DNA of 46,431 nt from a virus, in IMG/VR virus record IMGVR_UViG_3300021085_000058, positions 1 through 46,431 of that record; one strand, written 5' to 3'. The notes below the pieces were generated by a model that worked only from the letters and a program-made list of their open reading frames with translations, was not told the DNA's origin and made no database searches. The first letter of the stretch is position 1. Every line of letters begins with the position of its first letter. This document shows, in pieces, positions 1 through 46,431 of the stretch. A program made the position numbers and the translations under genes.

Positions 1-261
1 GCGAGCCTTAGTACTATAAGAAGGTTTTCTTATTGCAGGTCCTTTCGGCATTGATTTAGCCGGTGTTCCTTTTTTAGAAGCCTTCGATTCTTCTTCATAG
101 TAATCGTTCATCTTCTTAAATGTAAAATTACGTAACCAGATTGGCATCCCATAAATGGTATCGTAATCGAAACCGCCTTTACCATGGAATACTATCTCAT
201 GAATCTGAGTAAACAGATTAACCCTATATTGCTGCGTCAGGCCAAAGAAAGGTAACCCCAA
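1..261 (-). CDS. Partial ORF overlapping the end of the gp26-like gene; possible frameshift extension (tail chaperone T-type)
   Basis: An open frame runs off the left edge and overlaps the last ~38 bases of the gp26-like gene in the +1 frame. Its protein contains QIHEIVFHGKGGFDYDT and then MPIWLRNFTF before a Lys/Ser-rich end. I see no ATG ahead of the conserved part: the frame opens after a TGA near 272, and the only candidate start is a TTG at 261. A +1 slip at the end of the upstream gene (after GCA GCA, just before its ATA TAG) would join the two frames smoothly. Tail-assembly chaperone pairs in many long-tailed phages are made by such a slip, so this may be the C-terminal extension of the upstream protein. 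Alternatives are a TTG start or a sequencing indel. The 3' end lies outside the window. Confidence 0.55.
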   Translation of the reverse strand, partial: MGLPFFGLTQQYRVNLFTQIHEIVFHGKGGFDYDTIYGMPIWLRNFTFKKMNDYYEEESKASKKGTPAKSMPKGPAIRKPSYSTKAR

Positions 262-967
262 TGGGTATCGTCACCCCCTCCTCTGGACCGTTCTCCGGGT
301 AGAATTTCATATCTACATCTGGAGAAATGTTTTCGATGTGTTTCCTAAATGATCTAGAATCTCTAGCTAGGAATTCATTATCAACAAAATCTCTAATAGT
401 TTTAGTTTCACCATCACCATTGACAGCTGTAATCATATACTTTAATCTTGTAGATAAATCAGGTGAAGCTTCTTTATTGATCTTACGTAGTCCAGTAAGT
501 TCTCTTTGAATCTTTGCTTCATCACCGTGAGTTAGCAATTTATACGTTAATTCAACTCCAGTAGTAGGTAATGTATAAGTAAATTCATTCTTACCTTTTT
601 TAAACGCTTTAGAATCAAAGTCTTTCTCTTTTAACAGAGTAAGATCGATAATCTCTTTTGTGTCACCGTAGTTAAATTCATAATCTTTACCGTATCCAAG
701 TACTCTAGCTGCTATCAATAAGGCATTTTTATCACCTATTAATAGATCATTATAGTCTATTTCTTTGTTTACGATTAAAGCTTGTAATAGTTTATCTATT
801 ACTACACCTCTTTCGATGTAATTTTGGTTAGTTAGAATATCCTCTTCTTTTGCAGTCATATATTTCATCTCTATCTTTCCGGATGATAAAGGTGATTCTT
901 CAGAATACAATAAGCCTTTAGAAGGTAATTCTACAATTTCGCTAGGAAATTTGCTTTCTTTGTTCAT
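224..967 (-). CDS. 26: gp26-like baseplate hub / tail assembly protein
   Basis: This 247-aa protein resembles the T4 gp26 baseplate family, an assembly factor for the central hub of the contractile-tail baseplate (T4 gp26 is about 208 aa). The N-terminus has the family-typical pattern of a short lead, LPSKGLLY, then MKYMTAKEEDIL and a helical segment. The C-terminus ends in a short strand, VTIPIGVTFLWPD, followed at once by the stop. It follows the tail tube gene, from which it is separated by a terminator and a TATTTAT motif 30 nt before its ATG. A second frame overlaps its end (see the entry at 1-261), so the product may exist as a short and a frameshifted long form. Family assignment is from pattern recognition only. 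Confidence 0.75.
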   Translation of the reverse strand: MNKESKFPSEIVELPSKGLLYSEESPLSSGKIEMKYMTAKEEDILTNQNYIERGVVIDKLLQALIVNKEIDYNDLLIGDKNALLIAARVLGYGKDYEFNYGDTKEIIDLTLLKEKDFDSKAFKKGKNEFTYTLPTTGVELTYKLLTHGDEAKIQRELTGLRKINKEASPDLSTRLKYMITAVNGDGETKTIRDFVDNEFLARDSRSFRKHIENISPDVDMKFYPENGPEEGVTIPIGVTFLWPDAAI

Positions 968-997
968 ATACTTTATTATTTAAAACTAGTTCTATTA

Positions 998-1004
998 ATA
1001 AATA
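998..1004 (-). promoter_or_regulatory. Putative late promoter element TATTTAT (gp26-like unit)
   Basis: In the transcription direction this reads TTATATTTATTA. It lies 30 nt before the gp26-like ATG and just downstream of the terminator that closes the gp19 unit. Confidence 0.5.
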
Positions 1005-1037
1005 TAAGAAAATTATACTTTGGAACCAACTATATCC

Positions 1038-1065
1038 AAAAAAAAAGCCCCTTATTAGGAGCTTT
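1038..1065 (-). terminator. Intrinsic terminator after gp19
   Basis: On the minus strand, AAAGCTCC and GGGGCTTT (one G-U pair) form an 8-bp stem around a 6-nt loop, followed by a run of nine T. It begins 22 bases after the gp19 stop codon. The stem is fully paired only in the minus-strand RNA (G-U versus a C-A mismatch on the plus strand), which fits a terminator for leftward transcription. Confidence 0.85.
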
Positions 1066-1087
1066 AATTTTTTATGGTCAGTTTTAA

Positions 1088-1573
1088 TTAGTAATTCAAT
1101 ACACAATAATCCATTGCTACAGTAATTGAAAGCTCTGCAACATCAGAAGTAGCCCAGTCAAATGATCCTTGTGCCATATTAGTTATAAATGCACCTTTAA
1201 CTACCCACTCACTAACAACGTCACCTACAGGTCCTAATACATTAAGTGTTAAGTCCTTTTTGTAGAAGTCTGAGTATCCAGCTCTACCGGTAACTGATTC
1301 GTATGATAATCTTGCCCAATCCATTACAGCTTGTGCTCCAGAAGGAGTTATTGGATCATATAGAGTCATATCCATATTTTCCCAATTTCTCTTACCTCTT
1401 ATCTTACGGTAAGTATTCATGTGATCTAATTTAACTTCCTCATCTGTGAAAGAAGGAGCCGTTACATTCTTAATCATGAAAGACGGAATTGCGTCGATAT
1501 ACATGATGAATCTATTTTGTACCTTCGGCTCGAAGGCTCTGAACATTATTTCGTTTGGATCTAGTACTGCCAT
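1088..1573 (-). CDS. 19: Tail tube protein gp19
   Basis: At 161 aa this is almost the same length as T4 gp19 (163 aa), the subunit whose stacked rings form the inner tube of the contractile tail. The N-terminus FRAFEPKVQNRFIMYIDAIP and the segment with LDHMNTYRKIRGKRNWENM match the usual tail tube pattern (PKVQNRF, then a Lys/Arg-rich hairpin). The ATG has no Shine-Dalgarno sequence and is preceded by an A-rich stretch. A TATTTAT element lies 14 nt upstream in the gap after the sheath gene, and a strong terminator follows the stop, so the tube can be made from its own short transcript, consistent with its high copy number. Confidence 0.9.
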   Translation of the reverse strand: MAVLDPNEIMFRAFEPKVQNRFIMYIDAIPSFMIKNVTAPSFTDEEVKLDHMNTYRKIRGKRNWENMDMTLYDPITPSGAQAVMDWARLSYESVTGRAGYSDFYKKDLTLNVLGPVGDVVSEWVVKGAFITNMAQGSFDWATSDVAELSITVAMDYCVLNY

Positions 1574-1587
1574 TTTATTTCTTTATT

Positions 1588-1594
1588 ATAAATA
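1588..1594 (-). promoter_or_regulatory. Putative late promoter element TATTTAT (gp19)
   Basis: Reads CGATATTTATAA toward gp19, 14 nt before its ATG. The 12-base context is identical to the element before gp18. Confidence 0.5.
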
Positions 1595-1608
1595 TCGTTA
1601 GTTTAAAA

Positions 1609-3363
1609 TTATGCTCCAAAAGTTGCACCTGTTGGCTCAATTGTAAAGTCTAGTACTACGAATTCAACTGTTTTAGCTGGTTGAATAAATACCTGACCGA
1701 TTAATTGATTTCTATCAATAGTATCAGGAGTGTTATTTGAATCATCCATTACTATTCTGTAAGCATAAAGACCTTGTCTTTGTACTACTGATTCTAAGTA
1801 AGGATTAACTGTAGCTAAGAATCCATTTCTGGTTGCGATAGTATTTTGTTCGAATACTAAAGTCTTTCCTACATCTCCTAAGAACTTCTTAAGATCAATT
1901 AACAATCTTCTTACGTTTACTCTATCAAGAGCAGACTTCTTCTTTTGTAATGTTTTTTGACCAAATACTGATATTCCGCTTCCTGGGAAAGTAGCAATTG
2001 GGTTAACATTTGCATTATACAATGTATCTCTTTGAGATCTTGTAAGTTTTCTTTCTGCTTGGATTACATTTCCTAATCCACCTCTAGTAAGACCTGCTGG
2101 TGCGAACCAAGGTGCAGCAGCTCCGTCAGTAAATGCATATACTCCTGGTATAACAACTGATGCTGGTATCCATACATTTTTACCTGTAGCTGATTGAGTT
2201 TGTAACCATGGCCAGTAAGTAGCTGCATATGAGCTATTTAATGTTCCTGCTGTTCCTGTTGCATTTGCTACAGTAGCTCCATAGTTCTGTACATCTATTA
2301 CTGCAATAGCATCTCCTCTGCTTTCTGCAGTAGAAATAATTGAGTCTAATGAAGTTTTATGATCTCCAAATTCATATAACAATCCTGGTGCAGAAATTAT
2401 ATTATAAACGTACTCGTCTTGATTTCCTAAGATTGAAATTGCATCTGAATAACAAGCTCCTGTAAGACCTTGTGAATCTGTTCCGTTGATATCTCCAAAG
2501 TACTTATCTCTAGTTGATCCTCCTACTACATTGTCTCCAGTCGCTCCGTGGAATGAACCAGATTGTGCAGTTGGTAAAGATCCTGTAGAAGTTGCTACTC
2601 TTACGTTAATACCATCGTTTGCTAAGTAATCTAATGTTTGTCTTGCAACACCAGATACTCTAATATATTTTGATCTGTTGATATATTCACCAGCAGAAGT
2701 AATGTAATATTGTCCGTTATCGACTGCTTTTGATTTGGATTGGTTACCAATTACAGATTCGATGTAGTTCTCAGAATTTGGATCTAATGATAAATCATTC
2801 CAAGTTTCTAAGATTATTTTGTTTTTTGAGTTATCATCACCACGTCTAATTAATAGACCGAAAGTTCCGTTAACTTTATCTTGATTTACAATCTCCCATC
2901 TTAGGTTATCAGCTGATCCTGATTTGATTGATCCGTCACTATTTTCATCGTAACCAACTTCGTTATAAGAAGATCCTGTTACGTTATTATAGATTGAACC
3001 TTTTCCTAAAGTAGAAAGTGTAAATGGTGCTGCACCGGCATCGTCTGCTGCAACTGCTGTGTTGCTAGCTGTTCCGAATGATCCTGTTACAACTCTTGTT
3101 ACAATTACTGAGTTACCACCTTGATTAAAGTATGATTTAACAGCAATAGAAGTTAAGAACTCCTGTTTAGTAGATCCAGAAGGAAAAGTAGTACCAAACA
3201 TATTCACGTATTGTGCATATGAAGTAACCTTAGTTGGTTCCTCTACTGGTCCTTTTACTGTAGGTCCTAGAATTGCTGCCCCTGCTTCGATTGCGGATGG
3301 AGCGATAAACGAAATGTCGTTTTCTCTCGCTAGTACGCCTGGGGAAATTAATGTTTCTGCCAT
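1609..3363 (-). CDS. 18: Contractile tail sheath protein gp18
   Basis: This 584-aa protein is the sheath subunit that contracts around the tail tube during DNA injection (T4 gp18 is 659 aa). The N-terminus has the sheath signature SPGVLARENDISF and GAAILGPTVKGPVEEPT, followed by a phrase on the same theme of strand exchange, YAQYVNMFGTTF. The C-terminal conserved domain contains RVNVRRLLIDLKKFL, VFEQNT and a final beta segment, VEFVVLDFTIEPTG. The middle part is Gly/Ser/Thr-rich and presumably forms the surface-exposed domains. Two TATTTAT motifs lie in its 112-base leader. Unlike in T4, it is not next to terminase and portal but follows the enzyme island. Confidence 0.93.
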   Translation of the reverse strand: MAETLISPGVLARENDISFIAPSAIEAGAAILGPTVKGPVEEPTKVTSYAQYVNMFGTTFPSGSTKQEFLTSIAVKSYFNQGGNSVIVTRVVTGSFGTASNTAVAADDAGAAPFTLSTLGKGSIYNNVTGSSYNEVGYDENSDGSIKSGSADNLRWEIVNQDKVNGTFGLLIRRGDDNSKNKIILETWNDLSLDPNSENYIESVIGNQSKSKAVDNGQYYITSAGEYINRSKYIRVSGVARQTLDYLANDGINVRVATSTGSLPTAQSGSFHGATGDNVVGGSTRDKYFGDINGTDSQGLTGACYSDAISILGNQDEYVYNIISAPGLLYEFGDHKTSLDSIISTAESRGDAIAVIDVQNYGATVANATGTAGTLNSSYAATYWPWLQTQSATGKNVWIPASVVIPGVYAFTDGAAAPWFAPAGLTRGGLGNVIQAERKLTRSQRDTLYNANVNPIATFPGSGISVFGQKTLQKKKSALDRVNVRRLLIDLKKFLGDVGKTLVFEQNTIATRNGFLATVNPYLESVVQRQGLYAYRIVMDDSNNTPDTIDRNQLIGQVFIQPAKTVEFVVLDFTIEPTGATFGA

Positions 3364-3393
3364 GTTTTGAAAATTATATTATTGAGTACTCTT

Positions 3394-3400
3394 ATAAATA
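3394..3400 (-). promoter_or_regulatory. Putative late promoter element TATTTAT (gp18, proximal)
   Basis: Reads CGATATTTATAA, 30 nt before the gp18 ATG, in a 112-base gap. Confidence 0.5.
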
Positions 3401-3449
3401 TCGTCATTATACCTAAAACGCAATTCGTATTTGCTGTAAGGGTACATAT

Positions 3450-3456
3450 ATAAATA
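3450..3456 (-). promoter_or_regulatory. Second TATTTAT element upstream of gp18 (distal)
   Basis: Reads CTCTATTTATAT, 86 nt before the gp18 ATG. With the proximal copy this makes gp18 the only gene here with two elements in its leader. Confidence 0.4.
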
Positions 3457-3475
3457 GAGTGGGTATATCGTAAAC

Positions 3476-3739
3476 CTAATCTTGAGGTATGAATACTTTT
3501 CTATCGAGATCAAGAGCTCCTTGTCCGTACTTTTCAGTCAATTCTTTACCTATACGTTCTTGAGCTTCTAATGTCTCTTTATTAAAAGAACTTGCACGCT
3601 CTTTTCTATCTTTAATAGATAGCTCTAAAAGACCGATATCGGCTAATTCATTTCTTAAAGCTGTCTTTCTATTTTGTAAAACTAATAGATTATTTACTTC
3701 TTCTTCCTGTAAATTGATCTCTTTTTTTTCTTTTGACAT
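3476..3739 (-). CDS. Small charged helical protein, unknown function
   Basis: This 87-aa protein is rich in Lys, Glu and Leu and is predicted by eye to be mostly helical or coiled coil (LQEEEVNNLLVLQNRKTAL, then ERIGKELTEKYGQ). The C-terminal motif YGQGALDLDRKVFIP looks like a small family found in marine myoviruses, but I cannot name a function. Its ATG directly abuts the TAA of the glycosyltransferase-like gene upstream, so it is probably translationally coupled to the enzyme island. It has no cysteines and no leader-core layout that would suggest a RiPP precursor. Confidence 0.7.
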   Translation of the reverse strand: MSKEKKEINLQEEEVNNLLVLQNRKTALRNELADIGLLELSIKDRKERASSFNKETLEAQERIGKELTEKYGQGALDLDRKVFIPQD

Positions 3740-4585
3740 TTATATTGGGTTTTCTTTTGTTATTAATTTTTTAATTATAGTATTACTAAATACTGGGTAT
3801 TTTTTATATCCGTGAAAATGAGTAAACTTTAACGTATTTAAATGTTTATATAAACCAGATGTGTAACTTACATTAACTAACTTATCTTTAACGTACACAA
3901 AGTTCTGATCTTTAAATGTAAAGGGATTTGCATCGTATATAAACTCATAATCTATATCATAGTCTTCTACAGCTCTCATAAATAAAAACTGTTCTATAAA
4001 AGAAGCATACTTATGTTCTTTACTTTCATTAGGTTTTAATTCTTCTATATTATTAAGTATGTCTTTAAATATGTCAGAAACTAATGAAGGATTATTTACA
4101 ATAAAAACTCCAAAGTTAGGAACTAATCTCCAGTCCCAATCTTTACGGTCGTAGTATTTATAAAATTCTTCTTTGTAAGAATTAAGATAATTTTGGTTTA
4201 AGTATTCTATCTCATTTATATCAGTGAATACTTTTAAATTTACTTCTGGGTATCCGAAGGCAATTGGTTCGTTAGAAGTATGAGTTATATTAGTAAAGAC
4301 ATCAAAGTCTAAATGTACATAAGGTTCTTTTCTTTGTATCATAGCATATATTTTAGGTATGCTAAAAATACTACCTTTAAATGATTCTAATTCTGGCAGT
4401 ACAATAACTTTATTAAAACCAATACCAAACCTTTCAAAGTCTTTTCGGCCTTCTTCGTCCGTATATAATATAGTATTATGAAATTTACCTGCAGTTTGAG
4501 TACTAATCTTAGCATAATGCCAAAAAAACGTACTTTCTAACTCTTTATACGACGATAATCTTTTCCACGTAAATATTGCGTCCAT
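3740..4585 (-). CDS. Putative GT-A type glycosyltransferase
   Basis: This 281-aa protein has features of a metal-dependent sugar transferase. It begins with a short strand (IFTWKRLSS), continues with a sugar-nucleotide fold-like region (NTILYTDEEG, KVIVLPELESF), and has a DxD motif in PYVHLDFDVFTN (residues 93-95). The layout resembles the 285-aa protein at 17374-18231 (each has an EP-F/Y-V strand just before DxD, and a Trp-rich first third), so the two probably belong to one family at opposite ends of the island. Its ATG overlaps the stop of the upstream radical SAM gene by one base (TAATG). Donor and acceptor sugars are unknown. Confidence 0.6.
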   Translation of the reverse strand: MDAIFTWKRLSSYKELESTFFWHYAKISTQTAGKFHNTILYTDEEGRKDFERFGIGFNKVIVLPELESFKGSIFSIPKIYAMIQRKEPYVHLDFDVFTNITHTSNEPIAFGYPEVNLKVFTDINEIEYLNQNYLNSYKEEFYKYYDRKDWDWRLVPNFGVFIVNNPSLVSDIFKDILNNIEELKPNESKEHKYASFIEQFLFMRAVEDYDIDYEFIYDANPFTFKDQNFVYVKDKLVNVSYTSGLYKHLNTLKFTHFHGYKKYPVFSNTIIKKLITKENPI

Positions 4586-5781
4586 TAGATTAATTTATAC
4601 TTAAACAATTTAACCTCTTCAGGAAATAAATCTACAAAAGATTGATTTCTTGATATATCTAAATTATTATTTACCGTTAAAAACTTCTGCCACTGTACTG
4701 GGTCAGCTTCTTTAAAATTTATATGACCTATTATATCTTCCCATTCTTCTCTAATTTCAGGGTACCTTACAGGTGTAGCTCTAATTTTTTCTATGATAGC
4801 TGGTTTTAAACTCTCCCTTATATTAGTAGCATTATAGTAATGAGGGGCATATACACCGTTTCTATATATTCTTATATTTCTATCTTTGCACCATTCAGCT
4901 ACTGCGCCATAATTAAGTACGTTTAGTATCTGATATGTAAAGCATAAGTCATAATGTATATTATGAAATTCTTTTGTATTTTCCAACCAAGTCTCCATAA
5001 TATTTTCAGTTTCATTCCACTTAGCTGGGTATCTTATATATTCAAAATATTTATGTGTACCGTCTATACTAAAAGATATATCTGCTTGTTTAAAATGTTT
5101 AAGTATGTCAACATATTCAGATTTAAAAATAGTTCCGTTAGTATTAAAATGTATGTATTGATTTTTAGCATAACCTTGTTCAACACTATACCTTAGGGCA
5201 TCCCATTGCTTTTTCATCATTAGCGGCTCTCCGCCATACATGTCTAAGTGCCTTACATACTTCATATTAGAATGCAATTGTTCCCATATTAAACTATCAT
5301 CTGTAAAGGCATTATTGTAGGTCTTAGCAATTTGATTTATCTGTTCTTTAGACCATTGTTCATCTGGTCCTAGTGTTAGGTTGTGTTCTTTTTTCCAATT
5401 CATAGATGCACCTAGAGAACACATTCTACAAGCTAAATTACAAATATTACCTAAATTTAACTCTAATGAAAAAGGAGTATTATGTATAACCTGATCACTT
5501 ATAGTTTTTTGATTATCTCTTACTCGCTTGCTTGCTCTTCCTAAAGCCTCTTCTTGCCAACAAGTTTCGCAAGCAGGATGTTTAATATTATTTTTAAAAG
5601 CATTTCTTATTTCATCTAATGTAGGTGAAGAGAAAGCTTCTTCAAAAGTATGAGTTTTAACGTTCATATCTTCTCCTTTGCGGTCTTTATACTTTACTCC
5701 TCTTGTTAAACAACAGGGAGAGTATGTACCATCAGTATGAATCCTTAACCCAGCATCAATATTTGTACACTTTAAACTCAT
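4585..5781 (-). CDS. Radical SAM enzyme with Cys-rich N-terminal twitch-like domain (A)
   Basis: This 398-aa protein carries the radical SAM signature CNLACRMC (Cys 114, 118, 121), which binds the [4Fe-4S] cluster that cleaves S-adenosylmethionine, and a GGEP motif (183-186) that contacts SAM. Ahead of the barrel is a cysteine set, C5, C23-C24, C71 and C74 (SPCC ... CETCW), suited to a second Fe-S cluster. That arrangement matches proteins called twitch domain-containing radical SAM. A short tail (LDISRNQSFVDLFPEE) is shared with copy C. It overlaps the upstream gene by four bases (ATGA), within a chain of six such genes. The substrate is unknown; protein or sugar modification are both possible. 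Confidence 0.88.
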   Translation of the reverse strand: MSLKCTNIDAGLRIHTDGTYSPCCLTRGVKYKDRKGEDMNVKTHTFEEAFSSPTLDEIRNAFKNNIKHPACETCWQEEALGRASKRVRDNQKTISDQVIHNTPFSLELNLGNICNLACRMCSLGASMNWKKEHNLTLGPDEQWSKEQINQIAKTYNNAFTDDSLIWEQLHSNMKYVRHLDMYGGEPLMMKKQWDALRYSVEQGYAKNQYIHFNTNGTIFKSEYVDILKHFKQADISFSIDGTHKYFEYIRYPAKWNETENIMETWLENTKEFHNIHYDLCFTYQILNVLNYGAVAEWCKDRNIRIYRNGVYAPHYYNATNIRESLKPAIIEKIRATPVRYPEIREEWEDIIGHINFKEADPVQWQKFLTVNNNLDISRNQSFVDLFPEEVKLFKYKLI

Positions 5782-6806
5782 ATTATAGTAAGGTTATGTC
5801 TAATGTTAGTAACTTGAGGTAGTGTTCTATATACCTTCATTAATTCTGGAAATTGAGAATGATTAGGATTCCCTACATCTACTGAATTAAATTTTTCATC
5901 TGACCAATGTCCCCAGTTAACAACTCTATTATAAAATACACTCCACTCTTTATTTTTACCTCCAAATATTTTACCGGCTAATTCATAAAAGTCTTTCATT
6001 TCAGTAAAATTATCATTCTGAACTACGAAAGATAGAGTAACGTTTTTTAGTGTGGGTATGTTAGATATATACTCCAAGTTACTCATTAGTGTATCCCATT
6101 TGCCTCCTAGTCTAGTTTTATTTTCATAAGTATCTTTACAAGCTGCATCTACAGATATCTCACAACTCTTAACAAATCTATGTACATTTTGCATTCTAGT
6201 CCAATTAGATTCATTCCATAGTGTAGCATTGGTATGTAAATGGATTGATTGTAACTTAGGGTACTTAGTAGGATCAAATCTCATCATCCATTTTCTAAAA
6301 GTTCTAGAGAAAAATGCATCTCCAGATCCTGTACATTCTATATGTGTTAGTTCTTCCCCTACTTGGTCTTCTATATTCTGTATTAACTCTTCTGTTCTTT
6401 CTCTCTGTTTGCCTTCGTAATTTATAAAAGTTAATCTACAAGAAGGACATTTTAAATTACAGCTCTGGTCAAAATTATATTTAAGTTGATGAGGATACTG
6501 GTTTTCAAATTCGTCTTTTCTTTCTATATATTCTGATTTAGGTATAAAACCAGTTGTTTTACCTTCTTTTAATCCTGTTAGTTTAGGACATCTAGATTCT
6601 ATGCAGTACTTATATGAACCATCAAGCATACTATCTCTAATAGCTTGAGCTTTTTCTGATTTAAAGTTTTCTAATATGTTATTAGGATTTCCTAGATCTT
6701 CGGGTAACCAGTTTGGGCAACACATAAACATTTTATGGTCAAATATTTCTGCAAACTCAAATGGTTGAGTACAGACCCAATCTTTCTTATCTAAGACTTT
6801 TGTCAT
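5778..6806 (-). CDS. Radical SAM enzyme, divergent short member (B)
   Basis: At 342 aa this is the shortest of the six radical SAM proteins. The cluster motif is CNLKCPSC (Cys 116, 120, 123). The N-terminal cysteines C12, C29-C30, C68 and C73 follow the same pattern as in the neighbours. The usual GGEP is replaced by TGSGDAF at about 159-165, so the SAM-methionine contact is made differently or the active site is specialised. It also lacks much of the C-terminal region seen in the others. It overlaps both neighbours by four bases (ATGA). Its substrate may differ from that of the others. Confidence 0.85.
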   Translation of the reverse strand: MTKVLDKKDWVCTQPFEFAEIFDHKMFMCCPNWLPEDLGNPNNILENFKSEKAQAIRDSMLDGSYKYCIESRCPKLTGLKEGKTTGFIPKSEYIERKDEFENQYPHQLKYNFDQSCNLKCPSCRLTFINYEGKQRERTEELIQNIEDQVGEELTHIECTGSGDAFFSRTFRKWMMRFDPTKYPKLQSIHLHTNATLWNESNWTRMQNVHRFVKSCEISVDAACKDTYENKTRLGGKWDTLMSNLEYISNIPTLKNVTLSFVVQNDNFTEMKDFYELAGKIFGGKNKEWSVFYNRVVNWGHWSDEKFNSVDVGNPNHSQFPELMKVYRTLPQVTNIRHNLTII

Positions 6807-8179
6807 ATTAAAGGTCTAGTATTTACTTTTGCTTTAGGCTCTTCTTTTTTACCTTTAGGTAATTTTTTCCAATCTATACCTGCTGTCTCTAATCTATGTC
6901 TTATTTCTTTAAACCATTGTTCATATTGAGGATTAACTTCTAAGAATGACTGTTTTCTACTTATATCTAAATAAACAGTATTAGCAAGTAAACTCTGTTC
7001 TTCTGCATGTTGATCTCCACTAAACGGTTCATTAACAAAACTCTTCCAGCTTTCCAAGCCGTATTCTACTACTACTCTATATTTAGAAGGGACTCTATTA
7101 TCTCTATAGTCTATAAGTTTATCTATCAACTGGTCTTTTAGGTACTGAGGTAATAATCTAATATCGTAAAACTTAGGGGTAGTTAAAAGATTATTAACAT
7201 TAATTTTATCTACATCTATATTTAATTCTGCCGCTACATCAATTAATTCATCTATAAAGAACATATTTAATAGACTAACGGTAGGAGAAAAATAAATTTG
7301 TATGCCTGTTCCTTGACATTTTTTAATATTCTGGTAAACGTTATTCCATTTAGTTCCGTCTCTAATTACTTCTGCTAAAGTTCCTACAGCATCTAAAGAA
7401 GCAAATAATTGTATATTACCTTTAGGATCATCTAAAAACTTTTGCCACATACCGAATAGATCCCATTTTTTAAACTTAAGATGACTAAAATTAGTATTAT
7501 ATCTTAACCTAACATCAGTTCTACCTGCTGCTATAAGTTTTTCTAGAATCATATAATGTTCCTCCATTACTAAAGGTTCGCCTCCTGCAAAGTATATCTC
7601 TTCTACATCATTAATAAACTTATCAACTAATTCAAAAGTATTTTCTTTACCGTTAGAATTAAATTCTAGTACTCCTTTTGTATCTGAAGCCGTATTATCA
7701 CCGTGTAGCTCTACTGCCTCTTTATGCCATTTACTACTTGAATAAACTCCACACATTCTACACTTAAAGTTACAAATATTAGACCATCTAAAGTCCCAAT
7801 ATCTTAATTTAAATTCTTTTGCTTCTCCAGTCTCCTCATCAGTCATATCTAATACCTCTGTAATACGATTTTTAAAATAATCGTTATGAGTAAACCTAGG
7901 GCTATTAAGTCCATTGTCTTCGATTAGAAAACATCTTTGACAAAGACTAGGTCTTTTACCATGTATCATTTTTTTTCTGATGTCTTTCATGGTATCTCCA
8001 TTCCATATCTCTTCTAGAGTGTCATCTTTTGTATTCCCTATATTATCTCCATAAGGAGCCATACAACAAGGGTATATATCACCGTTTGGCTGTACATTTA
8101 AGTGTACCCAGGGTAAGATACAGAAGGTTTCTGTGCTTTTCAGCTTATCGTGTTTAGGAAATTTAAATTTTGTGCTCAT
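6803..8179 (-). CDS. Radical SAM enzyme with Cys-rich N-terminal twitch-like domain (C)
   Basis: This 458-aa enzyme has the clearest form of the family layout. It has FCILPWVHLNVQPNGDIYPCC (C20, C38-C39), CQRC (C80, C83), CNFKCRMC (C136, C140, C143) and AGGEPL (199-202). The barrel is followed by a region with LDISRKQSFLEVNP, shared with copy A, and a Lys/Pro-rich tail of about 25 residues. The CxxPW and NG...PCC phrases are typical of SPASM/twitch-type auxiliary cluster domains, here at the N-terminus instead of the usual C-terminus. It overlaps copy D by 17 bases. The function is inferred only as radical chemistry on an unknown, possibly macromolecular, substrate. Confidence 0.9.
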   Translation of the reverse strand: MSTKFKFPKHDKLKSTETFCILPWVHLNVQPNGDIYPCCMAPYGDNIGNTKDDTLEEIWNGDTMKDIRKKMIHGKRPSLCQRCFLIEDNGLNSPRFTHNDYFKNRITEVLDMTDEETGEAKEFKLRYWDFRWSNICNFKCRMCGVYSSSKWHKEAVELHGDNTASDTKGVLEFNSNGKENTFELVDKFINDVEEIYFAGGEPLVMEEHYMILEKLIAAGRTDVRLRYNTNFSHLKFKKWDLFGMWQKFLDDPKGNIQLFASLDAVGTLAEVIRDGTKWNNVYQNIKKCQGTGIQIYFSPTVSLLNMFFIDELIDVAAELNIDVDKINVNNLLTTPKFYDIRLLPQYLKDQLIDKLIDYRDNRVPSKYRVVVEYGLESWKSFVNEPFSGDQHAEEQSLLANTVYLDISRKQSFLEVNPQYEQWFKEIRHRLETAGIDWKKLPKGKKEEPKAKVNTRPLI

Positions 8180-9437
8180 TTGCTATTATATTGTATAACT
8201 CAGGAAATGTATCTTTTACTTTTTCTCTTCTTACTCTATCTACTGCAGCTGTTGTGTTTAAAAATTCTGCTCCTCTATTATTACATTCAGAATTATAAAA
8301 GTTAGATTTTAATCTATTAAAGAATGTAACTGGGATTTTACCTTCTATGCTATCTAACTTTTCTTGTCTTATTTTTTTAGGTAGAATATTTACATTTTGG
8401 TACTCTGGGGCAAATAAATAATTATCATTCATAAAGAGAGGTTCTTTTCCTGTAATACTCATTAAACCTTCTTTGATTAAAAATTGAGATAACTCTTCTA
8501 TATAAAGAAAATTAAATACACTTATTGTTTGAGTAACAGAATAATGGAAATCTGGGTATTCATTTACATATCTCTTTAAATTTTTAATAGTTAAGTCCCA
8601 ATTACTTAAACTTCTTATATATGTGTTACGTTTATCATAATCATCTATACTAATAGACATAGATACGCGGTTAAAATGTTTTAGTTTACTTAAAAACTTC
8701 TCTGCTACTTTATCAAAATTATAATTTGCGTTAGTAATATAGGAGATATGAATATTTTTAGAAACTCCTTTATCGATTAACAATTGTAAGAAGTGGCTAT
8801 GTTTATCTACTAAAAAAGGTTCGCCTCCACTTATTTGTACTGTATGTAAATTATCAGTATACTTAAATAAACTTTCGTAAAACTCTTCTTTCTCTACCCA
8901 GTCATATGAACTATCAGTACCTGATGTAATCTCATCATAATTACTAGGAAGATTTATTTCATTCTTTAGTTTATTATAATCGTTTATCCAAGAAGTAGAA
9001 GATTCAGCATTACAGCCTCTACATTTTAAGTTACAGTAATTACCTAATCTTAATTCAAGGTTACCTATATTAGTTTTAATTCCTCCTTCATCGTCTGTAA
9101 TTTCAGTAAGGTAGTCTAAAGATAATTTCTTTTCTCTTTGCCTTTTTGAATTACCTCCTGCTTGTTCAAGATTATAACAAGTCATACAGGCTGCAGGTAC
9201 ATCACCAGCTAACATCTCTTTACGGATCTGTCTGTACGAATCACTATTCATTACAGCATCTATACCGTCTCTATCTATGTTTAAGACAGAAGATGTATAT
9301 TTTCCATTTACTTTATTTTTAGCGAAAGCAATGTCACTAGACCAGTCTACTTCACAACAGGGGGATGCATGACCATGAGGGTGTACGCTTAGGTGTTCCC
9401 ACGGTAACGAACATATAAATTTTTCTTTACTCTTCAT
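8163..9437 (-). CDS. Radical SAM enzyme with Cys-rich N-terminal twitch-like domain (D)
   Basis: This 424-aa protein starts MKSKEKFICSLPW, with C9, C27-C28 (ASPCC), C84 and C87 (CMTC) as the likely auxiliary cluster ligands. The radical SAM motif is CNLKCRGC (C135, C139, C142) and the SAM-binding motif is SGGEPF (204-207). The C-terminus (DRVRREKVKDTFPELYNII) is a diverged version of the tail found in copies A and C. It overlaps the gene for copy E by 11 bases. The start is supported because the next in-frame residues already form the conserved C-x-PW phrase. Confidence 0.9.
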   Translation of the reverse strand: MKSKEKFICSLPWEHLSVHPHGHASPCCEVDWSSDIAFAKNKVNGKYTSSVLNIDRDGIDAVMNSDSYRQIRKEMLAGDVPAACMTCYNLEQAGGNSKRQREKKLSLDYLTEITDDEGGIKTNIGNLELRLGNYCNLKCRGCNAESSTSWINDYNKLKNEINLPSNYDEITSGTDSSYDWVEKEEFYESLFKYTDNLHTVQISGGEPFLVDKHSHFLQLLIDKGVSKNIHISYITNANYNFDKVAEKFLSKLKHFNRVSMSISIDDYDKRNTYIRSLSNWDLTIKNLKRYVNEYPDFHYSVTQTISVFNFLYIEELSQFLIKEGLMSITGKEPLFMNDNYLFAPEYQNVNILPKKIRQEKLDSIEGKIPVTFFNRLKSNFYNSECNNRGAEFLNTTAAVDRVRREKVKDTFPELYNIIANEHKI

Positions 9438-10776
9438 TCTTTAGCTCTTGGTACCAATCATTAAACTCTTGAGGCATATATTCTTCTACTGGCTTGTTTC
9501 TTCTTACTGCGTATTGATCTACAAAATTAATTAGGTCATTACGTTTTTTAGAATAAGCATCTACATCTTCCATAGAACTATCTACCCTTCTTAAATAAAT
9601 AAGCAATCTTTTTAATTGGTTCCTTTCTAGGTCATTAATCCAGTCATATTCTTCTTTCATGACTTTCTCAATCCTATTAGCTAAATCTTCTTTTATTGTT
9701 TGAGGTAACATAGTAACACTCTGGAATGATGGAAATCTTAGTATATTAACTGACATAAAAAATGCATGTTTATCATTTACTTCTTTTTTCCACTCAACAA
9801 TTTGCTTTACAAATTTATCAACAGTCCATATACCTAATAAAGAAATTGTCATCATAACGTACATTCCATTTATATGAGGAGATGCTACTGCTTTCTTAAC
9901 ATTTTTTTCCCATATATCCCAATCAAATCCATCTCTAACAAATTCTTGATTCTTGTACATACATTCTGCTGAAGTGTATATGTCTAATTTCTCAAACTTC
10001 TTTCCTGCTTCAACTAACCTATCTAATCTAGAATCTTCCATTATTAGATTACTGTTAACTGCTAAAGCGAACTTCTCATTATCACTCATATCAATAAGTT
10101 TCCAAAATGATGGACTACGAGAAGGTTCTCCACCCGATACTCTTAACTCAGTAATACCGTCTTTTATTTCAGGAAACCAATCAAAAAATCGTTTCACATA
10201 AATGTTACCTTCATTCTTATTACCAAATGGCATTGCAATAGAACCATCTTGTCGATACGTTTTGCCACCGTCAGTAACCATATTCTTATATTCTCCGTTC
10301 TTAACAATATCTTTAGACCATGTAGAACTAAATTCTGAGTTACAATAAGAGCAGGCTAAGTTACATAAGTTATCAAAACATATTTCTACAGTCTTAGGAT
10401 TAACATTTTTATCCCAAGGAATATCTTTTAATGCTTTTATTTCTTCTTCAGTATATCTTGCAGTTTGATATATTCTATCACTGTTAATAGTTTCATCTTG
10501 AGCAGCATCTTCTACTTTCCAACAATAACCACATTCAGCAGGTCTTTCACCTTCTAACATTTTCTTACGCTGTTCTTTTTTAAATTGAGTATTATGTAAA
10601 GCTGAAGCACTTTTCTCTAACTCTTTCTTAGGTACTGGGTGAGCTAATGGGTGGTGACAGGATGCAGTTCTACCATTGCCAAGCCAAATGGATACATTGT
10701 ACCACTTAGCAGCACAAAACGATTTTGGAGCTATGTCCTTAATTAACTCTTTAGTTCTTTCGTAACTTGTATTCAT
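9427..10776 (-). CDS. Radical SAM enzyme, CHH subtype (E)
   Basis: This 449-aa protein has CNLACSYC (C138, C142, C145) and SGGEPS (215-218). The N-terminal domain differs from copies A-D: the Cys pair is replaced by ASCHHP (C40, then two His), with C21 in FCAAKW and CGYC at 82-85. The phrase LHNTQFKKEQRKKMLEGERP is shared closely with copy F, so E and F form a separate subfamily. A His in place of a Cys may alter ligation or redox behaviour of the auxiliary cluster. It overlaps the small beta-rich gene upstream by four bases. Confidence 0.88.
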   Translation of the reverse strand: MNTSYERTKELIKDIAPKSFCAAKWYNVSIWLGNGRTASCHHPLAHPVPKKELEKSASALHNTQFKKEQRKKMLEGERPAECGYCWKVEDAAQDETINSDRIYQTARYTEEEIKALKDIPWDKNVNPKTVEICFDNLCNLACSYCNSEFSSTWSKDIVKNGEYKNMVTDGGKTYRQDGSIAMPFGNKNEGNIYVKRFFDWFPEIKDGITELRVSGGEPSRSPSFWKLIDMSDNEKFALAVNSNLIMEDSRLDRLVEAGKKFEKLDIYTSAECMYKNQEFVRDGFDWDIWEKNVKKAVASPHINGMYVMMTISLLGIWTVDKFVKQIVEWKKEVNDKHAFFMSVNILRFPSFQSVTMLPQTIKEDLANRIEKVMKEEYDWINDLERNQLKRLLIYLRRVDSSMEDVDAYSKKRNDLINFVDQYAVRRNKPVEEYMPQEFNDWYQELKNEE

Positions 10777-11360
10777 GCCATCTCATATAAAAAGTTGCAG
10801 TTACCTGTCTTATCTACTGATTTAGCATGTATAATTTCTTGCCAATCGTGATGACATATAACTCCATCTCTAGTTGTTATTTTAAACTCGTAAAACTTAA
10901 TATCTGTTTCATCAGATTGGTCTTGTACTGTATGTTTATCTGTGCCGATAAATACTATTGGATCATTAACTACTGCTAGCGGTCTTAAAACTAAACTATA
11001 TTCAAAGGTTTTTACACCATTTCTAGATATAACTAACTTATCGTTAGGAAAGTGTTCAAAAGTAAAACTTTCTTTAGTGTTAGGTTCTATAAATTGATCT
11101 GTACCGTGCCAATCATCTTTATCATCATGTCCTACACCTATAAATATTCTCTTTTCAAAGATTGATAAACCAGTGTACTTAGGAACTATACAAAATATAT
11201 CTTTTTGTTTATCCATATTAATACCGGTATATTCAAATGTAACATCTACCTTCCAGTAGGTGTCTCCTTGTAATTTATCTACAGCTGAGTCATCTAGGAA
11301 TGCTGGGCAGATACTATTAGGCCACAAAGCCCAAGGATGTCTACGGCTTATATTTATCAT
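10773..11360 (-). CDS. Beta-rich protein, possibly ConA/LamG-like, between two radical SAM genes
   Basis: This 195-aa protein has no recognisable catalytic motif. Alternating strands such as YWKVDVTFEYTGI, RIFIGVGHDD and DPIVFIGTDK, and a final phrase ICHHDWQEIIHAKS, suggest a beta-sandwich, possibly a concanavalin/LamG-like glycan-binding domain like those embedded in the two GT7 proteins of this island. It overlaps the radical SAM F gene by 20 bases and E by four, so it is made together with the two CHH-type enzymes. It could present a substrate, bind a glycan, or itself be modified; the sequence does not decide. The fold assignment is tentative. Confidence 0.65.
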   Translation of the reverse strand: MINISRRHPWALWPNSICPAFLDDSAVDKLQGDTYWKVDVTFEYTGINMDKQKDIFCIVPKYTGLSIFEKRIFIGVGHDDKDDWHGTDQFIEPNTKESFTFEHFPNDKLVISRNGVKTFEYSLVLRPLAVVNDPIVFIGTDKHTVQDQSDETDIKFYEFKITTRDGVICHHDWQEIIHAKSVDKTGNCNFLYEMA

Positions 11361-12720
11361 AAAATTCTTTTAACTCAGGAAACACTTTATAAAAGTCTGT
11401 TCCTTTTCTTTTATCATTCTCTTTTATAAAAATACCAAAATCTTTTCTATACTTTTCTGTATCAAAAGAATCTTCTCCTATGGCATAATCATATACTCTT
11501 TTAATTTTTTGGATTTCTACATCTGTAAATCCATATGTTTTAGAAGTCATTTTATTAGAACCGTAATGCAATGCTTTTTTAGCTGCTTCTAGTATTAACT
11601 CTTTATGTTGCGGTTCAAGTATCTTAACAGATAAATGCATAGGCCACCTAATATAAGCAGTATCTAATTGTACAGCTGTCATCCAGTACCTCTCACCGTT
11701 ATTATGTTTCTCTTTCATCTCTAATACCTTATCTATTAACTCACCATAAGTGAATACTGATAAAGCATTAAATGCTGCCATAATATTAACAGTTACTTTA
11801 GGAAGTCTAGTACATATCTCATCTACATTTTCCCAAAACTTATCATACTTTAATCCCCATCTAGTATACTCAGCTTGCTTTCCTATTGCTTCTACAGAAG
11901 TAAAGATAATTAACTCTCTAATTTTATTATTATTAACTAGATCTTCTGCCATAGTTAACATTTTCTGTATAAGTTTATCCGGTACTGCTAAATTAGTATT
12001 AATAGCTAGTGATAAGTTAGGATTTTGTTCCCAATTTTCCTGTATATACTCTAATACTTTAAATGTATCAGGAGATAATAAAGGTTCTCCCCCTGTAATC
12101 CTAAACGTGTGTAAGTCTGGATATAAGTCAGGCCACCATTCCCAAAATGCATCTATGTATGGATTAGGTTGAGATTTTAAAATTGGCATTTCATCTCTTT
12201 CTTTTAATAATTTTATACTATTAAATTTAGTAGATGTTTTATATTCACCATGCTTTTCTATTTCCTCTACCCATTTAGAAGAATATTGAGGTCCACAATA
12301 AGCACATTTTAAATTACAGGTATTAGAAAAAGATACTTCTACGTATCTTGGATTATAATTTTCTCTCCAATCAGAAGCTTTTATCTTTTCCATTTGATCT
12401 AATGACCATGGTTCAGCTGATTTAAAAGTTCTATCAGAAAATGAATCTGAGTTATCTTCTATATTCCAACAGTAATTACATTCTGCTGGTCTTTTACCTT
12501 CCAGCATTTCTTTTCTCTTAAGCTTTTTATACCTTGTATTATGTAGAGCTGATGGATTACGTTTTAACTCTGCTAACGGTATTTTATGTTGTACCGGGTG
12601 GTGGCAGGAATGAGTTAATCCTACTCCAAGGTGCATAGTTACTTGAGTCCACTTAGCCAAGCAGAATCCACAGCCTTTTTTATTGAGCTGGTCTCTTACA
12701 TTTGAGTATGATGTGTTCAT
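11341..12720 (-). CDS. Radical SAM enzyme, CHH subtype (F)
   Basis: This 459-aa protein is the closest relative of copy E. It has MNTSY at the start, C17, C20 (FCLAKW), SCHHP (C39), CNYC (81-84), the radical SAM motif CNLKCAYC (C135, C139, C142) and TGGEPL (209-214). E and F share the stretch with LHNT, RK.MLEG.RPAEC.YCW and ED. The C-terminus (FYKVFPELKEFYDKY) keeps the FPE element present in several island members. It overlaps the GT7-like gene upstream by four bases, which ties radical chemistry and glycosyl transfer into one translational unit. Confidence 0.9.
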   Translation of the reverse strand: MNTSYSNVRDQLNKKGCGFCLAKWTQVTMHLGVGLTHSCHHPVQHKIPLAELKRNPSALHNTRYKKLKRKEMLEGKRPAECNYCWNIEDNSDSFSDRTFKSAEPWSLDQMEKIKASDWRENYNPRYVEVSFSNTCNLKCAYCGPQYSSKWVEEIEKHGEYKTSTKFNSIKLLKERDEMPILKSQPNPYIDAFWEWWPDLYPDLHTFRITGGEPLLSPDTFKVLEYIQENWEQNPNLSLAINTNLAVPDKLIQKMLTMAEDLVNNNKIRELIIFTSVEAIGKQAEYTRWGLKYDKFWENVDEICTRLPKVTVNIMAAFNALSVFTYGELIDKVLEMKEKHNNGERYWMTAVQLDTAYIRWPMHLSVKILEPQHKELILEAAKKALHYGSNKMTSKTYGFTDVEIQKIKRVYDYAIGEDSFDTEKYRKDFGIFIKENDKRKGTDFYKVFPELKEFYDKYKP

Positions 12721-14129
12721 AATTTAATATTGATCATCTTAGCCCATGGAGTTAGAATCTCTTCTCCTACAAGCTCGTATTTAAGGGTAGATATACCGTC
12801 TTTTTTGTAGTCAATTTTACCTTGTTGCATTTGAAGTACGTATCTCTCTTCATTTTTTGCAGTAGTGTCTCCTTTAACAAATATTCCTCCTATTATACCT
12901 TCATCTTTATGAGGTAAACATCTCATCTTTCCGTCTTCTCTAAAAGGCAATATGGAGTTAGGTACTACTATATCTTCTGTTTTTATAGTTATATCTTTAC
13001 TTTCATACGAGTTAAGATCCGTTACATCTAAGTCGTAAATTAATCCGTCGGTAGGTTCAGTTTTATGTAAGTTTTCGACTTCTGTTGGAGTTAAATCTCT
13101 ATCCCATATCTTAACTGCTGCAATATCTCCTTTAAAATATTTAACTGGGCTATCAGCTTTTTCAGAAGGTGTAGTTCCTAAGTATATTTTATCTACGTTA
13201 TACTTTTTAAGTCTACCTTCATACTTGAACGGTGATGGGCTACCAAAACCTGCTAATGAATCAACTTCAGTTCCATTTAAGTAAAAATGTGATAGTTTAT
13301 TATAATCGTCAAATACTACAGTTACCCAACTCCATTGATTATCATATCTTTTTAACCACATATAGTTATGCTGGTTAAATGTATTCCAGAAAGTACAAGA
13401 TAGTGCTCTAGAATTATTAAATGATATACCGTAATCATAACCAGGTATTCTAAAAATAGGATATTCTACATATCGTCTACTTTTACTACCTATTAGAAAG
13501 ATAGGATTTTTTTCAGGCATTTGAAATGCTCTTGTTAATACGGAAACTGTATGAGACTTTCTATTAAAGTTTTTAAATTCTTCTGGTACAGGTATTTCTA
13601 CTGATGAAGAGTTACCGTTAAATCTTATGTATTCCTTTTCTTTAAATTTAACATCTAAATAACTATCATCTGTTAAACCTTCTTTATGACATCTCCAAAA
13701 TAAATCATCATCTTCCATTCCCCAATCCCAATAATCATTCGAATATCCATTAGTCTTCTCTAATTGCTCTTTAGAAAATAGAACTGCTCCTCCAAAATAT
13801 TCATGGTATTTAAGTTTCCAGTCCATCTGTTCGATCTTAGTAGCGATATGCCTTGGAGCGTCTTTTGGAAAAGAGTAATCTGCTCCACCGTCTTCTAAAG
13901 GTATCATATCTATATCATGCCATACAATATAATCACACCCTTCTTCCAACGCATGTTTTGCAGCAATATTCTTAGTAGCTCCTCTATTAAAGAGTTTATC
14001 ATCAACTTGATGACAGAAATACATCTGGAAATCAATATTTCTATCTTTAAGGTATTTACCTACTTTAGGTATAAATTCGTTGAGATGTAATTCTCTATCT
14101 CTGTATGGTACACAAACTCCTAGTTTCAA
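12717..14129 (-). CDS. GT7 galactosyltransferase-like enzyme with an inserted LamG-like domain (1)
   Basis: This 470-aa protein has the motifs of the beta-1,4-galactosyltransferase family (GT7): VPYRDR (7-12), FNRG (47-50), HDIDM (71-75, metal-binding DxD), EYFGG (110-114) and YWDWGMEDDDL (133-143, catalytic acid region). Residues ~160-375 look like a LamG/concanavalin sandwich, starting YIRFNGNSSSVEIP and ending with AAVKIWDRDLTPTEVENLH. GT7 sequence then resumes: FREDGKMRCLPH, then KKDGISTLKYELV and MINIKL, matching the end of animal beta4GalT (H as metal ligand, DGLNSL.Y, ITVDI). The lectin-like domain is therefore inserted in the catalytic domain. A TATTTAT element lies 34 nt upstream of the ATG. 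UDP-sugar donor and acceptor are unknown. Confidence 0.85.
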   Translation of the reverse strand: MKLGVCVPYRDRELHLNEFIPKVGKYLKDRNIDFQMYFCHQVDDKLFNRGATKNIAAKHALEEGCDYIVWHDIDMIPLEDGGADYSFPKDAPRHIATKIEQMDWKLKYHEYFGGAVLFSKEQLEKTNGYSNDYWDWGMEDDDLFWRCHKEGLTDDSYLDVKFKEKEYIRFNGNSSSVEIPVPEEFKNFNRKSHTVSVLTRAFQMPEKNPIFLIGSKSRRYVEYPIFRIPGYDYGISFNNSRALSCTFWNTFNQHNYMWLKRYDNQWSWVTVVFDDYNKLSHFYLNGTEVDSLAGFGSPSPFKYEGRLKKYNVDKIYLGTTPSEKADSPVKYFKGDIAAVKIWDRDLTPTEVENLHKTEPTDGLIYDLDVTDLNSYESKDITIKTEDIVVPNSILPFREDGKMRCLPHKDEGIIGGIFVKGDTTAKNEERYVLQMQQGKIDYKKDGISTLKYELVGEEILTPWAKMINIKL

Positions 14130-14136
14130 AACTTTC

Positions 14137-15567
14137 TTATTTAGTTGTTAACGCTGCTTTTATATAAATAACATTATCTTTAGTATTAGAATCAATTACT
14201 TGATAATATAATGTGTTAAGTCCTTCATTCTTAGAATCAAATCCGCCGTTATAAAATTGCTTAAAAAATTCTACTTGATTAACTCTGCTCTGCCATGATT
14301 TCCAATACCCGTCTACATAGCCATTTTCTTCATGTTTAACTGCTTTAAATATACCATCTTTTCTATAAGGAATTGGTACTTTTTTAGAGGTACTAAAATC
14401 TGTTTCTTTATGGTATGTATTAAAGCAACTGGCATGATTATCATTTCCTGATAGGTCTAATAATTCTCTGTCTCTCGCAAACTTACCATCATAGTAAACT
14501 ATAGGTTTAGTTTCTATAGTACTAAATAGACTACGAGTAATATTAGCGCCTAATCTTTCTATTTCATTTTGACTCAATATCTCTCCGTATACTGCAAAAT
14601 GAGATAATGTACCGTTTAGGTAATTGCGTTTTTCTACTTCTTCTCTATTAGGATCTCCTACTCCTAAATAATAGTATTTTTCTTTTCCTATATTCATCAT
14701 CTTGTCGTAAGATAATGAACCTATCTGTTTTCCATTTATCCAAAGACTTACGTTTTTTGGATCTTTTCTATTCGCAATAGTAATAGTAATATTATACGTA
14801 CCATCAGGATAATGAGGTGAAGATAAATTCATAGAACTTAAATCTTTCTTCCAAAATTGAAAAGCAAAGTTTCTAAATGAATTATATGTTAAGGTAGTAT
14901 CAAAGCCAGGAATAGAAAATAAACAATATTCATCTGTAATAGCTTTTTCATGATTAGACATTTCATCTACTGATATAGTAGTATTAATAGTAAAGTCTCT
15001 AACTGAGTTAAATATATTAGGGCACATTACGAAACCGTCCTTACCGTTTAACTTTAATCCTGTGCTAAATCTTTCTTTTTGTTCTACTTCTTTATAGTCT
15101 ACTACCACATTATTTGAAGTACATCTTAACATTAGATTATCATCTTCAAATCCCCAACCCCAAAATTCATTAGAGTATCCGTTAATAGATTGGAATACAG
15201 ATGCTGGAAATAACGTAACACCGCCAAAATATTCATCAAATAAAGTTCTGTCGAAACCTTCTGGTGTGATAATATCTCCTATTAGGTGAGTAGGTCTGTC
15301 GGTATAAGAATAATCTGCTTTAATCGGTAGTAAATCTACATCATGGAATACAACATAGTCACACCCTTCTTTTACAGCAGAGTTAAAACCTATATTGAGT
15401 AACTTACCTCTATTGAAATCGTTATCATCAGATTGTTCTACTACAATAATAGTATGATCTATTGTACTTAGGTACTCAGACATATGTGATACAAAAGACT
15501 TTAACTGTTCTTCTCTATCTCTATAAGGTACAACAACTCCTAATTTATGCTTTATCTTTTTTTCCAT
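14137..15567 (-). CDS. GT7 galactosyltransferase-like enzyme with an inserted LamG-like domain (2)
   Basis: This 476-aa paralogue of the neighbouring gene is even closer to classic beta4GalT motifs: VPYRDRE (13-19), FNRGKLLNIGF (51-61), HDVDLLP (75-81), YFGGVTLF (113-120) and NGYSNEFWGWGFEDDNL (129-145). A beta-sandwich (about residues 165-340, with LSHFAVYGEILSQNEIERLG near its end) interrupts the enzyme. A GT7-like end follows: YRKDGIFKAVKH, then GLNTLYYQVI and VIYIKAAL. It overlaps the 83-aa gene upstream by 23 bases and ends seven bases before its paralogue. The pair may act in sequence on one glycan, or the inserted lectin-like domains may select different acceptors. Confidence 0.87.
   Translation of the reverse strand: MEKKIKHKLGVVVPYRDREEQLKSFVSHMSEYLSTIDHTIIVVEQSDDNDFNRGKLLNIGFNSAVKEGCDYVVFHDVDLLPIKADYSYTDRPTHLIGDIITPEGFDRTLFDEYFGGVTLFPASVFQSINGYSNEFWGWGFEDDNLMLRCTSNNVVVDYKEVEQKERFSTGLKLNGKDGFVMCPNIFNSVRDFTINTTISVDEMSNHEKAITDEYCLFSIPGFDTTLTYNSFRNFAFQFWKKDLSSMNLSSPHYPDGTYNITITIANRKDPKNVSLWINGKQIGSLSYDKMMNIGKEKYYYLGVGDPNREEVEKRNYLNGTLSHFAVYGEILSQNEIERLGANITRSLFSTIETKPIVYYDGKFARDRELLDLSGNDNHASCFNTYHKETDFSTSKKVPIPYRKDGIFKAVKHEENGYVDGYWKSWQSRVNQVEFFKQFYNGGFDSKNEGLNTLYYQVIDSNTKDNVIYIKAALTTK
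14164..14170 (-). promoter_or_regulatory. Possible internal TATTTAT element in the enzyme island
   Basis: Reads TGTTATTTATAT inside the last codons of the upstream GT7-like gene, 34 nt before the ATG at 14129. It could give the radical SAM half of the island its own transcript. As it is coding sequence in AT-rich DNA, chance is possible. Confidence 0.3.
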
Positions 15568-15796
15568 CTATAACTTCTACTTCTTCTTTAACTTCTACTG
15601 GTGGTACTGTTCTATGCCATTCTGCTAGGTAGAATTGAAGTCTGTCTCCCCATTCTTCTTTATCAACCTCTTCGAACCATAGAGCAAGAGCATCCAGTGA
15701 ATTAGCAATCTTCTCTAAAGCCTTTAGCTTTCTTTCTTCGATGATTTGCTGTTCAAAAGTAGGTTTTCCAAAACTTGCTGTTTTCTTCTGACTCAT
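15545..15796 (-). CDS. Small helical protein in the enzyme island, unknown
   Basis: This 83-aa protein is mainly charged helix (FEQQIIEERKLKALEKIAN, then LDALALWFEEVDKEEWGDRL) with a Lys/Glu-rich end. It has no cysteine and no known motif that I recognise. It overlaps the glycosyltransferase upstream by four bases and the GT7-like gene downstream by 23 bases. An adaptor or scaffold role for neighbouring enzymes is a guess based only on position and composition. Confidence 0.65.
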   Translation of the reverse strand: MSQKKTASFGKPTFEQQIIEERKLKALEKIANSLDALALWFEEVDKEEWGDRLQFYLAEWHRTVPPVEVKEEVEVIDGKKDKA

Positions 15797-16632
15797 ATTG
15801 AAACTATTTTATTTTTTATTAACGACCATTTCGTATAGTCATTATATCTAATATAAGAAAAATCTTTCAACTTTTCAACTTTATATGTAGTATTATTTAG
15901 ATCTATTTTCCATCCGGAATTTACTATAGCATCATACATAATTTGATATTCTTCTGAATAAGAGTAATCTTTTTTAACATCTGCTACTCTTTTTATTCTT
16001 TCCATACAGGTATCATCCCATTTAAAATGATGTACTTGTGTAAATACCTCTCTTATAGGATACCTTTTGGGATGTTCTCTACCCCAACTATTAGTACCGT
16101 CTTGAAAATCAGCATAATGTTGACCAGGAGTAACCCATTGATGTCCTTTCATTAAAGTTACTTTATTAGGGCAAGCACCAGACATTGGATATCTAAAGAA
16201 ACCAGCGTAAGGAAAAGCTTCGTGAATATTAGTGTCTCTCGTCACTTTTGGGAATGTACCATTAGTACCTATTCTATCTAAGAACCCTCCTGTGACAAAG
16301 TCATACCCATATCTCTCACACTCTATAACGATATCCTGTACATGCCTTGGATAGACCTGTAGTTCATCATCATCTGATACTATCCACCAATCGTTTGGTT
16401 TAGTTTCTTTAATTGCGTTATATATCTCAGTAACTCTTTCCCAATTATATTTAGGTTCAGTATAAACCATATAAGGTTCAATACCCAAAGCTCTTACTTC
16501 GTCTACTATACCGTCATCCTCTGATTGTCGGTACACTGCAACGTATACATTATCTACCATATCTTCATAATGCTTCAGCATATGAGGTAATATATGTGTA
16601 TTTTCTCCGACAACTGTAACTAAATTAAGCAC
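15793..16632 (-). CDS. GT2-like glycosyltransferase
   Basis: This 279-aa protein begins MLNLVTVVGENTHILPHMLKHY, like enzymes that open with a nucleotide-sugar-binding strand and an N-ILP-ML motif. It has the acidic metal-binding motif WWIVSDDDELQVYP (SDDDE at 86-90), as in GT2/GT-A enzymes of the type that answer a question of sugar transfer at a polymer end. The later part contains HHFKWDDTCMERIKR, a frequent C-terminal feature of this group (HHF/YKW). It overlaps the methyltransferase upstream by eight bases. The substrate is not predictable from sequence. Confidence 0.75.
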   Translation of the reverse strand: MLNLVTVVGENTHILPHMLKHYEDMVDNVYVAVYRQSEDDGIVDEVRALGIEPYMVYTEPKYNWERVTEIYNAIKETKPNDWWIVSDDDELQVYPRHVQDIVIECERYGYDFVTGGFLDRIGTNGTFPKVTRDTNIHEAFPYAGFFRYPMSGACPNKVTLMKGHQWVTPGQHYADFQDGTNSWGREHPKRYPIREVFTQVHHFKWDDTCMERIKRVADVKKDYSYSEEYQIMYDAIVNSGWKIDLNNTTYKVEKLKDFSYIRYNDYTKWSLIKNKIVSI

Positions 16633-17377
16633 GTTTTATAATTGTTAGTCCTGTAGAGGATGGTTTCTTTGGATATGCACCTTCATTAAAAAAATCAAAT
16701 CTTTGCCATTCTGATCCTATTTCATTAATAAACTTAGCAGGTCCATTTGCAAATTCATCATGATGGTTTTGATCAGTAATATCTTTTGTGACTATGTAAT
16801 TCTCAGCGTATCTAATGTCTGTATCGTGAATAGATATCATACCGTATTCAGATAATAGAGAACTGTATAGTTCAAAGTCCTGTTTTACATCTTCATAAGA
16901 ATGCCCAGCATCAATATGTAGATAATCTATTTTAATATCTTCTTTGACAAAAAAGTCATAAAATGCTTTTTCTGTAGTTTCATTAATTATTCTAGGAGAG
17001 AATATTTTTCTAAAGAATGAACCTTCTGGTAGCCAGTCTACATTACCTCCTACTTTATTAGCAGCATCTACTATAAAGGTAGTACCTATATCACCCCAAT
17101 TATAATCTCTATCTCCTTCAAATATCTCAGTATCATATAAATCTACTCTAGCCTGAGTCATAATACGAGGTATAAATCCTCCTCCGGATCCTAAACAAAC
17201 ACATACTTTAGCTCTCATATACTGAATCATAGAGTATATTAATAGACCATCACCTAGATGAAAATCTGTAGCACCGTGAGTCCATCTATACTCTACAGGT
17301 TTAAGATTAATCTTATCGTCCTCTAAAATTTGATTATTAGTTATGAAACTCTGTATGTATTTCTTATCTATTATCAT
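16625..17377 (-). CDS. Class I SAM-dependent methyltransferase
   Basis: This 250-aa protein has a Rossmann-type SAM-binding glycine motif, VCLGSGGGFIP (60-70), and the phrase IDYLHIDAGHSYEDVKQDF (150-168), typical of the Methyltransf_24 / cephalosporin hydroxylase-like group. In that group, similar enzymes often methylate sugars in glycan clusters. ISIHD at 181-185 supplies the last conserved strand. It sits between two glycosyltransferase-like genes with overlaps of eight and four bases, which supports a glycan or glycoprotein as the target. A role in modifying phage DNA is less likely given the context. Confidence 0.8.
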   Translation of the reverse strand: MIIDKKYIQSFITNNQILEDDKINLKPVEYRWTHGATDFHLGDGLLIYSMIQYMRAKVCVCLGSGGGFIPRIMTQARVDLYDTEIFEGDRDYNWGDIGTTFIVDAANKVGGNVDWLPEGSFFRKIFSPRIINETTEKAFYDFFVKEDIKIDYLHIDAGHSYEDVKQDFELYSSLLSEYGMISIHDTDIRYAENYIVTKDITDQNHHDEFANGPAKFINEIGSEWQRFDFFNEGAYPKKPSSTGLTIIKRA

Positions 17378-18231
17378 TTATTTGTTATATGATCTAAGTT
17401 TAACTCTGGTAAGTTAATTGCATTTATTAGTAAATCACATTCTCCTTTATAACCTAATTGAGTTTTATCACTAATAACATATTTCTTTCCTGGTCCATAA
17501 TGTTTAAAGTAAAGCTCTGATTCTGGAAATGGCCATATGCCTTTATCATGATCTTCTCCCCAATCCCATTTATTGCAGTCCCAGTATGTTGCTATGAGAC
17601 TTTTATAGTTTCCGAATTCTGGATGATTATCTAATATCCATCTAAGTAGTAATTGTTCTGCAAATATTAAGTATTGAGAATTTGGAACATTCATAGCAGA
17701 AAACTCTTTCATCATTTCTAAACTCCAACGGCCGTAAAATTCAGATAAATCAGTTCTAGGGAAATATAAAAAAGATACGTTTAATGAATCTTGTTGCCAT
17801 CTCAGCCTATTGGATAATTGCTTTACATATTGATCTATGTTTCCTGGGTAGTATCCTTTACCTGTCTCTAGATTTGCTACAAGTATATCGTCTTTTAGAT
17901 ATTCGTCCATGTTCTTGAACACCAGACTATCATTATCCATAATAACAAAAGGTTCTTTTTGCTCAAATACAGTTTTAACTTTATTACAAGCCCAGAAGAT
18001 ATCTCTTTTAATTTTATATGTATGTTCGTATTTAACTATCTCATCCCATAGATGGATAGCATTTGCCAAGGTGAGTGTTTCTTTTGTTAAGTCATCACAG
18101 TAGAGTACCGTATGATGATGCGGATGATTACGTTTCCATAACGTAACGGATGCTAGTAAAAGTAATATATTAAATTTACCGTAAAAACCTTTGTCGTTAT
18201 GGATATTTTCTAATACCCAAATTATTCTCAT
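17374..18231 (-). CDS. Putative GT-A type glycosyltransferase
   Basis: This 285-aa protein is the first gene of the enzyme island in transcription order. It has a DxD motif in EPFVIMDNDSLVFKN (DND at 99-101), preceded by YCDDLTKETL and a segment with DIFWACNKVK. The layout parallels that of the 281-aa protein at the other end of the island (3740-4585). The C-terminal HYGPGKKYV resembles the HGP-type motif in small sugar transferases. It overlaps the methyltransferase by four bases and lies 21 bases after the stop of the small fibre-associated gene upstream, so it may be read from the fibre transcript. Confidence 0.65.
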   Translation of the reverse strand: MRIIWVLENIHNDKGFYGKFNILLLLASVTLWKRNHPHHHTVLYCDDLTKETLTLANAIHLWDEIVKYEHTYKIKRDIFWACNKVKTVFEQKEPFVIMDNDSLVFKNMDEYLKDDILVANLETGKGYYPGNIDQYVKQLSNRLRWQQDSLNVSFLYFPRTDLSEFYGRWSLEMMKEFSAMNVPNSQYLIFAEQLLLRWILDNHPEFGNYKSLIATYWDCNKWDWGEDHDKGIWPFPESELYFKHYGPGKKYVISDKTQLGYKGECDLLINAINLPELNLDHITNK

Positions 18232-18252
18232 AAAACCTGTTTAATTTACTTA

Positions 18253-18732
18253 TTAAGCGTGTGCGTTAACAAAATACGCGTAAATGTTTTGGTAACTAGT
18301 AAATGTACTAGCTGTTAATGTTATAGTTCCTGATGTAGTTGGCTCGTCATAATTAACTAATAATGTTCCACCTCCATTAGCTGCAGAATAAAATCCTTCT
18401 AAGTAGTTAGGGTAGGTAGATGTAGCAGTAATTGTAACAGAAGATATTGAGTTAAAGTTTACGTTAGATAAATTAAAACTTGTAGTACTTGTTGGAGTAG
18501 AGTATCCACCTGTTACTGCAATATTTCCAGATGCTCCAGAACAATGTACAGTTCCGTATAGGAAGTTATTACCTCTTAATTCTGAAGCTTGATGAGGTGC
18601 TGCATCAGCAGGCTCTAGATTATCCATTACTTGATTCAAACTTATATTAGAGTCTGATGAATATGAATTGTGCCAAGCATCAAAAGTTGACCATGCTACT
18701 GATGATCCTGCTCCGTATGAATATACTGCCAT
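18253..18732 (-). CDS. Ser/Thr-rich protein, probably virion/fibre associated
   Basis: This 159-aa protein has no cysteine pattern or catalytic motif. It is rich in Ser, Thr, Gly and Asn and has a strand-turn character (SSVTITATSTYPN, GTITLTASTFTSY), which suits a small beta-structured virion or fibre-tip protein. An N-terminal part with NISLNQVMDN resembles entry segments of short phage tail proteins. It lies between the 184-aa gene (gap five bases) and the first glycosyltransferase. Function is inferred only from composition and position. Confidence 0.7.
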   Translation of the reverse strand: MAVYSYGAGSSVAWSTFDAWHNSYSSDSNISLNQVMDNLEPADAAPHQASELRGNNFLYGTVHCSGASGNIAVTGGYSTPTSTTSFNLSNVNFNSISSVTITATSTYPNYLEGFYSAANGGGTLLVNYDEPTTSGTITLTASTFTSYQNIYAYFVNAHA

Positions 18733-18737
18733 AATAT

Positions 18738-19292
18738 TTATTTTTCTTTGTTTATTATCTCTCCCTTAGGAAATATTTTTCTTAATTCTTTTTCGATATG
18801 ATAGTAACAGTATGAAGGTAAATCTCCTATAATACTATTATCTATCTTTTCTCTCTTTACTGTCTTACGGCCTACCTCTACTTGCTCTTTCTTCTTTACT
18901 ACTCTAGTTTTAGTTATCTCATCTCCATTATCATCAAAAGATATATAAGGAACTTCCCTTTCTACCTCTTGCTCTTCAAAAATAGGTTCATCTACTACAA
19001 TTGCTTCAGCCATATTAACATCAAAGAACGTCGGTAAATCAACCTCATCGCCGTCTGAAAGCTGATCAGGGTAATAAACCACCTTACTTGAAAATAACGA
19101 TCTTGCTTGTTTAAGATCTTCATCTAAGTAAGTCCTATTAAACTCCGCTGCATCTTTTTCTGACATCCAGTAAGTGACAGCAAACCTTAATCTTGACGTA
19201 ACCTTATCTATTCTATAGGTATCTATCCTACAGTATCCTTCTTTTGTTGGACCTGCAGATGTCTCCAGGTCTATTTTCATAACTAATCCCAT
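18738..19292 (-). CDS. Unknown phage protein following the S74 fibre
   Basis: This 184-aa protein has an N-terminal beta-strand region (CRIDTYRIDKVTSRLRFAVT), a YLDEDL segment and an acidic/basic central stretch with EVEREVPY and KTRVVKKKEQ. It ends in a helix with IEKELRKIFP. I do not recognise a family. The start at 19292 (MGLVMKID) could alternatively be the Met four codons later. It follows the S74 fibre gene by 15 bases, so it could be a fibre assembly partner or connector. Confidence 0.65.
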   Translation of the reverse strand: MGLVMKIDLETSAGPTKEGYCRIDTYRIDKVTSRLRFAVTYWMSEKDAAEFNRTYLDEDLKQARSLFSSKVVYYPDQLSDGDEVDLPTFFDVNMAEAIVVDEPIFEEQEVEREVPYISFDDNGDEITKTRVVKKKEQVEVGRKTVKREKIDNSIIGDLPSYCYYHIEKELRKIFPKGEIINKEK

Positions 19293-19307
19293 ATGTTAAT
19301 ATAAGAA

Positions 19308-21839
19308 TTATTTTTTTAATTCATCTACTTTTGCTGATAATTCTTTTACAGCTTCAATAAGTAGTCCTGTTATTTGTGCATAATTTACAGATTTGATACC
19401 TTCGTCATCAGTTAATACTAACTCTGGAAGAACGTTTTCTAATTCCTGAGCTATTACCCCTATTGATCTTGAGTCATCAGCTATTCTTGTAAATTCTACT
19501 CCTCTTAATTCTTTTGTCTTATCTAACGCTCCTTCGATAGTCTTAACATCTTTCTTAAGGCTTTCATCAGAGTAAGCAGTAATATCACCTGTTGCAGTAA
19601 AGTTACCTGTATACGCACCACTCATTAAGAATGTAGTACCTGATAAGGATAAACCGTTACCTGCTGAGTAAGTAGTATTTGTATCTGTATAAGATGTAAT
19701 GTACCCTGCTCCGTTAGTTAACTGGTTATTGTTAGTAATATCACAGTTTAAAGTAACTGCTCCTGAAGAACCTCCTCCTGACATTCCTGTTCCTGCAGTA
19801 ACTGATGTTATATCACCTACATTTGTTGTATACCCTGCTCCGTTAGTTATCTGGTTGTTATTAGTAACATTGGTTGCACTTGCTGCAATACCATCTAATT
19901 TAGATTTTAAAGTATTTGTGAAGTTATTTTGTGTTAACCCACCATCTCCTACTGAATAAGTTGTGTTGTTATCAGTAGATGAAATTGTTACTTTCTGAGT
20001 TGATGAATCGAAAGATACAGATGTTGCACCTGATCCTGCGAATCTAATTTCTTCATTTTCTGTTACTGTAAACTGGTCAGTACCTGCAGAGTTAGCAATT
20101 TTAAATCCATCACCCATATCTACTGTGTTAGTAAATGATGTAATGTATCCTGCTCCGTTAGTTAACTGGTTATTGTTAGTAATATTGTTTGCATCAGTAG
20201 CACCTGTATATCCAAGGTTTGCTAATGTTAATGTTCTAGTTCCTACAGATCCATTAGCGTCTGTAACACGACCACTAGTATCTGTTGATATATTAATATC
20301 TATATCTGATACTACTGTTGCTCCTGTTAATGCTCCTGTATCTACTGAAAAGTCATCTCCAGAAAAGTTAGTTGGAAGTACATAGTTAACTGTTCCTGCA
20401 GCATCTACTCCTAAGTTTGTTCTTGCAGTACCAGCATTTGCTAAGTCTGATAAGTTACTTGCTTTAGCTAATTTAGTACCAATACTAGTTGCTGTTGTAG
20501 TTGCAAAGTTAGCATCATCTCCTAATGCAGCAGCTAATTCATTTAATGTATTTAATGCAGCTGGTGATGAATCTACCACTCCTGCTACTTTAGAGTTTAC
20601 AAATGCTGCCATTGAAGCAGAAGGTGCAAAGTATGCTGATGAATTACCATCTAAAGTATCTGCATCTAATCCTGATCCTGCTCCATCTACTGTCTTAATT
20701 AAAGTTAGTATTTCTGAAGCTGATTGATCTGCTGTTGCAGAAGCTTCAATACCGTTTAATTTAGAATGATCTGCGTCTGTGAATACATTTGAGTCAGTAG
20801 CTGCTTCAACTGCTGCTCTTATTTCTGCATTTGATTGATCTGCTGTTGCTCCTGATTCTATACCGTCTAATTTAGTACCATCTGTTGCTACATCTCTTCC
20901 ATCAAATGTACTGTTAGTAGTAACAGCTCCTGTCAGTGCTCCACCGGCCTTAGGTAACGCAGCATCTGCTGTTGCTCCTTGTGCTGCTGTTGCATAATCT
21001 GAACCATCAAATGCTTTTACAGCTGCTAAGTTAGTTACTTCTGAATCCATTAAGGCTCCTGCTGCTGTTACGTTTGTTGCATCAGTAACATCTGCTCCTG
21101 CTTCAATAGCATCTAATTTAGTTTTGTCTCCATCTGCAAAAGCTCCTTCAGAAGGTTTAACCTGTAAAGTGGAGATTGTTACTCCTTTAATACCGGCTAA
21201 ATCCGTTACTTCTGAATCCATTACTGCTCCTGCAGCAGTTACATTGGTAGCATCTGTTACATCTGCTCCTGCTTCTATACCTGATAATTTAACTGCATTG
21301 TCGTTGATAGTGCCTCCTACTGACGCTGAAGTTAATTGTAATGCAATTAATGCATTTCTCTGAGTATGAGCTGAACCAGAAAGTGCGCCTCTTTCAGTAT
21401 CTGTTGAAATGCCTAATGAGTCTAAAGCATCAATTGTTGCATCTAATGATGCTGATATTTGCTCTCTTCTAGTATGAGCTGAAGAACTCAATGCTGAGGT
21501 ACTTGCTACATATTCTGCTCTTAATGCAGATGCATTAGAGCTACTAAAAGCTGTATGTGTTGCTGATGGTAATTTAGCTCCAATAGTTGTTGCTAAGGAA
21601 GCAGATAAATTAGCATCATCTCCTAATGCAGCAGCTAATTCGTCTAGTGTGTCTAAAGCTCCAGGAGCTGCACTAACTAAAGCGTTTACTTTTGCATTGG
21701 TGTATGTTTGGATTGAGCTACTAAATGTAGAGTATCCTGTTGTCTGTGTAATGTTTACCTGTGCGGATCCCGATACTAAAGGGGCGTCACTTGATGCGGT
21801 AATTATAGCATTACTAAGTATGGCACTATCTATTCTCAT
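19308..21839 (-). CDS. Tail fibre/spike protein with C-terminal S74 intramolecular chaperone
   Basis: This 843-aa protein is a trimeric-type fibre. The N-terminal half has phage tail repeat-like units (LDELAAALGDDANLSAS near residue 65 and a second one near 435) and three units with GIEAGADVTDATNV or related GIE.(G/S)A.ADQS sequences. The C-terminal ~88 residues, starting YSDESLKKDVKTI (about residue 756) and containing IGVIAQELENVLPELV, are an S74 chaperone domain. These domains trimerise the fibre and then cut themselves off at the Ser-Asp start (S757 here). A TATTTAT element lies 31 nt before the ATG. It is the probable lead gene of a transcript that continues into the enzyme island. Confidence 0.9.
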   Translation of the reverse strand: MRIDSAILSNAIITASSDAPLVSGSAQVNITQTTGYSTFSSSIQTYTNAKVNALVSAAPGALDTLDELAAALGDDANLSASLATTIGAKLPSATHTAFSSSNASALRAEYVASTSALSSSAHTRREQISASLDATIDALDSLGISTDTERGALSGSAHTQRNALIALQLTSASVGGTINDNAVKLSGIEAGADVTDATNVTAAGAVMDSEVTDLAGIKGVTISTLQVKPSEGAFADGDKTKLDAIEAGADVTDATNVTAAGALMDSEVTNLAAVKAFDGSDYATAAQGATADAALPKAGGALTGAVTTNSTFDGRDVATDGTKLDGIESGATADQSNAEIRAAVEAATDSNVFTDADHSKLNGIEASATADQSASEILTLIKTVDGAGSGLDADTLDGNSSAYFAPSASMAAFVNSKVAGVVDSSPAALNTLNELAAALGDDANFATTTATSIGTKLAKASNLSDLANAGTARTNLGVDAAGTVNYVLPTNFSGDDFSVDTGALTGATVVSDIDINISTDTSGRVTDANGSVGTRTLTLANLGYTGATDANNITNNNQLTNGAGYITSFTNTVDMGDGFKIANSAGTDQFTVTENEEIRFAGSGATSVSFDSSTQKVTISSTDNNTTYSVGDGGLTQNNFTNTLKSKLDGIAASATNVTNNNQITNGAGYTTNVGDITSVTAGTGMSGGGSSGAVTLNCDITNNNQLTNGAGYITSYTDTNTTYSAGNGLSLSGTTFLMSGAYTGNFTATGDITAYSDESLKKDVKTIEGALDKTKELRGVEFTRIADDSRSIGVIAQELENVLPELVLTDDEGIKSVNYAQITGLLIEAVKELSAKVDELKK

Positions 21840-21870
21840 TTTGTTAAGTTTTTAAGTTTTTGCGTTTATT

Positions 21871-21877
21871 ATAAATA
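21871..21877 (-). promoter_or_regulatory. Putative late promoter element TATTTAT (S74 fibre unit)
   Basis: Reads ACATATTTATAA, 31 nt before the ATG of the 843-aa fibre gene. No further clear element precedes the enzyme island until 14164, so it may drive that island too. Confidence 0.5.
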
Positions 21878-21911
21878 TGTCGTATTGTTGATTAATTGTA
21901 TTAATATTTTT

Positions 21912-22517
21912 CTATTTTTTAACGGATACTTGACCTGTAAAAGCACTATCAAATGTTAGTACTACACGGTTAGCAGAAGTTGATGTTACCGTTGCCGGTA
22001 GCATTTGATTTTTGTTATTATCGTATACTTGAACTATAGGATAATCTTCATTTAAATTGTGATCTATATTAACAGATGTAACGTTAGATATTGATTCTGT
22101 ATGAAAACCAATATTAGTAGCACTAACTGTTCCGTCTACTTCTAAGTCTGTTCCGTTAAGTAATTGTAATTTTTCAGAATTAAATCTAGCCGTTATTACG
22201 TTTAGACCGCCTCTTCTATTTGCAAATTCTATAAGTCCATCTTCTGAACCGTCTGAGGCATCATTTATTTTAGCTGTTATCTTAGCATACACTACTTCTT
22301 GGTCAGCATCATTCTCACCTTTAAACTTTAATTGTCCAAGGTAATCTGCATCTGCTGCTAAACTATTATTTCTTTTGAAGGATACTACTGGTGCTGCTGT
22401 AGAACTGTTATGATCACTTTGGATTAAAAGTGAGTCTGCAGTAGTAGTATTTACTATACTTAATGAAGATAAATTAGCGTCTGATCCGCTAGTGATAAGT
22501 TTTTTCCAATTCGGCAT
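21912..22517 (-). CDS. Short tail fibre protein sharing modules with the 1286-aa fibre
   Basis: This 201-aa protein starts MPNWKKLITSGSDANLSSL, nearly the same opening as the 1286-aa fibre (MPTWKKIVVSGSG), which suggests a shared virion-attachment segment. Its last ~65 residues (INIDHNL-like, VQVYDNNKNQMLPATVTST, LTFDSAFTGQVSV) match a module found in the middle of the 1286-aa protein (VQVYDDNDQVIIPASITST). It thus looks like a mini-fibre built from the two ends of a longer one. It has its own TATTTAT element and a 69-base leader after the terminator. Confidence 0.78.
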   Translation of the reverse strand: MPNWKKLITSGSDANLSSLSIVNTTTADSLLIQSDHNSSTAAPVVSFKRNNSLAADADYLGQLKFKGENDADQEVVYAKITAKINDASDGSEDGLIEFANRRGGLNVITARFNSEKLQLLNGTDLEVDGTVSATNIGFHTESISNVTSVNIDHNLNEDYPIVQVYDNNKNQMLPATVTSTSANRVVLTFDSAFTGQVSVKK

Positions 22518-22586
22518 GTTACTTTTTATTATGGTTGGTTACACAAAGTGCCCACTTCCTCTTACGAGGCCGATAATAGCTTTATA

Positions 22587-22593
22587 ATAAATA
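22587..22593 (-). promoter_or_regulatory. Putative late promoter element TATTTAT (short fibre)
   Basis: Reads CTCTATTTATTA, 69 nt before the ATG at 22517 and 12 bases after the T-run of the terminator. The leader includes a small CCTC-GTAA-GAGG hairpin. Confidence 0.5.
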
Positions 22594-22605
22594 GAGTAAA
22601 TATAA

Positions 22606-22626
22606 TAAAAAAAAGCCCGAAGGCTT
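22606..22626 (-). terminator. Intrinsic terminator with UUCG loop
   Basis: The minus strand reads AAGCC-TTCG-GGCTT followed by a run of T. It begins nine bases after the stop of the 80-aa gene and ends the 1286-aa fibre unit. Confidence 0.88.
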
Positions 22627-22634
22627 AATTTTAA

Positions 22635-22877
22635 TTACTTTTTATTAGGCAATTCGTTTTGTAATTTATTTATTACCTTGTAAAATAGCTCAAACTCTGT
22701 ACCTTGGTACGTAGCTTGTCTCATCTTAGATATAACAAAACTAATTTCATTACTGTCTAAAAATGCTTTATTTTGAATTTTTGATTGTTTAGGAGCAGGA
22801 GCAGGGGTATTATCAACCCCTACGCTTGCTTTTCCTTTTCTTATAATTCCCATCTTATTTAAAACCTCTTTTATCAT
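22635..22877 (-). CDS. Small protein after the 1286-aa fibre, unknown
   Basis: This 80-aa protein has a basic start (MIKEVLNKMGIIRKGKAS), a Pro/Ala linker (NTPAPAPKQ) and a helical end (ISFVISKMRQATYQGTEFEL). I do not recognise a family. It follows the fibre gene by five bases and is the last gene before the terminator, so it may be a fibre assembly factor. That role is only inferred from position. Confidence 0.65.
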   Translation of the reverse strand: MIKEVLNKMGIIRKGKASVGVDNTPAPAPKQSKIQNKAFLDSNEISFVISKMRQATYQGTEFELFYKVINKLQNELPNKK

Positions 22878-22882
22878 TTATA

Positions 22883-25800
22883 TTAATCTGCTGTGTAGAT
22901 GTAAACATCTTCACTGTCCGTCTTAACGTGTATCGAACCAACTCCTTGGAATGTTGGTGCTGCTGTTGGTGCTGCAGTAGAAGTTGTAATTGCTCCTATC
23001 TTAGCATCATGTGTAGCAGTTGTTGCTGTAGATGTTATACCATCTGCAAATCCAAATACATTCGAAGGTGAATCCCAGAATATACCTGATCCTACATTTG
23101 CTACTCCATCAGATCCTCCAAAGATAATACCTACATCTCCTGAAGCACTACCTGAGTTAAGAAGTATAAATCTATCCTCTACATTCAAGTTAGTTACCTG
23201 ATTTTCGAAAGTATCACCCTGTACTGTTAAGTCTCCTGTTACGACTACATTACCAGATAAAGTTGGGTTAGTAGTAATACCAATCTGTACTTGGTTATTA
23301 GTTACTGTAGTTTCTATTTCATTTCCTGTTCCAGCGAAAGTTAAAGTCTGTCCAGTTGCAAATGAATCTGATCCGGCAGTACCTGCTATAGTAAAGGTAG
23401 AAGAAATACTTCCTCTTGCACTATGTGCTGAAGCACTTAATGCTGCTACTTTAGCTACTCTGTCTGAATGACTACTTGCTGATAAAGCACTATCTCCAGC
23501 TACTAATTCTGCTCTTAATGCCGTAGCAGTAGAAGAACTTAATGAATTGTTTGCTGATGTAGCTAGTCCTTTGATAGCTTCTCTCTGTGTATGAGCACTA
23601 GCTGATAAAGCTGAATCACCTGCTACAAGTTCTGCTCTTAATGCAGTTGCTGTAGAAGAACTAAGTGAGTTATTAGCACTTGTTGCTAAACCTTTAATCG
23701 CTTCTCTTTGAGTATGTGCTGAACTACTTAAGTTAGTATTAGCTGTTGTCTGAGCACCGTCTAAAGCTACATATTCTGCTCTTAATCCAGTCGCAGTAGA
23801 AGAACTTAAGGAGTTATTAGCAGAAGTTGCTAGTCCTTTTATAGCTTCTCTTTGAGTATGTGCTGAAGCAGATAAAGCTGCTGTTGTGCCAGCTCCTTCT
23901 AAATTTACTATTCTAGTATTTAAAGATGAACTTAAAGCAGTATCTCCGGCTACATATTCTGATCTTATAGCTCCTGCTGCAGATCCTGAGTAAGTATTAA
24001 ATGTCGCTGTTGCTAATTTATTACCTATTGATGTTGCAATACTTGCTGAGAAGTTAGCATCGTCATTTAAAGCAGCAGCTAACTCGTCTAATGTATCTAG
24101 AGTTGCTGGAGCTGAATTAACTAATCCTGCTACCTTAGCATTTATATATGTATTCTGTGAAGCACTTAATGCTGAATCTTGTGCTAACCATTCTGCTCTT
24201 AAAGCTGTAGAAATTGAACTACTTAAACTATTATTAGCTGTAGTAGCTAATCCCTTCACAGCCTCTCTTTGAGTATGTGCTGAAGAGCTTAAGTTAGTAT
24301 TAGCTGTTGTTTGTGCACCATCTAAAGCAACATACTCAGCTCTTAAAGCTGTAGCAGTTGAACTACTTAATGAGTTATTAGCAGAAGTTGCTAATCCTTT
24401 AATAGCTTCTCTCTGTGTGTGAGCACTTGATGATAAAGCTGCTGTTGTTCCAGCTCCTTCTAATGCTACTATTCTAGTATTTAAAGCTCCGCTAATTGCA
24501 GCATCTCCTGCAACGTATTCAGTTCTTAAAGCTGTAGCAGTTGAACTACTTAATGAGTTATTTGCTGCTGTTGCTAAACCTTTAATTGCCTCTCTTTGAC
24601 CGTGTGCCGAACTACTTAATGCTGTATCTCCAGCTACGTATTCAGTTCTTAATGCTCCTGCTGCTGATCCTGAATAAGTATTAAATGTTCCTGTTGCTAA
24701 TTTATTACCTATACTCGTTGCAATCGATGCAGAGAAGTTAGCATCGTCATTTAATGCTGCTGCTAGTTCATCAAGAGTATCTAATGTTGCTGGAGCTGAG
24801 TTAACAATTCCGGCTACTTTAGCATCTATATAAGTCTTTTGTGAACTACTTAATGCAGTGTCTGCAGCTACATATTCAGATCTTAGAGCTGTTGCTGCTG
24901 AAGATGAATGAACATTTACTACTGCTATTCTTTGTGTGTGAGCTGATGCTGATGTTGCACCACCTGCTCTAGCTGCATGTGCAGAAGCACTTAATGTTGT
25001 TATGTTAGCATCTAAATGTGCATCTACTGAAGAGCTTAATGCGCTTACTACTGCTAGTCTTTGTGCATGTCCTGAACCAGATAATGCATTTATTCTACTA
25101 CTAAATGAAGCAGAAGGAGTATTAATTAAGTTTGCATAAGGAATAGATCCTGATACAACATGTCCACCTCTTGCTACAACTACTATACCTGTAGAAGCTC
25201 CATCAAAAGTAACTGTTGATGTATTAGTGTTTGTAGATGTAATACTTGCTGGAATGATTACCTGATCATTATCGTCATATACCTGTACTAATACATTCTT
25301 AGTACCAAAGTTGTGAGTTACTGCATGAGAAGTAGTACTTGTAAATTCACTAGCTACTGTAGCATTCTGATCTACTGTTATATTTGTTAAAGAAGACCCG
25401 TCTCCTTCGAATGAAGAAGCTACTACTGCCTGCCCTACTAAATTTCTAACTGTTATTGCTGAGCTATCATTAGCTGTAGCTGCTGAAGAACTTAACGTAT
25501 TAATTAACGCTACTCTTTGTGCGTGAGAAGAAGCTGATGTTGCTCCTGTTGCTCTAGCTGTATGAGCCGATGCACTCAATACTGCTATCTTAGCAACTCT
25601 ATCTCCATGTGCTGAAGCACTTAATGCAGAGTCACCTGCTACGTACTCAGCTCTTAATGCTGTTGCTGCCGAACTACTTAATGCATTATCTCCTGCTACT
25701 CTTTCAGCTCTCAAAGCAGTTGCTGCTGATCCTGAATAAGTATTATGAGTTGATGTTAGTAATCTATTTCCTATACTTGTAGCAATCGATGCCGAGAAGT

Positions 25801-26743
25801 TCGCATCATCGTTTAATGCTGCTGCAAGTTCGTCTAACGTATCTAATGTAGCTGGTGCTGAATTAACAATTCCGGCTACTTTAGCGTCGATATATGTTTT
25901 CTGTGAACTACTTAATGCTGTATCAGCTGCTACATACTCTGCTCTTAAAGCAGTTGATTTAGAAGAACTAAGTGAGTTATTAGCTGTTGTTGCTAATCCC
26001 TTAATAGCTTCTCTCTGTACGTGTGCAGAAGCAGATAATCCTGCTGTTCCACCACCTGATTCTAACGATACAATTCTAGTATTTAAAGAAGAACTTAATG
26101 CTGTATCTCCAGCAACGTACTCTGTTCTTAAAGCACCTGCTGCAGAAGAACTTAGGTTAGTGTTTGCAGTTGTTTGTGCTCCATCTAAAGCTACATACTC
26201 AGCTCTCAATGCCGTGGAAGTAGAGGAAGATAAAGAGTTATTAGCTGAAGTAGCTAGTCCTTTTATAGCTTCTCTTTGAGTATGTGCTGATGAAGATAAG
26301 TTAGTGTTAGCAGTTGTTTGTGCTGAATCTAATTGATTTCTTCTTGTTTCTGCAGCGCCACTTAATGCTGTTACTTCTGCATCAGTTGCAAATGAAGCAT
26401 CGAGTGATCCTGTAAAAGTTTCAATAGCAGCAAGTCTAGCATCTGCTGCTGACTTTTGAGCTTCTCTTTGAGTTTTAGCAGATCCAGATAGCGATGCTAC
26501 TGATGCTACATACTCTGATCTTAAAGCTGTTGCTGTTGATGATGATAAGTTCGTGTTTGCTGTTGTTTGAGCGGCATCTAATGCGGCTCTCTGCGTATGT
26601 GCAGATCCAGATAGTGTTTCACTAACGTCTAGTCTAGAATCGACTGACGCTGAGAATGCACCTCCAGCAGCTAAATAATTTGCGTCGTTGGTCAGTTGAC
26701 TTATTCCTGATCCTGAAACGACAATTTTTTTCCATGTTGGCAT
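22883..26743 (-). CDS. Long Ser/Ala-rich repetitive tail fibre
   Basis: This 1286-aa protein begins MPTWKKIVVSGSGISQL and is dominated by repeats with SSAHTQREAIKGLATSANN and LSSSTATALRAEYVAGD. Three copies of a phage tail repeat-like unit (LDELAAALNDDANFSAS) punctuate it, and a related unit recurs in the 843-aa fibre. A middle module (VQVYDDNDQVIIPASITST) also ends the 201-aa fibre. The C-terminal ~130 residues (VVVTGDLTVQGDTFENQ, RFILLNSGSASGDVGI) form a typical fibre tip. It probably forms a long trimeric shaft. The very high Ser/Thr content makes it a candidate for glycosylation by the nearby enzymes (inference). A TATTTAT element lies 31 nt upstream. Confidence 0.88.
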   Translation of the reverse strand: MPTWKKIVVSGSGISQLTNDANYLAAGGAFSASVDSRLDVSETLSGSAHTQRAALDAAQTTANTNLSSSTATALRSEYVASVASLSGSAKTQREAQKSAADARLAAIETFTGSLDASFATDAEVTALSGAAETRRNQLDSAQTTANTNLSSSAHTQREAIKGLATSANNSLSSSTSTALRAEYVALDGAQTTANTNLSSSAAGALRTEYVAGDTALSSSLNTRIVSLESGGGTAGLSASAHVQREAIKGLATTANNSLSSSKSTALRAEYVAADTALSSSQKTYIDAKVAGIVNSAPATLDTLDELAAALNDDANFSASIATSIGNRLLTSTHNTYSGSAATALRAERVAGDNALSSSAATALRAEYVAGDSALSASAHGDRVAKIAVLSASAHTARATGATSASSHAQRVALINTLSSSAATANDSSAITVRNLVGQAVVASSFEGDGSSLTNITVDQNATVASEFTSTTSHAVTHNFGTKNVLVQVYDDNDQVIIPASITSTNTNTSTVTFDGASTGIVVVARGGHVVSGSIPYANLINTPSASFSSRINALSGSGHAQRLAVVSALSSSVDAHLDANITTLSASAHAARAGGATSASAHTQRIAVVNVHSSSAATALRSEYVAADTALSSSQKTYIDAKVAGIVNSAPATLDTLDELAAALNDDANFSASIATSIGNKLATGTFNTYSGSAAGALRTEYVAGDTALSSSAHGQREAIKGLATAANNSLSSSTATALRTEYVAGDAAISGALNTRIVALEGAGTTAALSSSAHTQREAIKGLATSANNSLSSSTATALRAEYVALDGAQTTANTNLSSSAHTQREAVKGLATTANNSLSSSISTALRAEWLAQDSALSASQNTYINAKVAGLVNSAPATLDTLDELAAALNDDANFSASIATSIGNKLATATFNTYSGSAAGAIRSEYVAGDTALSSSLNTRIVNLEGAGTTAALSASAHTQREAIKGLATSANNSLSSSTATGLRAEYVALDGAQTTANTNLSSSAHTQREAIKGLATSANNSLSSSTATALRAELVAGDSALSASAHTQREAIKGLATSANNSLSSSTATALRAELVAGDSALSASSHSDRVAKVAALSASAHSARGSISSTFTIAGTAGSDSFATGQTLTFAGTGNEIETTVTNNQVQIGITTNPTLSGNVVVTGDLTVQGDTFENQVTNLNVEDRFILLNSGSASGDVGIIFGGSDGVANVGSGIFWDSPSNVFGFADGITSTATTATHDAKIGAITTSTAAPTAAPTFQGVGSIHVKTDSEDVYIYTAD
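23400..26650 (-). repeat. Protein-level tandem repeats with synonymously diverged DNA
   Basis: Repeats of ~35-60 codons recur throughout the fibre gene. Copies near 23540-23600 and 23655-23720 encode the same 21 residues, from QREAIKGLA to SSSTA, yet 13 of 21 codons differ synonymously. This is coding repetition, not a CRISPR or DNA satellite. Confidence 0.85.
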
Positions 26744-26774
26744 CGTTATTGTTTTTTAAGTTTAGTTCTTTTTA

Positions 26775-26781
26775 ATAAATA
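26775..26781 (-). promoter_or_regulatory. Putative late promoter element TATTTAT (1286-aa fibre)
   Basis: Reads CTCTATTTATTA, 31 nt before the ATG at 26743. Its 12-base context is identical to that of the element at 22587. Confidence 0.5.
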
Positions 26782-26792
26782 GAGCATAATAG

Positions 26793-27596
26793 TTATTCCT
26801 GACCGATATAAAGGTCATAATTTGAATCCAAATATAATGTTCCTGCAACTGCGGTTGGTGTAGATGATTGACTGACTAACCTAAGTAAGCCATCACCTGT
26901 TATTCCAAATGTCTTTACCGAACCGCTGTATACGGATAAAGCATCTGTTGAATCGTCTCTTCTTAATGTTAATGAACCGGTAACTCCGATTGCATTAGTC
27001 GTATTATATACTGACCCTGTTTCTTGAAATACATTTTGGTTAATTACTCCATTTATAAAATGAGTAGAACCTGTATTAACACTTATTGAATCTTCTGCTA
27101 CAGATATACCGTCTCCTGCTCCTATATCTAATACTGTAGAGCCTGCTGTTCCTCCTCCGCTTAAACCTTCTCCGGCATATACGGCTGTTATATCTCCTGT
27201 TCCAGATACGTTACTTGCTTCCCATTTACTGGTAGAAGAATTCCATTGCAGTACCTGTCCGTTACTTAATGATCCAGTAGCAACATCGGTTAAACCTCCT
27301 ACAGTAGAAGAACCTCCGCCTCCGCCACCACCACTAAAGTTAAATGATGCGAATGATCTTGAGTTTACAAATCCACTATACCCTGGAGTAACAAATGCTT
27401 CGAATTTAGATACTATATAAGTCTGGTCTGTATTTTGTACGTATACAACTTGACCTTCAGCTACACGAGATTCGTCTAGGTTATGCATATCACTCCCAGA
27501 AGGGACTGTTATCCATCCACCTTGAACGTATTTGGCCTCGGTAAAGGCGCCGGTATTACCCGACCTTACATAAATATCACCAGCAGTTGTAGCCAT
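26793..27596 (-). CDS. Fibre-associated protein with poly-Gly linker
   Basis: This 267-aa protein begins with MATTAGDIYVRSGNTGAF, an attachment-like N-terminus, and contains a run of seven glycines at about residue 90 that likely joins two domains. The second half has phrases common in phage fibres (NGQVLQWNSSTSKWEAS, GEGLSGGGTAGST, LTLRRDDSTDALSVYSGS) and ends LYLDSNYDLYIGQE. Two of these phrases also occur in the 1830-aa fibre (IGLTGSL, VYSGS). It starts ten bases after the 1830-aa gene, with no obvious promoter in between, so the two are probably co-transcribed. Confidence 0.8.
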   Translation of the reverse strand: MATTAGDIYVRSGNTGAFTEAKYVQGGWITVPSGSDMHNLDESRVAEGQVVYVQNTDQTYIVSKFEAFVTPGYSGFVNSRSFASFNFSGGGGGGGSSTVGGLTDVATGSLSNGQVLQWNSSTSKWEASNVSGTGDITAVYAGEGLSGGGTAGSTVLDIGAGDGISVAEDSISVNTGSTHFINGVINQNVFQETGSVYNTTNAIGVTGSLTLRRDDSTDALSVYSGSVKTFGITGDGLLRLVSQSSTPTAVAGTLYLDSNYDLYIGQE

Positions 27597-27605
27597 AGTT
27601 ATCTA

Positions 27606-30600
27606 TTATGGAGCTGACGCCGAATCCGGCATCAAGAAAGCTCTCGAGTTATTTGTATTTTTTCCTTCAGAATATATCATACCCCATCTTGAATGTCCTT
27701 CTACAGGATTTTCAGTATCGAAATAGTATACACCTGATCCTAATGTCCCCGGTATGGAAGCATCTTTTGCGTATAAATAGAATTCATTGTCAGTACCAGA
27801 ACTATCTGGTGGTACACCGTCATACATTGAAACAGGCTTACCTGCTAATGATGATGCTGATGGAAATACTATTAATACGTGTTGTGCTGTTCCACTGAAA
27901 TTAAAGTACCCTAAACTAGATACTCCATTTCCTCCGTTATTATCATCTAGTGTTGTTAATGTTGAACTAGATAAATATTTTGTTACAGTCGCTGTAGCTC
28001 CATAAGTAGTAGTATATGTACTACCTAATGAACCAGACTGTAGTTCTGATATTACTGAACCTGCAGATATTCCTACTCCATCTCCTCCTACATCTCCAGC
28101 AGTTGCTATCATCTGTGCTTGTGATGATGGATTAGCTGCCCAATTGATTCCGTACCCATAAACTGAGAATGGTTGAGAAGCTATAGTTATTGTCCTTCCA
28201 GTATAGTCTGTTTGTTTACCAAAATTATCTGTTACTCTTACATTATAGTTTTTAGTCCCAGCTGTCGTTGTTGATGCTGCTTCTATTGCTATAGATGAAG
28301 AATCTGCGTTTAGATAATTTACTTGTAATTCACTTGATTCAGCTCCGGTTAAAGTAACTGAGTAAGGTGTGTTTGATTCTGTATCTGAGATAGTAAATGT
28401 TACTAAGTCAGTACCTTGAGCATTAGAAGCTGTCCAATTGCTTGTTACATCAGTAAATGATGCTACTGTAGGTGATTGATTTGCTTGAACATTAATGCTT
28501 ATTGCTTCGTTATCAGTATTACCATATTGATCTTCCCAATAGATCGTTGTTGATATAGTACCGCCTGATGAGTATGTTGGATTAATAGCTATTGAAGATT
28601 CTAATCCTCCAGTGCTATCAACTACAATTTGATGATTTGATGATGATATAGTTGTAAATGCTGCTGACCCATAATTAGGTGAGTAACTTACTCCTAAATC
28701 TGCTTGTGTTCCTGTTCTACCGTTTGAGTTAGTAACAACTTCTGCTCCACTTACTGCACTCTCTATAATATAGAATGTACCATTCTTAGTTAAAGTACCA
28801 TTATCAGCTTGAGCAATATTAAATGTATGTGCTTCAGTGTTAGTACTAAATCCATGACTATCTGTTATTGAACCAGATATTGTAAAGGAACCTGCTGCTA
28901 AACTACCTGTCGGCTGTACTAAGAAAGTATTGCCCGATCTCTTAAAGTTTAACCCAGCAGATTCAGCTCCTACGAAATTATCATACAATATAGTATTACT
29001 CTCAGTATCTGAGAATGATATTGTAGTTAATGTCGACCCTGAACGAGCTAAATTGGTATTTAGGTTACCAGATGTATTTGAAAATATAATGTCAGGAGCA
29101 GTATTTTCAGTTATATTAACTGATATACTTCCTGAACCTACATTACCAAAGTTGTCTGTAAATGTAATGTTTGAATTAATAGTTGAACCATCAGTATTTC
29201 CTGATCCAGATATTGGATTTCCTACTGTTAGATTACCACTATTATTTACTGCTATTAAAGCATTAGATGATGTAAATGATTGAACTGAAGGATTACCTTG
29301 ACTTGAATCATAAGATACTGATAGGTCAGCTTGTGTTCCAGTTCTACCATTTGAGTTGGTTACAATATTGTTTCCTCCTATAGCACTTTCTATTACATAG
29401 AATGTACCGTTAGTTGACATTGTTCCAGTATTAGCTGCAGCAATTGTAAATGATCTTCCATTATAATCAGTTTGTTTACCAAAGTTATCTCTAATAACTA
29501 CATTATAGTTATATGATTGAGTAACTAATTGTTCAACTGCTTGAATTGTAAAAGATGAAGAAGCAATATTACCAGGTATAAGATTTAATTTACTAGCATC
29601 GGTACCACTTAAACTTGCTGTATAAGGAGTATCTGATTCAGTGTCTGAAATAGTAAATGCTGCCATACTGCTTTGAGATACAGCTTCATTAGTATTATAG
29701 TTACCTGTTGTATTTGTAAATGATGCACTTGGTGAATTATTTAGTGCTACGTTTACTGTTATTGTATCACTATCTGTATTTCCATATTGATCAGACCAAT
29801 TAATTGTAGATGTAATTGTATCACCTGAATTAAATGATCCGCTTATATTTTGTCCTAATGTTAAATCTCCGCTTCCATCAACTACAATTCTATGATTGGA
29901 TGATGATATTGAGTTATAAGCAGCTGAGTTATAGTTAGGAGAGTAAGTTACTCCTAATGATCCTTGAGTGCCTGATCTACCATTACTATTAGTAACAATA
30001 TTAGACCCGCTCTCTCCAGATTCAATAATGTAAAATGTTCCATTTGTAGTTAATGTTCCGTCATCAGCTTGTGCAATTGTGAATGATTGAGAGACTGCTG
30101 TAGTTTCAAATCCATTTGCATCGGCAATAGACCCTGTCCAGTAATAAGTACCGGCAGGTAAATTTGTATTAGGTGCTATTTTAATTTCTCCTCCTACTAT
30201 AGTTGCTATAACTCTAGCATCAGAAGTAGTAAAGTTAAACCCTGTTAAGTCTATAGCATCTCCTTCTGGATCTGAGAATGATATTGTATATAGAGCAGAA
30301 CCACTGCTTGCTCCATTTGTATTTAAGTTAGCTGACTGTACTGTAGGACTCATTGTTGGTCCTGCATTATTAGTTACGTTAACGTTAAATGTTTGAGAAG
30401 TAGTAGTTGCAAAAGCATTAGATGCTGTTACAGATCCTGCTAATACGTCTCCTCCTGTATCACTTGATCCTGATATATCATAATTTAATGATATACTACC
30501 ATTTGAATCTATAGAGAACTTAGAAGTTGGATTAACTGTCCATGATACAGATTGATTAGCATTAAAGTCTGCTTGAGTACCAGGAATACCTGATGCTACT

Positions 30601-33098
30601 GTTGTAATGTTTGTACCGTTAGTAGAACTTTCTATTATATAAAAAGTACCGTTGGTAGAAATAGATGGTGCAGTATCGTCTGATACTGGAATTGTTATTG
30701 CTGCTGATACATTAGTATTATAAGCATCTTTAACTGATGCTGAATATATGTATGAGTTAATTAAATCACTGTTTAGGAATACTCCTGCTTTTCTTGTAAC
30801 AACTCCTGTTGAAGACATTTGGAATGCATCTTCATGTGGATCAGTTAATTGTGAACCTCCTGAGTAAGTACCTGTACTAACCGTGCTTCCGTCTAGTTCT
30901 AATCCTGCTAATGTAAAGTTAGAAAAAGTTAATGTATTACTTTCACTATCTGTTGCTGTTATAGATCCTGCTCCGGTACCAGCTGTACTGTTTTCATTTA
31001 ATCCTCCTATAGATTGATCATTAAATGTAGGTGAAGCATTATCACTTACATTAATAGTAATAGGTATATGAGTAATTGAATCTATATCACCATATCCATA
31101 ATGCTCATCTTGTATACTTGCAGTAAATACATACTGTGTTCTTGTTTCGTAATCTAATAATGAAGGTACTTGTGCAATCGATACATAAGTTCCTCCGTCT
31201 GTAATACTAAAGTGACCGGTTTCATGAGATGATGAAGTAATTGTTATACTATCACTTTCTGGATCTGTATAATATAGTTTTACTATCTCTCCTGCTGGAT
31301 TAGCTTCTGATACTGTAGTAGTATAGGATGTAATTATGTTACCTCCAACTGAAGTCTCTCTCCAAACTGGTGCTTCATTAGGTGTTACTCTAATGTATAT
31401 TGTTTTAGTAGTAGCTCCTGCAAAAGAATCTGTTGCTGTTACTGCTACAGGGTGTGCTAATGTACCATCACCTCTATCTGCTGTATTCATTGAAGCAGTT
31501 GCTAAAGCATTCCACTTTAATACTCCTGCTGTTGATGTTCTAACGAAGTCATCTGTATAAGATGCTCCCATTGACCATGATATTGGTTGTCCTTCTGCAT
31601 CAGATCCAGCTAAAGTTGTAATAGTTGATCCAGATGCTATAAATTCAGCCTGTATTTGATTACCTGTTGATATACTTGGTGAAGTATTAGGGAAAAATAC
31701 TGCTGATAAGAAATCTTGTATACTTCCTGTTGTTCCAAAGTTAGCATTGAATACTCCAGAAGGTAAATTTGTATTTGATACTACTCTATTACCGTCAAAT
31801 GATACAGATCCACCTCCGCTACCTGTTATCTGCAATCTAGCGATTCTAGCTGATTGACTTAATGCAGTTATATTAGCATCTAGGTGAGCATCTACTGATG
31901 AGCTTAAAGCTGCATTAGTTTGGTCGTTATATACCTTAACTGATGATGAGTATGATGATGTATATGAATTAAAGCTTGCTGTAGTTACAAGACTCCCTGT
32001 ATCTACTGCAGAAGCTGTTATATTTAATCTTGCTACATGTGCTGAAGCACTTAAATTGCTTAACTCTGTATCAGTAGCAAAGCCTGATGCATCTAATCCT
32101 CCAATAGTTGTTGCTAAAGAAGCAGATATTGCTACTCTTTGAGCATGAGAAGAAGCAGATATTGAATTACTACTATCTAATAGGTTATGCCAAGCACTTC
32201 CTGAGTAAACTACTAATTGATTCGAAGAAGAGTTATACATTATATCACCATCTTGAGAAGATAATGAAGATGTTGCAATATTACCAAATCTTCCTGGTCT
32301 TAATAATGCATTCTGAACTATTACTGCATCAGAAGCACTTAAAATTAAGTTACTATTAGAAGATAGTGTTGGTTGACCTGTTACATCAGTAGAAGTAAAC
32401 GAATTAGCAGCTATTGAACCGCTAACTCTTAATGATCCACTAATTTGTAAGTCATTTGTTGTAGCAAAGTATGATCCAGTCTGTATAAATACACCTACAT
32501 CATCAGTACTAAAGCCTAAAGCTAATAATTGAGTTGAACTACTAATAGTACCGTCTGGTGATCCAGTAATATAACCTAAAGTGGTTATTTGAGCTGAACT
32601 TGATACGGTACCAGCAGGTACTGAGACACTAGCTGACGTTAAAAATCCGAATGTTGCAATTTGAGCAGATGAAGATACAATAGAAGAGTTGGATGAGGTT
32701 AAAAAACCACTATCTGTTAATTGCTGTGATGATGTAAAGTACGAGCTAGTGTTGCTCAGTAAAGCTGAAATTAAGCTATCTTGACTAGTAGCCGAAGTTT
32801 CTGCAGTATCTAGTCTAGAATCAAAGCTAGCAGATGCTACATTATATGATTGAGTAAAGTCATTTAGAGATTGAGAGTGAGTATTTAAAGGACCTAAAGA
32901 ACCACCACCTGATCCACCGGCTTCCAGATTACTAATACGTGCTATTACATCTGAACCGTTGAAGGTTAGTTTGGAACCACTTATATTTAGAGAACCAGTT
33001 AAGCCTATAGCATTAGCTAACGGTACTATCGATGCTTGCTGTACACTTGCTGATCTAAATATTAGTGAACCTGATAATTCACTTACAAATTTTGACAT
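27606..33098 (-). CDS. Giant cadherin/Ig-like tail fibre (adhesin)
   Basis: This 1830-aa protein starts with a fibre-type attachment segment (MSKFVSELSGSLIFRSASVQ) and a Ser-rich coiled stretch to about residue 450. Cadherin-like domains follow near 570-800 (NEAPVW, LLDYETRTQYVFTASIQDEH). Then come four ~205-aa tandem repeats, each starting near NGTFY-I/V-IES (about 816, 1019, 1229 and 1436), each probably made of two Ig-like domains. A distinct C-terminal domain (1640-1830) containing YGYGINWAANPSSQ and GHSRWGMIYSEGKN is likely the receptor-binding tip. A TATTTAT element lies 58 nt upstream. The fold assignment is by eye. Confidence 0.85.
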   Translation of the reverse strand: MSKFVSELSGSLIFRSASVQQASIVPLANAIGLTGSLNISGSKLTFNGSDVIARISNLEAGGSGGGSLGPLNTHSQSLNDFTQSYNVASASFDSRLDTAETSATSQDSLISALLSNTSSYFTSSQQLTDSGFLTSSNSSIVSSSAQIATFGFLTSASVSVPAGTVSSSAQITTLGYITGSPDGTISSSTQLLALGFSTDDVGVFIQTGSYFATTNDLQISGSLRVSGSIAANSFTSTDVTGQPTLSSNSNLILSASDAVIVQNALLRPGRFGNIATSSLSSQDGDIMYNSSSNQLVVYSGSAWHNLLDSSNSISASSHAQRVAISASLATTIGGLDASGFATDTELSNLSASAHVARLNITASAVDTGSLVTTASFNSYTSSYSSSVKVYNDQTNAALSSSVDAHLDANITALSQSARIARLQITGSGGGSVSFDGNRVVSNTNLPSGVFNANFGTTGSIQDFLSAVFFPNTSPSISTGNQIQAEFIASGSTITTLAGSDAEGQPISWSMGASYTDDFVRTSTAGVLKWNALATASMNTADRGDGTLAHPVAVTATDSFAGATTKTIYIRVTPNEAPVWRETSVGGNIITSYTTTVSEANPAGEIVKLYYTDPESDSITITSSSHETGHFSITDGGTYVSIAQVPSLLDYETRTQYVFTASIQDEHYGYGDIDSITHIPITINVSDNASPTFNDQSIGGLNENSTAGTGAGSITATDSESNTLTFSNFTLAGLELDGSTVSTGTYSGGSQLTDPHEDAFQMSSTGVVTRKAGVFLNSDLINSYIYSASVKDAYNTNVSAAITIPVSDDTAPSISTNGTFYIIESSTNGTNITTVASGIPGTQADFNANQSVSWTVNPTSKFSIDSNGSISLNYDISGSSDTGGDVLAGSVTASNAFATTTSQTFNVNVTNNAGPTMSPTVQSANLNTNGASSGSALYTISFSDPEGDAIDLTGFNFTTSDARVIATIVGGEIKIAPNTNLPAGTYYWTGSIADANGFETTAVSQSFTIAQADDGTLTTNGTFYIIESGESGSNIVTNSNGRSGTQGSLGVTYSPNYNSAAYNSISSSNHRIVVDGSGDLTLGQNISGSFNSGDTITSTINWSDQYGNTDSDTITVNVALNNSPSASFTNTTGNYNTNEAVSQSSMAAFTISDTESDTPYTASLSGTDASKLNLIPGNIASSSFTIQAVEQLVTQSYNYNVVIRDNFGKQTDYNGRSFTIAAANTGTMSTNGTFYVIESAIGGNNIVTNSNGRTGTQADLSVSYDSSQGNPSVQSFTSSNALIAVNNSGNLTVGNPISGSGNTDGSTINSNITFTDNFGNVGSGSISVNITENTAPDIIFSNTSGNLNTNLARSGSTLTTISFSDTESNTILYDNFVGAESAGLNFKRSGNTFLVQPTGSLAAGSFTISGSITDSHGFSTNTEAHTFNIAQADNGTLTKNGTFYIIESAVSGAEVVTNSNGRTGTQADLGVSYSPNYGSAAFTTISSSNHQIVVDSTGGLESSIAINPTYSSGGTISTTIYWEDQYGNTDNEAISINVQANQSPTVASFTDVTSNWTASNAQGTDLVTFTISDTESNTPYSVTLTGAESSELQVNYLNADSSSIAIEAASTTTAGTKNYNVRVTDNFGKQTDYTGRTITIASQPFSVYGYGINWAANPSSQAQMIATAGDVGGDGVGISAGSVISELQSGSLGSTYTTTYGATATVTKYLSSSTLTTLDDNNGGNGVSSLGYFNFSGTAQHVLIVFPSASSLAGKPVSMYDGVPPDSSGTDNEFYLYAKDASIPGTLGSGVYYFDTENPVEGHSRWGMIYSEGKNTNNSRAFLMPDSASAP
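28180..30670 (-). repeat. Four tandem ~205-aa Ig/cadherin-like repeats in the giant fibre
   Basis: Segments encoding NGTFY-I/V-IES recur at about 28790, 29410, 30040 and 30650, spaced ~610-630 bases apart. Each is followed by VTNSNGR-T/S-GTQ or a relative of it, and a second domain with SDTES. Confidence 0.8.
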
Positions 33099-33156
33099 AG
33101 GTCTCTTTTACTCTTCTATTATGCTCTAAAAAACCTTTTAAATATTGCTTCTTTAA

Positions 33157-33163
33157 ATAAATA
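33157..33163 (-). promoter_or_regulatory. Putative late promoter element TATTTAT (giant fibre)
   Basis: Reads GGCTATTTATTT, 58 nt before the ATG at 33098, in the gap after the gp15-like gene. Confidence 0.45.
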
Positions 33164-33175
33164 GCCAAAAAACTA

Positions 33176-33955
33176 CTACTTCTTTGCAATTTCACCAGTA
33201 AATTTTAAATTTGTTTTACTGGAGTACTTCTTCGTATTAAAAGGTAGTGCATTTACAGTATCTGTAACTATATGACCTAATAAGTTAATACTAAATTCTG
33301 TTTTTACCATACGTTCATTGCCTTGAACTAATTCAGTTGATGTCGTATAGTTATCTATCATAGCTCTAAACCTAAATTTAGAAGGGTTTCCCCAGTAAGA
33401 ATCAGAAGCAAAATTGACTCCTTCTATAATCTTATTATTTTGTTCCATATAGTCCGTAAATACTATACAGGAATATACAATATTAACATAATCAGGTATA
33501 GCAACAGCATAGTACTCTTTTTCTGGTACTCTATTGTTAAGTATACCGAATTTATCGTATACGTTATTCTTAGAAAACTTCTTTTCGAACACTCCAAAGT
33601 TGTGAGGATTGTTACCATCAAGCTTATTTCCTAACTGTCTATTCTTTTCTAAGCTATCTCTTCTAAAAGTAATTAAAGGTGCTTGCATCTTACCGTTCTT
33701 ATCACGGTAATACCCATCTTTCTGCATTGCTGCCCATCTTTCAGGAGAAGCATATACCAACGGAACGTTTATCTGTTTACCATTCTGAGTTACTTGTGGT
33801 TTTAATACTTCATTAAAGTAATAAAAGATAGATTCATCTATATCCTTAATGCCTACATTGTAATTCTGTACATTATCATTAGATCTAGTAGTCTGAAGCT
33901 CTCTACTTTGTAGATTAGTCTCGTTTGCTTTAATATCTGGTTTATTTCCTGCCAT
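33176..33955 (-). CDS. 15: gp15-like tail sheath stabiliser / tail completion protein
   Basis: This 259-aa protein resembles T4 gp15 (272 aa), which caps the sheath and tube at the neck end of the tail. Shared features are an N-terminal YYFNEV segment, NVPLVYASPERWAAM (T4 has VPITYASKEHF), a mid segment PLITFRRDSLEKN, and YSCIVFTDYMEQNNKIIEG (T4: YELSIFTRYEDDMFQIVEQ). It lies last in a neck unit with gp13- and gp14-like genes, the same association as in T4 (13-14-15). The ATG at 33955 is five bases after the gp14-like stop. Confidence 0.78.
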   Translation of the reverse strand: MAGNKPDIKANETNLQSRELQTTRSNDNVQNYNVGIKDIDESIFYYFNEVLKPQVTQNGKQINVPLVYASPERWAAMQKDGYYRDKNGKMQAPLITFRRDSLEKNRQLGNKLDGNNPHNFGVFEKKFSKNNVYDKFGILNNRVPEKEYYAVAIPDYVNIVYSCIVFTDYMEQNNKIIEGVNFASDSYWGNPSKFRFRAMIDNYTTSTELVQGNERMVKTEFSINLLGHIVTDTVNALPFNTKKYSSKTNLKFTGEIAKK

Positions 33956-33960
33956 ATCTA

Positions 33961-34446
33961 CTATCTTACCTCTGATATACCAACTCTATCAGCTCTAGTA
34001 AGGTGAGTATCTAAAATAATAGATAAAGACCCGCCATATGAGCTTCCATAGCTAGTTAAATTGTAATTATTATCTTTTCCAAGGAATAAACTGTTCTCTC
34101 TAACAGTATCTACCTCGTAGAAGTCGTTTTGCCATTGAACTATATCTCCTACCTCAGGAAGTATACTTACATCTTGCAAATCTCTTCTTATCATAGCAAA
34201 AGAAGCTGTTCTACCTAAATCTGGACCGAATTCTGATATATCTATTACTTGATCACCTCTAGTAATCAAACAATTTAACTTAACAGCATTCCAGAATGAC
34301 TTAGCTAATGATTCTCCATATAAATTAACCTCTGTATCTTCTAAACTGAGTTTATGATACAGTATTTCCTGTTCAATTAAGTCATGAACAAGTTCTCGGT
34401 TAATATTAACGAGTAAATCAAAGTCTCTTCCTGATCCGAATAACAT
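33961..34446 (-). CDS. 14: gp14-like neck protein
   Basis: This 161-aa protein is shorter than T4 gp14 (256 aa) but keeps the neck-protein core: an N-terminal FGSGRDFDLLVNINRELV, the segment with EVNLYGES, and GDIVQWQNDFYEVDTVREN followed by LFLGKD. These phrases are typical of gp14 in marine T4-like phages. The neck protein joins head and tail after DNA packaging. It overlaps the 99-aa gene upstream by one base. The family call is good but was not checked by a search. Confidence 0.7.
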   Translation of the reverse strand: MLFGSGRDFDLLVNINRELVHDLIEQEILYHKLSLEDTEVNLYGESLAKSFWNAVKLNCLITRGDQVIDISEFGPDLGRTASFAMIRRDLQDVSILPEVGDIVQWQNDFYEVDTVRENSLFLGKDNNYNLTSYGSSYGGSLSIILDTHLTRADRVGISEVR

Positions 34447-34745
34447 TACTTCTCTTCTATTGTTTGTTCCCCTACTTCAGCTTTAATTATATCACTATAT
34501 TTAGCTTTAGCATTGGATATTAGTGAGTCAAACGCCTCTATAGGTTCTTTTTGACTGATTATCTTTATTTTATACGTAGCAGACTTAGTATCTTGATCTT
34601 CACTAGCTACAGTTACTGTTGTTACACCGGGTAATGCTCTTATAGCATCGGCGTATCCCTTAGGTCCATCTTCAGCAAAGGTAAATTTAGCCATTGCTTC
34701 GAAAGTCTTATACTGTATCTCTAATATTATATCTGATAACTTCAT
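34446..34745 (-). CDS. Small alpha/beta protein in the neck operon, unknown
   Basis: This 99-aa protein has a pattern of strands and helices (PGVTTVTVASEDQDTKSATY, then IKIISQKEPIEAFDSLI) that suggests a small ferredoxin-like fold. I cannot assign a function. It overlaps the genes on both sides by one base, between the gp13-like and gp14-like genes, so it is probably needed for head completion or tail joining. Confidence 0.7.
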   Translation of the reverse strand: MKLSDIILEIQYKTFEAMAKFTFAEDGPKGYADAIRALPGVTTVTVASEDQDTKSATYKIKIISQKEPIEAFDSLISNAKAKYSDIIKAEVGEQTIEEK

Positions 34746-35335
34746 TAACCTACGTGTATAGTCATTGGAATTGATTTTAGAGTATTTTGAACATCTTCTG
34801 CTTCTTTAGCTTGTGCTTCTAACTGTGCTGATCTTCCTGTTTGATCTAACATCTCTCTTAAACTGGTCATTAACTCTATTTTCTCTGTTCTAGCATCAGC
34901 TAAAAGATCTGCTTGGTTAAGAGTTGCCTCAGAACCCGGTACAGGAACTACTTGATACTTACCTCTAATGTAAGCTAGTATTTCTTTTGCTAGTGCTAAC
35001 GTGTATCTAAATATCCATTGACGTCCTACGCTATTAATATGACTGTATTGAGGGTTCTCATAAGGTACTTCTGCTACATTAGTAATAAGGTTAGTAGCAC
35101 TGTTGTAGTTTATCTTACTTTTATCCTCTTGTTTGTAGTATTCAAACCATAAACTACCTGATCTAGAAGGTACTGGGAATACTTTTAAGTTATTATTAAC
35201 TAATTCGAAAGTATATGCTGATTTTCTTATTTGATCGTTAAATTCTATTGCTTGAATTAACTGAACATCGTAAGATGTTGGCATCATCATAAAGTTAATA
35301 CCGGGACTCATTGCTCCGAATCCAAAACTACTCAT
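34745..35335 (-). CDS. 13: gp13-like neck protein, 3' fragment of a frameshifted gene
   Basis: This is the downstream part of a gene split by the 17-bp duplication at 35532-35565. The open frame extends back past this ATG to the duplication. Removing one copy gives a continuous 380-aa protein from 35904 to 34745, whose junction reads GTEAEVGGNVTKYSGS and continues NLDAWAENEGISGSIEV. T4 gp13 is 309 aa. If the duplication is real, this piece might be made from the internal ATG or by a rare slip. If it is an assembly error, annotate one gene. Confidence 0.75.
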   Translation of the reverse strand: MSSFGFGAMSPGINFMMMPTSYDVQLIQAIEFNDQIRKSAYTFELVNNNLKVFPVPSRSGSLWFEYYKQEDKSKINYNSATNLITNVAEVPYENPQYSHINSVGRQWIFRYTLALAKEILAYIRGKYQVVPVPGSEATLNQADLLADARTEKIELMTSLREMLDQTGRSAQLEAQAKEAEDVQNTLKSIPMTIHVG

Positions 35336-35496
35336 TAAAGACTGTACTCCTGTACCAGTTCCTGCATAAGGGTCAAAATACCTTTGTATTGCTGGAGGAG
35401 ATTCATAAAATACTCTTCTTACTTCTATACTACCTGAGATTCCTTCGTTTTCTGCCCAAGCATCTAAATTATAGTTCTGTTGAGAACCAGTTATTG

Positions 35497-35904
35497 CTAT
35501 AGAACCAGAATACTTAGTAACATTACCCCCAACTTCTGCTTCAGTACCACTTCTGCTTCAGTACCATAATGTTGTGATATTTGAACAATACGGTTTAAAG
35601 TAGGGTCAGTTAATTGGTTATTCATTGCACTTCCTGTAGAAGCACCTTCTAAGTTTAAGTAATTTTCTCTTATCTTGTAAGTAAATATTTCATTACCATA
35701 TGTAGTTATAGCTTCTTCAAAGCAGGCAAAGAATGAACCTGACTGTAATTCAACGTCCATAAGTGGGTATCCTAATCTCTGCCCGCAGAACTTAGCTACC
35801 TTAATAATATCTGTTTGGAACTCAGTATCACTGTCGTAGAAACCAAAAGGAGTCATTCCAGCGCTAAAAGTAGCAGTACCGTTCCATGTTTGTATATTAG
35901 CCAT
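35497..35904 (-). CDS. 13: gp13-like neck protein, 5' fragment of a frameshifted gene
   Basis: The first 118 or so codons are normal neck-protein sequence: MANIQTWNGTATFSAGMTPF, then VELQSGSFFACFEEAITTYG and IFTYKIRENYLNL, which resembles gp13 of T4-like phages. After the tandem repeat the frame changes and the protein ends in an unrelated 15-residue tail. The start at 35904 is supported by a TATTTAT element 16 nt upstream. Given its essential role in head completion, a true loss of gp13 would be unusual. See the duplication entry. Confidence 0.8.
   Translation of the reverse strand: MANIQTWNGTATFSAGMTPFGFYDSDTEFQTDIIKVAKFCGQRLGYPLMDVELQSGSFFACFEEAITTYGNEIFTYKIRENYLNLEGASTGSAMNNQLTDPTLNRIVQISQHYGTEAEVVLKQKLGVMLLSILVL
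35532..35565 (-). repeat. 13: 17-bp perfect tandem duplication that breaks gp13
   Basis: On the plus strand ACTTCTGCTTCAGTACC occurs twice back to back (35532-35548, 35549-35565). Deleting one copy restores one open frame of 381 codons including stop (34745-35904 minus 17). This is the sole disruption I see in the structural genes. Confidence 0.93.
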
Positions 35905-35920
35905 CTAAATTGAGTTTATA

Positions 35921-35927
35921 ATAAATA
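35921..35927 (-). promoter_or_regulatory. Putative late promoter element TATTTAT (neck unit)
   Basis: Reads TACTATTTATTA, 16 nt before the gp13-like ATG, in the 27-base gap after phoH. Confidence 0.5.
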
Positions 35928-35931
35928 GTAA

Positions 35932-36618
35932 CTAATCTCTGAAGGTTTTATATACCTCTAAGATAGGGGTTACTATTTCATGCCTATGGTTTCTTTCTAA
36001 CTGATGTACTTTAAATCCTTCTACCTGTTCTTCTAGTCTACTTAAGAACGAAAATCCAGTATCTCTCTTGTCTCTTAGGTCTATTTGTGCCATATCTCCA
36101 CAGATAACCATCTTAGAATTTTTTCCTAATCTTCCTATTACTGTTTCCATCTGTCCATGAGATACATTCTGAGCTTCATCTACTATAATAAAAGCATCAA
36201 CAAATGTTCTACCTCTCATAAAAGCAAAAGGGACAATTTCAATACGTCCTTCGTCTAATTCTTTACGTACCTTAGCTTCATCATACAACATGAATAGATT
36301 ATGATAGATAGGTGCTAACCAAGGATCCATTTTTTCTCTAATATCTCCTGGTAAGAATCCTATATCTTCTTTAGCTACAGTTGGTCTTGATATAATTACT
36401 TTATCTACCTTCTTAGTAAATAACATATCTAATCCAACTTGAGCAGCTAGTAATGTCTTACCCGAACCAGCCATACCTTTAAGTACAGTGATTGGATTGT
36501 TAATAATAAGATCTTTTGCTATTTTTTGTTCTTCATTTAACTGGACCTTAAATTTAATTGGTCTTTTGGGTCGTCTTTTTTCAACGTACACCGTATCGGT
36601 GTGTGGTTTGCTCGCCAT
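35932..36618 (-). CDS. phoH: PhoH-like ATPase
   Basis: With the start at 36618 (MASKPHTDTVYVEKRRPKR) this is a 228-aa PhoH-like P-loop ATPase: Walker A GMAGSGKT (48-55), Walker B FIIVDEAQ (143-150), IISRPTVAKEDIGFLPGD and a C-terminal HQLERNHRH (likely sensor/arginine finger region). PhoH-like genes are common in marine phages; the role is not settled (RNA-related ATPase or helicase is likely). A longer frame from a TTG at 36657 would start upstream of the TATTTAT element (36646-36652), 27 nt from the ATG, so I prefer the shorter form. It lies between the gp23 terminator and the neck unit. Confidence 0.92.
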   Translation of the reverse strand: MASKPHTDTVYVEKRRPKRPIKFKVQLNEEQKIAKDLIINNPITVLKGMAGSGKTLLAAQVGLDMLFTKKVDKVIISRPTVAKEDIGFLPGDIREKMDPWLAPIYHNLFMLYDEAKVRKELDEGRIEIVPFAFMRGRTFVDAFIIVDEAQNVSHGQMETVIGRLGKNSKMVICGDMAQIDLRDKRDTGFSFLSRLEEQVEGFKVHQLERNHRHEIVTPILEVYKTFRD

Positions 36619-36645
36619 AAATAACTTGATTAAGTTTATATACCT

Positions 36646-36652
36646 ATAAATA
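36646..36652 (-). promoter_or_regulatory. Putative late promoter element TATTTAT (phoH)
   Basis: Reads GTCTATTTATAG, 27 nt before the phoH ATG and three bases after the T-run of the gp23 terminator. Confidence 0.55.
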
Positions 36653-36655
36653 GAC

Positions 36656-36681
36656 AAAAAAAAAGAGGCCCGAAGGCCTCT
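36656..36681 (-). terminator. Strong intrinsic terminator after gp23, UUCG loop
   Basis: The minus strand forms AGAGGCC-TTCG-GGCCTCT, a 7-bp stem, followed by nine T. It begins 26 bases after the gp23 stop. Confidence 0.93.
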
Positions 36682-36706
36682 CTTAATATTATTCTAAAAG
36701 AATTTC

Positions 36707-38296
36707 TTAGATCTGATTTAAGTCAGAGATAAAGATTTTTCCGTAGAATTCTGGTCTGATCATCTTCTTAGCGTAACGAGTCATTAAACCTTTTCTTGGA
36801 GTGAAAGATTCTGGATCGTATACTAAAGGAGTCATCATTAATGGTACGTAAGGAGCATATACAGCACCTGCTTCTAAGAATTGACTTCCTCTATAACCCA
36901 TAAGGATTGTATTTTCAGTCATGTAAGGATTCTTATAAACTTGGAATCTGTTGTTTAATGCACCAACTTTTTGTACGCCCATTGCGAACTGATCTTGATC
37001 ACCGTTTGTAGCTGCAGCATATCCAGGAATAGATTCTAGGATTGTAGCAACACTTGGAGAACATACTAGGAAGTTTGCACCACCTCTTAATGTTTTCTGG
37101 TGAATCTTGTTAGATACTTTTTGGATTTTAGTTCCTAAAGTTTGGAACCACTGTCCTTGAGTATTGTAGAAATCAGAAGTTGAAGTATCCCATGCAGAAC
37201 CACCCCATACTTTATTGTTTTCTGCAGACCACTTTTCAGTTGTGTTAGCGTCTAAGATTAACATATCTAAGATCTCTAAATCGATCTCCATAGAGATATA
37301 TTCAGATAATAAAGATGTTAATTCTGCTTCAGCATCAATTGAATGATAAGCGTTAAGGTCTTGAGCAAATTCTGGAGTCCATTGAGCTTTTAACTTTCTA
37401 GTTTTAGCAACGATTGCTTCAGATTGAAGTTTCACGTCGATTTCTGGAATAGCTAAGTTTTCAACAGCTCTTGAAGAAGCCGCTTCAAAGTCACCTCTAT
37501 CATTTTCTACTGGCTGTACAGAGTAAGCAACTTTTTCAGTTCCTCCTGCATATCCAGCTTCTACGTCAGATGCTGCAACTATGAAAGTTACATCGTTACC
37601 ACTTACTGTAGTAAGTTCTGGGTAGTTAGTAATGTTTGTAGAACCAGAGAAGATTCTAAATGAACGTGCACCTTTTAAATCTGCATTTAAAGAAGCAGAT
37701 ACTGGTACAGTTAATGCTCTAAAGTTAGCTGGTGTTTTGTCAGCATCGTATCCAACTTGAGCAAGAGAAGCAGTAGCTGAAGCAGCTGTTGCATTTGAAA
37801 TCTCTTGTCCTTTGATTGAATAACCAAACTGTCCTGCACCGTAAAGACCTCCTGAAGGATCAGTGTCTTTAGCCATTTTAGTTGCACCTTCTGTTACGTT
37901 ACCGTACATGTTCTCGCCGTCAGATCTTCCTCCGTTAGCGTCTCCGTATTTAAAGTCTAGGTAAAATACTAGACCTGAAGGTAAACTCATTGGTTGTACA
38001 GATACGAAATCTTGTGCAACGATTTGAGAAAATACCTTTCTTACTAATGGAAGTGCTACACCGGCCCATTGCTCTCCAGCTCCTCCTCCGTGACTAGCTC
38101 CACCAACGTTGTTAGTGTTAGCCTCAGCTACGATTTGCTTAGCTTGGTTTTCAAGGATCATTGCCATGTTAGCAGTTCCCTTTTCATCCAAACCTTCTAG
38201 CAATCCTGATTGAGACCATTTTTCAGCAAGTCTATCAGAATCAGCTTGTAAGCTTTTGTATCCGTTAGCACTTTCTAATAATGAATTAATTTCCAT
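36707..38296 (-). CDS. 23: Major capsid protein gp23
   Basis: This 529-aa protein matches T4 gp23 (521 aa), the HK97-fold hexamer subunit. Features are an N-terminal helical lead (residues 1-58) with a likely gp21 cleavage point after VAE (E58), as the T4 IAE/A site suggests; then AGVALPLVRKVFSQIVAQDFVSVQPM, which in T4-like phages starts the mature shell domain; and C-terminal ENTILMGYRGSQFLEAGAVY and a phrase with LMTRYAKKMIRPEFYG. It is transcribed with the acidic scaffold gene upstream (gap 26 bases) and ends at a strong terminator. The start has no Shine-Dalgarno sequence. Confidence 0.95.
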   Translation of the reverse strand: MEINSLLESANGYKSLQADSDRLAEKWSQSGLLEGLDEKGTANMAMILENQAKQIVAEANTNNVGGASHGGGAGEQWAGVALPLVRKVFSQIVAQDFVSVQPMSLPSGLVFYLDFKYGDANGGRSDGENMYGNVTEGATKMAKDTDPSGGLYGAGQFGYSIKGQEISNATAASATASLAQVGYDADKTPANFRALTVPVSASLNADLKGARSFRIFSGSTNITNYPELTTVSGNDVTFIVAASDVEAGYAGGTEKVAYSVQPVENDRGDFEAASSRAVENLAIPEIDVKLQSEAIVAKTRKLKAQWTPEFAQDLNAYHSIDAEAELTSLLSEYISMEIDLEILDMLILDANTTEKWSAENNKVWGGSAWDTSTSDFYNTQGQWFQTLGTKIQKVSNKIHQKTLRGGANFLVCSPSVATILESIPGYAAATNGDQDQFAMGVQKVGALNNRFQVYKNPYMTENTILMGYRGSQFLEAGAVYAPYVPLMMTPLVYDPESFTPRKGLMTRYAKKMIRPEFYGKIFISDLNQI

Positions 38297-38322
38297 GATT
38301 TAAAAATTTGTTTTAAGTTAAT

Positions 38323-39417
38323 TTATTTTATAATTCCAGCTAATTTTTGCATTCTAAGAACAGCATTAGATACCTCTGCGATTACTTCTGGTTTACTAGC
38401 TGTAGTTCCAGTTGCTTTACTTGCAGATCCTTTGTGTTCCTTAATTGTTGTCTCTTTTTTAGTTCCAACGTTGTCTGCTACTGTTTCGAATACTAACTTA
38501 ACCTCTTTTACGGTTTCAGCTTTATCGAATGCAGCTATTACGTTAACTTTTTGAGACTCGCTAAGGTTATTAGCTTTAAAGATCTTATTTACATAAAGTA
38601 ATTTAGCATTTAGAATGTTTACTTCATTAAGTTCTTTTTTAAGAGTTTCAATAGTACTTAATGCCTCTTTAAGGTCAGCTACTCTATTAATATTGTAGTC
38701 TGAACCGTCAGATTCTGCATTAATTTGAACTGATGTGTCTTCTTCTACTTTATCAGTAGCTTCGTCCATATCATCCTCTTTTTTACCTTCTTCCATTTCC
38801 TTTTCGTCTTTATCAGATTCTGATATAGCGTCTAATTCACGGATAAGTTCGTCTAAGTCGATTTCTTCGCCTTCCTCTTCAGGAGCATCAATTGCAGGTA
38901 CGTCTTCAATTTCAGCATCCATCTCATCTCCCATTCCTTCAATATCACCAGCATCCATATCGTCAGCAGCAGCGTCTCCGCCTACTTCTTGAGCAATTAT
39001 GTCTTTGATCATATCTTTGAATTGGTCAACAGATAGTTTACTAATATCTTCGTCGCCGTCAATTTCTTCTTCTTCTGAATGTGCGTCGATTTCTACTTCC
39101 GCATCGTCATCAGATTGTTCTGAGTCATCCTCTGCTTCTTCAGCATCTTCTGCTTCTACTTCTGTTAGTTCTTCCTCGATTGCTTCTTCTTTTTTGTCTT
39201 CCTTTTTAGGAGCTTCATCAATCTCTTCTTCGACTTCGTTTACTACTTCTTCTACTTCTTCAGACTTAGCGTCCATTTCTTGTAGTTTAGCAGCTAACAT
39301 GTCTTTAAGATGAGGTGTTAAAGTCTCTTCTAAGGCTTCTTTAGCGTTAGCAATAGCGGCTTCTCTTACAGACTTAGCTTCAGCAATAGCTTGCTTGAAT
39401 AAATCTTTGTTTGCCAT
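38323..39417 (-). CDS. 22: Prohead scaffold (gp22-like), acidic
   Basis: This 364-aa protein occupies the position of T4 gp22 (269 aa), the core scaffold that is degraded by gp21. Its middle third is extremely acidic (runs such as EEEIDEAPKKEDKKEEA and DSEQSDDDAEVEIDAHSEEE). The C-terminal part is a long helix with STIETLKKELNEVNILNAKL and ends NAVLRMQKLAGIIK. The N-terminus is helical (KDLFKQAIAEAKSVREAA). The composition fits a disposable scaffold. The name rests on position between gp21 and gp23 and composition, so homology is not certain. Confidence 0.75.
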   Translation of the reverse strand: MANKDLFKQAIAEAKSVREAAIANAKEALEETLTPHLKDMLAAKLQEMDAKSEEVEEVVNEVEEEIDEAPKKEDKKEEAIEEELTEVEAEDAEEAEDDSEQSDDDAEVEIDAHSEEEEIDGDEDISKLSVDQFKDMIKDIIAQEVGGDAAADDMDAGDIEGMGDEMDAEIEDVPAIDAPEEEGEEIDLDELIRELDAISESDKDEKEMEEGKKEDDMDEATDKVEEDTSVQINAESDGSDYNINRVADLKEALSTIETLKKELNEVNILNAKLLYVNKIFKANNLSESQKVNVIAAFDKAETVKEVKLVFETVADNVGTKKETTIKEHKGSASKATGTTASKPEVIAEVSNAVLRMQKLAGIIK

Positions 39418-39439
39418 TTTAAAAAAATTTGTGAGTTCG

Positions 39440-39459
39440 AACGATTATTATTAATCGTT
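39440..39459 (-). other. Leader hairpin 1 upstream of scaffold/capsid unit
   Basis: AACGATTA-TTAT-TAATCGTT is a perfect 8-bp inverted repeat 22 bases before the scaffold ATG. It is not followed by a T-run, so it is more likely to be an RNA leader structure than a terminator. Confidence 0.5.
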
Positions 39460-39482
39460 ATATGAAGTTATAATTTAATATC

Positions 39483-39502
39483 ACGCAATATAAGGATTGC
39501 GT
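39483..39502 (-). other. Leader hairpin 2 upstream of scaffold/capsid unit
   Basis: ACGCAAT-ATAAGG-ATTGCGT is a perfect 7-bp inverted repeat just downstream of the TATTTAT element at 39512, near the predicted 5' end of the capsid transcript. Confidence 0.5.
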
Positions 39503-39511
39503 ATTGTTTAT

Positions 39512-39518
39512 ATAAATA
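39512..39518 (-). promoter_or_regulatory. Putative late promoter element TATTTAT (scaffold and capsid)
   Basis: Reads ATATATTTATAT, 94 nt before the scaffold ATG. The resulting leader would hold both hairpins. Confidence 0.4.
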
Positions 39519-39558
39519 TATAAGAATTACAAAAACTATAATATTATATAAAAATATA

Positions 39559-40137
39559 TTATGCTCTTAATATATCGTTGATAACAGAATCTAGGTTTTG
39601 ATATTTAGATACCTTAACTTTTCCTTCCTGTAATGCAATAGGATTCATAAATGCTCCATGTGTAGATGGATTAGATACAAAGTCCCAACATACTAATTCA
39701 AAATCAGGCTGCACTTCTAAATGTCCTTCATTTGTTTGATTTACAGAACCTGTACCTCTAGATGAGATACCAATAGTGTGTCCTGCTTTAATTATTTCTT
39801 TAACGATATTACCTGCTGGTGTATTAAGTAACTCTACTTTACCCATTAGGTCATCGCCTTTCCAATATAACTCTTTTACTATGTGAGATGCATTTTTTAA
39901 AGATACAACAGGAGATTCTGGATGATCTAGTTCTCCAAAGGCATTACCTCTCTCTACGAATTCTTTAACGTATTTTGAAGCTTCTCTTTCTAATATGTCT
40001 TTAGAGTATACCCTACCATTTTGGTTCTCTGCTTTTGCTCTTTGCATAACACCTTCTACTTCAAATACTCCTGGTCTGTCTTTAGACTCTTTAAGTACTG
40101 ATTTAAATGGTGTAACGTCTACTAGTAATTGTGCCAT
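39559..40137 (-). CDS. 21: Prohead core protease gp21
   Basis: This 192-aa protein is the gp21-type serine protease (T4 gp21 is 212 aa) that matures the prohead by cutting scaffold and capsid proteins. The likely catalytic His is in GELDHPE (H72), and the Ser in GISSRG (S125/S126). The lead MAQLLVDVTPFKSVLKE and the phrase GVMQRAKAENQNGRVYS are typical. It is 13 bases after the 136-aa gene and 141 bases before the scaffold gene. It lacks its own TATTTAT element, so it is probably at the end of the transcript starting at 44000. Confidence 0.92.
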   Translation of the reverse strand: MAQLLVDVTPFKSVLKESKDRPGVFEVEGVMQRAKAENQNGRVYSKDILEREASKYVKEFVERGNAFGELDHPESPVVSLKNASHIVKELYWKGDDLMGKVELLNTPAGNIVKEIIKAGHTIGISSRGTGSVNQTNEGHLEVQPDFELVCWDFVSNPSTHGAFMNPIALQEGKVKVSKYQNLDSVINDILRA

Positions 40138-40150
40138 GCTTTGTTTTTAT

Positions 40151-40561
40151 TTATTGAAATATATCCCATGATTTTCCTTCAAAAACACCAAACGTAAATT
40201 TTAAGGGTTTTCCTTCTGCTGTTCTGCCGTCTCCTCTAGATCCATAGAATTCATACACTATAGGAAACTCTCCTTCTCCTCCAGTTGCTTCTTTCCAATC
40301 TTTAACTTGAATTTTTCTAAAGTATTCATAATCATCAGCTGCTTCAGATGCTGGTTTAGTACCTTCATCTTCTATTCCTCCGCCTTGAAGTTCGTTCAAG
40401 CGAATATGTACATCTTTAGACATATCAATACCTGCTTTTTTGAAAGCATCGTGAACTGGGAAATCTCCGTCTATCATTTCAAAATCTTCTTTTAATAGCT
40501 TACTATTAGAAGTTAATTTATTTTCTGTTAAGAACTTTGTAAGGTCAAAATTATTTTTCAT
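40151..40561 (-). CDS. Head-region protein related to part of the 806-aa protein
   Basis: This 136-aa protein has VHDAFKKAGIDMSKDVHIR, which is closely related to VATAFKKAGVDMSKPVMVI in the 806-aa protein encoded next door. Similar phrases later (YEFYGSRGDGRT) suggest a partial paralogue or a detached domain. It starts one base after the 806-aa stop. It may be an internal head or prohead-core protein, but I do not know its function. Confidence 0.7.
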   Translation of the reverse strand: MKNNFDLTKFLTENKLTSNSKLLKEDFEMIDGDFPVHDAFKKAGIDMSKDVHIRLNELQGGGIEDEGTKPASEAADDYEYFRKIQVKDWKEATGGEGEFPIVYEFYGSRGDGRTAEGKPLKFTFGVFEGKSWDIFQ

Positions 40562-40562
40562 T

Positions 40563-42983
40563 TTATTTCTTTTTATTTTCGTTTAGGCCGAAAACTGTTT
40601 GTTTAGGAGCTTCTGTTTCTTGAGCCATACCTGGGCTAGCTAACTTCTTAACCTGAGGCATATCTAATGCTTTAGTAAAGCCTTGTTTGATAACTGGTCT
40701 AAGATCTCTATTGAATGCTTGTTCAACTGCAGGTGCTAAAAAGCCTCCTACTTTTAAACCTTCTTCATTTCTAATCTCACCTAATGTATCATATACCTTT
40801 TGAATCTTAGCTCTTGTCTTATCGTAATACTGCTCTATGTCAGTTACTATATTTTCTAATGCATTAATAGCTGATTTCATACCATCAAAGCCTGCATAGT
40901 CATCTCCAAAAGCGGATAGTACATTAGTAGCAGCTTCATTAATTTGTTTTTCTTCTAATACTTTAGTAATGATAGCTTTTAAATTTTCTCTAACAGCTTC
41001 ATCTTTACCCATCGCTTTTTTGATGGCTTTATCTTTAGCATGCATATAATCATCTCCGTCTACATCTCCGTCTCCGTCATGATCTTTTCCTTTCTTTTCA
41101 GATATTCCTTTTAACTTGATATTGAATGCTTTTACTATAAGGTTAGTAATATTTCTATCAAAAGCATCATCATCAGTAGCTCTCATACCAGCTACAAGAT
41201 CTTTAGCTTCTTCTCTACTAACAGGATCTCTATCTCTTTCGTATCTTTCAATCACTTTTAGAGCATCTTCAACAGTTTTCGGATATCCTACTACTTGTAT
41301 GGTATCACTAAATGCCTCAAGACTATCTTCTTCATTTACTTTCTTTTCAGATACTCCAGATTTTTCTTGTGTTATAGCAAAGTCAGCATCTCCCAATTGG
41401 AAGTATCCTAATTTATACTCATGTCCTTCAGGCATATCTTCTTCTAATACTGAATAATTTTCAAATTCATAGCCATGATGATCTTCAGGAACTTCTTCAC
41501 CGTCGTCAGTGTATTGTTTACTTCTGTCTTGTCTTTCAGCTTCTAACTTTTTAATTGCGGCTTCAGCACTCATTTCATCTTTATCATTTCCTCCAAAAGC
41601 TGCTGAACCGTATGAATGTATAACCATAACAGGTTTACTCATATCTACTCCTGCTTTCTTAAATGCTGTAGCAACGTCATATTCTTCGGCATTAGCATCA
41701 GGTACGTTAGAGTTAGGAGAAGGAGCAAAATCTGATACTTTCTTTTCATCTACAAAGTCATCTGAATCTTTACCATCTTTTCTCATCTTATTGATCATGT
41801 CTTGAGTATCATCATCGTTTTTATAAGCTGCAGTAGTATCTAATGGTTCTGCTTCGTCTAGATCATCTGGTCTAGTGTCCATATATCCATTTACATATGC
41901 CCACTCCATAAAGTCTTCTGCTACGTTGATACTAGGGTCGTTTAAAAGATCTGTATAATGAGTGTTAATATATTCTTTAAAAATATCTCTTGTTAGTTCT
42001 GGGTATACTTGCTTAATATCGTGTACTGCATTTTCTAATACAGCTTTTTTAGTAGCATGAGCTTCATCCACTTCAATCTTTTCCATAGTATCACCTGAGT
42101 ATGCATTAACCATATCTAATTTTTCTAATATTTGATCTATCATTGAACGTATACCAGTATTCTTAATAGTAATCCACTGGTTAGTATTATCGTCCCAAAC
42201 GTATCCGTATTCTGCTCCATACGAATCGATTTCTTCTCCAATTTCTCTTGCTCTTTGTTCTTTATCGTCTGGAAGAACAAGTTTACCTGGCTTTTCTTTA
42301 TGGGTTGATTGAACTTCTCCTGTATCACCATCAATTCCTGTGATATACCCTACCATAGCTATTTCTTTAGCTTTATCATCATCATTGTAGTGCATCTCTA
42401 ATGCCTTACCTAAATGAGAAGGATAACCATCATAATGGTTGTAAGTAGTAGTCAATCTATCACCGCTTAAATATCCTACTAAAGCTCTAGTTCCTTCAAC
42501 TAAATTTTCTTTTCTTTCTTTTAACGTAGCTTTTTTCATATCGTTAAAAGTATCTTTTTCAAGCTTTCCTCTTTTAGTTTCTTTAGGCCTATCGTTTTTA
42601 TCGACTTTAGAAGATTCTCCAGCAATTAAGTTATAATAATGTAAAGGATCTTTTTTAAGATTATTTATCGCTTTTAGTTTTGCTTTAGCATGATCTTCAC
42701 CTGAAATGGTTTCTTGAGACATTAGACCCATTGCTTCAAGTTCAATATCAATAGACCTTCTAAGAGAGTCATCTGAGTATTTACTTAACTCTTCTGCTTC
42801 TTTAGCTTCTTTACCTTCATTAATTAAATCGTAATTTTTTAGTATCTGTACCGTATCAGGGTAAGTACTCATAGGAGATAGAAACTGTGGAAATGCTAGA
42901 CGCATTTGTCTAACGAACTCTCCTTCAGTCAATACTCCTTCTTTGACTGCTCTATATTTTTCTTGTGCGGTAATTTGTCTCAT
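40563..42983 (-). CDS. Large head-region protein with Ca-binding-like loop, unknown
   Basis: This 806-aa protein is hydrophilic and helical, with several Lys/Glu-rich stretches. It contains an EF-hand- or dockerin-like calcium loop, DHDGDGDVDGDDYMHAKDKA, near residue 632, a feature seen in several structural proteins of marine T4-like phages. It also holds the FKKAGVDMSK domain (~residue 450) shared with the 136-aa neighbour. Its N-terminus (MRQITAQEKYRAVKEGVLTE) resembles a small helical start domain. Position between portal and protease suggests a core or internal head protein, perhaps one cut by gp21. The ATG overlaps the stop of the 53-aa gene (TAATG). Confidence 0.8.
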   Translation of the reverse strand: MRQITAQEKYRAVKEGVLTEGEFVRQMRLAFPQFLSPMSTYPDTVQILKNYDLINEGKEAKEAEELSKYSDDSLRRSIDIELEAMGLMSQETISGEDHAKAKLKAINNLKKDPLHYYNLIAGESSKVDKNDRPKETKRGKLEKDTFNDMKKATLKERKENLVEGTRALVGYLSGDRLTTTYNHYDGYPSHLGKALEMHYNDDDKAKEIAMVGYITGIDGDTGEVQSTHKEKPGKLVLPDDKEQRAREIGEEIDSYGAEYGYVWDDNTNQWITIKNTGIRSMIDQILEKLDMVNAYSGDTMEKIEVDEAHATKKAVLENAVHDIKQVYPELTRDIFKEYINTHYTDLLNDPSINVAEDFMEWAYVNGYMDTRPDDLDEAEPLDTTAAYKNDDDTQDMINKMRKDGKDSDDFVDEKKVSDFAPSPNSNVPDANAEEYDVATAFKKAGVDMSKPVMVIHSYGSAAFGGNDKDEMSAEAAIKKLEAERQDRSKQYTDDGEEVPEDHHGYEFENYSVLEEDMPEGHEYKLGYFQLGDADFAITQEKSGVSEKKVNEEDSLEAFSDTIQVVGYPKTVEDALKVIERYERDRDPVSREEAKDLVAGMRATDDDAFDRNITNLIVKAFNIKLKGISEKKGKDHDGDGDVDGDDYMHAKDKAIKKAMGKDEAVRENLKAIITKVLEEKQINEAATNVLSAFGDDYAGFDGMKSAINALENIVTDIEQYYDKTRAKIQKVYDTLGEIRNEEGLKVGGFLAPAVEQAFNRDLRPVIKQGFTKALDMPQVKKLASPGMAQETEAPKQTVFGLNENKKK

Positions 42984-43144
42984 TATATTTCTTTATATCC
43001 TTGTTTCTTAAGTACTTTTTTTGCTCTTTTATCTTTTCCAAATGCAAATGGCGTATGGTATGCTCCTGCATTACCAGACACATTAGCTTCGTCAATTTCG
43101 AGCATTACCTCTTTAACTAACTGAACAAGTTCAGATCTCTTCAT
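42983..43144 (-). CDS. 53-aa conserved-looking mini-gene, unknown
   Basis: An open frame begins with ATG at 43144 (MKRSELVQLVKEVMLEIDEA), contains NVSGNAGAYHTPFAFGKDKR and ends in KKQGYKEI. The TAA overlaps the ATG of the 806-aa gene (TAATG), and the start lies one base after the stop of the 284-aa gene, so the spacing strongly supports translation. The YxTPFAF phrase resembles a motif in small head-region proteins of marine myoviruses. No function can be assigned. Confidence 0.75.
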   Translation of the reverse strand: MKRSELVQLVKEVMLEIDEANVSGNAGAYHTPFAFGKDKRAKKVLKKQGYKEI

Positions 43145-43145
43145 A

Positions 43146-44000
43146 TTAAAGAGTCTTAAGTTCGTTAACTAAATCGTAATACTGCATTAAATTAACTAAA
43201 TGATTATCGTTAATTCTATCTTTATTAGATAGTGGCTTTATAGCTTTAGAAACTTCATCTAGTTTAATTCTTATTACTTCATCTTTAACTTTAGCAGATA
43301 ACTTATTAACTATAGTACTAATTTTGTTTAGTTCTTCATTAACAATATTGCGTAAACGTGTTTGTGAGTTAACTGAAGTAATAAATTCCTTTAGTATATT
43401 CTTTTGTGCTGGAAGTAAGTCTTTATATGTATCGTTAAACTTTTCCAGTAATATTTTAAAAGTTAGAAGTTTTAAGTCTTTATCGTACTTAGAATACTCT
43501 TCTATTAAAGTATCTTTAACTTCTTCCTTGTCTTGTTTATTCGTTGTTAAGTGCTCTAATAATGTAGATTTAAAGTTAACTAACGAATTAGGGTCAACTA
43601 TATTATCATTATTTTGAGCTTCTAGTAAACAGTATAATGATGCTAATGCTTTATAATCTGGTGTTTGTATACCGAAGAATTCATCTACATTATAACTTTC
43701 TTTAATACTAGATATTAAATCGTACTTTTGTTTCTTAAGAGTTTTTTGATCTAACTTTCTAGAAATTTCAGTAATTGTTGAGAGAATAGTCTCAGCTTTA
43801 TTTTGTCCAATACCTTTGTTCTTAAGAATAAATTCATATAATTTGAATTCTCTTACTAAACTTGTCTTTCCTGTGAAATGCTTTTTTATAATACTAACCG
43901 CTTTTGACTCTTTATTATTAAGAGTATCAGCTGCGATTTGTTTTACAAGCAGTTCAAAGATAAGACCGGTATTTCTATACTTTGAATGTTTTATTTTCAT
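43146..44000 (-). CDS. Helical protein between portal and prohead genes, unknown
   Basis: This 284-aa protein begins MKIKHSKYRNTGLIFELLVK and is predicted by eye to be almost all helix, with Lys, Leu, Asn and Glu dominant and only one Cys. I do not recognise a domain. It is the first gene after the portal, preceded by a TATTTAT element 18 nt upstream, and is followed closely by the 53-aa and 806-aa genes. It could be a head-core or portal-assembly factor by position (T4 has gp67/gp68 here, which are much smaller). Confidence 0.78.
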   Translation of the reverse strand: MKIKHSKYRNTGLIFELLVKQIAADTLNNKESKAVSIIKKHFTGKTSLVREFKLYEFILKNKGIGQNKAETILSTITEISRKLDQKTLKKQKYDLISSIKESYNVDEFFGIQTPDYKALASLYCLLEAQNNDNIVDPNSLVNFKSTLLEHLTTNKQDKEEVKDTLIEEYSKYDKDLKLLTFKILLEKFNDTYKDLLPAQKNILKEFITSVNSQTRLRNIVNEELNKISTIVNKLSAKVKDEVIRIKLDEVSKAIKPLSNKDRINDNHLVNLMQYYDLVNELKTL

Positions 44001-44018
44001 TATACACGTTTACTATAT

Positions 44019-44025
44019 ATAAATA
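44019..44025 (-). promoter_or_regulatory. Putative late promoter element TATTTAT (prohead unit)
   Basis: Reads GCATATTTATAT, 18 nt before the ATG at 44000, in the 29-base gap after the portal gene. Confidence 0.5.
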
Positions 44026-44029
44026 TGCT

Positions 44030-45928
44030 TTAGTTACCTAAATCTTTAATATTGTCTTCATTTAGTAGCTCAGACTCTTTCTCCTGTTCTCCTGTAAAGA
44101 CTATACTTTTAAGCATATTTTGGTTTTTGTTAAAGACTGACTTAGTCATTGAGGTTTCATTAACGTTTTCGTTATCTGATGGAAATCCACCATGCATACC
44201 ATGTTGACCTAGAGGATCTCTTCCTCCTAATGCGTCATTTGTTCCATATACAGAAGCTTTTTCTGTTGGCCTACCACCTTCAGGACCAGGTTGACCCCAT
44301 TCCTGTTCTTTTTCTACTTCTGAATATCCTTTTGGTAGAGCATCTGGCTCTCCTCCTTTTGGTGTAGCAACTGATCTTCTACCGTACATAGATGCTAGAT
44401 CATGTGGTGTACCGTAAGTCATACCGGATTTAGCAGGATCGTTTCCTTCTGCCTCTATCTGATTAACTCTAAATGCACGCTTAGTATCTTCTCTTACTAA
44501 GTCTCTCATTTCCATATACTGGTCTTCTGAGAAATTAAATATGTTTTCGTAGATATAATCTGTTGAGAACATCTTAGTATCTTTCATCTGAGCAGCTAGA
44601 TCTACCTTTTCTTTAAGTAGTGCTACTTTTTCTTGTTCAAAGATGATAGATGGAGTTGATAATCTAACTTCGAAATTGGTTAATGATTCTCCTGTAAACC
44701 CTTGAGTGTATAAATGTACTAGAGCTATCTTAGTTAATTCAGATTCTAGTATCTTTTGTATTCTTTCTACTGTTCTAGCAAATCGTATATCTTCTGCTGC
44801 TAATGTAGCTTTACCGCTTAAATCTCCTTCGTATCCAAAATAGGCTTTAGGTATCTTTAAAGCAGCAAATAACTTAGCTTGTAAGTACTGAACGTCAGTA
44901 GTACCGTCGTAATCTAGTCCTTTAGTAGTTTCTATTCTAGTTGAATTATCACCACCACGTACAGGTAGATAGAAATCTTCCATCATATTCTGCATGTTGA
45001 ACTTTAAGTTATAGTCTCCTGTCTGCTGATCTACATAAGGAGTCTTTTTCATAGTGTTGATAGTCTTTTGCATAAACTGATCAACTTCTGTAGGAGGTAT
45101 TGAACCAACATTAATATAGAACATTCTCTTTTCAGGTGCTCTCATTATACGATGAATTAACATCGCATCTTCCATTAAGTTAGTTTGTTTATATATCTTT
45201 CTAGCAGGTTCTAAGTAAGATCTACCATAAGGTAGGTAAGAAGTGTCTGATAGTAATCTAAAGTGAGCAATTTCGTAATTGTCGAATGTAATTGCTTTAG
45301 CATTAGCTTTTCTTCTAAAGTTAGGATCTGATGCTGCTGTGATTCCATCTGGTTCTAATTGAAAATAGACCTTAGCAGGATTTTCAGGATCAGTTCCTTC
45401 ATGTCTTATCATGTGATAGACAGTATAAGGTAACACGTTATATACTCCGAACTTCTCTGCTATTTCTAGCTTTAAGAAAAAGTCTCCATATTTAAGCATA
45501 TTACGTGTCCATGACCATAGATTAAACTCTACGTTTAATACGTCATAGAATAAATTATAAAGTACTCTCTGTATATTCTCATCTGAAGACTTAATAGATA
45601 CAACTTCATGTTGATCATTTTTTATTGTAGCTTCGTCAGATATAATGTCTAATGCTGAGGCTATAATAGGATCTGTATCCATTGCCTCATAATCAGCATA
45701 AAGCTGTACTCTTAATGTTTGATAGTTTAGATTAGGGTTATAAACGTTTCTAGCGTTATGAACATATAATCTGTTAAATCTATCGACTAGTGAATTTGTT
45801 TGGTATTTACCGGTTGCTTGTATTTGATTAACATCAGCAACTTTTAGAGTATCCCCACCAATGTTACGTATTACTACGTCTGATGAGAATAGTCTGCTTA
45901 ATCTACCAAATAATGATTTATCCGCCAT
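44030..45928 (-). CDS. 20: Portal vertex protein gp20
   Basis: This 632-aa protein is the gp20-type portal, the dodecameric DNA gate of the head (T4 gp20 is 524 aa). Typical phrases are YADYEAMDTDPIIASALDI, LMEDAMLIHRIMRAPEKRMF, MMEDFYLPVRGGDNSTRIE and LFAALKIPKAYFGYEGDL. A C-terminal extension of about 100 residues is rich in Gly, Pro and charged residues (WGQPGPEGGRPTEK, GMHGGFP), longer than in T4. It follows the terminase by 27 bases, with a TATTTAT element 17 nt before the ATG. Confidence 0.95.
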   Translation of the reverse strand: MADKSLFGRLSRLFSSDVVIRNIGGDTLKVADVNQIQATGKYQTNSLVDRFNRLYVHNARNVYNPNLNYQTLRVQLYADYEAMDTDPIIASALDIISDEATIKNDQHEVVSIKSSDENIQRVLYNLFYDVLNVEFNLWSWTRNMLKYGDFFLKLEIAEKFGVYNVLPYTVYHMIRHEGTDPENPAKVYFQLEPDGITAASDPNFRRKANAKAITFDNYEIAHFRLLSDTSYLPYGRSYLEPARKIYKQTNLMEDAMLIHRIMRAPEKRMFYINVGSIPPTEVDQFMQKTINTMKKTPYVDQQTGDYNLKFNMQNMMEDFYLPVRGGDNSTRIETTKGLDYDGTTDVQYLQAKLFAALKIPKAYFGYEGDLSGKATLAAEDIRFARTVERIQKILESELTKIALVHLYTQGFTGESLTNFEVRLSTPSIIFEQEKVALLKEKVDLAAQMKDTKMFSTDYIYENIFNFSEDQYMEMRDLVREDTKRAFRVNQIEAEGNDPAKSGMTYGTPHDLASMYGRRSVATPKGGEPDALPKGYSEVEKEQEWGQPGPEGGRPTEKASVYGTNDALGGRDPLGQHGMHGGFPSDNENVNETSMTKSVFNKNQNMLKSIVFTGEQEKESELLNEDNIKDLGN

Positions 45929-45945
45929 AGGATATTAATTTATAT

Positions 45946-45952
45946 ATAAATA
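45946..45952 (-). promoter_or_regulatory. Putative late promoter element TATTTAT (portal)
   Basis: Reads AACTATTTATAT, 17 nt before the portal ATG. Confidence 0.5.
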
Positions 45953-45955
45953 GTT

Positions 45956-46431
45956 CTATTTAAGTAACCAAGAGATATCTTCTTTACCGCCTGGTGTATC
46001 TACAATATAAGGATTATTTTGCTGACTACCAACATTTGTCATGATTGCTTTGTTCTGTGCATTCAAGTTGTTAAATGATGATAACTGTGCTCTAGCTAAA
46101 TCTATACCTTGTTGTCTTAGTCTTAATGCTGTATCTCTAACATATAGTGCTGTTGCACATGCTATAAGTAAATCATCATTATATCTAACTTGTGCTTGTG
46201 CCTTTCCGTTCTTCCATACAAATACTCTCATCTCAGACATTAACCTTTTAGATTGTATTGTAACTGAATGCTCTCTTATGTATTCAATCATCTTTGCAAT
46301 CACTAAAGGTCTAGTTCTGGCTGACATAGTAAATCCAGGAACAAGTTTGTCTCTTTCATATTTTGTCATATATGATTCGACTGTCTCCATTTGAGATGTA
46401 GCGCTATAATAAAGATTACGGTAATCACGTT
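45956..46431 (-). CDS. 17: Terminase large subunit gp17, C-terminal part (partial)
   Basis: The frame is open to the right edge, so the ATG at 46390 is internal; preceding residues read RDYRNLYYSATSQMETVES. The visible ~158 residues are the end of the nuclease domain of a T4-type large terminase. PGFTMSARTRPLVIAKMIEY, SKRLMSEMRVFVW and VRYNDDLLIACATALY (DD as likely metal ligands of the RNase H-like nuclease) are typical. The enzyme drives DNA into the prohead and cuts the concatemer. The ATPase domain lies outside the window. Confidence 0.92.
   Translation of the reverse strand, partial: RDYRNLYYSATSQMETVESYMTKYERDKLVPGFTMSARTRPLVIAKMIEYIREHSVTIQSKRLMSEMRVFVWKNGKAQAQVRYNDDLLIACATALYVRDTALRLRQQGIDLARAQLSSFNNLNAQNKAIMTNVGSQQNNPYIVDTPGGKEDISWLLK

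Follow-up and report, generated by a model that had tools for sequence, protein, structure and literature searches.

A phage island of radical SAM and glycosyltransferase genes that appears to share the tail-fibre transcription unit and likely encodes a glycan pathway

An enzyme island of 14 genes, all on the minus strand, occupies positions 3740-18231 of the window (the whole 46,431-nt stretch of viral DNA that was analysed); it appears, from promoter-like motifs and intergenic gaps, to belong to the tail-fibre transcription unit, and likely encodes a glycan pathway. The set comprises six radical SAM proteins, five glycosyltransferase-like proteins, one methyltransferase, one small protein (sm) and BP195 (Table 1). 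The original prediction had placed this set between the fibre and the sheath, and we found an S74 fibre on one side and the sheath and tube on the other; all its genes were recovered at their coordinates, although its count of 13 was in error, since its own list sums to 14. The overlaps of 1-23 nt that it described occur at 12 of the 13 junctions, the sole exception being a 7-nt gap between GT7b and GT7a. The island genes are under strong purifying selection (dN/dS 0.07-0.25 versus orthologues; sheath: 0.12), which, along with a gene order kept in many contigs, indicates that the island is not a chance assembly. The source of the island is a large marine phage. An Rfam search gave no match, and a tRNA search found none.

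Table 1. Features of the island and its surroundings in the window.
Feature	Position	Strand	Basis
Late-promoter-like motif TATTTATA (coding strand)	21870..21877	-	Precedes S74 fibre gene; motif in that gap in 22/22 relatives
Tail fibre, C-terminal peptidase S74 (endosialidase-type chaperone)	19308..21839	-	Pfam PF13884 E 2e-13; PHROG tail fibre families
u184, small protein adjoining fibre in island-bearing relatives; candidate fibre partner	18738..19292	-	
u159, small putative structural protein, 27% Ser/Thr, directly upstream of enzymes; candidate substrate	18253..18732	-	
GTd2, DUF6734	17374..18231	-	Pfam PF20508 E 1.7e-7; glycosyltransferase-like from motif alone
MT, SAM methyltransferase (Methyltransf_24), core	16625..17377	-	E 4e-9; 58/58 loci with enough flank
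GT2-like glycosyltransferase, core, GTG start	15793..16632	-	Pfam PF13704 (Glyco_tranf_2_4) E 6e-6, just under cut-off; 57/58 loci with enough flank
sm, small, charged, probably helical, core	15545..15796	-	49/58 loci with enough flank
GT7b, beta-1,4-galactosyltransferase-like with LamG/pentraxin-like domain (residues ~180-336)	14137..15567	-	Pfam; PDB b4GalT7 E 1e-28
GT7a, second GT7 with LamG domain, TTG start	12717..14129	-	Pfam; PDB b4GalT1 E 2e-27
rS6, N_Twi_rSAM, RSb1 orthologue group, core	11341..12720	-	NF033640 333 bits; tree
BP195, between RSb1 and RSb2	10773..11360	-	No Pfam match; homologues downstream of GT7a in 34/74 loci
rS5, N_Twi_rSAM, RSb2 orthologue group	9427..10776	-	279 bits; clade of 22, support 100
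rS4, N_Twi_rSAM, variable half	8163..9437	-	320 bits
rS3, N_Twi_rSAM, groups with RSa1 set (support 88-90)	6803..8179	-	373 bits; AF2 pLDDT 92; tree
rS2, divergent radical SAM, GSGD replacing GGEP	5778..6806	-	62 bits, under cut-off
rS1, N_Twi_rSAM, sister to RSa2 set	4585..5781	-	299 bits; tree
GTd1, DUF6734, variable half	3740..4585	-	Pfam PF20508 E 3.9e-8
sm87, small protein preceding sheath; also in island-free isolate	3476..3739	-	
Two late-promoter-like motifs before sheath gene	3449-3456 and 3393-3400 (span 3393..3456)	-	26/26 relatives
Tail sheath, boundary of slot	1609..3363	-	Pfam PF04984 E 1e-12

A core with a fixed gene order, MT-GT2-sm-GT7b-GT7a-rS6, is shared by scores of uncultured phages (IMG/VR), with GT7b immediately upstream of GT7a in 77 of 78 loci and rS6 immediately downstream of GT7a in 73 of 79; the S74 fibre, u184 and u159 genes precede it in the full-length marine islands examined. 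Even among phages whose sheaths are ~97% identical, the 3' half (rS4, rS3, rS2, rS1 and GTd1) has been exchanged for other genes, and the slot holds many alternative cassettes among relatives: extra radical SAM genes in the window, and in other phages genes for a sugar epimerase, an aminotransferase or a UDP-sugar dehydrogenase, or Q387 genes, the sugar genes being matched as UDP-glucose/GDP-mannose dehydrogenase, NTP_transferase, NAD epimerase and DegT aminotransferase. It had been proposed that genes occurring independently of each other in relatives would speak against a joint function; the core travels together, but the swapping of the 3' half means that the island is not an indivisible set.

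In a second phage group, orthologues of rS6, rS5 and rS3 lie in that order behind fibre genes, accompanied by a carbamoyltransferase and joined to unrelated glycosyltransferase-like genes, of which GT286, GT257 and GT310 showed no detectable homology to the glycosyltransferases of the window. The order RSb1-RSb2-RSa is kept across distant phages. Among isolates, the nearest by sheath is Flavobacterium phage immuto (63%), which lacks the island; the sheath of HTVC008M matches at 38% over half the protein, and this cultured phage also has no island next to its sheath. Among 50,697 phage records, we found no cultured relatives of RSb, GT310 or GT7b; a search with rS3 yielded only distant proteins of KVP40-type Vibrio phages, encoded away from tail genes near PagP, NadV and QueC.

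The motif TATTTATW precedes the fibre and sheath genes in every relative counted in Table 1, and the tube gene in 9 of 9. Most island junctions in relatives overlap (median gap ~-4) and are devoid of it; where a gap exists, the motif, of the same promoter class, is found before MT (18 of 21) and before sm (9 of 13). In the structural half of one relative (G001) it occurs 20 times on the coding strand versus 2 on the opposite strand, as compared to 8 versus 9 elsewhere in that genome. The copy upstream of the fibre gene is likely the start of the unit that holds the island. Late expression had originally been argued from gene placement, and the motif and gap evidence lends support to membership in the fibre unit. 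Generic sigma-70 and terminator scans gave signals not above those of shuffled sequences.

The prediction of six radical SAM proteins held, with Pfam PF04055 matching all six (rS5 beneath the family cut-off). Five of them passed the whole-protein threshold of 170 bits for N_Twi_rSAM (NF033640); rS2, given its score and the GSGD that stands where the other five have GGEP, is regarded as a related radical SAM protein only. The CX3CX2C motif is intact and the N-terminal auxiliary-cluster cysteines are present in all six, and both are conserved over 131 homologues. An alignment of all six proteins was dropped as a search query because a conserved stretch was absent. Structural neighbours of the rS3 model, all weak, include BlsE, which acts on a nucleotide sugar, and SuiB and SkfB, which act on peptides. 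Bacterial relatives of the family are mostly single genes with mixed neighbours (2 carbamoyltransferases, 2 DegT and 2 GDSL among 68), which give hints only.

GT7a and GT7b, as anticipated, are GT7-like: both match Glyco_transf_7N/7C (E 1e-14 to 2e-20), carry the HDxD and WGWGxEDD motifs of the family, and each contains a Laminin_G_3 domain. GT7a is the most conserved glycosyltransferase of the core, with 201 viral relatives. The predicted structure of GT7b (AF2 pLDDT 89) is a b4GalT plus a carbohydrate-binding-like domain, with Foldseek matches to b4GalT7 (E 3e-13) and the carbohydrate-binding 4dqa (E 2e-9). The segment following LamG retains invariant P, H, N and G residues, and from position and these conserved residues LamG may be inserted within the GT7 catalytic domain; this segment has no sequence match to PDB b4GalT. 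As for the three other proteins called glycosyltransferase-like, the GT2 assignment stood, at a sub-cut-off score, and GTd1 and GTd2 fall into DUF6734, a family of unknown function, the earlier label resting on DxD-like motifs only. The methyltransferase call was borne out by Methyltransf_24. BP195 was considered as a stand-alone LamG lectin and rejected, as 0 of 7 members matched LamG and hhalign gave a probability of 0.6% against the GT7 inserts.

A glycan pathway is likely because the island appears to lie in the fibre unit and related islands hold UDP-sugar dehydrogenase, epimerase, aminotransferase and nucleotidyltransferase genes. More specifically, and with roughly even chances of being right, we propose a late pathway, made from the same transcript as the fibre, that would place an unusual glycan on host-binding parts, either the fibre or u159. 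GT7b, GT7a, GT2 and the DUF6734 proteins would link sugars to the adhesin and extend them, with the LamG domains of the GT7 proteins holding the acceptor or the growing glycan; radical chemistry by rS6 (together with BP195 and rS5) and by the other N_Twi_rSAM enzymes might next change sugar carbons, for example through oxidation, epimerisation, dehydration or ring changes, and MT may cap the product by methylation. The core chain would be fixed, and the 3' half would determine a lineage-specific final structure. The glycan product, the adhesin target and the order of chemistry are each putative. Compared with the fibre and the host surface, the sheath is the least likely substrate, because promoter-like sites of its own precede it and the nearest isolate has a sheath but no island. 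The Bacteroidota O-glycosylation motif D[ST][AILVMT] occurs zero times in u159, a count that is uninformative. A broader and more tentative possibility is a widespread, hitherto undescribed kind of tail-adhesin maturation in which a conserved, ordered RSb1-RSb2-RSa radical SAM relay acts during late assembly on the receptor-binding apparatus or on the glycan it bears, with glycosyltransferase modules of differing origin swapped around it from one phage group to another.

Several observations count against adhesin decoration. Over the same distances, fibre, u184 and u159 are 34-57% identical and MT, GT2 and GT7a 63-75%, so it is not obvious that the enzymes vary with the fibre, and lytic phages could have other reasons for making surface-modifying enzymes late. 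In a rival reading, which we consider rather unlikely, the enzymes would change LPS or another surface glycan of the host, thereby keeping out superinfecting phage or stopping progeny from re-adsorbing to debris. Glycosyltransferases of the pelagimyophage host recognition cluster are proposed to do just that (PMC7029224), the neighbouring genes include sugar-nucleotide enzymes, and the genome of G001 carries genes for NeuB and cytidylyltransferase at other sites; yet a fibre unit with a late-promoter-like motif would act late for superinfection exclusion, and we recognised no flippase, polymerase or ligase in the island. Peptides are the most frequent substrates of SPASM/twitch radical SAM enzymes, which, taken together with SuiB and SkfB among the neighbours of rS3, counts against sugar chemistry and favours a protein modification in which the N_Twi_rSAM enzymes crosslink or alter fibre or u159 residues, like RiPP maturases, and the glycosyltransferases add single sugars. 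The adjacent u159 is Ser/Thr-rich, though fibres generally are; however, we recognised no leader peptide or peptide-recognition partner, and the radical SAM genes of relatives are accompanied by sugar-nucleotide genes, not peptidases, so we view this as distinctly improbable.

Mixtures of glycosyltransferases and radical SAM enzymes also suit DNA hypermodification pathways, and with the methyltransferase, and the carbamoyltransferase of relatives, they could make an altered base that protects the genome. Although phage glycosyltransferases do hypermodify DNA (Pyle et al. 2024, as cited in PMC12619734), the island sits among late tail genes, away from those for replication, and G001 separately encodes QueC/QueE-like proteins that would suit 7-deazaguanine modification of DNA, which leaves very little room for this explanation. 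A Tet_JBP search bearing on it gave no match, and its control gave none either. We give similarly little credence to loose hypervariable cargo, that is, a slot before the sheath that tolerates insertions without a joint pathway. The mosaic 3' half between near-identical phages and the many alternative cassettes would fit, and for that half the reading is possible; for the core it is largely refuted by order and adjacency in 73-77 of ~79 loci, the strong purifying selection and the RSb1-RSb2-RSa order across distant phages.

If adhesin decoration is correct, abundant aquatic phages add a difficult, oxygen-sensitive chemistry to the way they recognise hosts, and the radical SAM and glycosyltransferase genes listed as 'auxiliary metabolic genes' in virome surveys (e.g., PMC7150976) would gain a concrete rationale. 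Given the conserved core and the transcription unit shared with the fibre, the question can be put to a direct test in any relative that is in culture.

Relative to known systems, five of the six radical SAM proteins resemble N_Twi_rSAM (NF033640) in exceeding its curated cut-off and in their N-terminal twitch-type cysteines and CX3CX2C; unlike the mostly single bacterial genes, they form tandem arrays in conserved order behind fibre genes. GT7a and GT7b share with b4GalT1 and b4GalT7 the N-terminal ~155 residues of the catalytic domain, including HDxD and WGWGxEDD, and differ in the LamG/pentraxin-like domain that follows WGWGxEDD and in the conserved, unmatched C-terminal segment. To our knowledge, no action of radical SAM enzymes on virions has so far been demonstrated, and we know of none in mycobacteriophage virion glycosylation. 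That system likewise uses phage-encoded glycosyltransferases, and virion proteins are modified there (Freeman et al. 2023, as cited in PMC12619734); here the target is only proposed. The original prediction that no described phage pathway joins these enzymes is partly superseded by a 2020 report of host recognition clusters in pelagimyophages, marine T4-like myophages of the SAR11-infecting lineage (PMC7029224), which like the island lie by tail fibres, are hypervariable and contain glycosyltransferases and radical SAM cassettes. In contrast to the island, GT8 is the main family in those clusters, the passages of that report that were examined describe no fixed MT-GT2-GT7-GT7-rSAM core, GT7-LamG protein or shared-promoter evidence, and the sheath of the window is nearest to that of a Flavobacterium phage. 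The core, the GT7-LamG proteins, the ordered radical SAM module and the shared promoter class are new.

The island comprises 14 genes, 12 of whose 13 junctions overlap by 1-23 nt, and is flanked on one side by sm87 (a small gene preceding the sheath), sheath and tube, and on the other by the small genes u159 and u184 and the S74 fibre. The original prediction had outlined this block correctly but counted thirteen genes, although its own list sums to fourteen. Pfam and NCBIfam bore out its GT7 pair, its methyltransferase (MT) and all six of its radical SAM proteins; of the three further GT-like proteins it claimed, one was GT2-like by Pfam, with a match just below the cut-off, and two (GTd1, GTd2) belonged to DUF6734, a family of unknown function, in which only DxD-type motifs make them candidate glycosyltransferases. 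Five of the six radical SAM proteins (rS1 to rS6) are bona fide N_Twi_rSAM (NF033640); rS2 scored below that cut-off and carries GSGD where GGEP is expected. In both GT7a and GT7b, the first ~155 residues match animal beta-1,4-galactosyltransferases and a LamG-type domain follows the WGWGxEDD segment. The predicted GT7b model (pLDDT 89) matched b4GalT7 (E 3e-13), and its second domain matched pentraxins as well as a carbohydrate-binding protein of Bacteroides ovatus (E 2e-9). The segment behind the LamG domain, in which P, H, N and G are invariant across 25 homologues, may be the remainder of the catalytic domain; a search of the PDB with its profile gave no match to b4GalT.

Coordinates of the island, the promoter-like motif and features of related loci
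Feature	Location	Strand	Remark
Island	window 3740-18231	minus	
TATTTATW motif before structural genes	window 1587-1594, 3393-3456, 21870-21877, 39511-39518, 44018-44025, 45945-45952	coding	
B12-binding radical SAM protein	L083:4933-6828		~630 aa
RuBisCO large-chain homologue	L087:6671-7789		Pfam E 5e-35; best PDB 4nas
Sheath in two frames	L013:5513-7267		sequencing error or decay
rS1 in two frames	L022:1205-2401		sequencing error or decay
NeuB, cytidylyltransferase, QueC/QueE-like genes	L351:8192-11534, L353:8299-14653		contig G001
Radical SAM relatives, Vibrio phages K566, KVP40	L007:11971-16373, L008:7995-10101		distant
P346	L246:13665-14705		
Q387	L221:7452-8615		

Gene order was counted in the best 80 of 201 viral GT7a relatives. 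GT7b was the next gene upstream in 77 of 78 (ORFs of 150 aa or less skipped), rS6 the next downstream in 73 of 79, and MT, GT2 and GT7b were all present in 57 of 58 loci with enough flank, indicating a fixed core of MT-GT2-sm-GT7b-GT7a-rS6 (sm, a small gene). After this core, the island gene BP195 was found in 34 and rS5 in 43 of 74 loci. Among the sheath relatives (343 viral contigs), sm87-sheath was kept and differing genes stood ahead of it. The half of the island behind the core is variable: it holds rS4-rS3-rS2-rS1-GTd1 in the window, and in other phages Q387, SGNH, amidinotransferase-like, NAD epimerase or DegT aminotransferase genes, an NTP transferase, a UDP-sugar dehydrogenase, a B12-type radical SAM protein (in several relatives) or a RuBisCO homologue. 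The latter sits in the stretch from GT7a-rS6 to sm87-sheath, next to a nucleotidyltransferase and an SGNH/DUF6071 gene. One relative, L013, matched the window at 97% in sheath, 78% in rS3, 71% in rS4 and 49% in GTd1, with no close rS1; a near-identical sheath alongside diverged 3' genes indicates that the variable half is exchanged fast. Genomes that at first seemed to have no radical SAM gene near the sheath carry the rS6-rS5 pair further upstream, and N_Twi_rSAM was found in 10 of 10 sheath-set contigs tested and in 4 of 4 radical SAM-set contigs. Between the window and L090/L018, dN/dS was 0.07-0.25 (sheath 0.12), rough values given a dS of 0.6-1.6; by these estimates, purifying selection acts on every gene tested.

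The motif TATTTATA occurred 12 times on the coding strand of the window and once on the opposite strand. Seven of the 12 copies fell in intergenic DNA (3.3% of the window), two of them ahead of sheath and one each ahead of tube, S74 fibre and three more structural-region genes; the corresponding P of ~3e-8 assumes uniform placement and ignores the AT-richness of gaps, and the strand asymmetry serves better as a control. Across 80 relatives, TATTTATW was present in the gap before sheath (26/26), S74 fibre (22/22), tube (9/9) and f201 (11/11), with 174 coding-strand against 18 opposite-strand copies overall. In the relative G001, the structural part held 20 versus 2 copies and the remainder 8 versus 9, with the motif in 19 of 31 structural gaps against 7 of 37 others (Fisher P 5e-4). 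The motif is absent from most junctions within the island, where genes overlap; it was found in 18 of 21 gaps before MT and in 9 of 13 before sm (lineages with other upstream genes). From this distribution we infer that TATTTATW is probably a late promoter of these phages and that the island is probably part of the fibre unit. One in-gene copy in the window, 41 nt ahead of GT7a, could be an internal promoter. G001 also has a carbamoyltransferase gene adjoining a motif-preceded fibre-like gene.

A profile search returned at least 593 viral N_Twi_rSAM loci. Arrays of 2-8 copies (mode 5) were usual in the 79 viral loci examined, and among 78 loci of bacterial assemblies, 48 had a single copy. Some multi-copy 'bacterial' loci (L118, L119, L125, L097, L103) are evidently phage DNA placed in MAG bins, likely from mis-binned or infecting phages; they carry fibre genes and the same operon as the phage arrays, under the labels Candidatus Pelagibacter, Verrucomicrobia, Betaproteobacteria, Rhodobacteraceae and Rickettsiales. 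Most of the 79 viral loci shared the order fibre-like genes-s115-GT286-GT257-GT310-RSb1-(Q387)-RSb2-RSa1-RSa2-RSc-P346-carbamoyltransferase, in which RSb1, RSb2, RSa1 and RSa2 are N_Twi_rSAM orthologue groups and the three 'GT' genes, named for their motifs as putative glycosyltransferases, had no Pfam match. P346 and Q387 are abundant island families with no Pfam match and, in the members tested, no PHROG match; Q387, present in as many as four copies per island, contains a conserved TEKTFKP motif. In a quick LG+G4 tree, the window's rS6 grouped with RSb1 and rS5 with RSb2 (22 rows, support 100), rS3 with RSa1 (88-90), and rS1 was sister to RSa2 (95), the RSa placements being less certain because some branches are long. 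We found no homology between the GT-like genes of these loci and the window's GTs. Together with the tree, this indicates that a single ordered radical SAM module has been combined with two distinct GT-like modules, behind fibre genes in either case.

As to function, the reading we favour, at roughly even chances, is glycan decoration of an adhesin, in which glycans would be put on the adhesin, radical SAM enzymes would edit the sugars and LamG domains would hold the acceptors. Fibre, u184 and u159 are less conserved than MT, GT2 and GT7a, which counts against a simple adhesin target. Remodelling of the host surface is a less likely but serious alternative. The predicted fold of rS3 (pLDDT 92) has no close counterpart among the solved radical SAM enzymes, and its best structural matches, BlsE, acting on a nucleotide sugar, and SuiB, acting on a peptide (E ~4e-5), do not decide between the sugar editing proposed for adhesin decoration and direct modification of peptides, a further serious alternative that we rate somewhat lower than host-surface remodelling.

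By sheath, the closest isolate is Flavobacterium phage immuto (63%), which weakly suggests a Bacteroidota host for the window's phage. Immuto lacks the island: between its fibre and sheath are a few small genes, lysozyme and an sm87 homologue. Nor is there an island by the sheath in Microcystis phage Mel-JY01 or Pelagibacter phage HTVC008M. In Vibrio phages K566 and KVP40, the radical SAM relatives lie away from tail genes, with PagP, NadV and QueC as neighbours. Radical SAM and glycosyltransferase genes are reported to be abundant in marine viromes (PMC7150976), and a pelagimyophage 'host recognition cluster' with glycosyltransferases and radical SAM cassettes beside tail fibres is described (PMC7029224), a placement like that in the window. 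As far as the accessible, mostly non-subscription literature shows, the fixed core and the GT7-LamG proteins are new, as are the ordered radical SAM module common to two phage groups and the putative late-promoter class that island and fibre share.
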